Positions 1 through 64,000 of a stretch of DNA of 64,000 bases are shown in pieces. The DNA comes from Antedon mediterranea (lineage: Eukaryota; Echinodermata; Crinoidea; Comatulida; Antedonidae), in assembly GCF_964355755.1 (NCBI RefSeq), contig NC_092670.1, positions 13,207,201-13,271,200 of the forward strand, read 5' to 3'. The position numbers and the translations under genes are program-made. Numbering within the stretch: the stretch's first letter is position 1; each line of letters starts with the position of its first letter. The notes under the pieces were generated by a model that saw only the letters and a list, made by a program, of their open reading frames with translations, was not told the DNA's origin and ran no database searches.

Positions 1-375
1 ATCAAAACAAACTGATAAAAGGATTTGTTGATTTGCTTCTGATGAGAAAAGTGCCGGATTCATTTCGCTAACGGCGAATGAATACACGGATTTTCGCCAT
101 TTTCTAGCACTAGCCTTGGGTACCCAGACAGCTGATAACGATTATATTCGATTGTCCAGACGTCTCTGCTACTGGTGCTCAATACTACAGTATGTATTAC
201 CATGGACCTATAGGTCCATGGTATTGTACATAATAGTACTGTATGTTTAGTTTTTGCTTTCTTTATGGCAAAATAAATATTTAATTTTTATTATTGCTTA
301 TTTTCCTTTAACTTTATCCAAGAAGAAGTAAATATTATTATATACTGTATATGCATATTACAGTCAAGTTGCAAC
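1..375. other. Gene-free left edge
   Basis: No coding signal is seen. It holds a perfect palindrome (198-223) and a 20-base word at 39-58 that recurs at 11600-11619. The right limit is the poly-T that marks the 3' end of the - strand LINE. Confidence 0.6.
198..223. repeat. Perfect 26-bp palindrome
   Basis: The arm TACCATGGACCTA is followed directly by its exact reverse complement, with no loop. Looser inverted similarity (ACAGTATGTA on the left, TACTGTATG on the right) extends it to about 185-245, as expected for a very short hairpin MITE or foldback relic. Confidence 0.7.
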
Positions 376-571
376 TTTTTTTTTTCATTTCTTTATTCGA
401 ATTCATAAAATAACACAACATAAAAAAAAATACAAAGAATGAATTCAGGGTAACACAAAAAAGTAACCAAAGGTCAAACTTATTTCCATTGTGGCCCTTA
501 AGGATAAAAACACCATAAGAATAAACATTTACAATAAACAATAACACATGTAGTAACAATATAAATATAAA

Positions 572-1003
572 TTATAATCTTTCAAGCATAACCTCTTTGA
601 GATGTTTCCTGATATTTCTTTTGAATTGATTGATGGTTTCTGAACACTGTATCAATTTTGGCAGGTGATTCCATGACGTTATTGCCGTGTTAACAAAGGT
701 TGTTTGGGAGATGTTACCTATATATGGTCTATAAATTGATTGAGTTGCAAATCTAGTATTGTACTGGTGAATTACATTTGCTCTACTAATACCATCATTC
801 ATAAACGTAGGGCTTAATCCATTAATAATACGATACATGTGACAAAGTTTTATCTGTTTAACTCTTAAGTCTACTGGGAGCCAATTCAGTTTGTTTAATT
901 CATTAGCCCCAATGTGATCCCTTGGTTCAAGACCAAGAATACATCTGACCGTCTTATTTTGTGCAGTTTGCAATTTAACTTTTAGGGTCTGTTTCTGCTG
1001 CAT
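572..1003 (-). CDS. LINE-A ORF, C-terminal part beyond the insertion
   Basis: 143 residues. The first six come from the inserted element's terminal repeat; LINE sequence resumes at LKVKLQTAQNK. The stretch with LNWLPVDLRVKQIK and YRIINGLSP is the typical C-terminal tail of CR1/L2-type reverse transcriptases. After removing the insert and one TTA copy, codons for KKTL and KVKLQ join in frame. There is no sign of its own promoter, so it should be read as the 3' end of the ORF at 3952-7083. Confidence 0.88.
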   Translation of the reverse strand: MQQKQTLKVKLQTAQNKTVRCILGLEPRDHIGANELNKLNWLPVDLRVKQIKLCHMYRIINGLSPTFMNDGISRANVIHQYNTRFATQSIYRPYIGNISQTTFVNTAITSWNHLPKLIQCSETINQFKRNIRKHLKEVMLERL

Positions 1004-1010
1004 AACGCAA

Positions 1011-1100
1011 TTTAACCGGTTATTTTAAAATAGATTAAAAATAGATAACAATAACAAGACCGCGTTTCTGCTCAATTTGTGCTCCGAAATAACCGGTTAA
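1011..1100. repeat. Left subterminal AACCGGTT sites
   Basis: Two exact copies of the palindrome AACCGGTT occur here within about 80 bp, just inside the left terminal repeat. The right end holds four more. Such arrays usually bind transposase; that role is inferred. Confidence 0.6.
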
Positions 1101-2815
1101 ATCTATGGGTGGTCGTCGAGCAAAACGTCATCATTACCCAAAATGCAATACACTCAGACGGAAGTAGAAGTTGGCTGTTTGTTTACATCGACGTCGTGAG
1201 TACACACGTGTGTATTATATCGCCGAACATCTCACTCAAACCATGGATTAAAGAATAGAAGGATATGCATCGACGGTGACATCAAACGATTTTACAACGC
1301 GCTTGCCTATACTAAAGCACTGCTGCCAATCAAACAAACACGCTCATTGAACTCCGTGTCTCTAACCGCGGCCCTCTGTAAAACGCTTCGAATCAACTGT
1401 TACATTTTTTGAGACCAAAACGTAAGCATGTAGAAATCGTATGCGCAGTCTGAATGTTCTATTGACATGTCTGCGTCGATGATTAATTGACAACAAAAAT
1501 ATACTGCTGAATAATTCTGTTTTAGTTTCATCACAATCGGACTACGAAAAGTTCACTTTCTTACGACTGGTAATTTTAAGTAGTTGGTAATATTAATAAA
1601 ATATGCAATTTTTATATTTGAATTATCATTATTTGCCTGCCATCTTCTGTCATTAAAAATTGCGTTAATCTATAGAATATTAAATTATGCATTTGACCAT
1701 GTATGTTGTTAGCGTGGCCGGTGTTCACCCATACAACAATCGTGTTTTTAATATATGGCTAAGCAGTGGTTTCTTCATAAATCTCCTTAATTATCGATGT
1801 GATTATATTTAAATTGTAGTGCCTGGTGATTGGCTAGTGGTTATGTCATCCACATCACATCCAATCACCGGGTCTAATTGAATGAAAACAGCGATCCCTG
1901 ATCCGGGATTGGCTGGCTATGTATAGTTGCGATTCGTGTTCCCACTAGCGACGCAGATTAGCCTAGGCCTACCTAGGCAGTATCAATGTCGGCAAATCAT
2001 ATGGTTTAATAGTAAGCCTAGGCCTAGTATTGCTGATTTTGTAATTTTACATGTAGGCTGAGACAACAAATAAATAGTTATTGTCTCAGATGTAGGGCTA
2101 CTACAGGTCATAAAATGCTACTTTAATGTCATAGGCCTAAAAACATTAGCGTAGATCAATCGCGGCAGAAACCTATACTAATTACAATTATAGCATCTAC
2201 AATTCTAAGCCAATAACAATATAGTATTGTTTTTATCTGGTATATTGATGAAGTAGGCCTACACTAAGGTCTTCACAATAACATAAAATGTAATTTAATA
2301 ACTGTTTTCAATGGCGTGAGGCAGAGGCCTGAAGCCACTTGTTTAGGAAACCTAAGTGGCCCTCCAAAAGTTTCAAAGATCGAGGCCTCGGACGTTTTTA
2401 GCATTTTCGACATATTTTATGCCTGTTCCTCTGGGCACTGCTCATGGGCCCCAAGCTTCGGTTTAGCCAGTGAGCGCACATATCCGTTACGCCACTGATT
2501 ATACTGTTCAAATATGTATGAATACATACAGTGCAACAAAGAACGCGCGAAAGAAGCGTAGTCAACACGGTTAAATGTCGTTGCACATGTGCAGTAAACA
2601 ATATATTAGGCACGCGACCGTTTCGTTGTTACCATGCGGTTAATTAAACTGTAACATTGTGGGCGGTCCGCGGTCTGTCGGCGAGAGTCAAGGAACCCTT
2701 GATCTCACGTCGATGCATATCCTTCTATTCTTTAATCCATGCTCAAACATGTTAAAAAAATAAAATGGGATAATTTTTATCCTCAACAAAGGCGATGACA
2801 TACGGCCCTTCCCAC

Positions 2816-3485
2816 GTGAATCGGACTGTTGTCTTTCGCGAGCGCGGTCCTACAAAACACCAAAACGGAAACAAAAACGAGACTCAGAATGTTGCAATAC
2901 TTACCAAACGAGAGTAGATAATTGTTAATTAATTATGAAAACCCAACTTTTATAGCAAAAATTGTCCGAATTTATGTTAAAAACGATGAGTTTAGCCACA
3001 AAAACTTAAATCAAACGAGAGTATCCAAGTCATAGAATATCGCACGCATATAGTGCCTTTAATAAAATAATGAGTATTGAACATTATTTCGTATATTTAT
3101 GTACTAACATAAATAATAACACATTTCTATGCTTAATAAAATCATATTTAATATATTATCAAAGGCTCTGATTACCTTTGTTTTCGGTCGATGTGATGTT
3201 TTTCTAAAAAATTATATTATGTAAAACGATCAAAGTAAGAATGTTCATTGTTCTCCTATTAAAGGCACTAAGGGCGTGCCATAAATACGCTCGTTTGGAT
3301 TAAGTTTTTGTTGCTAAATTCATCGTTTATAACATAAATTCGGATGATTTTTGCTATCAAATTTGGGTTTTCATAATTAATTAACCATTATCTACTATCG
3401 TTTGGTAGGTATTTGCAACATTCTGAGTTCCTTTTGTTTCCGTTTTGGTGTTTATATAGGACCATCCATACCCTTCGCGAGCGTG
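2816..3485. mobile_element. Foldback element with ~200-bp inverted arms
   Basis: The left arm (about 2816-3020) and right arm (about 3285-3485) are imperfect reverse complements. Shared blocks include CGCGAGCG, AAACACCAAAACGGAAAC, ATTAATTATGAAAACCCAA and CATAAATTCGGA in matching order. Inner arms also pair (TAGTGCCTTTAATA with ATTAAAGGCACTA). No coding frame. It is probably a MITE nested in the Harbinger-like element. Confidence 0.75.
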
Positions 3486-3759
3486 TACTAACGCCTCAAA
3501 TTGCTTAGCTTGGGTAGTCCCCGGAACTCCACCCCAAACTCCTCTTTTACTTTCGCAAAAATGCTCTTATTTATTATCTGTGATTCTTTTCTATTGCCTG
3601 CCATCCTTCCCCGTACTTTCTCTCCCCCCACAACTGAATAACATATCTTGTGATTTCATTCATCCACATACATGTTCACTTCTTCGTTCGACTGTCAAAA
3701 CCACGAGGAAAACACACATCGTATGCGACGGTATCTGACCCGGGGTCACAACTGTCAAT

Positions 3760-3972
3760 CAAATAACCGTTATTTCGTGTTGCAGCTAAGAATTGCTCAG
3801 CGATAACCGGTTAAACGGCGTTCTAACACCGATTTAAATTGGTGTTTTTAACCGGTTATTTTGCGCTGCCTTTTAACCGGTTACCACAAATGTGTCCTGT
3901 TTCTGCTGCCAAGAAAATGGAGTTAATTTATTCACACCGATTTTAATTTATTCACACCGATTTTAACCGGTT
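3760..3972. repeat. Right subterminal AACCGGTT array, inner TIR copy and short tandem repeat
   Basis: Four exact AACCGGTT copies and one degenerate copy sit within about 210 bp. An internal copy of the terminal motif (TCCTGTTTCTGCTGCC, about 3895-3912) lies in the same orientation as the left end, inverted relative to the adjacent right end. TTCACACCGATTTTAA is duplicated in tandem at about 3932-3967. Confidence 0.65.
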
Positions 3973-6900
3973 ATTTTTTATGCAGCAGAAACAGGCCCTT
4001 AATGTTTTTTTTAATCCAGAGTACCACACGCTACAAGCATAATCATAAAGGCATAACACCAAACTATTTGCTAGTAACTTAAGATCTCTGAAAATTAAGT
4101 ACTTTCTATTTCTATATAAAAATTTTACCCTTGAGTTTACTTTCTTTATAACTGATTTACCTATATAATCTCCAGTTAGATTGTTATCGAGTTCAAGTCC
4201 TAGATAACTTACTGTAGGTTTGTTTGTGATTATATAATCATTGCATGTAACTTTCAATTCTTGTTGATTTCTGAGTTTACGTTTAGATCCAAATAGAATT
4301 GAATACGTTTTGCCTAGATGCAATGACAATCTATTATCTAATAACCAAGAATTAATAGATTTTAATTCTTTTGACAATACATTTTGTATATTGGCGACAC
4401 TTTTATCAGATACAACTATAGCAGAATCATCGGCATAAAGGAGCAGTTTACAACTCAATGCAGATTCCATATCATTCACATACATTAAGAACAACAGTGG
4501 GCCCAATATTGACCCCTGAGGGACCCCACATGTTATTTTTTTCCACGTTGAAAGAGTACCACAATTATCAACTACCTGCCATCTATCTGTTAAATATGAT
4601 TTAAACCAACCTATTACTGTTTGGGACAATCCTAATGCTCCCATTTTGCCTAGTAAAATCTGATGGTCTACAGTATCGAAAGCCTTTTGTAGGTCTAAGA
4701 CTATCATACCTGTTAAATTACCTTTATCCCAATTCTTTTTAATATGGTCAGTTAGGTGAATTAAACAAAGATCTGTCGAAAAATTTGCTCGGAACCCACA
4801 TTGGAAATCATAGATAAGTGATTTAGAATTAAGGTATTCCATCAATTGGTCATGTACTAGTCTTTCAACAACTTTAGAAAAAGCCGAGAGTATAGACACC
4901 GGACGATAGTTGCCTACCACCGTTTTACTACCCTTTTTGTGAATTGGGATGACTCTCGCTAATTTCCATTCTTTGGGTACAATACCGGATGTGAAGGACA
5001 ACTTAATAATATGAGTTAATGGTTTTGCTATTGCAGAAGCCCCATCTTTGAAGAATTTGGCTGGTAGAGTATCTATTCCTATAGCTTTACTCGTCGATAA
5101 TTGTGTCAAAGCTTTAAGAACATTATCTTCAGATAATTCTATGAAAGAAAAATCATTAGGAAAGACACCTTTGCTACTGTAAAAGACATTGACATGTTCC
5201 AAGTTATAAGTATTACTAGGAGGGTCAAGTTTGTTTACTAGCTCTCCAGCAACGTTGGTGAAGTACGAATTAAACTCTTCAGCAACTTCTTTCTTATCAT
5301 GAACATATTCATTGTTGATCTCAAGACAAACCTGTTTCTTGTCATTATTATTTGATTTAGAGGTTCCAAGACCTTTAAGAACTTTCCATAATTGTTTTGG
5401 TTTGTATTTATTTTCTTGAAGTTGTTCAGAATAAAAATTTACTTTAGCTTTTTTAATTTTATAATTTACACTATTTCGGAGTTTTCTAAAACCTTTGAGA
5501 TGCATCACATCCTTTGTACTACGATATCTAATTAACATTTTGTCTCTTTGCCTAATAAGATCTCTTAATTCGGAGTCAAACCATGGTTGATCTTTTACTT
5601 TAACCCTAACTTTTTTTTTAGGAGCAATTGAATCAATTATACGCAGAAACTTATCTTTAAATGTATCCCATGAAGATTGAACACAAGTTAAACTAATACA
5701 ATCTGACCAGTCAATACTATTAAGCATATGAGTCAGTGAATCAGAACTGTAATTTTTCATTGATCTAACATCAATTGTTCTGTGTATGCCAGAAATGATA
5801 TTAGTCCGTTTTCGTCTACAAAACGTTAAAAAGTGATCACTTAGTCCAATAGGAATTACTCCACTGGCCTTAATTTTTAAAGGATCACTGGCAAAGATCA
5901 AATCTATTGCTGAGCTATTGTTATCACTGATCCTAGTTGGTTCAGTGATAAGTTGTTCAAGACCGAAAATATTACAGAAGTTAGTCACTGACTCATAGTT
6001 GTTACGATTACAATTTAAAACATTTACATTAAAGTCTCCAAGAATAATAATTTCTTGAGCAATGAAGTTTCCAACAGTCATAAGCAGGTTTTCTAAACAG
6101 TTAAAAAATGTACCTTGTTTTGGTGGGCGATAGCAAACACCGGTTAAAATTGGCTTCGACTTTGGCAAAATTATATCAATCCATTTGCATTCGATATCCT
6201 CTCTGTCCAAATCATTTCTGACTGAGTATGAAATAGTATTGCGTATATATAAACACACTCCACCCCCTTTTCCATTTCTGTCTTTCCTTTCTATTGAGAA
6301 ATTTTCAATTTTTATTTCAGCATCATTGATTGAATCATCGAGCCACGACTCACTTATTGCAATGACTGATGCGTTCGTATTTTTTGCAATATCTCGAATT
6401 TGATCGATTTTGTTACGTAAACTTCTAACGTTAAGGTGAATAAATATCAAACCCTTACCACAAAGAAGTTTACATTCCAACTCGTTGAGCAGCCTATCCT
6501 CGTTTTCCAAATTGGCATTTAACAACTCCGTGTACGAAACATCAGATATATTAATAGTATCTTCAAATAATGAATCACTGAAGATAGGTACCATACATGA
6601 GTAGCAATGCCAGTCCGAATCCGATTTGGCAAGGCGATTGTATTCTTTAATAGAGATATTCGCACATTTAATGTGGTACCATGAGTCACATCCATCGCAG
6701 CAGATACCTCGTTGATTTGATTTCACAGATCCTGAACACAGCCCACATGGATCACAAGTTGTGGGTCCAGGGTTAGACGATATATCTCCACTTAAAACAA
6801 GAATCATAAACGCAAAATGTCTCAATAAAACTCCAAGTCGTATTGCCCGTGTTTTAGTTTTTCCTCCGTGACCGTGTCTGCGTGGATATACCTTTTCAAA

Positions 6901-7083
6901 GTATGACGTAGAACATAATTTAAGTGCTGTGATTCCATGTTGGCTAGTGAAGAATTCCTTAAACGGACTGCTTGTACGCAAATCATTGGAATTTCTCTGG
7001 ACGTCCCTGGCATTCCATTTTGTTATCACCGCCAGCAGGATCACTAATAGAGTAGGCAAACCGGTATGTCGAAACGTAGCCAT
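3952..7083 (-). CDS. LINE-A ORF: 2A-like motif, PHD finger, APE endonuclease, reverse transcriptase (5' part)
   Basis: 1,043 residues. Order: a hydrophobic stretch and 2A-like GDISSNPGP (99-107); a PHD-type zinc finger with C113/C116, C129/C132, H137/C140, C160/C163; an APE endonuclease (about 210-420) with N218, SESW (E245), YRPP, GDFN (D350, N352) and SDH (415-417); a reverse transcriptase with DLQKAFDTV, PQGS (855-858) and the catalytic YADD (883-886). These parts nick target DNA and copy the element's RNA in the nucleus. Native sequence ends at ...SGLKKTL; the last 15 or so residues and the stop come from the inserted DNA transposon. The rest of the frame is uninterrupted, so the insertion looks like the main lesion. 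The ATG is the first in the long frame; the true start is uncertain. Confidence 0.9.
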   Translation of the reverse strand: MATFRHTGLPTLLVILLAVITKWNARDVQRNSNDLRTSSPFKEFFTSQHGITALKLCSTSYFEKVYPRRHGHGGKTKTRAIRLGVLLRHFAFMILVLSGDISSNPGPTTCDPCGLCSGSVKSNQRGICCDGCDSWYHIKCANISIKEYNRLAKSDSDWHCYSCMVPIFSDSLFEDTINISDVSYTELLNANLENEDRLLNELECKLLCGKGLIFIHLNVRSLRNKIDQIRDIAKNTNASVIAISESWLDDSINDAEIKIENFSIERKDRNGKGGGVCLYIRNTISYSVRNDLDREDIECKWIDIILPKSKPILTGVCYRPPKQGTFFNCLENLLMTVGNFIAQEIIILGDFNVNVLNCNRNNYESVTNFCNIFGLEQLITEPTRISDNNSSAIDLIFASDPLKIKASGVIPIGLSDHFLTFCRRKRTNIISGIHRTIDVRSMKNYSSDSLTHMLNSIDWSDCISLTCVQSSWDTFKDKFLRIIDSIAPKKKVRVKVKDQPWFDSELRDLIRQRDKMLIRYRSTKDVMHLKGFRKLRNSVNYKIKKAKVNFYSEQLQENKYKPKQLWKVLKGLGTSKSNNNDKKQVCLEINNEYVHDKKEVAEEFNSYFTNVAGELVNKLDPPSNTYNLEHVNVFYSSKGVFPNDFSFIELSEDNVLKALTQLSTSKAIGIDTLPAKFFKDGASAIAKPLTHIIKLSFTSGIVPKEWKLARVIPIHKKGSKTVVGNYRPVSILSAFSKVVERLVHDQLMEYLNSKSLIYDFQCGFRANFSTDLCLIHLTDHIKKNWDKGNLTGMIVLDLQKAFDTVDHQILLGKMGALGLSQTVIGWFKSYLTDRWQVVDNCGTLSTWKKITCGVPQGSILGPLLFLMYVNDMESALSCKLLLYADDSAIVVSDKSVANIQNVLSKELKSINSWLLDNRLSLHLGKTYSILFGSKRKLRNQQELKVTCNDYIITNKPTVSYLGLELDNNLTGDYIGKSVIKKVNSRVKFLYRNRKYLIFRDLKLLANSLVLCLYDYACSVWYSGLKKTLRACFCCIKNNRLKSV

Positions 7084-7515
7084 GATAAATCAACAATCTA
7101 ATCCAAGTCAAAATCCACCTAGAAGAAACTTACCGGCTATGAAATGAGTCAATACGGTACCGTAAACAGATCATACAAAAAAACACGATACAAATACAGT
7201 TAAAATCCGTACACAATTTCAGATTAAAAATGCATGTAAAATTTCAGCTTGAAGAAGCATATAAAAATATCATCAATATACAGACAGCTATACAAACAAC
7301 ATTCTATAAAATATTTTAGTTGCTTTAAAAAATGCGAGGTTGAAAGACACTTGAACTAGGCCCAAGAACTGCCATGAATCTACTGCACTTTGGTTACTAA
7401 CTAAATAATTAATAGTATAACATCATAACTAACAAACAAATTAACAAGTTAATAAATTAACCACCATTAAATAATTTTATTTACACAAAAGTATTTTACA
7501 TACAGTATAACATTA
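7084..7515. other. LINE-A upstream flank, no gene seen
   Basis: AT-rich sequence between the LINE-A start codon and the next transposon. It may include the LINE 5' UTR. No conserved frame, repeat or terminal motif was recognised. Confidence 0.5.
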
Positions 7516-9548
7516 GGTATCCCAATGAAAGCGCACAGAGGGGTATCACTTTTGAAATATTGACGAAATTCGAAAAAGTAGTATGACTTTGATGTTAAAT
7601 AAATCGTATTCAATCTTAATTAATACTTACAAAATTTATATTGTTTGAAAGTACTTGTTTTAATCTATGTATAAGTGTGTTTATAATTAAAATTAATGAA
7701 TTAGTTGCCGAGAAAATGCGATTTTAAAACAGTTCTAAAATCCCGTCGAGCCGATTTCCGCGCGTTGAAAACCTTATCGGAAAATCCCCATCAGTTTTCA
7801 AAACACGATCGCACGATTACCATTGAAGCTAGCGGATTAATTTTTGTTGTATGTTATCAGGCTTTAAATAAGCTTTAGTTTGATACGAAAATCGACTTCT
7901 ATAAATAGGTTTTTCATAACGAAAAGTCAATTTTTGTGACAAAAATCCAATTTTGATTCACCGTTTATGGAAAAATATTATGGATTTTGGTATTAAATTA
8001 TAGCTAAATCTACATTGAAATCGATAAAACATAGTTTACAAACGTATTGTGCATGGTAATTGTGCGAACTACATTTTAAAATGGTGCATGAGGCGTAAAT
8101 CCCGTTGCAACATTTTAAAGATCCAACCATTATAATCCGGTGAATATTGTAGTGAGTAAAATATTGTACTCTAAAATACGCGCGTGTTTGTTGTGGCGTT
8201 TTCCGTTAAATACATTAATGCACCCTATCAGCGAATGGTACGTTCCATATTTTGAACACGTTGTTTAGTTTTCCTCGCTCGAGTTCGACCGGCTCGACGC
8301 GAGATGTGTGACAGCAGCGATGTCGGAGATTGACATGTCCTTTTCCGTCGTAGAATATCTGGTTTTACACATTAATTTAACAACTTAAAATTGATGTAAT
8401 GTGCGGAAGATTTATTATGCAAGTATACAATGCAAATGCGTTAGGTTAAAATGTACCGAAGAAATTTATTAAGCTAATTTAGCAACGTTACATTTGACTC
8501 TGTATACGGCGGTCGAAAGTCATTAACTGCGACCGAAATACTTTAACGGGAGCGACTACTGATCACGAGTAAGCCGTGACTTGGCCTAAACTTTAGCTCC
8601 GTATTTCAATTTAATAACGTAATAATACGAAAAGAAAACAATTTTTATAATGTTGTATATACTATTCAGGTAAACAATTAATTGTTTTAATTAACATTGA
8701 TTATTTTAAATGAGTTTATTTTGACCCATATTGTGCGTTTGCCTTAAAAGAGCATATCTTACTTAGCAGCCCGGCTTAGATTTGGTGTCATAATCATACG
8801 GGCCTAAAATCTTGTTTTACGTATTCAAAAGTTATATATAATAGTATTTATGATTGAAATTATAAATATAAAGTATATTAAAATATTCTAATAATTATAC
8901 TTACCGAAAATTAGTGTAAAAGAAATGAAACAGTACACACCGTTTTTAACATACTTTTCATTTTTTTTTTTTATAATTTTAAATTTCACCATTAAAAAAC
9001 ATTTTTTTTTTCATATACACATCTAAAATATATTTATTAATGAAATATACACTACATTCTAACAAGTACAAAAAAAATTAAATGAATTAGTACAGTAGTT
9101 CAAAAGTTACAGATCATTGAAAAATTACAGTTTTTTCATTTTTTTAGGGAATTCCAGCAAAAATGGGCGCTAAATGCTTTCCTACCACTTTGCAGACCAA
9201 TAATTTAAAAAATAGGTTTCGTTGAGTCTCCAAAAAAAATAGAGTTGTACAACTCTGTGATATCTATAGGTTTAACAAAATTCAAAACTTTTAACTAATT
9301 ATTGTTAAAGTTATAACCTTTTAAAAATGCTTCCATTTTCAACTGCAAAAAACACCATTTTTAGGCAAAAAATCGTATATTTTTTTACCACTTTAAATAA
9401 CCATAACTTTAGAACGGGTAATCGGATTTCAATCATTTAAAAATCATCATCATCATCAATCATGCAAAATTCTAATTACATTAAGTTCTTTATGGTTAAC
9501 TGAAAGAAAAAGTAAAAAAATTAATCTGAATTTTTTCATTGGGATACC
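7516..9548. mobile_element. Non-autonomous DNA transposon, GGTATCCCAATGAA family, copy A
   Basis: The ends GGTATCCCAATGAA and TTCATTGGGATACC are exact inverted repeats, flanked by TA on both sides. 2,033 bp, no transposase. The interior is homologous to copy B (21089-25941): blocks around 7745-7900 match 22430-22580, 8430-8520 match 24800-24900, and 9100-9540 match 25500-25930. A TA target is typical of the Tc1/mariner group, but the superfamily is not proven. Confidence 0.8.
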
Positions 9549-10180
9549 TAATAACATGTAATATCTTGTTTACATCGAAGTAAAATATGCCTATCAAACT
9601 ATCTTGCTCAGGCTAAAATATCAAGCTATATATGTATATAATAACATTTTTTATTTTTTTGTTATTTTTAAAGACATCTGTTACGTACATCAATTTACAA
9701 ATATCAAAATAGGATTGTTTTTGCAGCACAAGATGAATCACAAGTCGGATAGTTTATTCTTAATCTTAGAAACCTGAAAGAAAAAAAAACACCAATAATG
9801 AGCTATTCATAGTTAAATAATTTTAATGTCAACTTTAGTCATCCTAAATTTTGTCGCCATGATCACTACTATACTGTATATATAAATATCATACTATGTA
9901 CTGTACGACCATCCAAATTACCTAATCCTACCTACAGTCCTTCCTAGCCTAGGCTACATTATTGTCATTATATATTTACAAACCTCCAACAGCCACAACG
10001 TATTTTCTTTTCTTTGGCAAAGAATTTCCCGTAATATAGTCCCAAATTAATTAAATAAATTAAAAGGTCTAGGCCTAGGCCTTTCTTTAATTATCCGACG
10101 ATATATATCCATAATCCAGTGGATATAGATTCAACATTTTAAACATAATATGGCTTCACATTGATTATAATAAGTCGGCG
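9549..10180. other. AT-rich gap
   Basis: No gene signal. It contains several TAGGCCTA-type words (for example near 10070) and homopolymer runs. Confidence 0.5.
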
Positions 10181-10264
10181 ATATGCCACTAAAAACTAGC
10201 CTGCGGCCCTCTCTATCCCCTACAAATAGCACTGGGTTTCCGTCAAATGGGCTAGGCCTAGCGG

Positions 10265-11250
10265 TAGCCGATCACTCCGGCCGCCGTATCAGTTTAGCGC
10301 GATGTTATGCACTCCGGCCGCTATATTCAATTCGACTTCCTGTGCAAAGGGGGCCGTTAGTATGGAGCGCCCATATCTACGTTTTCTATACTGTTCAGTG
10401 TTATAACAAATTCTTGGTGAATTTAAATGGAACTAATTGAATATTTATTAGCAACAAATTTACTTTTTTCATTAACAATAACATTCAAAGAAGTTGGAAC
10501 TGCTTTTTCTTTCAAACTAAACTTAACTTAATTAAATTCAATAATAAAATAATAATCAAATACCCGTCTAATTAATGCTTGAATAACAATATTTAATTTC
10601 TTTCTATGTACATTTATTTTTATAGCTTTACATATTAACATTAAAAATTAGTTAAAACCCTTATTTTTATAACACTTTATCTTGCCAGTACCCATACTTA
10701 CTAATTATAGTTAATAACAATATGTAAAATATTAATTTATTTATTTGAAATAATCAATTATTATTGATGTTTATTATAGTTAATAACAATATTTACAATA
10801 TTAATTAATTTATTTCAAATAATCAAATATCCGTCTAATTAATGTTACCTGGAATTTGTATCAAGAATTAATATATCATTTTTTTACAGTCCAATTTACA
10901 ATGATTTTATATTTTAATTTATATATGATAAAAATAATATGACATATAGGGTACATTGCAATAAATTACATTAATTAATCACATTACAATTAATAGCCTA
11001 TTATACATTGGATAAAACACATTATTTTGTTTTAGCATTAGACCTAATTTAAAACACTTGCAATGTTGTTGTGATCCTGAAAGAGAAAAAATATACTGTA
11101 TGATTACAAATGTTTATTTTGATTCTCTACAAAAAACGTTTCTCGGTTGTAAAAGACTCATTGGGCGCTCCATAGCTGCGGCCGGATTGAAGCGCGGCCG
11201 GAGTGATCTGTATTCGGCCGGAGTGATCTGTATTCGGCCTAGACCTAGGC
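10265..11250. mobile_element. Decayed foldback/MITE with GC-rich arms
   Basis: The left arm (about 10268-10375) carries GATCACTCCGGCCGCC, ACTCCGGCCGCTAT and TATGGAGCGCCCA. The right arm (about 11160-11240) carries the reverse complements in mirrored order: TGGGCGCTCCATA, GCGGCCGG, CGGCCGGAGTGATC. The loop (about 785 bp) is very AT-rich. Within the right arm a 20-bp unit is exactly duplicated (11201-11220, 11221-11240). No reading frame of interest. Confidence 0.6.
10700..10845. repeat. Degenerate AT-rich tandem repeat
   Basis: The block TATAGTTAATAACAATAT followed by TTTATTTGAAATAATCAA occurs twice, about 70-80 bp apart. ATAATCAAATA(C/T)CCGTCTAA occurs at about 10551 and 10820. Confidence 0.6.
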
Positions 11251-11733
11251 CTAGATAATACAAGTTGGGTACATTTTTTTACAACCAAATAATCTACAAT
11301 TATATTGCAATATTTACCAAACTAGCACCAAATCCAAAATAATAAAGCTACTAATAACATACTTTGGTATATTAACTGGTTTAAAAACGGATTGCACATA
11401 GTGATTTTGAAGGATTGAAATTACTCAACCACACGGCCTGTACTAAACATACGAATCCAAGATGGAGTCTGCTTAGAATATATCCCCAGCTTTGAACGGA
11501 TATTGAATCCGTCCCACAAGCTGAACCAAGCTTAAACTTTCAGAAAAGATAGATTAATAACCTAATAACCAACCACTAAGTTTTTATAAAGGTTCCGTGC
11601 TGATGAGAAAAGTGCCGGAGTATATTACTAATACTGTTACAGCAAAAACAGCGAATTACTCATTCTTGTAATATATTCTTTGGTAATATGCTTGATCAAA
11701 CCAACATGCTTGGGAGTTAAATGATGTTTAAAC
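11251..11733. other. Gap between elements
   Basis: No coding signal. A 20-base word starting CTGATGAGAAAAGTGCC at 11600-11619 is identical to 39-58 at the window start, suggesting fragments of one dispersed repeat. Confidence 0.45.
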
Positions 11734-11989
11734 ATCAATCAATCAATCAATCAATTTATTTGGAAATTGCACCTTTACATCGGTGGCACACACAGGAAGT
11801 GGTGCATCCATATTGAACACAATTAACATAAAATGACGGATACGGATACTTAAGCTAATTTGAATTAAAATTAGTACTCTATACTGTAGCAATATTTGTC
11901 TGACATGAGTTGATACATTTTAGTTAAATATATTTATATATATATACATAAAGAGGAAGTAGTAACAAAAATATTTGTTGATGAGGATA

Positions 11990-12450
11990 TTAAAATTATC
12001 ATGATAGTTAATATTGAAATGGTTTCATATACAGTATAGTAATAACAATTATACATAGTGATACAAAATAATATATAAAAAATACATTCACATAAAATCA
12101 TAAGTTAATACAAAAAAAAAATCAAAAAAAAAAATCAAAAAAAAAAAAAAAATCTTAACTATACTACTATACTTAACTAAAAAAGCCAAAAGAAAACGTT
12201 GGTAAGTAAATATATTTAATGTAAGGTATAGCCTGTTAATCATTACTGTATTTATAGTTATACATTAGTAGTACCAGACTACTACAGTTTAGTGATAACA
12301 ATAATTATTAATACATGATACAAAATAATATATATATATAAATACATTCACATTCACAAAAAAAACTTAAGTATACTATACTTAACTAAAAAAATTCTTT
12401 ATTTCGTTACTCTATTTACAGTTATACATTAGTAATACCAGACTGGTATT
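11990..12450. repeat. Internal duplication in the LINE-B 3' UTR
   Basis: Two diverged ~230-bp copies: TGATACAAAATAATATATA, ACATTCACA, an A-rich block, TATACTTAACTAAAAAA and AGTTATACATTAGTA recur in the same order at about 12040-12290 and 12300-12450. The first copy holds a poly-A/ATC tract at 12110-12155. Confidence 0.65.
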
Positions 12451-15400
12451 TAAATCTTTAACATTTTGGTACGTGAAGCCCATGCTTGTTTTATATAGCT
12501 TTTGCAAAACATGTCAAATATTTCATTTACTTTATTAACAATTACTGGTTGCGTCCCAGTAGGAAGGCTAGTGTCACTTCCTAGGGTTAGTTTTAGTTTT
12601 AATACTGGGTTACCTAGTAGAAAGTACAACCAGAATGTATATAGATTACTATTATATAGGTTATGCTCAAGTTTACAATATTCCGTTGAGCGTAGATCAT
12701 CAAAATATTTGCATTTGAACATAAAATGTATAATGTCTTCTTTATCATTTTTACATATAGGACATGTACCATCATTATCTTCTTCCCATATAGATTTCTT
12801 AAGGTTAAGTGCAAGTGTATTTGATCTTGCCTTAAATTTAAGACTTGCCCCTAAGAAATCTAATTTATCTAAAAGATACGGTTCTATATATGGTGTGGAT
12901 TTAAGTGTGACATAATTCATCAATGAAGTTTTCTTTCTGGCTTGATCAAAAATTTGGATACCATCAATACTTTTAATTATACTTTTTGAAATGATTACCC
13001 ATTGATTGTTAGTATCTGTCGTTAATTTAAACCTGTGGCTCATTCCACACAAGTCTAGAGTGTTTTGCATATGGTTGTACCATTTCCACTTAAATGTAGA
13101 CGTATGACCAATGAATAGCATTGCACTAAAAGCCAATTTGGGCCATCGACTCATATCCATCTTTACTAAACGATTTAAGAAGTCAATTCGTTGCATGTCT
13201 TGAATAGTTGAAATAGACTTCCAACCTAGATCACCGTACAAAGCTTCCTTACAAGTTGTACGTGGTGCTTTGAGTATTGCCTTTGCCATTTGGGTTTGTA
13301 ATTTTTCAAGATTTTGAATATCACTTATACCACCACAGACATATGTAGAGCACGCATAGTTAATTGAAGGAAGACCCAGAGTCTTCCACAACAAATCTCC
13401 ATAAAACACTCTGTTATAATCATCTTGATCATTAATAATTGACTTTATATACGCTATAATTCTATATCCCTTCTTAATAACCTCTTCAATATGACAGTGA
13501 TCGGAAAGAGATCTTGTAATATGGGATCCTAAATATTTGTAACTATTAACTTCTGAAATATAATGATCACTTAATGGCCATAATCTCTGTTTGTCTGTTC
13601 TTTTTCCAGTAATTAAAACATTGGATTTCTCATAGTTGAATTTTAATTTGTAGTCATTACTAAATTTTGTAGCTAGATCAAGCATTTCTTGCAACTCCCT
13701 TTCATCGTTAGCTAGCAGAACAACATCATCTGCCCAGAATAGACCACTTAATTGAACATTACATATTTCTATGCCCATTTTGTTTTCCCTTAGAAGTTTG
13801 GCAAATTCATTTATGTATATACAAAATAAAATAGGTGATAATGCACAACCTTGTTTAACACCTTCTTCAATTTGAATTTCGAAATATTCTGTTTCGATTT
13901 CTCCAAATTTTACTTTACAGTGAACATTATTATATATATTAAATAACATTTTCCATACATTTCCTTTAATACCAATATCCCATGCTGTGGTTAACAATTT
14001 GTCTCTCCATACAGTATCGAAGGCCTTTCGAAAATCAAGAAAAGCCATATGTGTATTTTTACCTTCCGCCTGTCTAATTGAGGTGAAAATATGATCATCA
14101 CAGCGATGGTCTTTTCTGAATCCACCTTGGATTTCAGACAATATGTTGTTGCTTTCAAGAAACTTTGAGATATTATTAGATATAATACGCGTGAATACCT
14201 TGGACACACATGAGTTGAGAGTTATACCTCTATAATTGTTTAAGTCATTTTTTGGACCTTTCTTGTGAACCGGGATTATTATACCTTTGTTCCATTCATC
14301 GGGGATAGTTTGAAGTTCTAACAGGCGATTAAATAGTTGGGAGAGAGATTGGATAAGTTTATCTCCTCCAAATTTGAGAAGTTCATTAGGAATGGAATCA
14401 ATGCCAGGTGCTTTGTGATTTTTACATTGGCCTAAAGCCCATTTAATATCTAACATAGAGATATATATATTGCAAAGCTGAGGGGAATTTTGAGTTCCGA
14501 TATTACATTCATCACTTTTATTTCTTAGATTGTTTATTTCTTCTTTTGTTTGTTTAATTGAATAATCGTGAGTACCTAAGTTACTTAGTCCTAATGTCTT
14601 CCAATATTGACATATTGTCTCTTTTATTTTACATTTATCTGTTGTTGTCTTATCAGAGTAAGGCAGTTTAATTGAAGTAGTTTCAACTTTTTTGCGGTTA
14701 CAACCTCGTAAGTTTGTCCAAAAATTCTTACTGCTTACTCCACCGTTTTCTGAGATTTGTGCGCTTTTATCAATGCGAACTTGCATTATTTTCTTGTTGA
14801 TTGCGTGTTTGACAGCTTTCCTTTTATGTTGGTAATTTTGCCATAGCTCGTTGCCATGTACTGTGTTTTTATTACTCTTCACCCAATGTCGGTGTTCTTT
14901 ACTGGCAGCTTTTCTATCTTTGATCAAATGATCAATGTTTGAGTCCCACCATCGTTTGTGTTTACATTTCTTATTTTTGAATCCTATTGTTTTATTTGCT
15001 GCTTGTAGTAATTTTGATCGCCATGAGGACCATAGCATATTTGGGCAGTCAAATTCATTGGCGTTCCATTCTTCAAAAGTATCTTTTAATTCTTTTTGGT
15101 AATTGGACCAGTCTTGATGTGGTAAAATATTCCAAATATTTGTGGAGTTTTTATTCTTTTTCTTTTTATTTAATTGACCAAAGCTTTGTTTAAAATTTGT
15201 TATTAATGTATTGTGATCACTGCCTAAATGAAAGCGGTGGTCTTCATCCACAATAAATGTTTCTACATATTCTATTAGGTCGTCTGAGGTTAACATATAA
15301 TCAATGGTTGAGGATTGATTATTCCTCATCCATGTTGTCTTTCCGTGGCATAGTTTTGTACAGTTGAGAACTGTAAGTGCCGAATTTTCACAAAAATTAA

Positions 15401-16052
15401 GAAAACGTTTGCCATTCGTATTAAGAACAGGGTCTCCATATGGGATTGCATTACCAATTCTGGCGTTAAAGTCTCCCATAATTAAAATGTGTGCAGCTTT
15501 TTCATTTTCAATTTGTAAAATTTCTGATAGGAGTTGATTATATAATTCATCAGAGAGACAAGCATCAGTTCCTTCGACAGGAAAGTAAGCTACTGCTATA
15601 TATATAATATTATTGTTTAACTTAACTTTTATCCATAGTCTTTCATAATCATCGTGCGGGTCAAAATAATTATCATCCATGATTGTAATCGCCTCCGATA
15701 TTAGAAAACCTATTCCACCCCCATTTTTAGATTTTCTATTTTTGCCAATCCATTTATAGCTGTTAATGTCAATTGTTTGATCATTTTGTAGAAATGTTTC
15801 AGCTAAACCTAATATTTGGATACTATTGTCTTTTAAGAAATGATCAATCTCATAGATCTTAGATTTTACCCTGTTTACGTTATTAAATGCAATCTTAATG
15901 TTAGAACATTCATTATTCTTATCATTACGACTTTTCTTTTTACCACGTCTATGTCTTTTACTTGATTTAACTTTTTCATTACTTTGGTTTATAACAGAAC
16001 TTTCTCTTGAGATATTACACTTATGTTCATTGTTATATTCATTACTAAGCAA
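12450..16052 (-). CDS. LINE-B ORF2: APE endonuclease and reverse transcriptase
   Basis: 1,200 residues. A basic N-terminus (KRHRRGKKK, 32-40) is followed by an APE endonuclease (about 50-285) with E85 (GLAETF), GDFN (193-196) and SDHN (278-281). The reverse transcriptase has APGIDSIPNELLK, NNYRGITL, FLDFRKAFDTVW, KQGCALSP and catalytic FWADD (about 771-775). A C-terminal zinc finger (CPICKNDKEDIIHFMFKC, about 1090-1110) resembles the CCHC tail of I/R1/RTE-like elements. It nicks target DNA and primes reverse transcription there. No disabling lesion is seen. Clade unsure; the YRGITL form argues against L1. Confidence 0.93.
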   Translation of the reverse strand: MLSNEYNNEHKCNISRESSVINQSNEKVKSSKRHRRGKKKSRNDKNNECSNIKIAFNNVNRVKSKIYEIDHFLKDNSIQILGLAETFLQNDQTIDINSYKWIGKNRKSKNGGGIGFLISEAITIMDDNYFDPHDDYERLWIKVKLNNNIIYIAVAYFPVEGTDACLSDELYNQLLSEILQIENEKAAHILIMGDFNARIGNAIPYGDPVLNTNGKRFLNFCENSALTVLNCTKLCHGKTTWMRNNQSSTIDYMLTSDDLIEYVETFIVDEDHRFHLGSDHNTLITNFKQSFGQLNKKKKNKNSTNIWNILPHQDWSNYQKELKDTFEEWNANEFDCPNMLWSSWRSKLLQAANKTIGFKNKKCKHKRWWDSNIDHLIKDRKAASKEHRHWVKSNKNTVHGNELWQNYQHKRKAVKHAINKKIMQVRIDKSAQISENGGVSSKNFWTNLRGCNRKKVETTSIKLPYSDKTTTDKCKIKETICQYWKTLGLSNLGTHDYSIKQTKEEINNLRNKSDECNIGTQNSPQLCNIYISMLDIKWALGQCKNHKAPGIDSIPNELLKFGGDKLIQSLSQLFNRLLELQTIPDEWNKGIIIPVHKKGPKNDLNNYRGITLNSCVSKVFTRIISNNISKFLESNNILSEIQGGFRKDHRCDDHIFTSIRQAEGKNTHMAFLDFRKAFDTVWRDKLLTTAWDIGIKGNVWKMLFNIYNNVHCKVKFGEIETEYFEIQIEEGVKQGCALSPILFCIYINEFAKLLRENKMGIEICNVQLSGLFWADDVVLLANDERELQEMLDLATKFSNDYKLKFNYEKSNVLITGKRTDKQRLWPLSDHYISEVNSYKYLGSHITRSLSDHCHIEEVIKKGYRIIAYIKSIINDQDDYNRVFYGDLLWKTLGLPSINYACSTYVCGGISDIQNLEKLQTQMAKAILKAPRTTCKEALYGDLGWKSISTIQDMQRIDFLNRLVKMDMSRWPKLAFSAMLFIGHTSTFKWKWYNHMQNTLDLCGMSHRFKLTTDTNNQWVIISKSIIKSIDGIQIFDQARKKTSLMNYVTLKSTPYIEPYLLDKLDFLGASLKFKARSNTLALNLKKSIWEEDNDGTCPICKNDKEDIIHFMFKCKYFDDLRSTEYCKLEHNLYNSNLYTFWLYFLLGNPVLKLKLTLGSDTSLPTGTQPVIVNKVNEIFDMFCKSYIKQAWASRTKMLKI

Positions 16053-16145
16053 AAAATACCTGTTTTGTTGTTGACTTGTCCAGTCAGTACTACCGGTTAA
16101 GGAAATATGTCCCTTATAACCGGCTCTTTCTTCATGGCCATGTTC

Positions 16146-17780
16146 CTAGCATTCGGATGGGCAAATTACCGACTTATGGCCTAACAAACCACATGAGTAA
16201 CACTTAATATGTTGACCATGTCTACAGTTCTTTTTGACATGATTGTGTTCACCACAGAAGTGACATCCGGCACGTTGACTTTGTCTGTTGTTAGATCCTT
16301 TCGCTTGGTTGTTTCTCCGTTTAGATTCAAATGTATGCGAATTCCTTCTTTTGGGTGACGGTTTGCCGCGTGTTGACTGTCCGTTATGTAATCGATTCTG
16401 TTTGCGAATAATTGGGTGGTGCCTATTGATGTTGCGTAGAAGGTGTCTTGTGCCGCTCGTTGACAGGTGTAGTCCATATCTATCAAGTGTTGATGTGTCT
16501 ACTGAATTGTCCTGCTGTTTGAAGTTTTCGTCATTTTCAACTAATATGCATCCATTTGTGTCGGCCAGTGATCTTAGTTTTGTGTTAAGTTTGTCCACAA
16601 GTTTCTGGTGGCCTGGGTGGTCAGTACGTGGTAATACTGTCGAAAGAATGACAAGTGAGTTTGGTGAGCGTCCATTAAGATCGGATACGATTTCCTCATA
16701 TTTACCTTCTGCTATTTCTTCATCGGCTTCAGAAGTGCAGTCATTTGTGCTTCCATGAATTATAATCGTTGAGAATGTGTCAACAGGTAGTTCGTCTAAT
16801 CTTTTCTTAATATCATTGACTCTTTTGCCGCGTAGGCACTCGATCGTTGTGTTTTCCAAACCATTTTTATTTACATCTCGAAGTATGGAATCGCTTATTA
16901 GAAGTGTTGGTGCTGATTGTTTATTTGCTACATTGTCATTCTGATTTGTTGCAAAGACATCTTGTTTATTCGTTTCCTGTCGATTGTTAGGTTTATCCTG
17001 TCCCTGGTTACATGAAAGCATATTTAGTTTGTTGATCAACTCCTCGTTTTTACTTTCAAGGCTTTTAATTTTCGTTGTTTGTTCAGTTAATAGTATATCT
17101 TGGTCTAAGGACTTGTTCAGGACTGTGTTTAGTTTTGCAGTTAGCTCTTTAATGCAGGCTGGTAGGCGGTGGCATGATAAGCAGAACCATATAGTTGGTT
17201 TCTTTCCTTTCATTCCAATACATGAACGGTGATATAATTGGTTGCACAGATTGCATTCAATCGCTGATGCTGTATCAGATTTTGTTTGCTTACAAGCATC
17301 TAAGAGGCATTGTACTATTCTCGTCGAGGAGATTGGCTCAGGATCATTTGTATTTTTAGATTTATTGGCGTTTCCTTTTGACAGATTTGTTTTTTCTGTA
17401 GAGGTATTATCCTGAAGTGCAGAGATGCGTTTAATGGAGTGATCACGAAGCTGGTTTGCAATCTGAAAGCTGTGATTTGCGATTGCTGTTGGGTCAGTAT
17501 TTGGAAGTAGTACTGTCAGCTCATCACGTAAATTTGGTAGCATACTGATTGTATCAAATTTAATGAGTTCTTGGAGAGTCATCCTATCTAGCAATCTAAT
17601 ATGGGTTTCGGTGACAGCAGTGCATGTGTCGTTTAATTGTGTAAGATCATCTTGTGCACAAGCCATATCTATATATAAATTTACGTAAGGGCAAAATTCG
17701 ATAAATCGCGGTTTATTTCTAGAATTTTTACTCGATGGTATATAAAGTTGGTTCGTACTTTCGGTACTGATTTTAACCAC
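16146..17780 (-). CDS. LINE-B ORF1: PHD-like finger, coiled coil, SGNH-esterase-like domain, CCHC knuckles
   Basis: 544 residues; an internal Met at 39 (MACAQDD) is an alternative start. A PHD-like finger has C176/C179, H184/C187 and C200/C203. A coiled coil follows (about 215-258). The SGNH-hydrolase-like domain has SDSI (296-299), HGSTND (342-347) and a late YGLHLS block carrying the His. The C-terminus has two CCHC knuckles of the form C-x2-C-x4-H-x4-C. Such ORF1 proteins bind element RNA in CR1/L2-like LINEs; the esterase substrate is unknown. It lies immediately upstream of ORF2 in the same transcript. Confidence 0.9.
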   Translation of the reverse strand: MVKISTESTNQLYIPSSKNSRNKPRFIEFCPYVNLYIDMACAQDDLTQLNDTCTAVTETHIRLLDRMTLQELIKFDTISMLPNLRDELTVLLPNTDPTAIANHSFQIANQLRDHSIKRISALQDNTSTEKTNLSKGNANKSKNTNDPEPISSTRIVQCLLDACKQTKSDTASAIECNLCNQLYHRSCIGMKGKKPTIWFCLSCHRLPACIKELTAKLNTVLNKSLDQDILLTEQTTKIKSLESKNEELINKLNMLSCNQGQDKPNNRQETNKQDVFATNQNDNVANKQSAPTLLISDSILRDVNKNGLENTTIECLRGKRVNDIKKRLDELPVDTFSTIIIHGSTNDCTSEADEEIAEGKYEEIVSDLNGRSPNSLVILSTVLPRTDHPGHQKLVDKLNTKLRSLADTNGCILVENDENFKQQDNSVDTSTLDRYGLHLSTSGTRHLLRNINRHHPIIRKQNRLHNGQSTRGKPSPKRRNSHTFESKRRNNQAKGSNNRQSQRAGCHFCGEHNHVKKNCRHGQHIKCYSCGLLGHKSVICPSEC

Positions 17781-18264
17781 CTGATGTAACCCTGTTTACT
17801 AATTAAATTGAGTTAGATAATTAGTTATTGACGATTAAAACGAATTTAGGTTCAACGATTTGCCCCAAATAGGGGTGTTTTCCGATCGTGGTATACACTG
17901 TCTAATGGATGTCCAACTTGAAAAATACCCGCACACAATAATACTAGGACGCTTCGCATTTTCCTATCTCCTCCTACGATAATTGTTTTTAATAGCTGAA
18001 AACCGGTTGAACTGCCCAATTACAGCATCATAATGTTGAAGACAGGCCGATTTTCTTTAAAAAATACTATTTTGATAGATTTAATTTACGTTTTTCAAAT
18101 GTATTGATTTGCGATGAATGGAACATTCCAATCTCTCAGTCTGCCAGTTTGGTTTAACACAAGTTGGTAAATTTATGAGCCCTTGGAGAATAAACTTGCA
18201 ATACTTTTGACAATACAGTACTGCAAATACCTATTAACCATTTTTGGTCGTCATTTGAATCGAA

Positions 18265-18356
18265 CATTTCTTACTGTGAATACTGTTAGATGTAAAAAAA
18301 TATATACAAACATTTCTTACTGTGAATACTGTTAGATGTAAAAAAATATATACAAA
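18265..18356. repeat. Exact 46-bp tandem duplication
   Basis: Two identical 46-bp units, starting CATTTCTTACTGTGAATACT, at 18265-18310 and 18311-18356. Diverged partial units (TTTATTACTG, ACTGTTAGAT, ATATACAAATAAAC) continue to about 18440. Confidence 0.85.
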
Positions 18357-18559
18357 TAAACTTTATTACTGTGATTATGGGTAGGCTCTACTGTTAGATA
18401 TATAAACACGTAATATACAAATAAACTTTATTACTGACAGTTGCTTCTCAACGTTTGCATTAATTAATAATTACAAAAAAATATAAACGTCGTAGTGGTG
18501 TATCGTTACATGTACTTTACTATTTCAATCGACTATGACAGTGACAGTTTTAACAAACT

Positions 18560-18723
18560 TTTTATTTTGTATTTATGTTTTGTTGGGTCTTTATGAGACA
18601 GGCCTTGGCCTCTAAGTCTGATCCAAATTAATGAAATCATTATTTGTTTATATTGTTTACATTGTTTAAGTTTTCATTAATTGAATAAATGTGAAATGAA
18701 ATGAAAAATGAAATGAAAAAAAA
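18560..18723 (+). mobile_element. 3' tail of an L2/CR1-like LINE or derived SINE
   Basis: The block ends GAATAAATGTGAAATGAAATG and then repeated ATGAAA units plus poly-A: an AATAAA signal with a (TGAAA)n tail, as in L2-like elements. Upstream TTTATGAGACAGGCCTTGGCC looks like 3' UTR. A - strand tail of the same type opens the insert at about 30757 in the DIRS relic. Confidence 0.6.
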
Positions 18724-20027
18724 GTATTAAATCGCAAATGTTTTACTATATTTAGTCACCGTTAGTGGTATATTATTTATAGGCCTATAAAAAATGAAAA
18801 CAATATTTCGTTACTGACGTGGATAAAGAATATATTTAAAAATTGTTCCTCTTTGTACCTATCCTCTTTCCCATCCCTCAACCCTAATTGGGTTTCTTTA
18901 AATGAATAAACAATTTGGACTCATTTTGTGGTAAGTTTCTCTTTCGGAAGTAATTCCCAGGGTGCTAATTTTGGTTGACTACATAAATCATTGTGTCTAC
19001 TTATTCGTTTCTGTAAACGGCAATGTATTATAGTCCTGCGGTACGTGCATTTAAAATCGCCAGATTTTTTACCCTGAAATTACTGTGTATTCAAGAACCA
19101 TCTGTGGGCACGACCTAGATGGTAAGCGAGCGTACCATCTAGTTTAATTAATTGTATTAACCTGTTTTAAGCCAGTAAATGTTCCTTCGTATTAACAACA
19201 AAACATAGGCTAAAGTGAATGCCTTAGCTTCCTGTTACTTGAGATAATAGAACAATGTCATGAAACAATGCTTAGCTTTATTAACCCAGTCTCCAAGACA
19301 AAACGAATTACTGGTGGGTGTCAAATAGGGCTTTGTTCCCTGTATATATTGTCTCAAATGTTGGGCTAGATTTGCAATTAGAGCCTAGGATTTAACAGTC
19401 AAAATCAGAATATCTGGTATGTCGAACCTGGCACAATTTTATATACAGTGAAAGAGCACTCTGTCCTCTAGGTGATGTATAAATCTTGATTAAATGAACT
19501 GATTATACTTACTATTTGTTCCATTTAATTGTTAACACGATATGTTTGCAGCTGCGACCACGTCCATTAAAAATGGTAATTTTCTTGTTAATTTTTTTAA
19601 TGATATTAATAAATCATTTTATTAAGCAATTTATATTTCTATAATCTGGTGGCCATATTATATACTAAATTAATTTTTTAACTTACTTTGGCCAACATAC
19701 ACACACCAATGCTTTTCTCATGGTGATTTCTGTAATGTTACCATATCTTGTGATTATATTTGTGTGGTGTAAATAATAAACAAACAAATCTTAAGTATAT
19801 TTTTTTTTTTTGTGGGCTTGTCCCACTTTTATTGTCATAAATATATCCTCTTACTCTTACTTACTCATTCATTATCTATTAAAATTATTTTTTTTAGATC
19901 AAGCGCATAACAATGACGATGGAAATCTATGCACTCAATCAACAGTTTACAGGACAATCAGATTTGAAAAAAGGTTTAATATTTATATTAAATTTATGTA
20001 GTCAAACAGTGTTGTACCCTTTGCAAA

Positions 20028-20218
20028 AAAGCCGTATACGATCCGTATACGCTGAAAACGTATATGACGTATACGATTTCACTGTTTACATTATTTCCAC
20101 TCTGTTGCTCCACAAAGAGTTGGCGTAGTATACGTTTAGCATACGTAACTTACTAACGTATACGTTGTTTATTCATGATAAGAATATTGTATACGGGACG
20201 TATACGAATCATATACGA
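20028..20218. repeat. Left array of CGTATACG-like palindromes
   Basis: About eight copies of GTATACG or one-base variants occur in 190 bp (around 20034, 20045, 20072, 20129, 20158, 20191, 20201, 20212). The consensus CGTATACG is its own reverse complement. Confidence 0.75.
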
Positions 20219-21200
20219 ACAAACTAAGGCCATTTTATAAATTACAATAGTAGTATTGTAAGAATAGAGCTAAATAAAACATTTAACAACAACAAATACG
20301 TACGTAGGCTCTGGCCTAGGCCTAGCTAGCACCAGCCATTAGATAGGCCTAGTCTTAATATGAGCTAGTACATAAGATCATATTTATTTCTATATTTATT
20401 AGATAGCCTAGGCTACCGATAAAATTCAAACAACGACGTAGGCCTAGAAAAAACAAGGGGCCATTTTCACAAATCGACGATGTTGTTTGCAGTTTTCCTT
20501 TATAAAATATGACAGAGGTCAGTAAGTGCAGCCGCCGACGACGACCGAGCGTCGCTTGGTTGCCTACAGTTCCAACTCGTGGTCGACTCGGCTCCCTGGT
20601 GGCCAATCATGCATATCATCGGGTGAATCATTGGGTTCGTCATTCTTAATTCGTCACGCCACGTGCGAGCTTTGGGTGGTCAAATTACATCGTTATGTTA
20701 AGCGATATTATTCTGCGACATGTGTTGTAGCAATGGAGATGGAGTAACAATAATTCGGCAAATAATGCCGAAGAGGAAAACCATGACCCAAAACAGAAGT
20801 GGGGTCATTGTATAATAATAATAATTATTATTTAACGATGAATACATTCAGATTTTGAATATGAAGTCGATCACTTCCGCCGAGGGAAGAAAAAAAAACA
20901 CAATTAGTGGTGATAGTAAATACAATTATATTGAATCTCAATTTATTCCCGGTAGCGAACAGATTGAATTGCTTTCATTTATCTCAGCGGTATTTCTGCT
21001 TGGTGATTAAGAAATCATAAAACATATCTTTCTTTATTTTCATGGTATTCCAATATGTTTAAAAAATAACTACCCTCAACTTTAAATAGGTATCCCAATG
21101 AAGCGGATTTTCGTTATGGCGATTTTAACACGTTCGTGAAATTTCAAAAAGTGACATGTCTTTGAAGTTAAAAATATACTATTTCTTATGTAGCCATGTG

Positions 21201-22309
21201 CAGGGCTCGATTTAGTGCTAGCCCGGCGTACAATGGCTAGTAAAAACAGCTCCGGGCTACCTAAAGTATCTTCCTTTAAGCCCGGATGGCTAGTAGGTTG
21301 TGGGAACTCGAAATTGGGACGAAATGACCTCATAAAAATAACTCCAGCATAAAAGACATATGTCTTGGCAACATCAGCAAAAAAACCACTCGCGCGCTGC
21401 TGTGGCCATAACAAGTGATGATGTAGGCGGAGCCTCTCATAATCAAGCAAATTTTCCGAATTATGATTGGCCATTTATGTTTTTGTCACCCAGGTTATTA
21501 TGAAGTAGGCGGAGCTTCATTATCAGGTCAAACGTGTCACAAAAATATGACCATAAATAACGAACTGTGATTGGCCAAATGTAGTAGAATTTTTTCAATG
21601 TTAAAAATAACTTGTCTAGTCTTGTCAGCAGGCCTGGTTTTGTCACAGATCAAAGCTAGGGATATTTTGTAGGGCCGGGTGGCTGGCTCTATCCCTGTAG
21701 GTAGGCCATGGAGGCCATATTTTATAATATGCGTAGGCCTAGATAGAATCAAAAGCCATCGTTTGCCATCGTGATGGCTGCTCAGCAGCTGGGCCTAGCT
21801 AGATACTACCATTTTGGTAACAGTTGAGTAGGCCAGGTGCTCCAATGCGATCTAGGTAGGCCTAGGTCTATCCTAGCTACCCTACTATTAATAATAGGCT
21901 CTAGGCTAGGCCTAGCCTAAGGTAGACAGAATCGAATTAGTTTTCTTGGCTAGGTTGAAGCCCAACAACAAAAAGACCTCAATAAATCGATTCTGTGGTG
22001 AGCATGAAATAGACTATATGCGTCGCGACGCAAAGTTAATTTTTATAATGTGAACAATAAAGAAATACAATTTTGTGTAATTTTTCATGCAATAATAGTT
22101 TAATACAGTATGATGAATGTGTAGCAATTCTCGAGCGTTTAGATTAGTGCGCCCTCTATTGTACAAAATGCCTGAATTCATTTATATGGCGGCCCTGCTA
22201 TCACGGTGCAATAATAAGAGTGGGCTAGTAAAATAATGTATGGGCTAGTGAAATCTACAGTGAACTAGCCCAGTGGGCTAGCAACATGAAAAAGATAAAT
22301 CGAGCCCTG
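21201..22309. mobile_element. hAT-like non-autonomous element nested in copy B
   Basis: The ends CAGGGCTCGATTTA and TAAATCGAGCCCTG are exact inverted repeats; CAGGGCTCGA is a familiar hAT-type end. ATGTG occurs on both sides (21196-21200, 22310-22314), shorter than the usual 8-bp duplication. Copy A lacks this block at the matching place. Inner words (GGGCTAG, CTAGCCC) recur near both ends. No transposase. Confidence 0.75.
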
Positions 22310-23107
22310 ATGTGAATAAAATTTATATGTCTAGAAAGATCTTGTTTAAGATTTTATTTATATACATTTTTAATCTATGTTTATTAAATATTTTAATAGA
22401 AAATGCGAGTTAAAAAGGAGGTACAAAAGCCGGCGAGCCGAAATCCCCGCGCTAAAAATAACTTCGGAAAACACCTACCCATTTTCAAAACACGATCGCT
22501 CGGCGACCATAATAGGTGGTGGAGTAATTTTTGTTGCATGTTATCAGGCTTTCAATACTCTTTATTTTGATATGTAAATCGGTTATTATTATTATGTACA
22601 TCCGCCTCAAATGTCAATTTTTCCGATAAAAATTTCAATTTTTGAGTCTTTCTCATTATCAAAATCTGGGGAATTTAGTATTGAATTGAAGCTAATTTAT
22701 ATTTCTGTTTGATAAACTACATTGTTTTATTTGTCTTTGCGTGGTCGTCATGTGAAGAGGCCAACACAAGACCAACCACTTAAAAAAATAATCCCTATTT
22801 ACCATTTTCCTTGCAGGGGGGGGGGGGGGGGAGGAATCAGTTCTCAGCTTATTACTAAATTACCGTCGCCCAGGCAATTTGCATGGTATGCATGTATTAG
22901 CGCGTTAAATTATGATTGGATAACCCCGCAGTGGACTGTTCCATTTTCGGAACTAGTCTTTCCTGCACACGAGGCATGGCGAAGAATGTCGCTTCTCATA
23001 TAGTCTAGGACAAAAATCTGAAAAGATGCTTAGAAATCAAGTTAGAGGGAGTAGAATGTTAGAGGCTGTCAACATAGCCAGATATCCTAATTAAACCCTT
23101 CTGATCA

Positions 23108-24690
23108 CTCTAAGCCCTGTTGACACTTAATTTTTTACCTCGTATTGAAATGGCCGCCATTTTTATATAAAATGTGCATAAAATCAGATCTAAATAAGGT
23201 AGATACACAATCTTGGTGTCTAAACACATGTACTTTAGACACGGAATCCATTAGGCCTTGTTGACACTTCAGTTTTTGCCTCGTATTGAACTGGCGGCTA
23301 TTTTTCAAAATGGCCGCTAATTGTATATAAAATGTGCATAAAATCAGATCTAAATAAGGTATATGCACGATCTTGGTGTCTAAACACATGTACTTCAGAC
23401 ACGGAATCCATTAGGCCTTGTTGACACTTAAGTTTTTGCCTCGTATTGAACTGGCGGCCATTTTTCAAAATGGCCGCTAATTGTATATAAAATGTGCATA
23501 AAATCGGATCTAAATAAGTTTTTTGGACAGGTAGTTCTCGATAAAATGCAGTTTCAGTTTACTTGTTTCTTTAAGACTTCTCATCGGCTTTTGAAAATTC
23601 TCTCCTATCTTTTAACACTAGCAGGTCTGAAAATAATACTAAAAATTGTGGTCGAAAATTGGGACCGTGGTCCGGATTGCCTCCAAAATGTAATGGAGTG
23701 GAACTTGACCACATATCTATCTAACCCTAATTTTGGTAAAGATCTTGCAATAACTTTTTAAGTAATCCTGCTAACAAACAGACAAACAAATGAAAGCACT
23801 CAGAAACTGAGTGAAGTAATTGGCAAAATATATCCACTGATAGGGAGCATGTTGAATGATACATTTTTTTGATTTAGATATTAGCTTTACATAGTTCAAA
23901 TCCTGCTGGGGTTTATAATTTGGTTACGCCATAGACTACATATATCTCCTTAGCGGAGGTAAATAATATTAGTTTATGTAATAGGAGGGCCTACAGTCAA
24001 GATGAAACATCTGTGAAGTTACATGCAAATGAATTCAACAAAAGCTGAGGCTTTAAAATCCTAGTCATGGCTCTATACAAACTAAACCTTTACCAATTTG
24101 TAAAACAAATTACAGATTTTCGATTTCATGAACAGATAAATTAGGAACCATTTTGAAATTTTTTAGGTACTGTGCATTTAACTTAAAAAATTAATTAATC
24201 AAACTATTTAAATGTATTTATTATAGATTTAATGGATTCCTTGCCTGAAAAAACATGAGTTTAGACACCAAGATCATTTATCTAGCCTAATTAGTTCCGC
24301 TTTTAAGCACTTTTTGGAAAAATTAGGCAGCCATTAAAAGAATTAGCAGCCAGTTAGGCCTAAATACAATTATCTTTTAACCTAGTCATATTTATTATAA
24401 ATCTAATGGATTTCTATTTGGACACCAAGATCGTAAATCTACCATATTTAGATTTTAAGCATATTTTATATAAATAGGTCGCCATTTTGAATCCAAGATT
24501 GTGTAGGCCTACCTTATTTAGATCCATTTTAAGTACATTATATAAAATTGGTCGCCATTTAAAAAAATGACCTCCATTTCATTATAAAGGGAAAAAGGAA
24601 GTTTCAACAGGGCCTAATGGATTCCGTGTCTGAAGTACATGTGTTTAGACAACAAGATTGTGCATATACCTTATTTAGATCTATTTATTA
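23108..24690. mobile_element. Foldback-type block with tandem-repeat arms
   Basis: The left arm (23108-23515) holds three tandem units of 141-160 bp carrying TTGACACTT, CTCGTATTGAA, TGGCCGC, AAAATGTGCATAAAATC, GGTGTCTAAACACATGTAC and GACACGGAATCCATTAGG. The right arm (about 24215-24690) carries the same words in reverse complement, more diverged. About 700 bp of unrelated sequence lies between. Inverted arms built of tandem units resemble Foldback/Galileo-type elements. The apparent - strand frame at 23135-23389 is repeat sequence only. Confidence 0.7.
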
Positions 24691-25999
24691 TTTATTTAAC
24701 TCATTTTTTTCACATTTTTTGCCTAGACTATAGAATATTTGCTTCGAAACGTCAATTTTACCGATTTATTAAAGTATTTAATAAGTGGAGTATTTATCAA
24801 GCTACTATATAAAGCAAGTACGTTAGGAATAAATGTACCGAATGAATTTAAGAAGCTTTAAATTTGCTATGCAGCGGCCGTAACCCATTCAATGTAGGCG
24901 GCCGAAAGGCGCTTTTGACAGGGTTGCCGTTATATGTATACGCTGTATCTTGGCCTAAACGTGATTCCGTATTTCAATTTAAAGTGCACCTTACGGTTAG
25001 AATATTTGAAAAGGAAATAAAAGTAAACATATTAATATACTATTGAAGTAATTACTTAGTTACATTTTAAATTCGTCTGCTTTCCTCCCGATATTTCTTC
25101 GGCAGAATTTAGTGGTGTTAGGCTTTAGGCCTAGGCTAGGGCCTATATAAACTTAACTTGTAGGCGCGGCCGAGTTTACGCCCGGAATGGAATCGAACGC
25201 ATAATAAGCACGGGCTTAATTCTAATTTTTAGCGGTTCGAAAATTAATTAAAATAATATTTATGATTATAATTAAAAATTTAAATTCTAGAATTATAAAA
25301 AAATGTATACTTACGAAAAATAATATTTAAAAAAAAAGAAACAATAGCCACACAGTTTTTTAACACAATATATATTTTTTTACATTTTAACATTTTTAAC
25401 AATGTTTATGTTGTATTTCAGAAATACCTACCCGTCAATATAAATAATCTTACTAAAATACATATTACATTCTATGCAATACAAAAAAAAAGAAGTCAAT
25501 TCATACACTGGTTCAAAAGTTACAAATCATTTAAAGACAGGAACTTTTTGAGCATTTTTTAGACATTTGGAAAAAATTAGCACAAAAAGCCCTAAGACCA
25601 ATTTTGGAGGGCGATATCTCAAAAACAAATTTCGAGGACCCCCCCAAAAAAAATAGTCTTGTACAACTCTGTGGTATCTATGGGTTTAGCAAAAATTAGA
25701 ACTTTCAAGTTATTAATATTAAAGTTATAACCCTTCAAAAATGGTTCCAAATATAATTGGAAAAATTGCCATTTTTCAACAAAAAATCTTCGTTTTTTGG
25801 CAACTTTAACGGACGATAACTTTTGAATGGATAATCCGATTTCAATCATTTAAATTGCAAAAGTTTATGTTCAGTAAGTTCCTTTTGATTAACTGAAAGA
25901 AAAAGTACCATCATTAATTTGAAATTTTACATTGGGATATCTACTTTAAATAACAAATTAAGTCTACTAAACATTGTTGATTTCCCATGGACCCAACAA

Positions 26000-27780
26000 T
26001 ACCCTAACTATTTCATTAATAATTCTTTATTTGTAACAGTTTATTTGAAATCCTTGTCCTTTGTTAATTCAATTGTGTGACAATTAAATTAGATTGTATG
26101 CTTATGCTGTATATTATGTAATATCAGATTCTTAAAAAAGATCAACACTTTGAATTCTCAAAATGTGTTCTATATCTTTATTTGGAGTTAGACTCGTACA
26201 ACATTCATTAAAATGATAAACAAATAGCCGACAGGCGTGTGTACAGAGGGGGCACAAAAAAACTATTACCTACTAATATTGTACACAGTTTTATTACATC
26301 CTTTTTTAAAGTAACACTAACAGTACATATTCAATATTATAGTAAAACGTCAATACGTAGTTATCAACTAGGCTCATAGTTGTTACCACTCCACGCCAAT
26401 GATATGAATAAAGCCTATCTTATTAAATAGTATCGCGCCCGCGCATATACAAAAAAAAGTTACAAAGGTTCACAAATTTATATTAACGATTTTTTTATAA
26501 TAATTAAATACCGCTCGACTTATCAATGATGGAGGCATAAAAATGGGGGCGTAGGTTACCATTTTACCAGGGAGATGTAAAATAATTATTTAACAAACAT
26601 TTTAACTGGTTGGTTTTTTACTGCGTTCGCGTACAATTTATCATTTGGATTTTTAAAGTTATATGTAGGTTATGTTAAATTGTATTTATCAGTGACAACT
26701 CTAGGAAATTTACAGCAATTAGTTCTGTATGCCTAAAATAGTAAAATGCTCTAAATAAAAATGTCGGAGCTTCTTTTTTGTATTTCTGGCTGTTGAATGT
26801 TTTGTTGGCACCCCCTAACTCTGCAACGATGATATCCATAATGCATCGTACTTCCATTTCACCGTTGTTGATATACTACTAGCTAGAGTAGGTTATTAAA
26901 ATAATACAATATAACCAAATCTACTATATGGGGGAAAGCTAGCTAGCTTATTTTCACAATGAGTGTACCACAGACTCTTTTCCTTGGCGTATTTTCCCCA
27001 GGCCTAGTTACTCTAGTTTACTAGAGCTGCTGCAGTAGCTATATACTGCATATTTGATATATACAATTACAATATGCCTATAGCCTAGCTAGCTAGAAGT
27101 CATCGAATTTACTATCTACTTGTTGGGCCTACTGTAACTAGGCCTACATCCCATTTTTTTTTTTTTTTTAATGGTGAGTTAAAACCCGTAGCCAAAAAAT
27201 CAACAATGATGATTGAAAATGAATGAAATCTGATCCATCCATGTGATGCATGCATGCAGCGCACATAACACAGGCACGTTTTGGGCGAATTTATTTGGAT
27301 CATTCCATATATATAATAGGGAGCCACATGTATTCTACATTTTTATTAAATCGTAATTTATGGATTTTACTTACTCGTTTTAAATTTAATATACTGCGGG
27401 CCCAATTTAATATTTATTTATTTATTTCCAAGTACATTAATATTATTTAAAGGACTTTAAAATTAATAACAGCACATTTTGTGTGATTCACTTATTAATG
27501 GAACATACAAAAGGTAAAGAAATAGCAGAGGGGATAAACACGGCAGAACAGCCTGGGTGGGTTTTTATGCTTGCTAGAAAAACAACGTCTAGTAAAATAC
27601 AGTACTAATTTTTTTCATTCGCGAAAACTATGAACTAAATCATCATAGGGAATTTAATGTACATATACCGACTGAAAAAAAACCAAATTGTACACTAATT
27701 ATTGAAGTCAAGATGCTCCTGCCATCGTAAACGTATGCTATCGTCGTCTTGTAAAAAGAGGGACAGTCCCTTTTCGCTTG
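26000..27780. other. Right interior of the composite element
   Basis: No coding exon or recognised family. It contains a poly-T/A run near 27160 and scattered AT-rich words. Confidence 0.45.
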
Positions 27781-27784
27781 GTAA

Positions 27785-27985
27785 TACGATGCAGTTTGTA
27801 TACACGCGTCGTCGTATACGGATTGTATAATTAGGAAATTGTTTATAAATGATCCTATACGGTTCGTATATGTTTATTATGCGGGCAGGAACTTCCGAAT
27901 TGACGTATACGTTTCGTATACGAAGTGGACTTCCTATACGAAACATATACGAAACGTATGTAAATCGTATACGTTCGTATACGGT
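27785..27985. repeat. Right array of CGTATACG-like palindromes
   Basis: About eleven GTATACG or near-identical words lie in 200 bp, including CGTATACGTTTCGTATACG and CGTATACGTTCGTATACGG close to the right end. It mirrors the left array. Confidence 0.75.
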
Positions 27986-28001
27986 TTTTTTGCAAAGGGT
28001 A

Positions 28002-28125
28002 TGTAGTCTATTTTGTGCCTAGCTAACCTGGATAAACCAACAATAGCCTTTCTCCTTGAAGAGCGAAATATAACTGCCCACAAACCACCATCATCATTTC
28101 TTTTCGAGACAGAAAGAATTAACAT
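28002..28125. repeat. Dispersed repeat, copy 1 (inverted relative to copies at 34.2-34.4 kb)
   Basis: TGTAGTCTATTTTGTGCCTA, AACCTGGATAAACCAACA, ATAGCCTTTCT and ACCACCATCATCATTTC recur as reverse complements at 34166-34209 and 34290-34420. The copies flank the DIRS relic and the LINE ORF1 fragment in opposite orientation, so they may be ends of a larger element. Confidence 0.6.
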
Positions 28126-28330
28126 GTCTTCAAAGAGCTTGCACAGTGTCTTGCTGTTGCAATAGAGTTTAATACTGAGATTGCTGCTATATGAAGCTAA
28201 GTAGTTTTTTCTTGGTTACAGTAAATTCATTGAACTTTGAAATGTCAATAAAATGACTTTTAGCAAGCATTTTTGTGAATGTTTTCACTTGGGCCAACTG
28301 GCTGAAATGTTTGGAGTACCATAGTGGACA

Positions 28331-28610
28331 GGCCTAAATCTAGCAGGACAGCTTGCCTACTGCCTAACAATAGTGGTTTAGGCTGATTGTAGGATCTGGC
28401 CTCTTAAATTTGATTCATACTCTCATAGGGGGCCTAGGCCTAGATCTTGCAGGGTCAGATGTTGCCCATGCATATTGCCTAACAATAACATTGTGGTTAG
28501 ACATAATTTTGTAGGGCCTAGCTTGAACTTAGTCTTATAAGGGGCCTAGGCCTACTGTACATGCTGCAGGATCAAAGATCTTGTCTATGCTTGTTTCCTG
28601 ACTGGTCTGG
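28331..28610. repeat. Degenerate ~100-112-bp direct repeats
   Basis: Three diverged units start with GGCCTA at 28331, 28431 and 28543. Shared words are GCAGGA/GCAGGG, TTGCCTAACAATA, GTGGTT and GGGGCCTAGGCCTA. They lie just upstream of the DIRS gag-like frame. Confidence 0.55.
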
Positions 28611-28632
28611 TTTTCTAGCTGAGTAGTCATAG

Positions 28633-29752
28633 TTGACACTTCATTTTGGACGTGGTCGTTTGTACATTCAGTGCAGCTACAATGCACCTCCAATCATGCC
28701 TGCACCCGCTGCGGCCTCTGCGGTCCCGGGGGTGAATGAGATTTCTCCGGTGTTACGGCAAGCCATTGTTGCAGCTGAGAGCTTGCCAAGGGATGAGCCC
28801 AACGCACCCTCTCACATCATGAGACCTCCTCCCCCAGTTTCATATATCGATATATAGGCCCACAGCAAACCTTGTTTTACGACGGTCCGTCTATCCAGCA
28901 AGAGTATGACGGTGATAGGACAAAAATGGTTTCGCTCTCCAATAATAAGTCTATTGGAGAGTGCGACAGGCCTGGGGAGGAAGGTCTGCAGGCGTTCGTG
29001 AAACAAAGCCCAATTCGTCTTCATAACGCTTTTCGACGTTCGATTTGCACATTCCATTCAAAAGTTACCTACATGCCTGGTTGCACCACTAGACCCGGAG
29101 CTTGTGGATTGTGTCGACCTAATTGCGAAAGAGCCGAAGATCCAACAGCCTGTCCCGTGCTGCAGAAGCAGTTCGATAGGTGCATTGCGGCTCCGACTGT
29201 TCCGGAAATATCTAAGGAGCAGGTCAGTGAGGACCAAGGAACTTGGTCAAATTTTCTTTCAAACTTTAAAGGCCACGTCTATGGCGGGATATTTCTAGCT
29301 GATCCAGAGCATCCACCACAAGGCGATCCAGACGTCATCGCGCTTCTTCAGCAGATTATGAGCTGGTGGTGCACCAGCAGGCAACAATTTCTATGTCATC
29401 TGCCTCGGCTGATGCATCAATGTTCTCAACGCAATGGACATTGTTTGGACTTTCGTCATTTTACGACTCAGGATCTGTTTTCAGGTCGTTCTCACTTAGA
29501 GAAGACAAATGGGCTCGGGAAAGGGAAGCTCGTCGTGAAACGAGAGCTCGCTTTCTACAGAAACGTTACACGTGCCGTTCACGTCCAGGGACGGCTCCCC
29601 CGCTGCTCCTTTGCAGATGCAGCTACAATCCCCCCCCCCCCGCCCCGGCACAGCCTATACAAAGAAACGAGGCTTCTACTTCTAGACAAGCTTTACATAA
29701 TCCCAGTCGTGGAATGATAGTGGCGGGAGAGGCGCTCGCCACAACAATGTGA
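28633..29752 (+). pseudogene. DIRS gag-like ORF remnant
   Basis: The frame at 28633-28857 (CSYNAPPIMPAPAA...) stops. A second (28872-29717) contains a Cys cluster (CTTRPGACGLCRPNC), and a shifted frame (to 29752) carries WAREREARRETRARFLQKR followed by a Pro-rich tail. The switch between the last two frames is needed to read a plausible gag C-terminus. The motif CSYN(A/P)PP occurs near both the beginning and the end, which may reflect an internal duplication. Confidence 0.6.
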
Positions 29753-29779
29753 AGTGACGGTCTGGGTGCGCCCGTCCCT

Positions 29780-30756
29780 CCGAGCGAGGGCGGGCAGGTG
29801 GGAGGGGTCGCCTGAGAGGTTTGTGCAGGTATGGGACGCCATGACGAAGGATAAGTAGGTCTCTCTACTGTTAGCGCACGGGTATCGCATATCATTTCGA
29901 GACCCCCGACATACAAGGTTTCCGTCAGAGCCGATAAGAGGCTCATGGCCTCAATGCACTTCTCCAAAAGCAGCTGTGGTGCAAGTTCACATTCAATATG
30001 CGATCCTGGAACACAAGTCTACTATTTCTTGCCAAAAAGAAATCTGGCAATTGGCTGAACAAACGGTTCAATCGGCCCAGGTAGGATGGAGACAGCCTCA
30101 TCTATCCTGTTGGGGTCAAATCAATTCATCTATCCTGTTGGGGTCAAATCAATTTGGTAACGGGCCGTGCGTGCGTGCCCATCCATATGAGTGAGTGACC
30201 AAGGCAAGATATGTAATGTTACACCTCATGCTCATGCTCCGACGAGGTACGACTGGCTACGCACATTAGTCACTGGCCAGCTTCGTCGCCCTCGTTCCGT
30301 GCTGCCGGCTCAGGATGTGACCATTACAATTGCACATCCTGGCAGCTTACCGTCCAAAATCAGACTCACTTCACAAAGTGGTTGCTACAAATTCGTTCAT
30401 TATCTCGCATCTCGAACGGTGGCTCGTGGAAGACAGGTTACTTGTGGGCAGACCCATACAAAGGTCAATTCCGGATGTCTGTTTGGAAACGGACGCATCC
30501 GAAGTAGGTTGGGGTGGCCACATACCGTCTCTAGACATCCGCGTCTCCGGCCTCGGGTCGCACAAGGAGACGCGTGCCCACATCAACCTGCTCGAACTTT
30601 GGGCAGTCGAGCGCTCGTTTGAGGCTCTTCTTCCCCATCTGGCAAATCGTCATGTTCTCGTCAATTCCGACAACACAACCGTGGTGGCATACTTAAACAG
30701 ACAAGGAGCATGCGGTCCCCAACGTTACTGTATGTTGCCACACGTGGACGTTACTA
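29780..30756 (+). pseudogene. DIRS reverse transcriptase start and RNase H remnant
   Basis: A frame from about 29795 reads PERFVQVWDAMTKDK, a stop, then LLLAHGYRISFRDP, the known beginning of DIRS RT. The fingers and palm are absent. From about 30250, YDWLRTLVTGQLRRP leads by frameshift into the 30330 frame with RWLVEDRLL, LETDASEVGWGGHI, ETRAHINLLELWAVE and VNSDNTTVVAYLNRQG, the RNase H active-site segments (D, E, D). The sequence is cut at 30756 by an insertion. Confidence 0.78.
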
Positions 30757-31858
30757 ATGTTTCATTTCATTTATTTATTTCACTTTACAAATATATAAAT
30801 ATAAAGTGGAGGAGCCTAAAAGAAAGCAAAGCTTGTGGTGAATAGGTTCCTCAAAACAAAAAAATAAATATAAATTATATACCGTATATTTCGGTGTATA
30901 AGTCGCACCTGTGTATAAGACGCACCCCCAACTGAGAGTAAAATATCGGTATTTTTTATATCGTCGATGTATAAGACGCACCTTATATTTCATCAAAACA
31001 ATGTTTTTTTAAATTGTAATCAATATTATTGTGATATATATTTTGTTATATCTACAACGGCGTCTTTTATTTAGGTTTTTTCTTACCTAGGCTCGGCCGC
31101 GCCCAGCCTCAACAAGTTCTTTCTAACTTGTTATTCATGAGTTTCGCCGCAACATCGAGTGCATGACCGTCTGTGTAACACGCACGTGTGTGGGCTAGCC
31201 TCGCTCGATCATTTCGAGAGGGCGCACGTTTTCACGGACAATCGTATTCGATTAGTATCTATGTCTCCGAGAAGTGTGTACGCTAGGTCCACGCTATAAT
31301 CACCTGGAGAATATACATTACTAGTCGAATACCGTACACCATGTGCCACCAAAAGAAGGGCTTGCGCTTGGGGTACGGCGATCGTGCGTATAACTGAATG
31401 AATAAATGAAATTTTATCGGAGCGCCATAATGAACAAATCTTTTCATCATATTTAGTATAACATCATGCTAAGATGACTTGAAAACTAGGCCTAGGCTAG
31501 GCAGAAGCAGGTTGCCGTTACGTTAGTTAGTTACTGTAGCTAGGCCTAGCCTACTCAGGCCTAGCAAACGAGGTGACGATAGCCTAGGCCTATGTACAAT
31601 CTGTGTGGTGAGGCATTTATGTTCGGTGTATAAGACGCACCCTTAATTTGGAGGTCAAATTTGCGTGTCAAAAGTGCGACTTATACACCGAAATATACGG
31701 TAACACATTTAGAAACTCCAAAAAAAAAAAAAAAAACAATTTAAACTAATATCTTTAACATGTTTAAAACTAAAAACCAAGTAAAAAATAGATTATATAA
31801 AGAAATATCGAAATATATCAATAATAAAAGAATTTACAAAGAACCTTCAACCAATAAT
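30757..31858 (-). mobile_element. LINE 3'-tail insertion in the DIRS relic
   Basis: Sequence opening with TTTCATTTCATTTATTTATT (a - strand (TGAAA)n/AATAAA tail) interrupts the frame between RNase H and the DLFAT segment, which resumes near 31860. A MITE (30882-31700) is nested inside, followed by a poly-A tract near 31720. The right boundary is approximate. Confidence 0.6.
30882..31700. mobile_element. 819-bp MITE with GTGTATAAG ends
   Basis: The left end CCGTATATTTCGGTGTATAA and the right end are exact reverse complements over more than 20 bp, flanked by TA (30880-30881, 31701-31702). GTGTATAAGACGCACC and close variants recur near both ends (30909, 30966, 31625). The TATAAG-(A/T)CGCAC terminal style is seen in MITEs of many animals. 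No transposase. Confidence 0.85.
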
Positions 31859-31859
31859 A

Positions 31860-32552
31860 GCACATTGCGGGCCATCTGAATATAGTGGCGAACGCACATT
31901 CTAGCCCACTTCTACGTCCTGCGGAATGGCGTCTCCTTCCAACGAATGCCACCCAAATTTCAACCACTTTGGGCGGCCCACATAGATCTGTTTGCGACGT
32001 CAGGCAGCATGCATCTTCCGACGTTCTGTAGTCGATATCGAGATGAACATGCGTGGGCAGTGGGCACATTCAACGCCATCAATGTCGAGTACAGTATTTT
32101 GGCCACGACAGACGTGGGTTTTTCTGCTCATCAGCCTGCTTTACGATCAGGCTCTACGTCTCCAGATTCAGGGAGACCTGCTGACGCAGTACCGAACTTT
32201 GCCGAACCCATGATCCCTCAACCTGATGGTATAGCCACTGTCGGGGATCAGCTCAGAAACTCGGGCATTCCAAATGGCATGGCCGCCCTTTCTTGTGGTG
32301 AGATCCCGACAGGAATCTATACTCGCCATCTATAATGGCCGACTAAAACACTATTTGAAATGGTGCAAGCGCCATGACCCTATGAAAGTGAACCTGGGTA
32401 AAGTCTGCGCCTTCCTGCATCTGTTTGATTCAGACCTGCAGGTCCGCACTGTGTCCGGCTATCGGTCTGCCTTGGGTGCTTTAATTCCTACATCTCCTTC
32501 AATTTCATGTTTACTTTGCGAAATGTTTAGAGAACGACCTCATGTTAACTAA
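31860..32552 (+). pseudogene. DIRS DLFAT segment and tyrosine-recombinase N-terminus
   Basis: EWRLLPTNATQI shifts frame into HIDLFATSGSMHLPTFCSRY and DEHAWAV, the segment found after RNase H in DIRS polyproteins. A further shift near 32300 gives RSRQESILAIYNGRLKHYLK, WCKRHD, LGKVCAFLHLF and TVSGYRSAL, the core-binding N-terminal domain of tyrosine recombinases. Sequence ends at about 32552, before the catalytic R-H-R-Y residues. Confidence 0.75.
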
Positions 32553-33115
32553 TTAGCATATTAGCCTGAGTATCGTACCTATTTTCATTTTGAATAAAAG
32601 GATTAAAATTTGAATTTAAATTATCACTAGTGTACTGAATGCCAACAGGTGAGTACAAAGGGAGATGAGAAGATCCATTTACATTCATAAATATATAACA
32701 AATAAATCAAAGAATAACAATAAAAATGTGTATATGTAATAATTACAAGGTTCACGGTATAACAACTAAGTGATATAGTTTATCACGCGTATACATTGAC
32801 ATAGAAATAAAGTACAATCTGTTATTTTTAAAAGGTCCATAAAGTAAGCTTCAAGTAGGTTTACTTAAAATTGTTCTGATAGCGAGACAGATCTGATCGG
32901 GAATTGATGACTAATTTCTTCATGCTGTTGGTTAGTAACTATACATATCTTCCCGTCTTGGGTCCAGGTGGCCTTGATCGATTTTGCATAATATTTATAT
33001 GCAGTTGAGATCGTTTGATGTTAAACTTTCATGAATAAAATAAGGTGAATCTTTGAAACGTTTCTTTGCCCTGAAGATTTATTTCTCATTTTGTAGCTGG
33101 CAAATTTAATGATAA
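32553..33115. other. Gap between DIRS relic and LINE ORF1 fragment
   Basis: AT-rich; no reading frame or repeat recognised. It may be 3' sequence belonging to the - strand LINE fragment. Confidence 0.4.
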
Positions 33116-33592
33116 TCAGCCTAGTTTTGGACTTGTTGTGTTAGCCGCCATGTTTCGTCCAAGGCGGTGAGACCTGTCAATGTCGATAGAATCTACAGAG
33201 ACATTCAATTTTTCTTTAAAGATCGTTATAACTTCTTTATCCGTATTTTCTTCTTGTTTTTCTTGTATTCCGTGAATTACTAGACAGTTCCTTCTAGAAT
33301 ACTGTTCAGCTAGATCTAATTCATTTTCAAGTGCAGAGATTTTGTTTTCTAGACTATATAACTTATCATTGATAACGTTTGTATCGAACTTTAGAGACTC
33401 TCTGATAAGGTCAGTTAGTTTCCTGGTTAGTTGATCATGTACCACTTTTGATACAGCCTCGGCGATCTTCAGCGTAAATATTGAGTCAGAAGCTAAACAC
33501 TTTTGTAACTCAAAGTCAATTAGTTCTTTTTCTTCAGATATGTTAATTACGTTACCGGTACCTTGTTTTTTATGATGCAATGCCTCGTCCAT
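33116..33592 (-). pseudogene. LINE ORF1 fragment (coiled coil + RRM-like start)
   Basis: 157 residues. A Glu/Lys-rich N-terminus precedes a coiled coil (LYSLENKISALENELDLAEQ). The block YSRRNCLVIHGI and then IDIDRSHRLGR are hallmarks of L1/CR1-type ORF1 RNA-binding proteins. The frame ends right after HRLGR...SPKLG, where RRM sequence should continue, so the copy is truncated. The flanking 33600-34160 may be its 5' UTR; it has the word GGTAACGTACTG(C/T)TGAATTG twice (about 33710, 33730). Confidence 0.8.
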
Positions 33593-34165
33593 ACTGTATC
33601 TGATGAATCGCCATCAAGAGAATGGGTGCTTTTTGGCTTAGCTTTAGCTACAGGTTTACGTTTTTGGTTGATACCAGCCTTCGTTGATGTATAGTAGATT
33701 GTAGTTTACAGTAACGTACTGCTGAATTGCGGTAACGTACTGTTGAATTGAATGCGGAACAGGTGCCTATTTCAATCAGACTGAATAGCAGGTTCAGGTA
33801 GGATTAACAATGCAAATCACGGAGCGTTGTTCACGTACGTCCGTTCACCATGAGTTTAGATTGCAATATGCCTTCAGCAGAGAGACTGCTAGAAGGAGTG
33901 TCTCAATATCACTGCCTCACAGTTATGTGCAGACACTCCACCACTGGTTCACATGCATCAGTTGTGTGTGATTGCATAGGTGTTGTTTACTGGTAGTACC
34001 ACCAAGGTGGCATACAAAGCCAGTATTCACATCTCCCCACCTATCGAATATCTCCACAAACCTTGCATCAGTAGCCACAGCAGAGCTGAAAGTAATGGAT
34101 ACACAAAGCTCTTTTAAACTTGTCTCCCACCGCTGACTAGTATCTAGTCCGGTGCTACACTGGCT

Positions 34166-34430
34166 ATTGTTGGTTTATCCAGGTAAGCTAGGCACGAAAT
34201 AGACTACACAAACCAACAGTGGTGTTGGTAGTCTGAGTGCCGCTTACCTGGATAAACGCCCTCCCACCGTCCCCTCTCAGAAAAGAGGTCTTGCGAAATG
34301 ATGATGGTGGTTTATGGGCATAGTTCATGGACTATACCATTTTTGGAGAGGGGGATTCAATGAAAACTTCTACTTTTCAAGTTGTATCTTGCTCCTCGAG
34401 AAGAAAGGCTATTGTTGGTTTATCACTGTT
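34166..34430. repeat. Dispersed repeat, copies 2 and 3
   Basis: GGCTATTGTTGGTTTATC occurs at about 34166 and 34406, each inverted relative to 28002-28125. GATGATGGTGGTTTATGGGC (about 34301) pairs with the 28080 region. CCTGGATAAAC (34248) adds an oppositely oriented fragment, giving local hairpin potential. Confidence 0.65.
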
Positions 34431-35047
34431 GGTTTGTGTAATTCTGATTTTGTGGAATGTTTTTTAGCCATTGAACACTTTTATTAAAACTGTAAAAAAA
34501 ATATTTTAATGATTCTAGTACACTGTAATTGAAAAAAAAATTCAATTTCTCTACTAATTTATGTATATTTCCTTCTGCTGGCTTATGCTGATTGGTGAGT
34601 ACAGTACATTTCTACAGTACTAACAAATATATTTTTAAACTTATTTATAGTTTTCTTGTTATACATATAGCATGCTTCTAGAGTTTGTGGACTCTTCATG
34701 TTCATAATCAGTGTACCATGTCCCACATAACTGGCTCGGCCAATATATTGTGCCCTGCTTAGAGGTAAAATATAAGATTTGACATCCCCGAGGGAATGAT
34801 ATTTTGCTCGAGGGAATATATATTTCCCGAAGCTCTACCGATATAAAAGGCGATATCTGTTATATTATATAGCCAACAACAAGTAGAATATCTACTGGGT
34901 CGGGTAGATAGGCCTCCTTTATTTAATAAGCCTGCCTACAGTTAAGCGTTGCATTCACCTTACTGTACCTTGCGAAGAATAATATACAGATAATTAAAAG
35001 TTAATGATTCCTTGGCAATAAAATATACATTAATAATGATAATATTA

Positions 35048-36120
35048 CTAGCAGTAACCCATGCTCCGCACCGTCTTTTTCTGCCTTAATATGTTGTTAT
35101 ATACTTTGCATGGGCAAGTATAATAAAAGCGCACTCTGATAAAAGTACTTCGACAAATTATTAAAATAAAAACAAATTGTATCAAGAATAAGATTCGGAA
35201 CTACTGCCATTGGTTTGTTATACACTATCTCTTCATTTTATAATATATGTAGGCTAAAAAATTAAAGCAATAGTGGATATGGAACGTTAGACTTTACTTT
35301 TAACTGTTCAGACTTTACGAAAATAAAAGAAGCTGTTCTGTTCTGGGTTGACCAACTAGCATAGGTGTTTAGCACCTGTTTGGTCTTTCCGTGCCTCCTT
35401 TTATTATTTGTTTTGTCTTCTTTGTTATGTATATGGCAGAAATTGAATAAATAAATAAATAAAAAATAAGCTAAAGAAACTATTGTGCTGTGTGAATTAG
35501 ATGTGCGCGAAAACACATAACGAAAGTATGAAATGCCTTATTTTGGGTGTTTTTCATGTTGTATTAATTACAGTATTTGATACGTAAAACATAAAATAAA
35601 ATATCGGACAAAAATCGAATGAAAAACACATTGCTGTGGAAACACGAATTGTTAAGTTTATTCATTTACATTTTATTTTTATTTCACTGGTTTTGATATT
35701 TTGCAATGTTTTGTTTGTATGGGAGATTTGTTAACTACTTGCTACTTTTGTAATTAAATTGTGGTCACCAGTAAACCTGTGCTCTGCATGGTTTTTCTGC
35801 CTTAATAATAATTCGCATGGATTGCTTAAGTATATGCGCACTCTCCCCAGCAACAAACTATCTTTAAAAAAACCAAACAAATTGTCAAGGATACAATTTG
35901 GAACTATTTATGGCCATTGATTTTTGTTACTTTGAAAAATCTGTAATCTACAAAATGAAAGCAATATGGGAATTTGTGCTGTGAGAAAATTAATGTTATT
36001 TTTTTGTTCATTTACATTTTTTTTATTTCATGGTTTTTTTATATTTTGCAATTTTTTTTATGTGAGGTTTTGTATCTTTTTTTGCTAGTTTTGTATTTTA
36101 CATTGTGATCTAGTTTTGAT
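35048..36120. repeat. Diverged ~710-bp tandem duplication
   Basis: Unit 1 (from about 35048) and unit 2 (from about 35762) share, in order: CTCTGCATGGTTTTTCTGCC-like sequence, GCGCACTCT, AAACAAATTGT, GGAACTA, GCCATTG, TTTACATTTT, TTTGATATTTTGCAAT-like and GCTA(C/G)TTTTG. Unit 2 is shorter. No coding potential. Confidence 0.6.
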
Positions 36121-36167
36121 TTTTAATTAACATTAAGCGGTGATACTCAAGGAGTCAATAGTTACAC

Positions 36168-36245
36168 CTGTCGCGGATTCAAACTCGAACATACTAAGCA
36201 TTGATATCAATGGCCACTGCGTTTATTCACTGAGTCAAACCGTGA
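36168..36245 (-). other. tRNA-derived SINE head
   Basis: On the - strand an A-box-like TTGACTCAGTGAAT (36225-36238) is followed about 40 bases on by a consensus B box GAGTTTGAATCC (36175-36186), the spacing of a tRNA promoter. The stems do not form a clean cloverleaf, so this is a SINE or pseudogene rather than a tRNA. Confidence 0.55.
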
Positions 36246-36486
36246 TTTACGAATATCAGTCTGTTCAAAGAATAGGTGTAATTAATTAAAACTTCAGCAA
36301 TGCGATCATTCGATACGGTTGACTAAAGACTGTTTCTTCGACGGCCCGGCATGGTATTTGTAGATCCGGCCCTAGCGGTACACCACAGAGGAGGTTGCGT
36401 AGTTTATACAGTGACGTAACATGGTCGCTGAGACGTCAAATTACTGCTATTTTTTGCCTTTTTTATAGTTTATCCTTAAAATTCAG

Positions 36487-39400
36487 GAAAGTGACAATGA
36501 CATAGCCTACCGTGTGCGGCACGTTAATAAACATCAGTGTGCCAATTTGGGCACATACCGTTCAGTGGTCTTGGAGGAGATACGTAAAATATTCGAAAAA
36601 TTTAGTAGCATTAATATAGATTATCAGGTAGGCCTAATAAATAATAATTCGTCTTCTTCGAACCGAATCACCAGGTGTTCAGCACGCCGTGCATACCAGG
36701 TTGTCACATCTATAGAGGGCGAATAACAAATGAGGGTGCTATGTAGGCATAGTTTAAATAGTTTAATTGATTAATTTCTTCAAGCAAGTTACGTGGCGTA
36801 GTGGGTAAAATGTTGTTTCATGATGTGGACTAATCTTCGAGTTCAAGTCTCAGTAGATGACTTTTGTTTTTTATCGGCAAGCACGAGTGTTGCCACACGA
36901 ACATTACCCAGTCAATATCATCGCGCATACTCGAGAATTTACTGGATTTTATATGTTTAATGACAGGGACATGATAATCATGCGAAAATTACTCAGTAAA
37001 TATCATCATACTCGAGGAAATATAAGATTTACGATCCTCGCAGCAGTAGTCATGATGCAGTTTCAACCAATCACGTTCACATATTTACATAGGCTGTTTA
37101 TATATATTTTATGGAATAATAATCTTTCTGGTGAAAGTTTTATTAATACGTACGAATTACAAAAATATATTTATTGTATGGTATAAACTTTATTAATATG
37201 TAATTTTTTTTGTTTGTAAGTGGATTGTGATGGATCACTTAAATTTAACAGTGAAAAAGTTAATTGTAGCAAGAGGATCAGATGTAACAGCCTCATTTAA
37301 AATGGACCTGAAATGGATTTTTCATTTTAGAATGATGTTTTGGGGGCTATTAGGTGTTGTTAATGTATATTGTTACAAAATATAAATTGGCCCTTTTGGG
37401 GAAAGCCCCATTTGAAAATCAAAAAAATTCGCGGGTGACGTCACTTTGCGAATATATTCCTATCCCTCCAATGGACAATTTGCAGTTTTTTTGGCTATAA
37501 CTCTTGAAATCTATGGAGTATTTTCTAAAAAATGCTTGTGCATTTGCAGAAACGTATTTAGAATTTTTTTAGATAAAATTATTACCGTATAAACGGTTAT
37601 TCATCGAGTAAATGACGATTTAAAATCTTAAAATCAACGGTTTTTTTCTGGCAATACCGAAGTTGGCCTGGCAACGTTGTCCGGGATACAGCTCCGTGCG
37701 CAATGATGCGTATCCATATTTTCCGTTTGTGTATTTTGTATATCGTTCGTAATTTATACTGCTAAAATGTGTTAGTTTCTTAAGTTTTTAGTTTAGCAGA
37801 ATTAAATTAGTAATATAAAATGAGATAATTTATTTGTCACGAATCAGACAGTTTGAAAACGAATTTTTTTCATATTTTACTTTGGCTTGACAATGAGCGC
37901 AGCAAGTTGTTGATATCGCTTTGGTCCTTGGATGAACATAAAACGTAGCCTCGCCGCATGATGTGGGTGGTGGATCGACTCCGCGCGCTGGATTGGGGGC
38001 CTAGTAAAGGTTTGGGAGGTAGGCCTTCTAAATTCGGGTTTTATAACAAACGAAGTACATTTTAGGGACCTATATTTCAACAACATTAGATATTGAATAA
38101 ATTAGTATTAGTGTCAACGCTTCGCGTATCTTTCCAGGCCGTCGATCATTCACTGACTATCGGGCGGCATACACGCTCTCGATATCATCGTGTGTATATG
38201 TGACGTCGTGAATATAGAGGCTTCCGACGGCCGTTGAAATAGAATATTGCAATGGCGTGAGGAATTTTCGCTAATTTACCATGGTATCTTAAAATTTCGT
38301 TTTTACTCAAAATACTATACATTTTGTTTTTATTTGTATGGGTTTGTGTTAATTTGGTACATTTAAATAACATGTGTGAATTTCTTGAAAATCGAAATTC
38401 CATTTCAGGTCCATTTCATTTAAAGCAACTTCCACACCAAAGTTTCTGAATTCTGGAAAAATCAAAATTAAATCGAAAATTAAGCGGCAAGATGGAAAAC
38501 AAATGTGTCTACCAAATACCATTTCTAAATTAAAAAATATTACTGAAGGTACCATCACATTCACATCGGTGACTGATGAAGATTAAGGGCAATTTGCATA
38601 TTTCCTATTGTTGCAACAAGTACTTGATGCTAAACCAATAACACGATATATATTTGTTGGTAACATAAGTCTTCAGCTCACAAGTAAGTGTGGAGAATAG
38701 TCTGGTAGTTGAACCAAAAATATAGGCCCTCCCCGGATAAAAAGGGTACAAAAGAAATTTTTACATCATTGGAAGCGGAATTTTATGGAGAATAACATCC
38801 AAAATCGACAAAAATCCATCATGGGGAAAATTTTTTATTTTTTGATAAAAATGGCCTACTGTAAATGAATATGATTGTATATCTTGGCAACCACTAACTG
38901 TAGAGGCTTCTATTTGGTCTTAAATTGTTTACAACATACATATTTCTATTTGCTCTAATGAAAGTGTTTGAGAATTGGAGGAACAAACTTCTAAAATGTA
39001 TAATTTCTGAGGCCTATTACTGATTGTGATTTTTTTTACATAATTCATTTTTAGATGTAATTCATAGAAATACAAGTGGTGGAAGCATGTTCAGGTAAGG
39101 TAATTGTTTCCTACGTCCAGCCATTAAAAAATGTGGAACAATGTGTAATTTTAGGCATGGTATATGTTCAAAAGAAAAGGACTTGCATTTGCCGCCATTA
39201 CTTCCAATAGCTGCATACACCATTAAGCTGACTCCTCTATGAGTGTTCAAATTGAACACAAAACAACACCTAGAGTAATCATTGTTAGATATAGTAGTTT
39301 AGAAGGTTTTAATGATTTTCCTTACAGCTTTATAAGTTTTCTGGAACAATATAATAATTTATAATTCTATAGAATTACATATTTTTATATTATCCTCAAA

Positions 39401-42400
39401 CTCGTAAAACTTACGGTTGTAAGAAAATTAACTTTATTTATTTATTCTTTATTTCAAGCCAACAGTGTAAAACACCAATAACAGGTTGAAAATAAAATAA
39501 CTAAACTATAAAATATAAGCCAATATAAATATATGCAAAAATGTGAAGATTATTTAAATAATTTCATTAATAATACATTTAAATTGAGAGAAATTACAGT
39601 TAAAGATATCTGAAGAATTATTTTTTTTGACAAGAATTGTACAATTACGAGAGTCTACAGAAAATACTTTCTGTAGACCGATTATGCTGAAATAATGGTT
39701 CAGAAACATATTTCCTTTGTCAATTAATCCTCGATATATTTATTTCAACTGAGCAATCAGAGCACATAACATTTTATTCATGGGTATGTTCCATTCCATG
39801 GGTTTCAAAGAGATTTTTTATTATTGACAGCACTGCTTTAGCATAGGCTAATGGGTCACATTGATTTTTTATTCTTATTTTATTTGTCCATGTTACTACT
39901 GTAATATTGTACAGTATGGTATTTTTTACACATTTTCCAGAGCTGGTGGTTTAGTTTTTGGTATTAACGAAGCCTTTTTACTTTTGAATGACAATAAGAA
40001 GTGCATAATATGTAGAGGAATGTTGACGCCTGAGTCATGTATTACATGGAATGAAGAAGCTGACGTGGTAATTGAAACAGAGTAAGAATCTTTATTATTA
40101 TAACAGTGTCATAGAGAATGTGTTGAACTTAACATGCTTAAACTTTTCATTTTCATCATTAAGTATTATTTCATTTTCTTTCTTTATTATTATCTACTGA
40201 ACAACAAATTTGAATTACTTTAAATTAAATGAAGTGAGTGCAGAATAATAGTATTTAATAATTGCCAATAAAAATGGTGATTTAAAGTGGATTGTGATTT
40301 TAAAATGTTTAATTTACTAATGTCTTTTTGTTTTCAGAAAGGAACAATTACTGAGCTATGCTGTGATACCTGGTATACATTCTTCCTACATTCTTATTGG
40401 AGTTATTAATGTAGCTAAACAAAAGTCGAGGATTAAAAGGAAATTGGTTACAGTTTTTCCTAATAGAAGGTTCAGAAATTTAAATAGCATGCTCAAAACA
40501 TTGGAGTTAAAAGGTCCCATTGTAGACTTAAAACTTGGTAAGTTCAAATTTAGGTACTGAATTTTAAAGCAGTTAAGGATTATGGTATTAAAAACAAAAA
40601 AAAACAATAATTGTTTTAATGTATAGTATTATAATACAATATAAAGGCGCATGACTAAATTATTATATTTCATTTGGATAGAAAGTATAGGTACATATTT
40701 TGAAAGATTAATATCAACTAACAAATGTGTTCATTATATCATTCAAGATAATCAGAGCGGTAGAAGATTGTCATCCGGGCAGCTTGTTGTTTGTGGTTGG
40801 GTCAAACGTAAAGGTAAAAATCTACATAAGTATATAGTTCTATATATTTTTAATTTTTATAAAATAGAACAGTTTTATCTCAAATTTTTTGTTACATGTT
40901 AAGGCTCTATCAGTATCTTGTCCACAATAGAAATACATTGTACTGAGTGTATGTTTTATTGTTGGTAGTTGCATTTGCCAAAAAATGTGTGTCTGCCTAT
41001 TTAATTCATTTAATTATTAATATCTTAATTAGTATCTAACTTTTTAAATGTTTTTCAGATGCTACAGAAAATGTTAGTATGATGCAAAGATTAAGGGTGA
41101 AGTATCAACATGATGAAGTAGATATTGAAAATCAGCCTTGCCGTAAGTACTACATCACATAAGCTTTAAAATGGAGGGTGAGATGTTTAAAGACCTGGAA
41201 GAATGTGGATGATATTTTATTTAATTTTAATTTCAAACAAAAATCCATAGTCTTTCAATTTGTTTTATATTTATTTTATTCAATGCACAGAGATAAAAGG
41301 CTGAGATAAAACAAAACAAATAATACAAAAATAGAAACATTTTTACAATTTTAGATAAAAAATGGATTTTTAGAAAAATACTTTAGAATGTATTCTCTAT
41401 ATTAATCTCACATTCTGTGTTTAAAGTAACATGTTTTTTTATTTCTGTACAGGTTATGAGCCGTTTATATTGAAGACGGACAATGAACAGGATTGGAATG
41501 TTGAGTATTTTAAGGTGGACAACGCTGAAGATAATATGAGAATCCAGGTTGGTTGGTTTACTTACAGTAATCTAAAAGACGCTTGAGTTTCCAAATTGCT
41601 ATTTATTAAAGTTGAACTTTATGAGCGAACACCTCCCATAACAAACACTCATACTCATCCAAAGCCAATTTGTATTTTCTCTGTTAAGTGGAGCATTGAT
41701 CAAATGTTTTACCATAATCCGACATAATTTTACTGTATACTCGTGGTATATTGAAAACTCTTGTGAAGTAAGTATTTCATAAATAACTTATTTTATAGCA
41801 GTTAATCATCTATTGGTACAGTACCCACTGTGCCATTGGGCTAAAATCTAAGCCTAGCCATCAGTACTAGCTCATTGGTCTAATGGTGTATACAGTATGC
41901 CCTATGAACAAATGTTTCGAGTATACAGTACAATTACATCAAAGTTAGGCAAACATCTGACCAATTAGCATAGTTTCCTGATGCAAGCTAGTTTGTTAAA
42001 CTGGTCTAAACACACACACAAACACACATTTAAAAAAAATTCTTCTTTTTCAGTTAAACGAAACAGACCATGGTAACGTACATGCAGTTATTTCATCACT
42101 AACATCCAGTAAGATCTTGTATGAAGGAGTCAGCAGAGATAATTGCACAATGTTTGAAGAAAAAGAGGTAAGTGGTTTTATTCAGATGAAGAGTTCAATT
42201 TGGAATGGATACGGAATCCATAGAATCACACCATTAACATGTATGATGTCAATGTGAATAAACATTGGCACTATTTTATCCATTATCAAATTCTTACGCC
42301 CGTATTCTTAAACCGGACTTTAGTCGTAGTTCGAAGTTCGACTTGGAAAAGTCGTAGTTCGAGCTATTACTTCAAATTCGATTCAAAAACGAAGTAGTCG

Positions 42401-45400
42401 AAGTTTGCAGTTCGACTTAATGAAGTCGAGCTTTTAGTGGAGTTGCACACGTCTGGGTAACAAAGCCTATACATTGGCCAATGACAAGAGAGTATTTGAG
42501 GAGCAGACCTAATTTTGCCCATTGATATCACTTTCCATTTCTTACAACACTTTTTACGCATCAGGACTATATACATGAAAAATAATTTTAATCGTTAATT
42601 ATTAGAACAATATCAGTATTAATTTAACAGTGAAGTATATTTGATTAACAACAAATAAAATCTTAAAAATATATTTAGGAACCATGGCGGTACGGTAACT
42701 TTTATATTTTCTAGGCCTCCAACAAAGTATGATCGCCACGAACCATGCACTTCATAGCGTGACAAGAAAGCGCTAGGCCCCCTAAACATTCCATCGCGTG
42801 GTGAATTGCCGCATCTCCCATTGTCGCTATGGCGTGACGTAGCTCAAGTCGGACTTGCGCGAAGAAAATAATGTAATTTGTATACAGTTGTAAATAAAGA
42901 TGATTTTCATTATTATAATTTATACCAATGTATATTTAATTAAGCTAATATAACTATAGATATTTCATTCTTCAATATCTGGCCAATATAACAACTCAAT
43001 GACTGTTACGTTTTTTATAAACATCGTTTAAAAACCATTTAGTCGACCATTTAGTCTGCCCCCTCCAGGACTAAAAAAATCGATCAAAATCCGTCTCGAT
43101 TTAGTCGAGGTTGGCCTGATTTAGTCGGTGATTTAGTTGAAGTTCGGTTTATGAATTAAAATGACGTCATTTTTTTAGTTTTAGCTCGAACTACGACTAA
43201 AGTCCGGTTTAAGAATACGGGCGTTAGTATAATAAACAAAAAATATATAAATATGGGTGTCATTATGAAAGCAGTTTTAAAGACCCATTCCCTACAATTG
43301 TTGATGTTTTGTAAAAATAATGCATATATATATTACTTTAAAAACATTAAACCAGGTCATTCCTTGTCTTTTTTATGGTAAATTATGATAAAAAGAGAGA
43401 AACAATGCATTACCTAAGTACCTCACGGTAAACTTCCTCTCGTGGATGGTCTTTAGGCCTAGCCTAGCTAGGCTTAGTTTTATAGGCCTAGGTGACATAA
43501 ACATCGGTAACGTACAAACACCGTACGCTAGCTATAGGTCTATCCTGACGTTGTATAGTTGCTGCATTAATTGTCTTTCTGTTTTTGCCAGAATCCATTT
43601 ATACAAATTGGGGGAAACCTGGTATTTTCGCTGAAAAGTTAGGAAGTTTCCATTACATTTTTTTTTCTGGGTGAATTACAGAAGAAAAACGAAAAACTAT
43701 CAATCCGCGCTTAATGCATGTTGGAATTTATAGCGGACAGCTTAAATGAATCGACTTATATTTCACATTTTTCCCCATTTAAAGATGAAAAAATTTGTCT
43801 CAATAGGACCATATAGTATTTATTTTTACATTAAATGTAGTTTGTTACCTTTAAATTAGCTCTAAAAAAACTTTGAATAAGAAAGGGTGCTAAAAAAAAA
43901 GAAAAATATAAATACAGCTATAGAATGTATTAGGCTGCAGTGGGTATGTCGGGGACTTAAAAGAGAAAGCGAAAAATGCATTGCGGAAATGCATTTTCGC
44001 TTTGTAGTAGAGCCTAAAGTAATACATTTGTACATTATCAGAGGGTATATGTATGTATGTATGTATATGTATATTTTTTTTTAAATCGGCAGAAATTGCA
44101 TTTTAATGGCAGATCAGGATACTCTTGAGATTATTGGTTTCTATACAATTAGGCCTTCATTCAAATTCATATTTATATATTTTTATTTGTTATTGTTTTT
44201 ATCTGTAATAGGATATACTGTATAGTAGTTCATTGTAATATGGTTATCAGGTTTATCATTTCTTTATGTTATAAGGCAAGTCTGCATTTTGGTTAACTGT
44301 CAATGGTGTAATAGTTTATTAAATCCAACAGTGTGTTAATTCATAGTTTCTTTCACAGAAATCAAGTATTCATATGCCTGTAGTAAGCTTTTGCCTTTCG
44401 TCTGATGGATTGTTTGTTGGTGCTCCATCCATAAATGAACCCAATTCCAAGCATATAACGGAAGATAATGACACAAAACTAGTCAAAGGCATGCTAAGGA
44501 ATCCAATACAAAGGCTACTTCCAGATAAAATAAACAAAAAGGGGGACCAGAAAATTGAGATTGAGAGGATTAGAAAGCCAAAATACTCATCAAATGGATA
44601 TGAAATTGTTTCTACAATTGAAGAACCTGAAGATAATAGAGGAAGATTAGGAAAAAGACAAGGAGAAGGTAAAATAGGAAGAGGAAAAATAGGAGAAGAA
44701 AGACAAGGAGACGGTAAAATAGGAAGAGGAAAAATAGAAGAAAGACAAGAAAAAGGTAAAATAGGAAGAGGAAAAATAGAAGAAAGACAAGAAAAAGGTA
44801 AAATAGAAAGAGGTAAAATAGGAGAAGAAACACAAGGAAAAGGTGAAGACAGAAGTGAAAAAGGAGGAGGAAGACGAGAAGAAGATAACAAAGGAGGTGA
44901 AAGAGGAGGAAGACAAGAAGATAACAAAGGAAGTGAAGACGACAGAAGTGAAAGAGGAGGAAGACAAAAAGATAACAAAGGAGGTGAAGACAACAGAAGT
45001 GAAAGAGGAGAAAGACAAGAAGATAACAAAGGAGGTGAAGACGACAGAAGTGAAAGAGGAGGAAGACAAGAAGATAACAAAGGAGGTGAAGACGACAGAA
45101 GTGAAAGAGAAGGAAGACAAGAAGATAACAAAGGAGGTGAAGACGACAGAAGTGAAAGAGGAGGAAGACAAGAAAACAAAGGAGGTGAAGACGACAGAAG
45201 TGAAAGAGGAGGAAGACAAGAAGATAACAAAGGAGGTGAAGACGACAGAAGTGAAAGAGGAGGAAGACAAGAAGATAACAAAGGAGGTGAAGACGACAGA
45301 AGTGAAAGAGGAGGAAGACAAGGAGATGGTGAAATAGAAGGAGGTATAGAAGAAATTCAAGAAGAAAACAAACAAAGTGAGAAAATTGAAGGTTTGTTGC

Positions 45401-45654
45401 ATTATGTTGAAGACACAGCTGACATTAATGCCATCTGTTTGAAACCAGTACATGCCAGTAGTGGAAAAGTGTATACATCGATCAATATACTAAAAAACAG
45501 GAATAAAGTAAAGTGTGAACAGATTGTACCATTTATAAATAATGGCAAAGCATATTGTATGATGATATACTCAACAGATTTTCTGGAAGGTGAAGAAAGT
45601 GGTTATTCTATCAGATACCACATTTTTCCAGAAGATTTGTTGAAAGAACTGTAA
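36487..45654 (+). CDS. Gene X: unrecognised protein with a charged repeat tail (at least 10 exons)
   Basis: Exons: 36487-36627, 37221-37300 + 38424-38548 (one exon split by a MITE), 39055-39094, 39941-40081, 40338-40537, 40682-40813, 41059-41142, 41453-41547, 42054-42167, 44359-45654. Every junction has GT...AG and the phases agree, giving 2,448 bases (815 residues plus stop). The 5' end is incomplete: no in-frame ATG lies in the first exon. The N-terminal half is globular-looking with scattered Cys (KKCIICRG, TNKCVHYI, NQPCRYEPF). No known domain, signal peptide or membrane segment is evident. The last exon encodes an Arg/Glu/Gly/Asp/Lys repeat tract and then a globular C-terminus (GLLHYVEDTADINAICL... 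PEDLLKEL). AATAAA follows at about 45677. The function is unknown to me. The exon chain is strong; the MITE-split exon rests on uninterrupted frames either side of a perfect duplication. Confidence 0.85.
36785..36862 (+). other. tRNA-like SINE head in a gene X intron
   Basis: The A box GTGGCGTAGTGGG (36793-36805) and B box CGAGTTCAAGTCTC (36838-36851) are correctly spaced. It resembles the - strand copy at 36168-36245 (shared TTCGAGTT core). Confidence 0.55.
37301..38415. mobile_element. 1,115-bp MITE inside a coding exon of gene X
   Basis: The ends AATGGACCTGAAATGGA and CCATTTCAGGTCCATT are inverted repeats flanked by an exact 8-bp duplication TCATTTAA (37293-37300, 38416-38423). Without the element and one duplication, ...GSDVTASF and KATSTPKF... 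read through in frame. With it, a stop is soon met. An 8-bp target suits hAT- or P-like elements. No transposase; AT-rich. Confidence 0.85.
39430..39720 (-). mobile_element. LINE/SINE 3'-end fragment with hairpin, gene X intron
   Basis: Sequence opening with TTTATTTATTTATTCTTTAT and AAGCCAACAGTGTAAAACACC looks like the reverse of a retroelement 3' tail. A perfect hairpin (GTCTACAGAAA / TTTCTGTAGAC, 4-nt loop) sits at 39653-39678. The family is not identified. Confidence 0.45.
42297..43223. mobile_element. Harbinger-type MITE in the last intron of gene X
   Basis: The ends CGCCCGTATTCTTAAACCGG and their exact reverse complement continue as inverted repeats for about 38 bp (ACTTTAGTCGTAGTTCGA), flanked by TTA (42294-42296, 43224-43226). 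927 bp. The interior is rich in TTTAGTCG/CGACTAAA words. The TTA target and CCCGTATTC ends fit PIF/Harbinger MITEs. Confidence 0.85.
43227..44358. other. Rest of the last gene X intron
   Basis: It contains a TAGGCCTA cluster (43455-43495) and a short ATGT microsatellite (about 44047-44072). No exon is supported. Confidence 0.5.
44638..45340 (+). repeat. In-frame charged minisatellite of gene X, purine-only strand
   Basis: First about four 14-15-residue units of the form KIGRGKIEERQEKG (44670-44840), then eight 17-residue (51-bp) units of the form GGRQEDNKGGEDDRSER (about 44906-45312); one unit lacks a codon. The + strand is almost all A and G, so other frames stay open by composition. The encoded tract is strongly charged and presumably disordered. 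High identity between units points to recent expansion by unequal exchange or slippage. Confidence 0.9.
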
Positions 45655-45676
45655 AGCCAAAATTTGTCTCGACCAT

Positions 45677-45682
45677 AAATAA
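45677..45682 (+). promoter_or_regulatory. Polyadenylation signal of gene X
   Basis: AATAAA lies about 23 bp past the stop codon. Another AATAAA-containing word occurs near 45793. Either could be used. Confidence 0.6.
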
Positions 45683-46239
45683 ACGTTTTGAGTACATAGG
45701 GGACATGAGGAATAATTACTTTACACCAAAAATTGAATAACTAAATTTTCATGCCTTTTTTTTACTGACCTCATTACCTTAATGGTTATTATCAATAAAT
45801 TGTATTACATTTAGATCCTTAAATTTCATTCTATTTATTACTAAGAGTAGGACGTATTTTTACATAGTAGACCAATTGATTTAAAGAATTTAATAATTAA
45901 ATGTTTGTATGAATTTGAAGTATCTAGGTACTGTTTGATGGAGAAATTAAGTTGAAAAGTAGCTATCAATAGCGACATTTTGTTTTTATTTCCATCAAAG
46001 TGTAATACAATCAGTGCAATAATAAACGAATAACACCATTGAATCAAATATAAATTTACTGAATACATTATGTTTTATATTCTGTTTTCCGAAATACATT
46101 CCTGTGCCATTCTGTAATGACAGATGATGGTGACCATATTTCCTTATTTGATCAATAAAAGTTTATAATTTTGGTCTCACAATAATTAACTCATACTTAG
46201 AATATGATGGGGCACATGAAATTTGAAATTTTAATATAT

Positions 46240-46830
46240 TTATACGTATATACTGTATAGAAGAAAGTAATTATTTAATTGGACCTATACAGGGTGTGTA
46301 AAGTTTGTAGTTTTATATACATATTTATATCCAAGTTCGAGTCTTCTCAGTCTCCCAGATTTCCTCATCTTTATCGTTAATTAATTAATTAAATTTCAGT
46401 ATATCATCGGGCGGTTTAGAATTAATGTTCTTTGCCTCTTGTGCTCATATTTATATTTAGTATATATATTAAAGAAGAAAGTAATTATTAATATACATTA
46501 ATATTGTTGATTTGGATTATAGAGTATGAAGTTTGATAGGTTTATATTTAAATAAAAAGGAAAGCATATCAAATTTGAAGTTTTATATATATATATACGT
46601 GTATATATATATATTAAAGAAGAAAGTAATTATGTAACAAGACCTATACAGGGTATGAACAGTTTGTAGTTTTATATATTTATATTTAGTATATATATTA
46701 AAGAAGAAAGTAATTGTTTTTAACAAAATGATTGTATGAAAAAAATGACACATACCATGTATGTAAAGTTTGAAGTTTTATATATTTATATTAAAGAAGA
46801 AAGTAATTATGTAATAAAATCGATTTTGAT
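46240..46830. repeat. Degenerate AT-rich tandem repeat with GAAGAAAGTAATT core
   Basis: Five copies of AAAGAAGAAAGTAATT or close variants at about 46258, 46470, 46615, 46700 and 46792, each near ATATATTA and GAAGTTTTATATAT-type words. Spacing is irregular (82-212 bp). Confidence 0.7.
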
Positions 46831-47654
46831 CAATAATAAATAAATAAAAAGGAAAGCAATTATTTAACGAAAAGTGTTTTCATTTAAACCAATAATATTT
46901 GTTTTCTATAATCATACAGTTAGTCCTTTCAAAATTGGCAACCTTTCAAAAGCACCGCGAACATCAAATCATTAATTTACGTGGTCTCTCGGACTTCCGA
47001 ATGAATATAACTACATTAAGGAGGCGTGGAGTTTCACCGTTCACCATTCAGTTGGTAGAACTACGTCACGCGGCAGGAAACCAATACACTAAACACACTA
47101 ACATTAAAGAACTTGAATTTAATATATTAAATATGATAATATTAAACACTGTGTATATACTGTATAAAAAATAATACTTAAATTAAACCTAGTCATAGCT
47201 AGCACTATTCACTTGAGATGATTAATTTGTTCAATTGTTTAGATGTCGTGCGTCCAATTGTAGAAATAATAGGTAAAATATGATGAATTAAGCAAATAAC
47301 AGGAACTATCGGATCCAAATTGAAAAAAAATGAGTTGCCAGTCTAACTATACGACACCACTTATTCTCTTCCATTCAATAAAACAAAATTAGATAGAAAG
47401 CTGGTTCCTTTCGCATACTAATCCAAATGACCAAATAATTAAATAATAAAACAAAGACTAATAGACTGCAGCTGTTCCGTTCAGATGGAGTCTCTCTTTT
47501 GTATGTCTTTTGTTTCCCTCCTTTTTGTCCCAATCATTCCCACGATGAGTCATGAAGGGAACCAGCCTTTTACGTCTACCCTTGGATACTTGAGTGAATT
47601 ATGAATATGCATTAGTCATATCCACAAGGTGTGACGTAAGAATTGATCTAACTA

Positions 47655-47770
47655 CAGTATAATAATAATTTTATTGAAACTACACCTAGGTGGCACCCGT
47701 TCATACACGGTGCGTTCTGTATACAGATACAGATTCAACAGACACAAATAAATAAAACGGATACAAAATA
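47655..47770 (-). mobile_element. Distant relative of the LINE-B 3' end
   Basis: TTTTATTGAAACTACACCTA, GGTGGCACCCG, GTGCGTTCTG and CGGATACA parallel the LINE-B 3' terminus at 11755-11850, after an ATAATAATA tail. Probably a related LINE or a SINE sharing its tail. Confidence 0.5.
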
Positions 47771-47997
47771 AAAACTAGTCAACCGGCGACTCGATCGCTG
47801 TCGTAGTCATACGTCACTTATGCAATACACAATGAATTAAAAAGAAAAGAAAGACAAACAATTTAAGTAGTACAGTAATAACTGAAAAATACTGTACCAA
47901 AATTTAAAAATAGTAGTATTAAAAACTCAAAATAAAAAGATGTCAGTATAAAAAAATATAAAAATAATACAATTCACTAATGCAAAAACGCTTTCTG

Positions 47998-48075
47998 TCG
48001 AGCCGTCTGTGTAGTAGAATGGATTAAACTATGGACTTTACATGTCGATGTATGTGGTTCGAACCCATGTACGAA
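47998..48075 (+). other. tRNA-like sequence (SINE head or tRNA pseudogene)
   Basis: The B box GTGGTTCGAACCCATGT (48054-48070) is close to ideal, and an A-box-like TGTAGTAGAATGG lies about 40 bases upstream. The T arm pairs only with G-U wobbles and the acceptor stem is not convincing. Confidence 0.5.
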
Positions 48076-48569
48076 AACAAAATCTCGGCCTGGCCTTAGA
48101 CCTTTCTTGACTTTCGAACTCGCTTTTTTCTTTTAAGTACTATTTTTCTATTTATTTAAGAACACGTAAATCAGAATATATTTTTATGAGCTTTTTATAA
48201 AATAATTATATTGTTAATGGCAATAATATTTTGATTTTCCTCAAGCTTAACTTCAACATTTAGAATGATTCCTCAAATTTTACATTTGACAAACAAAATC
48301 TGTGATAATAACAATCCTTGATTGTTTTTTTAAATATTTTGTGTGTGTATCCTGAATATGAGACTATCACAGCACGGCAATGGATCGTTCTATTGTTTTT
48401 CAGTTTGTAATACTTCAGCCTACATACTTTATTCAAGTGACACACTGTGTATTGTTACCCGTTAAAATACTTATTGTCCCAGCACACCCTTTTATATTCG
48501 TATTCTAAGGTCTTAGAATAAAATGTCATGCTTAGTTGGGTTTAAAATCCACTGTTCAGATCCCTTTTA

Positions 48570-48800
48570 GGACTTCGCCATTCGAAGCCTGAATCATGAT
48601 CTAATAGTCTACTAATAAGGAACAATAATTTAAATATATTGGTGGAAAATCATTAACTAGGCCTACATTATATTTGGAATCAAGGTGTTTGTACCGGTAA
48701 GTAACGACAATACGTTCCCTTTTGGCACAACTTTTCTGCCACTTTGAAGCCTAGACCATGGTCAAGTAATTTACCAATCAAGGATCGGCAAGTAATTTTC
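48570..48800 (-). repeat. Two diverged ~80-bp direct copies, weakly protein-like
   Basis: Copies at about 48572-48635 and 48732-48800 share the reverse complements of GCTTCAAA/GCTTCGAA, GACCATG/GATCATGA and a preceding TTAGTAGACTATTAG-like block. Read on the - strand the upper copy gives CRSLIGKLLDHGLGF and the lower FLISRLLDHDSGF, vaguely like a helical death-fold segment. No exon structure could be built. Confidence 0.35.
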
Positions 48801-49904
48801 GGAAAAAATAGAATTAAATTACGACAGTCGTCCATAATCTTAATCAGGGAATGATTCCTCAGTCGAGGGATATTTTCTATACTTCTCGATACCATTTTTG
48901 TTTGCTGTGGAATTCAACACCTGATAATTTACTTTTTCTATGCTAATCGATATCTTGCTGGGAAAACATTACTAGGCCCTAATATGTATGTAATTACGCA
49001 ACATGATAGTGCAATCTTCATCCGTAAACGGTAAAAGACGAATTGTAGACATACGTAAGTAGGAGCCTACTGTCATTAAATTAGGCCTCATTCATTATAT
49101 TATTAGTATAGTATAGTCATGGAGGTATAAAAATACCATATACTATAAATACAATATTCAAAGGTAAACTCAATATTACAGAATTTTCAATAAATATGTC
49201 CTATATGTCCGGCCTAATTGTAAGTAAGCTTAGAGAGCGGTTTGGCGTAATTGTAAGGACTTTGATTAGCATACATGAGGGGTCCAATACGTGTCTGTGT
49301 TATATTGCTTGTTAGGCCTACTGTATCTTCATGATACTTTTCTTTATACTGTCTCAATACCGCGTCCATCAGATAGGACGCAAAGCTGTTGATCTGTGTG
49401 CCCTACATAAAATACACATGTAGACCTATACATTCCTCCAAACGGTTAAGAAAATGGACGAAATTATAATTACATTTAGGCCTAAAGTTGAGATGTCAAG
49501 GTTCTGTCTGTCAGTCACTGTTTTTGCGAGAGGGTACTTGCTATTTTGTAACTATGCCTAATGATTATTTGAATGCAAGTCGGTACATAACAATATGTAG
49601 AATTAAGATTGTCATTAAACTAGTTTTGTCGTGTAGTAAACTAAAATGACAGAAAAACGATTTACTGGAGGCCATTAACATTTATTTAAACGTGTATGTA
49701 ATTGTTACTTGTGTGTACTCTGTCAATATATGTGTCATAGGGTTGCACTGTGTATCATATGTGTCGTAGAACAATTGTTATGCTTCTTACAAAAGAACAT
49801 TGGCACACTGGCAACAATACATTCCAGTGTGCCTTCGGCAAGATGTTCTTCTTGTTGAAGCTTAGTGGGTATAACATAGGCCTAATATGATGCAAGTAAT
49901 TTTA

Positions 49905-49985
49905 ATGTTTTTATATAGCGCATTCCACAAACAATGTCGTGGCAATGGGTTGTGGACTTAAATGTTACTAATGCTTCTGTCGGTG
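49905..49985. repeat. Short TATAGCGC-type repeat fragment
   Basis: TTTTTATATAGCGCATTCC resembles the start of the longer element at 54690. Too short for a family call. Confidence 0.35.
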
Positions 49986-52579
49986 CAGTCACTAAGGGAA
50001 TATTTCTGTCCACGACATATAGGCATAAATAAGTTGCTTGAATATATAATAATTATGCGCCAAAATGGTAAATCAATGTATATTTTAAAGTAAGTTCTTT
50101 TACAAATGCACTAGGCCTATAGAAACATGGAAGTATGCCTAATGTACATTTTTTGTTGTCATGTTATATTTTAAACCGTACTTTAAAAACTGATTGTTAA
50201 TGTTATTGAAATTTTGGAAAAATAAATTTGGCTGCCCCAATGAAAGAGAGGGAGAGAGAAATTGAATATAAAACAACAAAGGTGTTGATTAAATTCACTT
50301 TTGCCAAGAATAAAATAAATTATTTCGCTTATAAAAAAGACACAAACACGAACAGTTAAACACTATTGATTTCTAGACTTCTTCTATGAATTCGTTTCAT
50401 CATGTTTTTATATCCAATTTATTACTTATTACTGAAACTGAAACTTGCCAATTTGCAGGGTGGATAACACTAATGCACATTTTATGAAATAAAAATAATC
50501 GTTTGGTTTGGAAGTAACGTTAAAAATATATTTGTGGAAATTTCCTATTTTTCTATTTTGCAGCAAAAGAATATAATAGAATCATATCATCGTGAAAATC
50601 TATTGCAAAATTCCATACGTATGTCAGGCTTTGAATACCAAACTACTATTGTTAAAACCACAACAATTGCTATATTATAGTTTATATGATGCAGTTAACG
50701 CCAAAACCACCATCGAACAATTATTAGCCTTGACTCTTTGAAAATTAAGTCGAAGTTGACACAATTTGCAATAAATGTGATGTATGGTATTTTTTGTATA
50801 TTGTAGGCCTTTTAAGTACAAAAGTTATCATAAACATTAATATTGTACAAAATGATCTTCAGAGTGTTATACTGTATATTGATTATGTTATTTTACCTTT
50901 TGAGGCAAGACATACTTATGTCCATGTACATAGTGGGTTCGTTTTTGATGACGTATTTATAGATAGGGCCTAACCAAAATATTACTAGGTCTAGTAATAC
51001 ATTGTATAGTCCACTACCATACTATCTATAACAAACGGAATTTTAATCATAGAAACGTAGGTCATAAAAAACTAATAATATTATAAGAATCGACATGCAT
51101 AGATTACATATAGTGATTGATTGTTTTTATACTGTAACTGTTTGCCAAGGTAGATACATCGGATACCTGATTACCTGACTAACACACTAACTAATGACTG
51201 GATAACTATTTCTCATTAACCGAAACACTAACGGATTGGTGACTAAATAACTAGCAGACTGGGTAACTCTGACCGAAAACCAGTAACATAATATTAAACT
51301 AGCTGTCTGATCGGAATACTGACAAATGGTAGCCTACTGTGTGATTCAAACGTAGGCCTACATACAATTAAGTGTAAAAGTCAATAACCCACACCTTTCG
51401 CTGTATAAAAACGTGACCGATCATAATAATATATTTAAAATGAGAATTATACATATTTATTTTTTTTCCTTTCTTTTCCATATCTTCAGGAGGGTACTTG
51501 AATGCTATCATTTTACGTTGACTTTTTGAATCGATGTTTACTCAATAAACACACAATTCTGATACCTTTATAATAGGCCACAACCAAATCTCTGTATTTA
51601 TGTATTAACTCAAAGCAACTGAAGAGTTTAGTTACGCTACAGTAACTTTGTACATTGGAAGTCGCAACTCTATGTTTAAAAGTTGTATCACTTATTGACG
51701 TACATTACGGGCTAATAACTTTGTACAATGTATCAAATAACGTTTTGGATATTATGTTAATGACAATATTAATGTTTATTGAAAGAAATTCTTTTCATCT
51801 AAATTATTAGTGCGAATGCACGGTAACCCGTGCCCACTGAACCAGGAGCAACCAGACAATTATTCTAACGCCTTCGCACAATAACTTTTATGAAAATGGT
51901 GAACGCAAAACAAATATCTGGGAGTGCCTTATGCGTGGAATAATAGTTGTAGAAGGACATATAATTGTTTGTGAAATATTTTAAGCGAGCTTAATTGATA
52001 GTCGAATTCTGGGGTATCCGAGGGCTTTGACTTGTATTGTTATTAGTATTATGGTAAAGTCACACTAAAACGCTTGGTATTTGGTATCACATTTTCTTGT
52101 GTCTTCCTGATTTTAGCAAAACGAAATATCTTTCGCTTTTATATTTTAGATTATCAATGTTTTCAATCAAGCGAATTAAGAGAATTTTCAATAAAAGTAA
52201 CTGTAGTTAGCTGGTCTAGATTTAATATTATTGTATTATTATTTACCTTGGGAATGGAAGTGTGGAGAGGGAAGTTTAAACATAAACTGTAGTAGGTCTA
52301 ACTAGTTGATATTATACAACATTATCTTACATTTTTAAATGAAAGTGGAGGAGATGGGAGAGGTTTTGGCGAGGAAGAAAGTTATTTGTATAAAATAACG
52401 TATTTTTTTTAAAAGGTGCATATGGTTGTTTATGTGGATTTTAACTCTTGTATTTTGTAACTTCAATCACATATATTTTTGAATTGAATTGTTTATTATA
52501 AAGTTCGTATTTTTAATTTCATTAACAGCTATTGTATTTATTCATTTTGTTGAATCTATTATGTATTGACAATTTTCAG

Positions 52580-52668
52580 ATCAGGTATGGTGAGGTACCG
52601 AAGTGCACCGTGTGTGGCACTTGTAGGAATTATATGTGTCTGCTTACAATACTCTTCTGCTCAAAGCG
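52580..52668 (+). CDS. Gene Y signal-peptide exon
   Basis: The acceptor TTTTCAG at 52573-52579 precedes a few UTR bases and ATG at 52587. It encodes MVRYRSAPCVALVGIICVCL and then QYSSAQS: two basic residues, a hydrophobic core and small residues at a likely cleavage point (SSA-Q). An untranslated exon must lie upstream. Donor GGTAAGT, phase 1. Confidence 0.85.
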
Positions 52669-55600
52669 GTAAGTCACAGTGAGATTTTTGGAAGAAATTA
52701 TTGAGAGAAATAAATATGCAGCAGCAAAAATGTAGGCTATGTAGTTTAGAATCACAGCACTCAGTAAGATTAGCATACACGTGATGTATGCCTAATGTAA
52801 TGATACCGCCAGCATTACAGAATATTCAAAATTAATATTAGGCCTAGACGTAACAAATAATCGGCATTATTTAGAAGCTATACATTTTTCAATCTTAAAA
52901 TCAATAACTAATAAATCGAAGGGAAAAGAAAACAATAATATAAAACATTGTTTGTTGATGTTAAGCTCTGTTTACACTATCAAACCAGATTTTTTTTTAA
53001 AGTGTGATATGCCCAATTATGGTAGTGATATGCCCAAATATGGTAGTGATATAACATAATCATGTCCATATATGGGCACATCAATTTTTTATCCCATGAA
53101 CATTGATAGTGTAGACACAGCTTTATACAGTTGTATTGATTGATTGATTGATTGTGCTTTGAAACAAAATCAATCAATAAGTGTAGGCCCAAACCGTTGT
53201 TGTCTCAGCCTAAACAAACCATGGTAATTTGTATGATTTCTAAAACTAATTTTTTTTACTCAATTTACCTAATTACCCTTCACCATTTTATTATTTTATT
53301 ATCAGCTTGTGATTCTAGTCCGTGCCGAAATGGAGCAACTTGTGTGGATTCTGTCGTAGATCCCCTTGGGTACGTTTGTCTGTGTGCTTACGGATTCAAT
53401 GGTGCCCAATGTGAACAATCTACTTGTAAGTATTTTTTCACGTTAATAGATTTAAGACCTGTTTACACGAATATACGAAAATATATATAACGATATTATT
53501 ACATTGAAATAAAGTTTTTGGTACATAGTACATTCTGTGAAAAGTTTCTTGACGTTTCTATCAATACACTTTGATCGTCCTTGTGAAAATGCAGAAATTT
53601 TACGAGAAACCAATGTTCATGAGAAACAATGCTCTTCTATCTAGTTTTTCAATCCCACTGTGTGAACCTTTATTATTGTTTTAGCATCAGTCCAGTTCAG
53701 TTCAGTTTTATTCGGTTCACTAAAAAATACAAAGAAAAAAAAAACAATATTAATAGAATAAACCGAGGAATAACCCAAGAAAGTTTAAAAGAAAACTTAT
53801 TTCCATTGAGGTCCTCAGACATAAAAATAACACAGTGATAATTGCACTTAAAGCGCCCTATGACTACTAAAAGGTTAAAAATCCACCCAATTTCACTTAT
53901 ATTCCCATTTTCTCTCTTTTTAAAAATATGATTGGAATCTACATATGACATAATTTTGTTGAACTTTCAGCCAATGACTGTGGATATGACTCATATACGC
54001 CATCCGGAACAGTGGCGTCACCAAACTATCCCTCCAACTATACTGAACGACTATTCTGCTTCTACAACATTCGCGTCGCCAACGCGTCATCGTTGACGCT
54101 AACGTTCGGGCATCTGGAAATTGAGCTTGTCAAGGATTACGTGGAGATAGCCCCAGACCCGTTCTTTATTGACACCAGACAGCCAGATACAAACGTACCC
54201 GCCAACCTTATATTCTCTGATTTTTATCAGCCACCTCCAGGACCTATTACGCTTGACACGAATCAATTAGTGGTATCGTTCACGTCAGATAAGAATATAA
54301 ACTTGTTGGGATGGACACTCTCATATGAATCAAGTAAGACTAACAATTACTCATACAGTATTGATAAATAGAAACTCATAAGATGAAATATTTCAATATT
54401 TAGGCATATCAACTATTATTTCTTTTTTTATCTTGGCTTTAAAACTTCCTCCTTTCTTTGTAAATAATTACCTTATGTTTGATATTGTCAAAAAATATTG
54501 TCTGATATTAAGTTAAGATAATTTTTAATTTAATCCGATGTTTCATACATCCACATCTTCCTGGTTTCCTTATTGTTGTTATAGCCTAACACTGTTGTTA
54601 CAACACCTTCATGTTGCTATAACACTGTACGCATGCCTGTCTTTTCATATTAAAGTAATATATCTATTCGTATGGTATCATAATAATAATAACAGGATTT
54701 TTATAGCGCACATACCACTCAAGAGTGCTCAAGGCGCATTCAAAAAAATTAAACAAATCATACAAATGCCCGACAAATAAAATGCAATTTCTTTGGAGGG
54801 TCCCCATCCGTTCTCGTTCTGTCGCGGTCCCGGACCCCTACCTAGGTGACCAAACAAAGGAACAGGATACACATTTGCCTTGCCACAGACGACCGGGTGC
54901 TCAGAGACCAAGACAGAGGCACCCCAAAGATAATGCTGGTCAGGAAAAAGTATACTATACAATTCTAGAACTTTAAGAAACCTCATGATTTCCATATGCC
55001 TTAATGAATAAATGTGTTTTTAATAATTTTTAAAAAGTATCAACAGTTTTGCAAAATCTGATAGAGCTCGGTAGAGCATTCCATAGACCATCATGGTGGA
55101 GTTAGTCTAGAATCTCTTATACGCCATACTGAAAGCAACGTTGTTTTACTATGATTCGGTCCTTTATTTTATAAATGACACCATATACCAAAGTTATTAC
55201 TATTTTCTCATTTTTGACATAATTATTGTATCTATTCTAAGCTTTGTCTCCATGTGCTACAAACCCATGTGAGAATGGTGGATCATGCCAACATCTACCA
55301 ACGAACAACTATGACTGTACTTGTACCAGTGAATGGCAGGGTATAAATTGTTCAACACGTGAGTATTGCTACTTAAGATTATAATATTATGAGACCATTG
55401 GTGAGGGTGGGTATAGCCCCGAATGGCACTATAACATCAGTAGATGGATCATTTGAACAAAAGTAGTTTGGTTCGTCAAGTATGTGAATTCCACAAGACT
55501 GTAATTGATACGTGCTTAAAAAATATGGAATTGATGGAATTAATTAACTAATTTACTTTGACTTTATAGTAAATAAAGTAACCATTTATGATTTGTCTTT

Positions 55601-58600
55601 GTGCTGTCAATCAATTATATTTAATAGGCCGTTATCTGTGTCATATGAACGAGTTCCATTTTATTTTCAGCTGTTGATCCGTGTCTGCCAAATCCTTGTT
55701 TAAATGGAGCCTGTCAAATGCAATCACTGACGGAGTATTTTTGCTTGTGTGATGATGGATGGACCGGAGACCTGTGTGACATGGGTAAGTTTTCTTTTTC
55801 GCTAACATGATGACGAGTGTATACAGTACGTGGAAAGCAATTGGAAATAGTAGTATTTGTTTTAAAGATACCTCTTTTGCCCTCATTCACGCATTTGTAA
55901 TATACATTGGCACAAGTTTATCGCTATTAACCTATCTTTTATTTCCATAATATCAGGTAGGGTGATTATCACAGATACAGATCTAACAATAATCAGCGGA
56001 GACCCTGTTAGAGAAGGAACATCTCAACCATCGTTTACAGTCAACATTAACCTCACACCAGCTTCATCATCTTTCCAGTTTACTGGCACCAATCTCTGGT
56101 CGTTTGATTTCTACTATAGTAATCTCAATGATGGCAATGGCAACGTCATCGGGTCTGGTTCAAGTATACTGACCTCTTTACAGGCTAACACTGCTTGGCA
56201 ACCTCCAAACATAGCTAGATTTACCAATGTTGCAGTAACGACAACTATTGGCGTTACTTCATGCTCGGAGTATAGATACTTGTGTGTGATAGTGCGCAGA
56301 GGAGCGGAGTCTTCTGTGGATTATGAACTGGTTGGTTCTCCAGATGGATCTGCACTTTGGCACTGCGCAGCAGTTAATTGCAGAGGTACAATATACCACA
56401 TTACCTTATTACTGTTATAGAAACTGAGACCAGTTAATGTTCAAAGAGTCTTCCCGTGAACTGTACTTCATGTTTGCTTATTCAGAGCCAAGCAGCTTTC
56501 TTTCTGTATTGAAACAGAATGTAATGTTGAATAACTTTGACATTTATTTATTATTGTCTATTATATAGGTGTTGAAATATCAGGACTTCGCCTGAGCCTT
56601 TTGACGTCTGCACTTCGAGAAGGAGTATCATCTCAACCTCTTCAGTTCAATCTAGAACTGGAGTCAGTTGCAGAAGCAGGTAGTGTCAGTGGAACCGATC
56701 TCTGGAGATTTACCATGTTTGCAAGTGCATCTTCTAATGGGTTGGGTGACCGTGTATCAAGTACAACAGCTACTCAAACCCCAGAACACAGGAACACACC
56801 AGTAAACGCTGGAATACTTGCCGTCTTTAACAACTTACAAGGAACGTTTAACCTCAACCAGATTATCTGTCCTCAGGTTCCATACTTCTGTGTTGAAGTT
56901 GAGAAAGGGAATTCTGCAATACCAGACTTCACTTTTACTGGTGTTCCTGATGAATCGATACTGACAACTTGTGTTCCTGTTCCGTGTATAGGTAGGAATG
57001 AATGGAAGAACTCTTTTTGCTTTATGTGATGTTTTCGGAGACACTACTCACATTTTGCTGTCTGTTAACATTTGTACCTGAAGTTTGTGTTTACAATATT
57101 GTTAAAGCCATAAGAAAATACAAGAACAATTAATTTTATTTTCAGAAATGTAACACAGTAACCACTCGCGAAATAACCACCTATATTTTTGGTTTGAAAA
57201 AACTCATGCAGATACATTAATACTGTTTATAATCTATTTTTTTATTAAGGTGTTCAAATTACTAATACATTCTTCACCATCGATACTGGTTCAGTGTTTA
57301 TTGAAAGAAGCTTAAGCCATTCCGTTGACTTCTCGAGCTTTTTTACAACAAGAGTGTCTGGTGGAAGCGTCAGTGGAATCAGGTTGTGGCAGGTGATGTC
57401 ATTTGCAAGTTCCTTTTCCGATGGCAGTGGTAATCGCTACAGTTGGTCCACTTTACCGCTAACACTCCAGCAGTCCAGCGTTGGCAACATTGCTGGTTCT
57501 TCTTCATCTCTTCAGGGGCTAATGACATCTTTTAATTTGAATGGTACAAAGTGTGACCAGATAAATTACATGTGTGTGAGCGTTGATAAAGGACCTGATG
57601 CTTCTCCAGACTTTACACTTGAACCACTTCCAGGCAATGATGTGTTGACGAGTTGTACTGCTGTGCAGTGCAATGGTAGGTCTATATATTGTATCCCGTT
57701 TCATTTTTCATTCCAGTTGCCATCATTTTTCATGGCTTTATTCCAATGATTCGTTCCTTTATTATCTATTGCTTCTAAATATTTCAGAAATTCAATATAC
57801 TATAGTTCTTAAACCCGTGCTTCTCACATGCTAATCAGATATTTCTTACCATTACGCCATACTGCTCTCGTGATAGCGCTCTGCTATAGTTGAATAAAAA
57901 CATGGTTTGTACATTATTCTAGGTGTCATTGTAACCACGTTGATTCCAAGAATTGTTAGTGGACTTCCTGTTCAATATGGATACAGCTCTAACAATTTCC
58001 TCTGTGAGTTGACTATCAACGCTAGAAGTGATGGTGCAAGTATTGCAGGCTCAGGACTCTGGAACATCACTGCATATGTTAACAACCAAGAGGACGGACG
58101 TGGTGTACGTGCTGCTCAACAACAGGTATCACTGTCGGCGGCACAAGGAGCCATCTCACTAGCAGCTGGTGGACAGGCATTCTTTGACCAACTGCAATTC
58201 AACTTTGATCTGTCTGGGGTAAACAGTTGCGATGAAGTAATGTTTCTGTGTTTTGAGTTGCAAAAGGCTGATGCATCTGTACCTGATTTCACCCTAGAGG
58301 GAAGTACTACATCGTGTGTCAGCATCACATGCCAACGTAAGAAAATATTATATTATTAAAATAATATAAATTTTAATTTTAATAATATAAATCACTAAAC
58401 ATGAAATTGTAGGTTTTTTAAGGAATAAAGAAATTCAAAATTAAAAAAATAATAATTTGAATAAGTTTATTTTATGTAAATTGCAAGCATTGAGGGTGGA
58501 ATCTTTACCCAGAAATCACTTTAACAATTTTCAAATATTATTGGGATATGACACATGGCACCTTGTCTCTCTTTGACGATTAGCAGTAAAAATATCATTT

Positions 58601-61600
58601 ATAAACTGATTTGTTCCTTTATTTCTTTGTTTTAATGAAAAATGTTTTCTTGATTTGTAGAATTTAATGCGTGTGATGCTATTCCGTGTCAAAATGAAGG
58701 AGTATGCTCGAAAATTGGTGAATCCTTCTTGTGCACCTGCGCCCCCGGCTGGACTGGAGGAACCTGTACACAAAGTAATATGTTAATTAAATTATATATT
58801 TGATGTGTTCTTGTTCTTTCTCAACTAAACTGTATTTTGTTCACTTAATTGAATTCTGTTATCTCATTCACAAAATAAATTTTATCATAGACCTTAATAA
58901 GCTACGTTTTAAACATCTGTGATAGATTTAAGTGACAGTTATACATGACGTGTTATGCAAGCTGATTGGCGATGCGTATTTGTATATGCAATCAGATGGA
59001 GCGCAACTGGCATATCAACATACCTCGCTCCTCCACCAGACAATACCGTGACCGTTGTTATCGTTGTAGTTACAGTTTATAGATATTATTTAAAATAAAA
59101 TACATTTTTCAAATTTATTTTTAGTTGTTGACAATTGTAATCCAAACCCATGTGCTAATGGCGGACAATGTGTGAATGAGTTAGATAGGTTTACTTGCAT
59201 TTGCACCTTCGGCTTTACTGGTGCTACTTGTAGTCAGGTTGATACTGGTAAGTATATTGTAAATTTTAGTTTGATGCAAACAGAACGTTTAAAACCAGCG
59301 CATGTGCACTAATCAATCATATTGAACAGCGTTTTGACCACCAGTAAACTTCGAGCGCTAAATGTATTTTTTGGTGATTTGATTTTAGGAGTTGAAATAT
59401 CGGCTACAAATCTAATCCTGAGGTCAGGAGCATTGCGACAAAGTACCAGTGTCAACCCATTCCTATTGGACATATCCCTGACCTCTACAGCCACGAGTGC
59501 CTCGGCTAGTGGATCTGGTCTCTGGCAGGGAAGAGTCTTTTCAAGTAGTAGTTCTTCTGGTGGTGACCGTTATGCCGAACAAGACATCACATTTACCAGT
59601 GGACAAGCATCAACTGGTATCGCGGCGAATTCAATGGCAACGTTTAGTAGTGTTGGCTTTGATTTTAACTTCAGTAATAGAGTTTGTTCAGATGGCCAGT
59701 ATTTGTGTGTGGAGATTCAGAAAGGAGATAACCCGGTACCAGATTTCATCTTAACAGGGGTTCCTTCAGACAGCTCTTTGATTGGTTGTGTTGCCGTCAA
59801 TTGTATTGGTAGGTTTGAATAGTGTTAATTTTATCAAATGATTTGTTTCTAATTTTCTAATGCACACATCATCTTTTTTAACACTCCCAGAATGTATTTT
59901 TATTTGAAAATCTCCTAGTTAATTATACATGTTTAGTATAAGCAGATTTTAGTTTTAAACAAATGTTTTTTTTTATGTGATGGATTAATCTTTGTAAATA
60001 CATTGTTCAAACCCTAATTATAAACGTTACGAACTTCAATTATGATATTATTGTCTTTAGGTGTTCAAATTACAAGCATTAGCAGCAGTCTGCCTTCAGG
60101 ATTCCCAGTAATTGAGCGTACCTCATCTCAAGGCATCAACTTTGATTTAGACATTGCTAGCAGTGGAAGTGCCGGCAGTGCTGCAGGATCTGGTCTCTGG
60201 CAACTTACAGCTTATTTTGCAAGCAGCAATGACGGTTCTGGGACATCACAAGCTCGTCAGAGCATCCAGCTAAATGCAACCCAAGCTGCCACAGGTATCA
60301 ATGCTGGAGATCTTGCAATTATGCAGAACATCGCAGCATCTATGAGCCTCGATGGTGTTCTGTGTACCAATGTCTCTTATATGTGTATTGAACTTGGAAG
60401 AGGAGATGCACCTTCTGTTAATTATAGGCTTGAAGAATCAAGTGACCTTGAAACATGCATAGAAGTCACATGCAGAGGTACGATATACATGTCTCAAATG
60501 TCAAATTCTTAGTGGTAATAATTAGTGATCCCAGGGTAGGGAAAATCTACCGGAAATTAAAACATTTGGAATATAGCTTTGAGAAAGTTGACTGTAGTTT
60601 TATATTTTATACTGTATTATATTATAATATTTTATTATTTATTTAAAATTATCATTCTTGACCATTCTTTGTTGTTTTAACAGGTGTTGCTGTTACTAGT
60701 ACATCTTATGCAGCTACATCTGGAATACTTCAGGAAGGATCAGCTAACAGCCCATTTACTTTTGACCTTGTTGTTGATTCTTACCCTCAAGGTGCAAGTA
60801 TTGAGGGTACAAACCTCTGGAGTGTAGAATTATTCTCAAGTTCTGATCAAAGTGGTATTAAAAATAATGCAATTGACCAAGTCGTACAACTTACTAGTGG
60901 ACAGAGTGGTACAAGTCTATTGGCAGGCTCATCTGTTTTGCTGCAGAATGTGATGACATCGCTTGACCTTTCAACTTTGACCTGTGCAGACATTCCATAC
61001 TTATGTACACGTTTGTCAAGGAGTGATTCAGCAAATCCAGACTTCACTCTTGAAGGCTTTCCTGGTGATGAAACTTTAACTAGCTGTAGACCTGTCAGCT
61101 GCGAAGGTATTATTTAATGATGTAATAATAAATAATAATTTATTAGGAAATGACACCTTTGCATCGGTGGCACACACAGAAGTGGTGCATCCAATTTAAC
61201 ATAATACATCAAAACAATACATTATATGACGGATACAGGTTTTTAAACTGTTTGCAAAAATATAAAAGAAAAATCATTACCAACATGGTAATATAGGTAC
61301 TGTATTAAATTGTCCTACAGTATCATAGGTTTGAGTTGATAAAGAGGTATATAAAAATAAACATAAAATATAGTAAAGAGTTTACATTACAAACCATTGT
61401 GTTTCAACATCAGGTACTGAAGACCTATAGTTGTTATCACAGGTGTAGGCCTATACTATTTACAAATCTAAATACAAATATATAAAAGCAACAATACAAA
61501 AGAAAAACAATCTATATATTGGGAGATTTAAGTTCTGACCGTTTCTCCCATGTAGAGTAGAGTGATAGAGTGATTGAAATATTAATCAATTACGTTCTCG

Positions 61601-63906
61601 TGAAGAGAGATGATGATGTTTAATATTTCCGCCAAAGTTGAAGATACAGATAACTTACTCAAGATTTTATATCAACAATTAATTGATTTTCTTGAAAACT
61701 AATATGCATGCTGTTTTTTTTTTTTTGCAGAACCAAATACAGCTCCATTTTTCCTACCAGGAGGTGACTTCAACAACGTTGTGATTTCTGAGAGTTCATT
61801 AGCTGGTAATATGCATTTTCAAACATTTCGTCAAATGAGAGATGAGATTAAGACAGAAACTTTTTAAACCCAAAATTCTGGAAGTCGTGGGCATGACAGC
61901 ATTTACTTATATTATTGATACATACTGTAACTAGTATTCGAACCCAGGACATTGTATGAAGCATTAGTAAAGGTTAATAGCACATATCATTTACTTTTAA
62001 AGGTACGGTTGTGTACACAATGCAAGGAAGTGACAATGAGGGTGATGTGCTTACTTACGGTCTGGTCGGTGACCAGGCCAACACCCTCTTTCAAGTTAAC
62101 TCGATGTCAGGAGATGTTACACTCAGAACAAACTTAGACGCAGAGGTATTCAGTATTCAGTGATTACTTACTCCACAGTATCAAGTACATGACAATAATA
62201 TGACCCACAGCTAATATCATATCAATTTTACAATATCTGAGTTTTTATACAATATATATTTATAGTATAGTCTTTGGTTTTGTAAGATTTGTCTTTAATA
62301 TGATATGAATTGTTAAGTTTGATGGCATGCATTTCTCATATTCAGAATCTCCGATTGTGCAGTTTGAGAATAGATCAGTTAACAAACTTTGGCAATCTGC
62401 AGAAAACAATTCAAAAGTCGACATTAGCAAACTTTAGTCTTCCAAACTCGAGCTACATTTGAAAACAAAAATTTGCTAGTGTTGACTATGTATAACTTAT
62501 GCTTTATGTAGCACTGAATATTATTTATATTTATTATGTTAAACACCTTATAATATTTACTATATATATATGTTTTGTGTTTTATTTCAGGATGTAAATA
62601 TGTATACTATTTTCGTATCCGTCAGCGACGGTCGAGAAACAGTAAGTATTAGAAAATCTCTCTACTTTTATCAAAAACAAAATGTAGATTTATATAAACA
62701 TTATTGAGCTATTTTCCCTCTTTCGACTCAGTTATGTCTTATGTTAATGTGTAGATAGTCTTGTTTTTTTCAAGTACTGTAACGTATTCTTTTTTTTAAA
62801 GTTGCAATTCCCTTTGGAAGAGATATACTGTATGTAATCACACAAATATTGCTCTAATTCTTGTTATACTAGGTAATTTACATATTAATATAGTAGTATA
62901 TTTGCATATCAGTTAGTTTCCTTATATAATTTCCTATATTTTATTTATTTTTTGTTACCTAGGTTGTGACAGAATCAACTGTGTTTGTTGGCGACATCAA
63001 TGATAACCCTCCTGTTTTTGTCGGAACCCCATACAGCACTACCGTTCAAGAAAGCCAAACACCTGGTAGTGTTGTCTTCACTGTAGAGGCTACAGATCGC
63101 GATTCTGGTATTAATGCAGCTATCATGTACGAGCTGGTAGAGGTAAATGATATTTCTTATGTTGTCAGGCGTTACTAATGTTTAGAAAAATTAGTTAAAA
63201 AATAATCAAGTCATATTCAGACGACACAGATATTGTTTGGTCCAGAAGGTATTTCCTTAATAGAATTCTACTTTAAAATGTTATGTAACTTAACGATGAC
63301 AATCGTGTAGTTATAATAGTATTAATGCTGTACTACTAACTGTATATCCCCATTTTTCAGGCTTCTGATTTGTTTGAAATAAACCCAACAACTGGAAACA
63401 TTACTTTGATTGCAACGTTAAACTTTGAGGAATCAGCCAGCTACCAACTTAGAGTTAAAGCTTCTGTAAGTATAATATAAGACCTTGTTATAAATATTAT
63501 TTGGTGTATTTGCTAATATAGCGAGATTACATTTGTTAGCTGTTAAGATAATTTAACAAAAGTGAATTAGTCTTTTTATGAGGCTTTGGTAATGGCACTG
63601 TTTTATGTCAGAATTAGAAGTGGCACTCAGTTTCTGGTTGTAGGTTCAGATATTAAACATTTTACCATGTACCTTGAGATTAGACAGGAAACACATTAAC
63701 CACCAATCTACAGCTTATTTTTAACCAACAAGCTAAAGTACCAGAACCAATACTTCATGTTATTGATGCATTCTTTTTAGGATGGTGGTATTCCTAGTAT
63801 GGAAAGTGAGGAAGAAGTTGTTATTCGTGTAGGAGACGTACAAGATTCGGACCCAGTGTTTGTCAACCTACCATATTCACCAACAGTTACAGAGGAAACA
63901 CGAGTT
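52587..63906 (+). CDS. Gene Y: secreted/transmembrane EGF-CUB-EGF-R-EGF-R-cadherin protein (5' part)
   Basis: Twenty coding exons: 52587-52668, 53306-53425, 53971-54333, 55242-55358, 55671-55784, 55957-56385, 56569-56991, 57250-57675, 57923-58336, 58661-58774, 59125-59247, 59389-59808, 60061-60477, 60684-61106, 61731-61805, 62003-62145, 62591-62641, 62963-63142, 63361-63465, 63781-63906. They sum to 4,665 bases, 1,555 codons, with no stop. All junctions are GT-AG; the first fourteen introns are phase 1, later ones phase 0. Order: signal peptide, EGF, CUB, 2 EGF, 4 R, 2 EGF, 3 R, cadherin repeats. The gene continues past the window, so a membrane anchor is not seen. An extracellular adhesion or matrix role follows from its modules; the specific partner is unknown. 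Confidence 0.92.
53306..53425 (+). CDS. Gene Y exon: EGF-like domain 1
   Basis: Six cysteines in EGF spacing (CDSSPCRNGATC ... GYVCLCAYGFNGAQC). No calcium-binding D-x-(D/N)-E leader. Phase 1-1. Confidence 0.9.
53690..53832 (-). mobile_element. LINE-A 3' UTR relative in gene Y intron 2
   Basis: TAAAAAATACAAAGA, ACTTATTTCCATTG(A/T)GG and ATAAAAA(C/T)AC occur in the same order and spacing as at 395-510 in the LINE-A 3' end. A 3'-truncated copy of a related element. Confidence 0.65.
53971..54333 (+). CDS. Gene Y exon: CUB domain with a missing second disulfide
   Basis: Starts NDCGYDSYTPSGTVASPNYP and has NYTERLFCFYNI, LTLTFGHLEIE, DYVEI and LVVSFTSDKNINLLGWTLSY, a full CUB fold length (about 115 residues). 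The first Cys pair is present. The second is absent: the usual Cys before DYVEI is replaced by Val-Lys and no partner follows. One-disulfide CUB domains are known. Confidence 0.88.
54680..55160 (-). mobile_element. Interspersed repeat with TATAGCGC ... GTGCTCAAGGCGC end, gene Y intron 3
   Basis: An AATAATAATAA tail is followed by TTTTTATAGCGCACATACCA and GAGTGCTCAAGGCGCATTC, a signature of widespread marine-invertebrate LINE/SINE 3' ends; later blocks (TCGGTAGAGCATTCCATAGA) fit the same family. Orientation is inferred from the tail. Confidence 0.55.
55242..55784 (+). CDS. Gene Y exons: EGF-like domains 2 and 3
   Basis: Two exons (55242-55358, 55671-55784), each a complete six-Cys EGF: CATNPCENGGSC...CTCTSEWQGINC and CLPNPCLNGACQM...CLCDDGWTGDLC. 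Both phase 1-1. Confidence 0.9.
55957..58336 (+). CDS. Gene Y exons: R domains 1-4 (unrecognised ~140-residue repeat)
   Basis: Four exons (55957-56385, 56569-56991, 57250-57675, 57923-58336), one domain each, all phase 1-1, 138-143 residues. Shared: start G-V-x-(I/V), an early R/E-x-G, a central SG(T/S)xLW, a DG-x-G turn, then C-x6-C ending (Y/F)(L/M/F)C, a K/R-G-x4-(P/V)D(F/Y) stretch, and a final C-x4-C: CSEYRYLC/CAAVNC, CPQVPYFC/CVPVPC, CDQINYMC/CTAVQC, CDEVMFLC/CVSITC. It is probably a beta-rich extracellular module with two disulfides. I know of no named family that fits. Confidence 0.88.
58661..59247 (+). CDS. Gene Y exons: EGF-like domains 4 and 5
   Basis: Exons 58661-58774 and 59125-59247, each a six-Cys EGF: CDAIPCQNEGVC...CTCAPGWTGGTC and CNPNPCANGGQC...CICTFGFTGATC. 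They separate the two blocks of R domains. Confidence 0.9.
59389..61106 (+). CDS. Gene Y exons: R domains 5-7
   Basis: Exons 59389-59808, 60061-60477, 60684-61106, phase 1-1, 139-141 residues each. LW appears as GSGLWQ, GSGLWQ and GTNLWS; Cys pairs are CSDGQYLC/CVAVNC, CTNVSYMC/CIEVTC and CADIPYLC/CRPVSC. Spacing between the middle cysteines is 26 residues in five of the seven copies, 23 in R6 and 21 in R4. Confidence 0.88.
61115..61510 (-). mobile_element. Truncated LINE-B 3' end in a gene Y intron
   Basis: ACACCTTTGCATCGGTGGCA, CACACAGAAGTGGTGCATCC, AACATAA and ATGACGGATACAGG match 11765-11850 of LINE-B closely, in the same orientation, after an (AAT)n tail. It lies between the last R exon and the first cadherin exon. 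Confidence 0.8.
61731..63906 (+). CDS. Gene Y exons: cadherin repeats 1, 2 and start of 3
   Basis: Six exons (61731-61805, 62003-62145, 62591-62641, 62963-63142, 63361-63465, 63781-63906). Repeat 1 runs from APFFLPGGDF to VGDINDNPPVF, with ISE, FQVNSMSGDVTL and VSVSDGRE. Repeat 2 has VQES, TDRDSG, FEINPTTGNITL, LNFEE and VKASDGG, ending GDVQDSDPVF, a degenerate DxNDNxP. Repeat 3 begins at VNLPYSPTVTEE. Calcium ligands DINDN and DRD are present, so rigid calcium-dependent linkers are expected. The last donor (GTAAGA at 63907) is near the window edge. Confidence 0.92.
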
Positions 63907-64000
63907 GTAAGAGTTTTTCTTTTAAATATCAAAACACATCCAGTGGCATGTTAATTGTAAATTTTAAAATACGACAATTTCAAAACTCACATGAGTTCGT

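Follow-up and report, generated by a model that had tools for sequence, protein, structure and literature searches.

A tandemly repeated extracellular module with a predicted Ig-like fold, probably an undescribed family, in a cadherin-repeat gene of Antedon mediterranea

Introduction

A stretch of 64,000 nucleotides from the crinoid Antedon mediterranea (from now on referred to as the window) carries seven similar exons within a gene that also encodes EGF, CUB and cadherin-type sequence. This raises the question whether the seven exons encode a described extracellular domain that has diverged beyond recognition, a neutral spacer or a domain family of its own.

Results

Organization of the window gene

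The forward strand encodes modules 1 to 4 at 55957..56385 (429 bp), 56569..56991 (423 bp), 57250..57675 (426 bp) and 57923..58336 (414 bp), and modules 6 and 7 at 60061..60477 (417 bp) and 60684..61106 (423 bp), each with homology and bounds checked. Module 5 (59389..59808, 420 bp) is the copy used for structure prediction. As the first-pass annotation had stated, the seven exons span 414-429 bp and are all phase 1-1, with computed bounds that show AG before and GT after in 7/7; four lie before and three after a pair of EGF exons at 58661..58774 (114 bp, Pfam EGF 32 bits) and 59125..59247 (123 bp, 40.6 bits). Absent from that annotation was an EGF-CUB-EGF-EGF arrangement upstream of the modules (53306-55784). 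It consists of an EGF exon at 53306..53425 (120 bp, 25.4 bits vs a cut-off of 21.5), a CUB exon at 53971..54333 (363 bp, 61.5 bits, E 1.1e-16) and two EGF exons at 55242..55358 (117 bp, 26 bits) and 55671..55784 (114 bp, 36.5 bits). All EGF and CUB exons are likewise on the forward strand and phase 1-1.

Behind the modules follows a long cadherin-repeat region on the same strand, which begins at 61732 (first base by eye), fills the window to 64000 and, in the numbering used for the window, runs on past its end as far as about 92.2 kb. Also beyond the window end are a hydrophobic segment, at around 90.1-90.25 kb, and a tail frame. By-eye reading of the upstream frames recognised no signal peptide exon, and an Rfam search of the window gave no match. 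Splice joins of the window gene and of the C4 gene discussed below were read from DNA alone, while elsewhere grouping into one gene follows adjacency and strand.

Homology and sequence marks

Modules 2-7 share 26-33% identity with module 1. The proposed homology of all seven is borne out by computed profile scores: scored with a profile built from the remaining six, each held-out copy reaches 101.9-131.1 bits (E 1.7e-27 to 1.5e-36 at a database size of 1e6), compared with a top score of 9.7 bits among 190-198 scored shuffled controls per copy. The motifs, counted by eye on the alignment, are slightly looser than first described. A central SGxxLW is exact in just 3/7 copies but GxxLW is present in 7/7; the DGxG turn is exact in 4/7 and not in the remainder, and the PD(F/Y) strand is found in 5/7 rather than in all seven. 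Both cysteine motifs hold throughout, C-x6-C in 7/7 with an aromatic residue two positions ahead of the second cysteine, and C-x4-C in 7/7.

The same marks recur in the larger set of copies described below. Counting copies with a letter in the respective profile column, and leaving out alignments that end early, the Trp of GxxLW is kept in 72/72 copies and the four cysteines in 73/75 (Cys1), 75/75 (Cys2), 72/73 (Cys3) and 69/69 (Cys4). Cysteine is conserved at profile columns 101, 108, 135 and 140 only, and Y or F occupies column 106 in 91% of the 75 copies, two residues ahead of the cysteine at 108.

Search for a named family

The earlier statement that the module belongs to no named family agrees with searches of Pfam, NCBIfam and PDB sequences, none of which returned a significant match. 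The wider Pfam and PDB searches used a 41-row alignment of the 7 window copies, 2 P proteins and 32 genome copies, from which the truncated copy L016:69-452, one of 33 long copies outside C1, was excluded. Among the 41 copies, Pfam gave six weak matches and nothing better than E 0.0067, with 0/41 matching fn3, CARDB or Cadherin at E up to 0.1. The sole Ig-named match was Ig_CFAP65_4th (one copy, E 0.049), and 0/7 window copies matched a curated Ig model. Next to the modules, this library does detect EGF, CUB, Cadherin, NIDO, fn3 and VWC domains above cut-off. CBM_19 (one of 41 copies, 16.8 bits, under its cut-off of 20.1) and NCBIfam CBU_0592 (E 0.14) were rejected as candidates.

These results bear on the reading that the module is a highly diverged branch of the described Ig superfamily or of FN3, beyond profile recognition and thus nothing new at family level. 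The 41-copy PDB search leans in its direction, since 12/13 weak matches are SIRP chains (profile positions 82-122, E 0.39-2.2); SIRP V domains were nevertheless set aside as true relatives, at E 0.14 at best. Against divergence from FN3, the fn3 exon adjoining the C2:26.1M array is still detected at 37.6 bits, whereas no module copy is. FN3 (PF00041) resembles the module in being a seven-strand sandwich, and many animal proteins carry it as a mobile unit of phase 1-1; it differs in that the module has predicted disulphides.

Outside the genome, protein searches returned 11 proteins in all. A further search, for which most of the 17 sequences were taken from the C2:26.1M array, left none of 2831 candidates at E 0.01 or below; as it missed P0001 and P0002, its own rows from the same database, it evidently misses relatives and this absence means little. 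Together, the empty search and the 11 proteins suggest that the module is thinly represented outside this genome. No description of the domain was found among the open-licence papers listed, judged by title and the start of the abstract.

Predicted structure

An AF2 model of module 5 built with 18 sequences has a pLDDT of 90.7 and a pTM of 0.85, and a second, distant copy was modelled with identical strand order at a pLDDT of 72.3. The predicted fold is a seven-strand Ig-like sandwich whose strands would be lettered A-B-C-C'-E-F-G, and this superfold itself is not new. The conserved Trp falls in model strand 45-52, Y-x-C in model strand 104-111, and Cys2 and Cys3 on the sixth and seventh strands. 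The module thereby shares with Ig V/I-set domains the seven-strand sandwich, the Trp on the third strand and the Y-x-C on the sixth, which also speak for the diverged-Ig reading. It differs from them by the lack of a conserved B-strand cysteine to form the B-F bridge, by two extra C-terminal cysteines that probably staple the F-G hairpin and by the absence of a significant sequence match. Four other cysteines are conserved instead, and structural matches are low and scattered over unrelated Ig-like families. Membership in a described Ig or FN3 family is regarded as unlikely.

The first-pass annotation had left the module without a clear counterpart, and structure comparison gives the same picture: by Foldseek and by Z-scored comparison the confident model resembles many Ig-like sandwiches weakly, and matches of the second, less confident model are no better. 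The highest Z values, 8.1-8.2 over 107-115 residues, belong to transglutaminase/factor XIII Ig-like domains, Spo0M and 8b5l_q, a chain of the Sec61-TRAP complex that we take to be TRAP alpha. No match in a viral predicted-structure library improved on E 1.9e-3. For the first model, Foldseek ranks the CARDB domain of PF1109 at the top (3idu; E 4.7e-4, query TM 0.36, target TM 0.42). This match could indicate an animal version of CARDB (PF07705), an adhesion module of bacterial and archaeal cell surfaces. The structural matches are weak and tied, membership was not adopted, and we consider it very improbable; no CARDB row appears among the 50 rows listed for the second model, which excludes nothing.

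Losses of cysteines offer a view of their pairing. Tails were scored in those 73 of 88 matches that begin no later than position 95 and extend to position 118, and a tree was built from 58 matches spanning at least 105 further positions. Cys1 and Cys4 are both absent in the same two of 73 tails and neither is lost alone, a coincidence of 1 in 2628 by chance (hand calculation). Cys3 alone is absent in 2/73 tails, C2:38380037 and C2:26113238, in the latter of which the profile puts the single cysteine at Cys3 and it is called Cys4 only from the adjoining exon end. Loss of Cys3 without Cys2 in two tails weakens a Cys2-Cys3 pairing. In the model, the position sums 106+133 and 99+138 (239 and 237) would fit an antiparallel ladder. 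The most likely arrangement is Cys1-Cys4 plus Cys2-Cys3, two nested bridges that would staple the F-G hairpin and take the place of the Ig B-F bridge.

Further copies and module mobility

Genome searches with two different queries gave 51 and 49 matches on C1, C2, C4 and C10, and the second query added no locus. The suggestion that the module is mobile gains support from its computed recurrence at six other loci in this genome, where its partners differ. At 3' ends, GT stands at the exact phase-1 place in 46/59 tested, and at 5' ends AG in 34/46, against a background of 5.8% GT and 5.3% AG in the genome DNA examined; these counts leave out the P proteins. Three of the 46 and 1 of the 34 successes lie inside two-module open frames, and with such joins excluded the values are 43/56 and 33/44. 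The signal is absent at the exact place from 13/59 3' ends and 12/46 5' ends, some being 1-2 codons off.

Domains computed above the Pfam cut-off in module neighbourhoods are EGF, CUB, Cadherin, NIDO, fn3 and VWC. The C4 copy is flanked in phase 1 by a Thr-rich exon on one side and a NIDO-type exon on the other (joins by eye). With dozens of copies beside other kinds of extracellular domain, the module seems to be a unit of animal surface proteins that has so far been overlooked.

Discussion

Proposed family and role

We consider it likely that the seven exons represent one undescribed extracellular family, here called the GLW-4C module, taking its fold, cysteine pairing, shuffling and likely adhesion role jointly. 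It would be a class 1-1 (phase-1 bounded) unit marked by an invariant C-strand Trp (GxxLW), a C-C' turn (DGxG) and Y-x-C on strand F. Tandem multiplication would have produced its arrays, and shuffling would have brought it together with EGF, CUB, cadherin, FN3, VWC and mucin/NIDO domains. The window protein would present a head, EGF-CUB-EGF-EGF-[module x4]-EGF-EGF-[module x3], atop a long cadherin stalk, its single hydrophobic segment presumably being transmembrane. The head probably mediates adhesion or recognises a ligand at the distal tip of the stalk. A candidate contact site is the conserved K-G-x(4)-P-D-F in the F-G region that the bridges would staple, and tandem arrays elsewhere may form secreted or surface scaffolds.

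The modules might instead be structural spacers that lengthen heads or tandem proteins and bind nothing specific, a possibility that we find somewhat doubtful. Copies diverge to 22-40% identity to one copy around an unchanged core, as expected under selection for folding only. However, residues of the F-G region are conserved too (K 64%, P 61%, D 58% and F 82% among 74 copies), though some of these may be structural. Returning to a binding GLW-4C module, we see about equal grounds for and against the broader proposal that this shuffled, double-stapled Ig-like family is the putative recognition surface of several unrelated adhesion proteins (a giant cadherin, a MUC4-like mucin, VWC and FN3 proteins), and the lineage's own counterpart of the Ig/FN3 toolkit. 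With a curated model, long parts of adhesion, mucin and matrix-like proteins that now read as unknown could be annotated in the A. mediterranea genome and in whichever animals share the module. Several loci with different partner sets in one genome would also allow ideas about the spread of a new mobile module to be tested.

Relation to cadherins

Cadherin repeats directly follow the modules in the same gene, which could make each module a degenerate cadherin repeat. Such an origin was rejected, and we give it almost no credence: beyond the missing Pfam Cadherin match, the module has a conserved Trp and four conserved cysteines, and a scan of the DNA examined at the six other loci found no cadherin motifs. 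As part of a GLW-4C head on a cadherin stalk, the modules stand in a protein that shares with giant atypical cadherins (Fat, Dachsous, CDH23) a long cadherin stalk and one hydrophobic segment before the tail. The available portion of an echinoderm cadherin survey makes no mention of an EGF/CUB/module head (PMC10734073).

Within the cadherin-repeat region, Pfam Cadherin (cut-off 28.8) scores 26 bits in the window ORF 62963-63175, under the cut-off, as are the 19.7 bits of the downstream ORF L004:1246-1641, while the downstream ORF L005:669-1130 exceeds it at 93.1 bits. The last of these ORFs matches many cadherins, among which CELSR1 ranks first.

A probable new sequence family on a familiar fold

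The GLW-4C module represents a new sequence family of a mobile extracellular domain, predicted to adopt a familiar sandwich fold. The first-pass annotation had read it as a new mobile domain; this stands for the sequence family and its mobility and is narrowed in that the sandwich fold itself is familiar. New domain families of this kind are not rare in poorly studied animals.

The seven module exons (window 55957-61106) are 414-429 bp long, encode translations of 137-142 residues, are bounded by AG and GT (7/7) and, as annotated initially, are phase 1-1 exons. Their homology was confirmed by scoring each held-out copy with a profile built from the remaining six, which yielded 101.9-131.1 bits (E 1.7e-27 to 1.5e-36), with the top scored shuffle at 9.7 bits. 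An alignment of the seven copies revealed invariant V, G, LW and G positions as well as four invariant cysteines. Among the motifs proposed at first and counted here by eye, C-x6-C and C-x4-C are present in 7/7 copies, whereas SGxxLW is exact in 3/7 (GxxLW in 7/7), DGxG is exact in 4/7 and PD(F/Y) is found in 5/7.

The initial failure to match a named family was borne out by database searches: none of the seven copies matched Pfam or NCBIfam above cut-off, and their profile reached E 0.14 at best against PDB sequences. When 41 copies were compared with Pfam, six families were matched by one copy each (best E 0.0067 to 0.062); the best of these, CBM_19, was rejected at 16.8 bits, below its cut-off of 20.1. 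A 41-copy profile gave a best E of 0.39 against PDB sequences, mostly matching SIRP chains over the sixth strand. From a collection of ~5.8 billion predicted proteins, 2 were recovered with the seven-copy profile, 9 others with the 41-copy profile and none with a profile consisting mainly of copies from 26.1 M on contig C2; such searches rely on shared words, and each overlooks relatives that another recovers. None of the 11 relatives (P proteins) carries a name or Pfam domain in the result tables. None of the papers retrieved describes this domain, judged on titles and abstract openings, and the retrieved portion of a study of echinoderm cadherins (PMC10734073) does not mention a head of EGF, CUB and module.

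Modules form part of a giant cadherin gene

Upstream of the modules, the gene contains four exons encoding EGF, CUB, EGF and EGF; two further EGF exons lie between modules 4 and 5, as noted originally. Pfam matches above cut-off were obtained for 5/5 EGF exons and the CUB exon. From EGF1 through module 7, each of the 13 exons is a multiple of three in length, is bounded by AG and GT and stays open in phase 1. Cadherin repeats follow 3' of module 7 and run on into neighbouring DNA of the same assembly. After them come a hydrophobic segment (~90.1-90.25 kb, window numbering) and a long tail frame that stops at 92.18 kb. One of three downstream open reading frames matched Pfam Cadherin above cut-off (93.1 bits), the other two scoring 26 and 19.7 bits, below the cut-off of 28.8. 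Exact linkers of the D-x-NDN-x-P-x-F type number 17 in the 60 kb of DNA scanned, and the cadherin repeats were estimated by eye at ~30. No signal peptide exon was recognised by eye in the upstream reading frames. Just 3' of the cadherin gene (~94.4-99.3 kb, window numbering; neighbouring DNA pieces L006 and L007) lies a repeat array with a recurring reading frame.

Module copies and partner domains across the genome

Searching the assembly (354 Mb, 18 contigs) with module 2 identified 51 places: the window gene at 13.26 M on contig C1, loci at 5.82, 26.11-26.15, 26.89 and 38.38-38.40 M on contig C2, one locus at 28.14 M on contig C4 and one at 13.08 M on contig C10. Compared with this search, a contig C2 copy used as query found 49 places and no new loci, missing the 26.89 M place. 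The examined part of these loci contains 77 profile matches (i-E < 1e-4), some being intron-split half copies; at 26.1 M on contig C2, many copies appear split by an internal intron.

The proposed mobility of the module is supported by its exon boundaries and its neighbours. An exact phase-1 GT was found at 46/59 tested 3' ends and an AG at 34/46 tested 5' ends, three of the GT and one of the AG successes being joins within two-module open frames. Without joins of this kind, the counts are 43/56 and 33/44, against a background of 5.8% GT and 5.3% AG in the DNA examined. Several misses are shifts by whole codons, and module 1 was scored as a 5' miss solely through one extra residue. Departing from the one-exon-one-module pattern of the window gene, three contig C2 frames (C2:38382223-38383143, C2:38383358-38384281 and C2:26129924-26130625) each encode a pair of modules, or one plus half of another, uninterrupted by an intron.

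On contig C4, the module is flanked on one side by a Thr-rich open stretch and on the other by a NIDO region (42.2 bits, cut-off 25) in which AMOP and VWD matches fell below cut-off, an arrangement we take to be MUC4-like. Here, splice joins read by eye keep phase 1, and 5' of the exons for the module and NIDO, Thr/Ser-rich repeats make up a single open frame at least 2111 codons long (DNA piece L038:1-5000 into L028, G000:C4:28129113-28135445). On contig C2, a VWC exon scoring 41 bits against a cut-off of 27.6 flanks the 38.4 M arrays, an fn3 exon (37.6 bits, cut-off 25) flanks the 26.1 M arrays, and the 5.82 M locus contains Gly-rich stretches and VWC-like exons at 27.3 and 24 bits, just under the cut-off of 27.6. 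Outside the window gene and contig C4, we infer from adjacency that modules and partners belong to the same gene. A reverse-transcriptase-like frame (L014, near C2:26145398-26146141) directly follows the fn3 exon after the largest examined module array.

In a midpoint-rooted FastTree phylogeny of 58 copies, the window copies (seven) are not monophyletic; 23 leaves make up the smallest clade that includes them all (support 0.754). The predicted proteins P0002, P0001 and P0007 are neighbours of modules 2, 4 and 6, respectively. If these pairings hold, the module order of the window gene would predate the split between the source animals.

Conserved cysteines and their probable pairing

Across a profile alignment of 88 matches (77 genomic, 11 P proteins), copies with a letter at the respective column retain Trp in 72/72 cases and cysteines C1 to C4, numbered from the N-terminus, in 73/75, 75/75, 72/73 and 69/69. 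Among 73 tails, cysteines C1 and C4 are jointly missing in C10:13082293 and in C2:38390803, whose tail possibly extends beyond the exon end, and neither is missing alone; the chance of joint absence in the same two copies is 1 in 2628, calculated by hand. The losses look independent because the nearest tree neighbour of C10:13082293 retains both. The nested register of the predicted model (99+138, 106+133) fits pairing of cysteines C1-C4 and C2-C3. Cysteine C3 is missing alone in C2:38380037 and C2:26113238 (73 tails), which counts against a strict C2-C3 pair; in C2:26113238, the profile aligns the cysteine as C3, whereas the exon end directly behind it identifies it as C4.

Possible function of the module

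A long cadherin stalk topped by a head of EGF, CUB and module domains would suit trans recognition, with the putatively stapled F-G region as a candidate contact site; in this region, K, P, D and F are conserved in 64%, 61%, 58% and 82% of 74 copies. The modules may instead be purely structural spacers that bind nothing specific. The turn connecting strands three and four, DGxG (D 61%, G 90%, G 81%), could hold calcium.

Other features of the window

Three long minus-strand open frames (3952-7089, 12450-16145 and 16146-17795) resemble, by eye, non-LTR retroelement proteins: endonuclease/reverse transcriptase and, next to the second, a zinc-knuckle protein. A 435-residue open frame at 44347-45654 contains many EDDRSERGGRQEDNKGG-type repeat copies and a non-repetitive C-terminal part.
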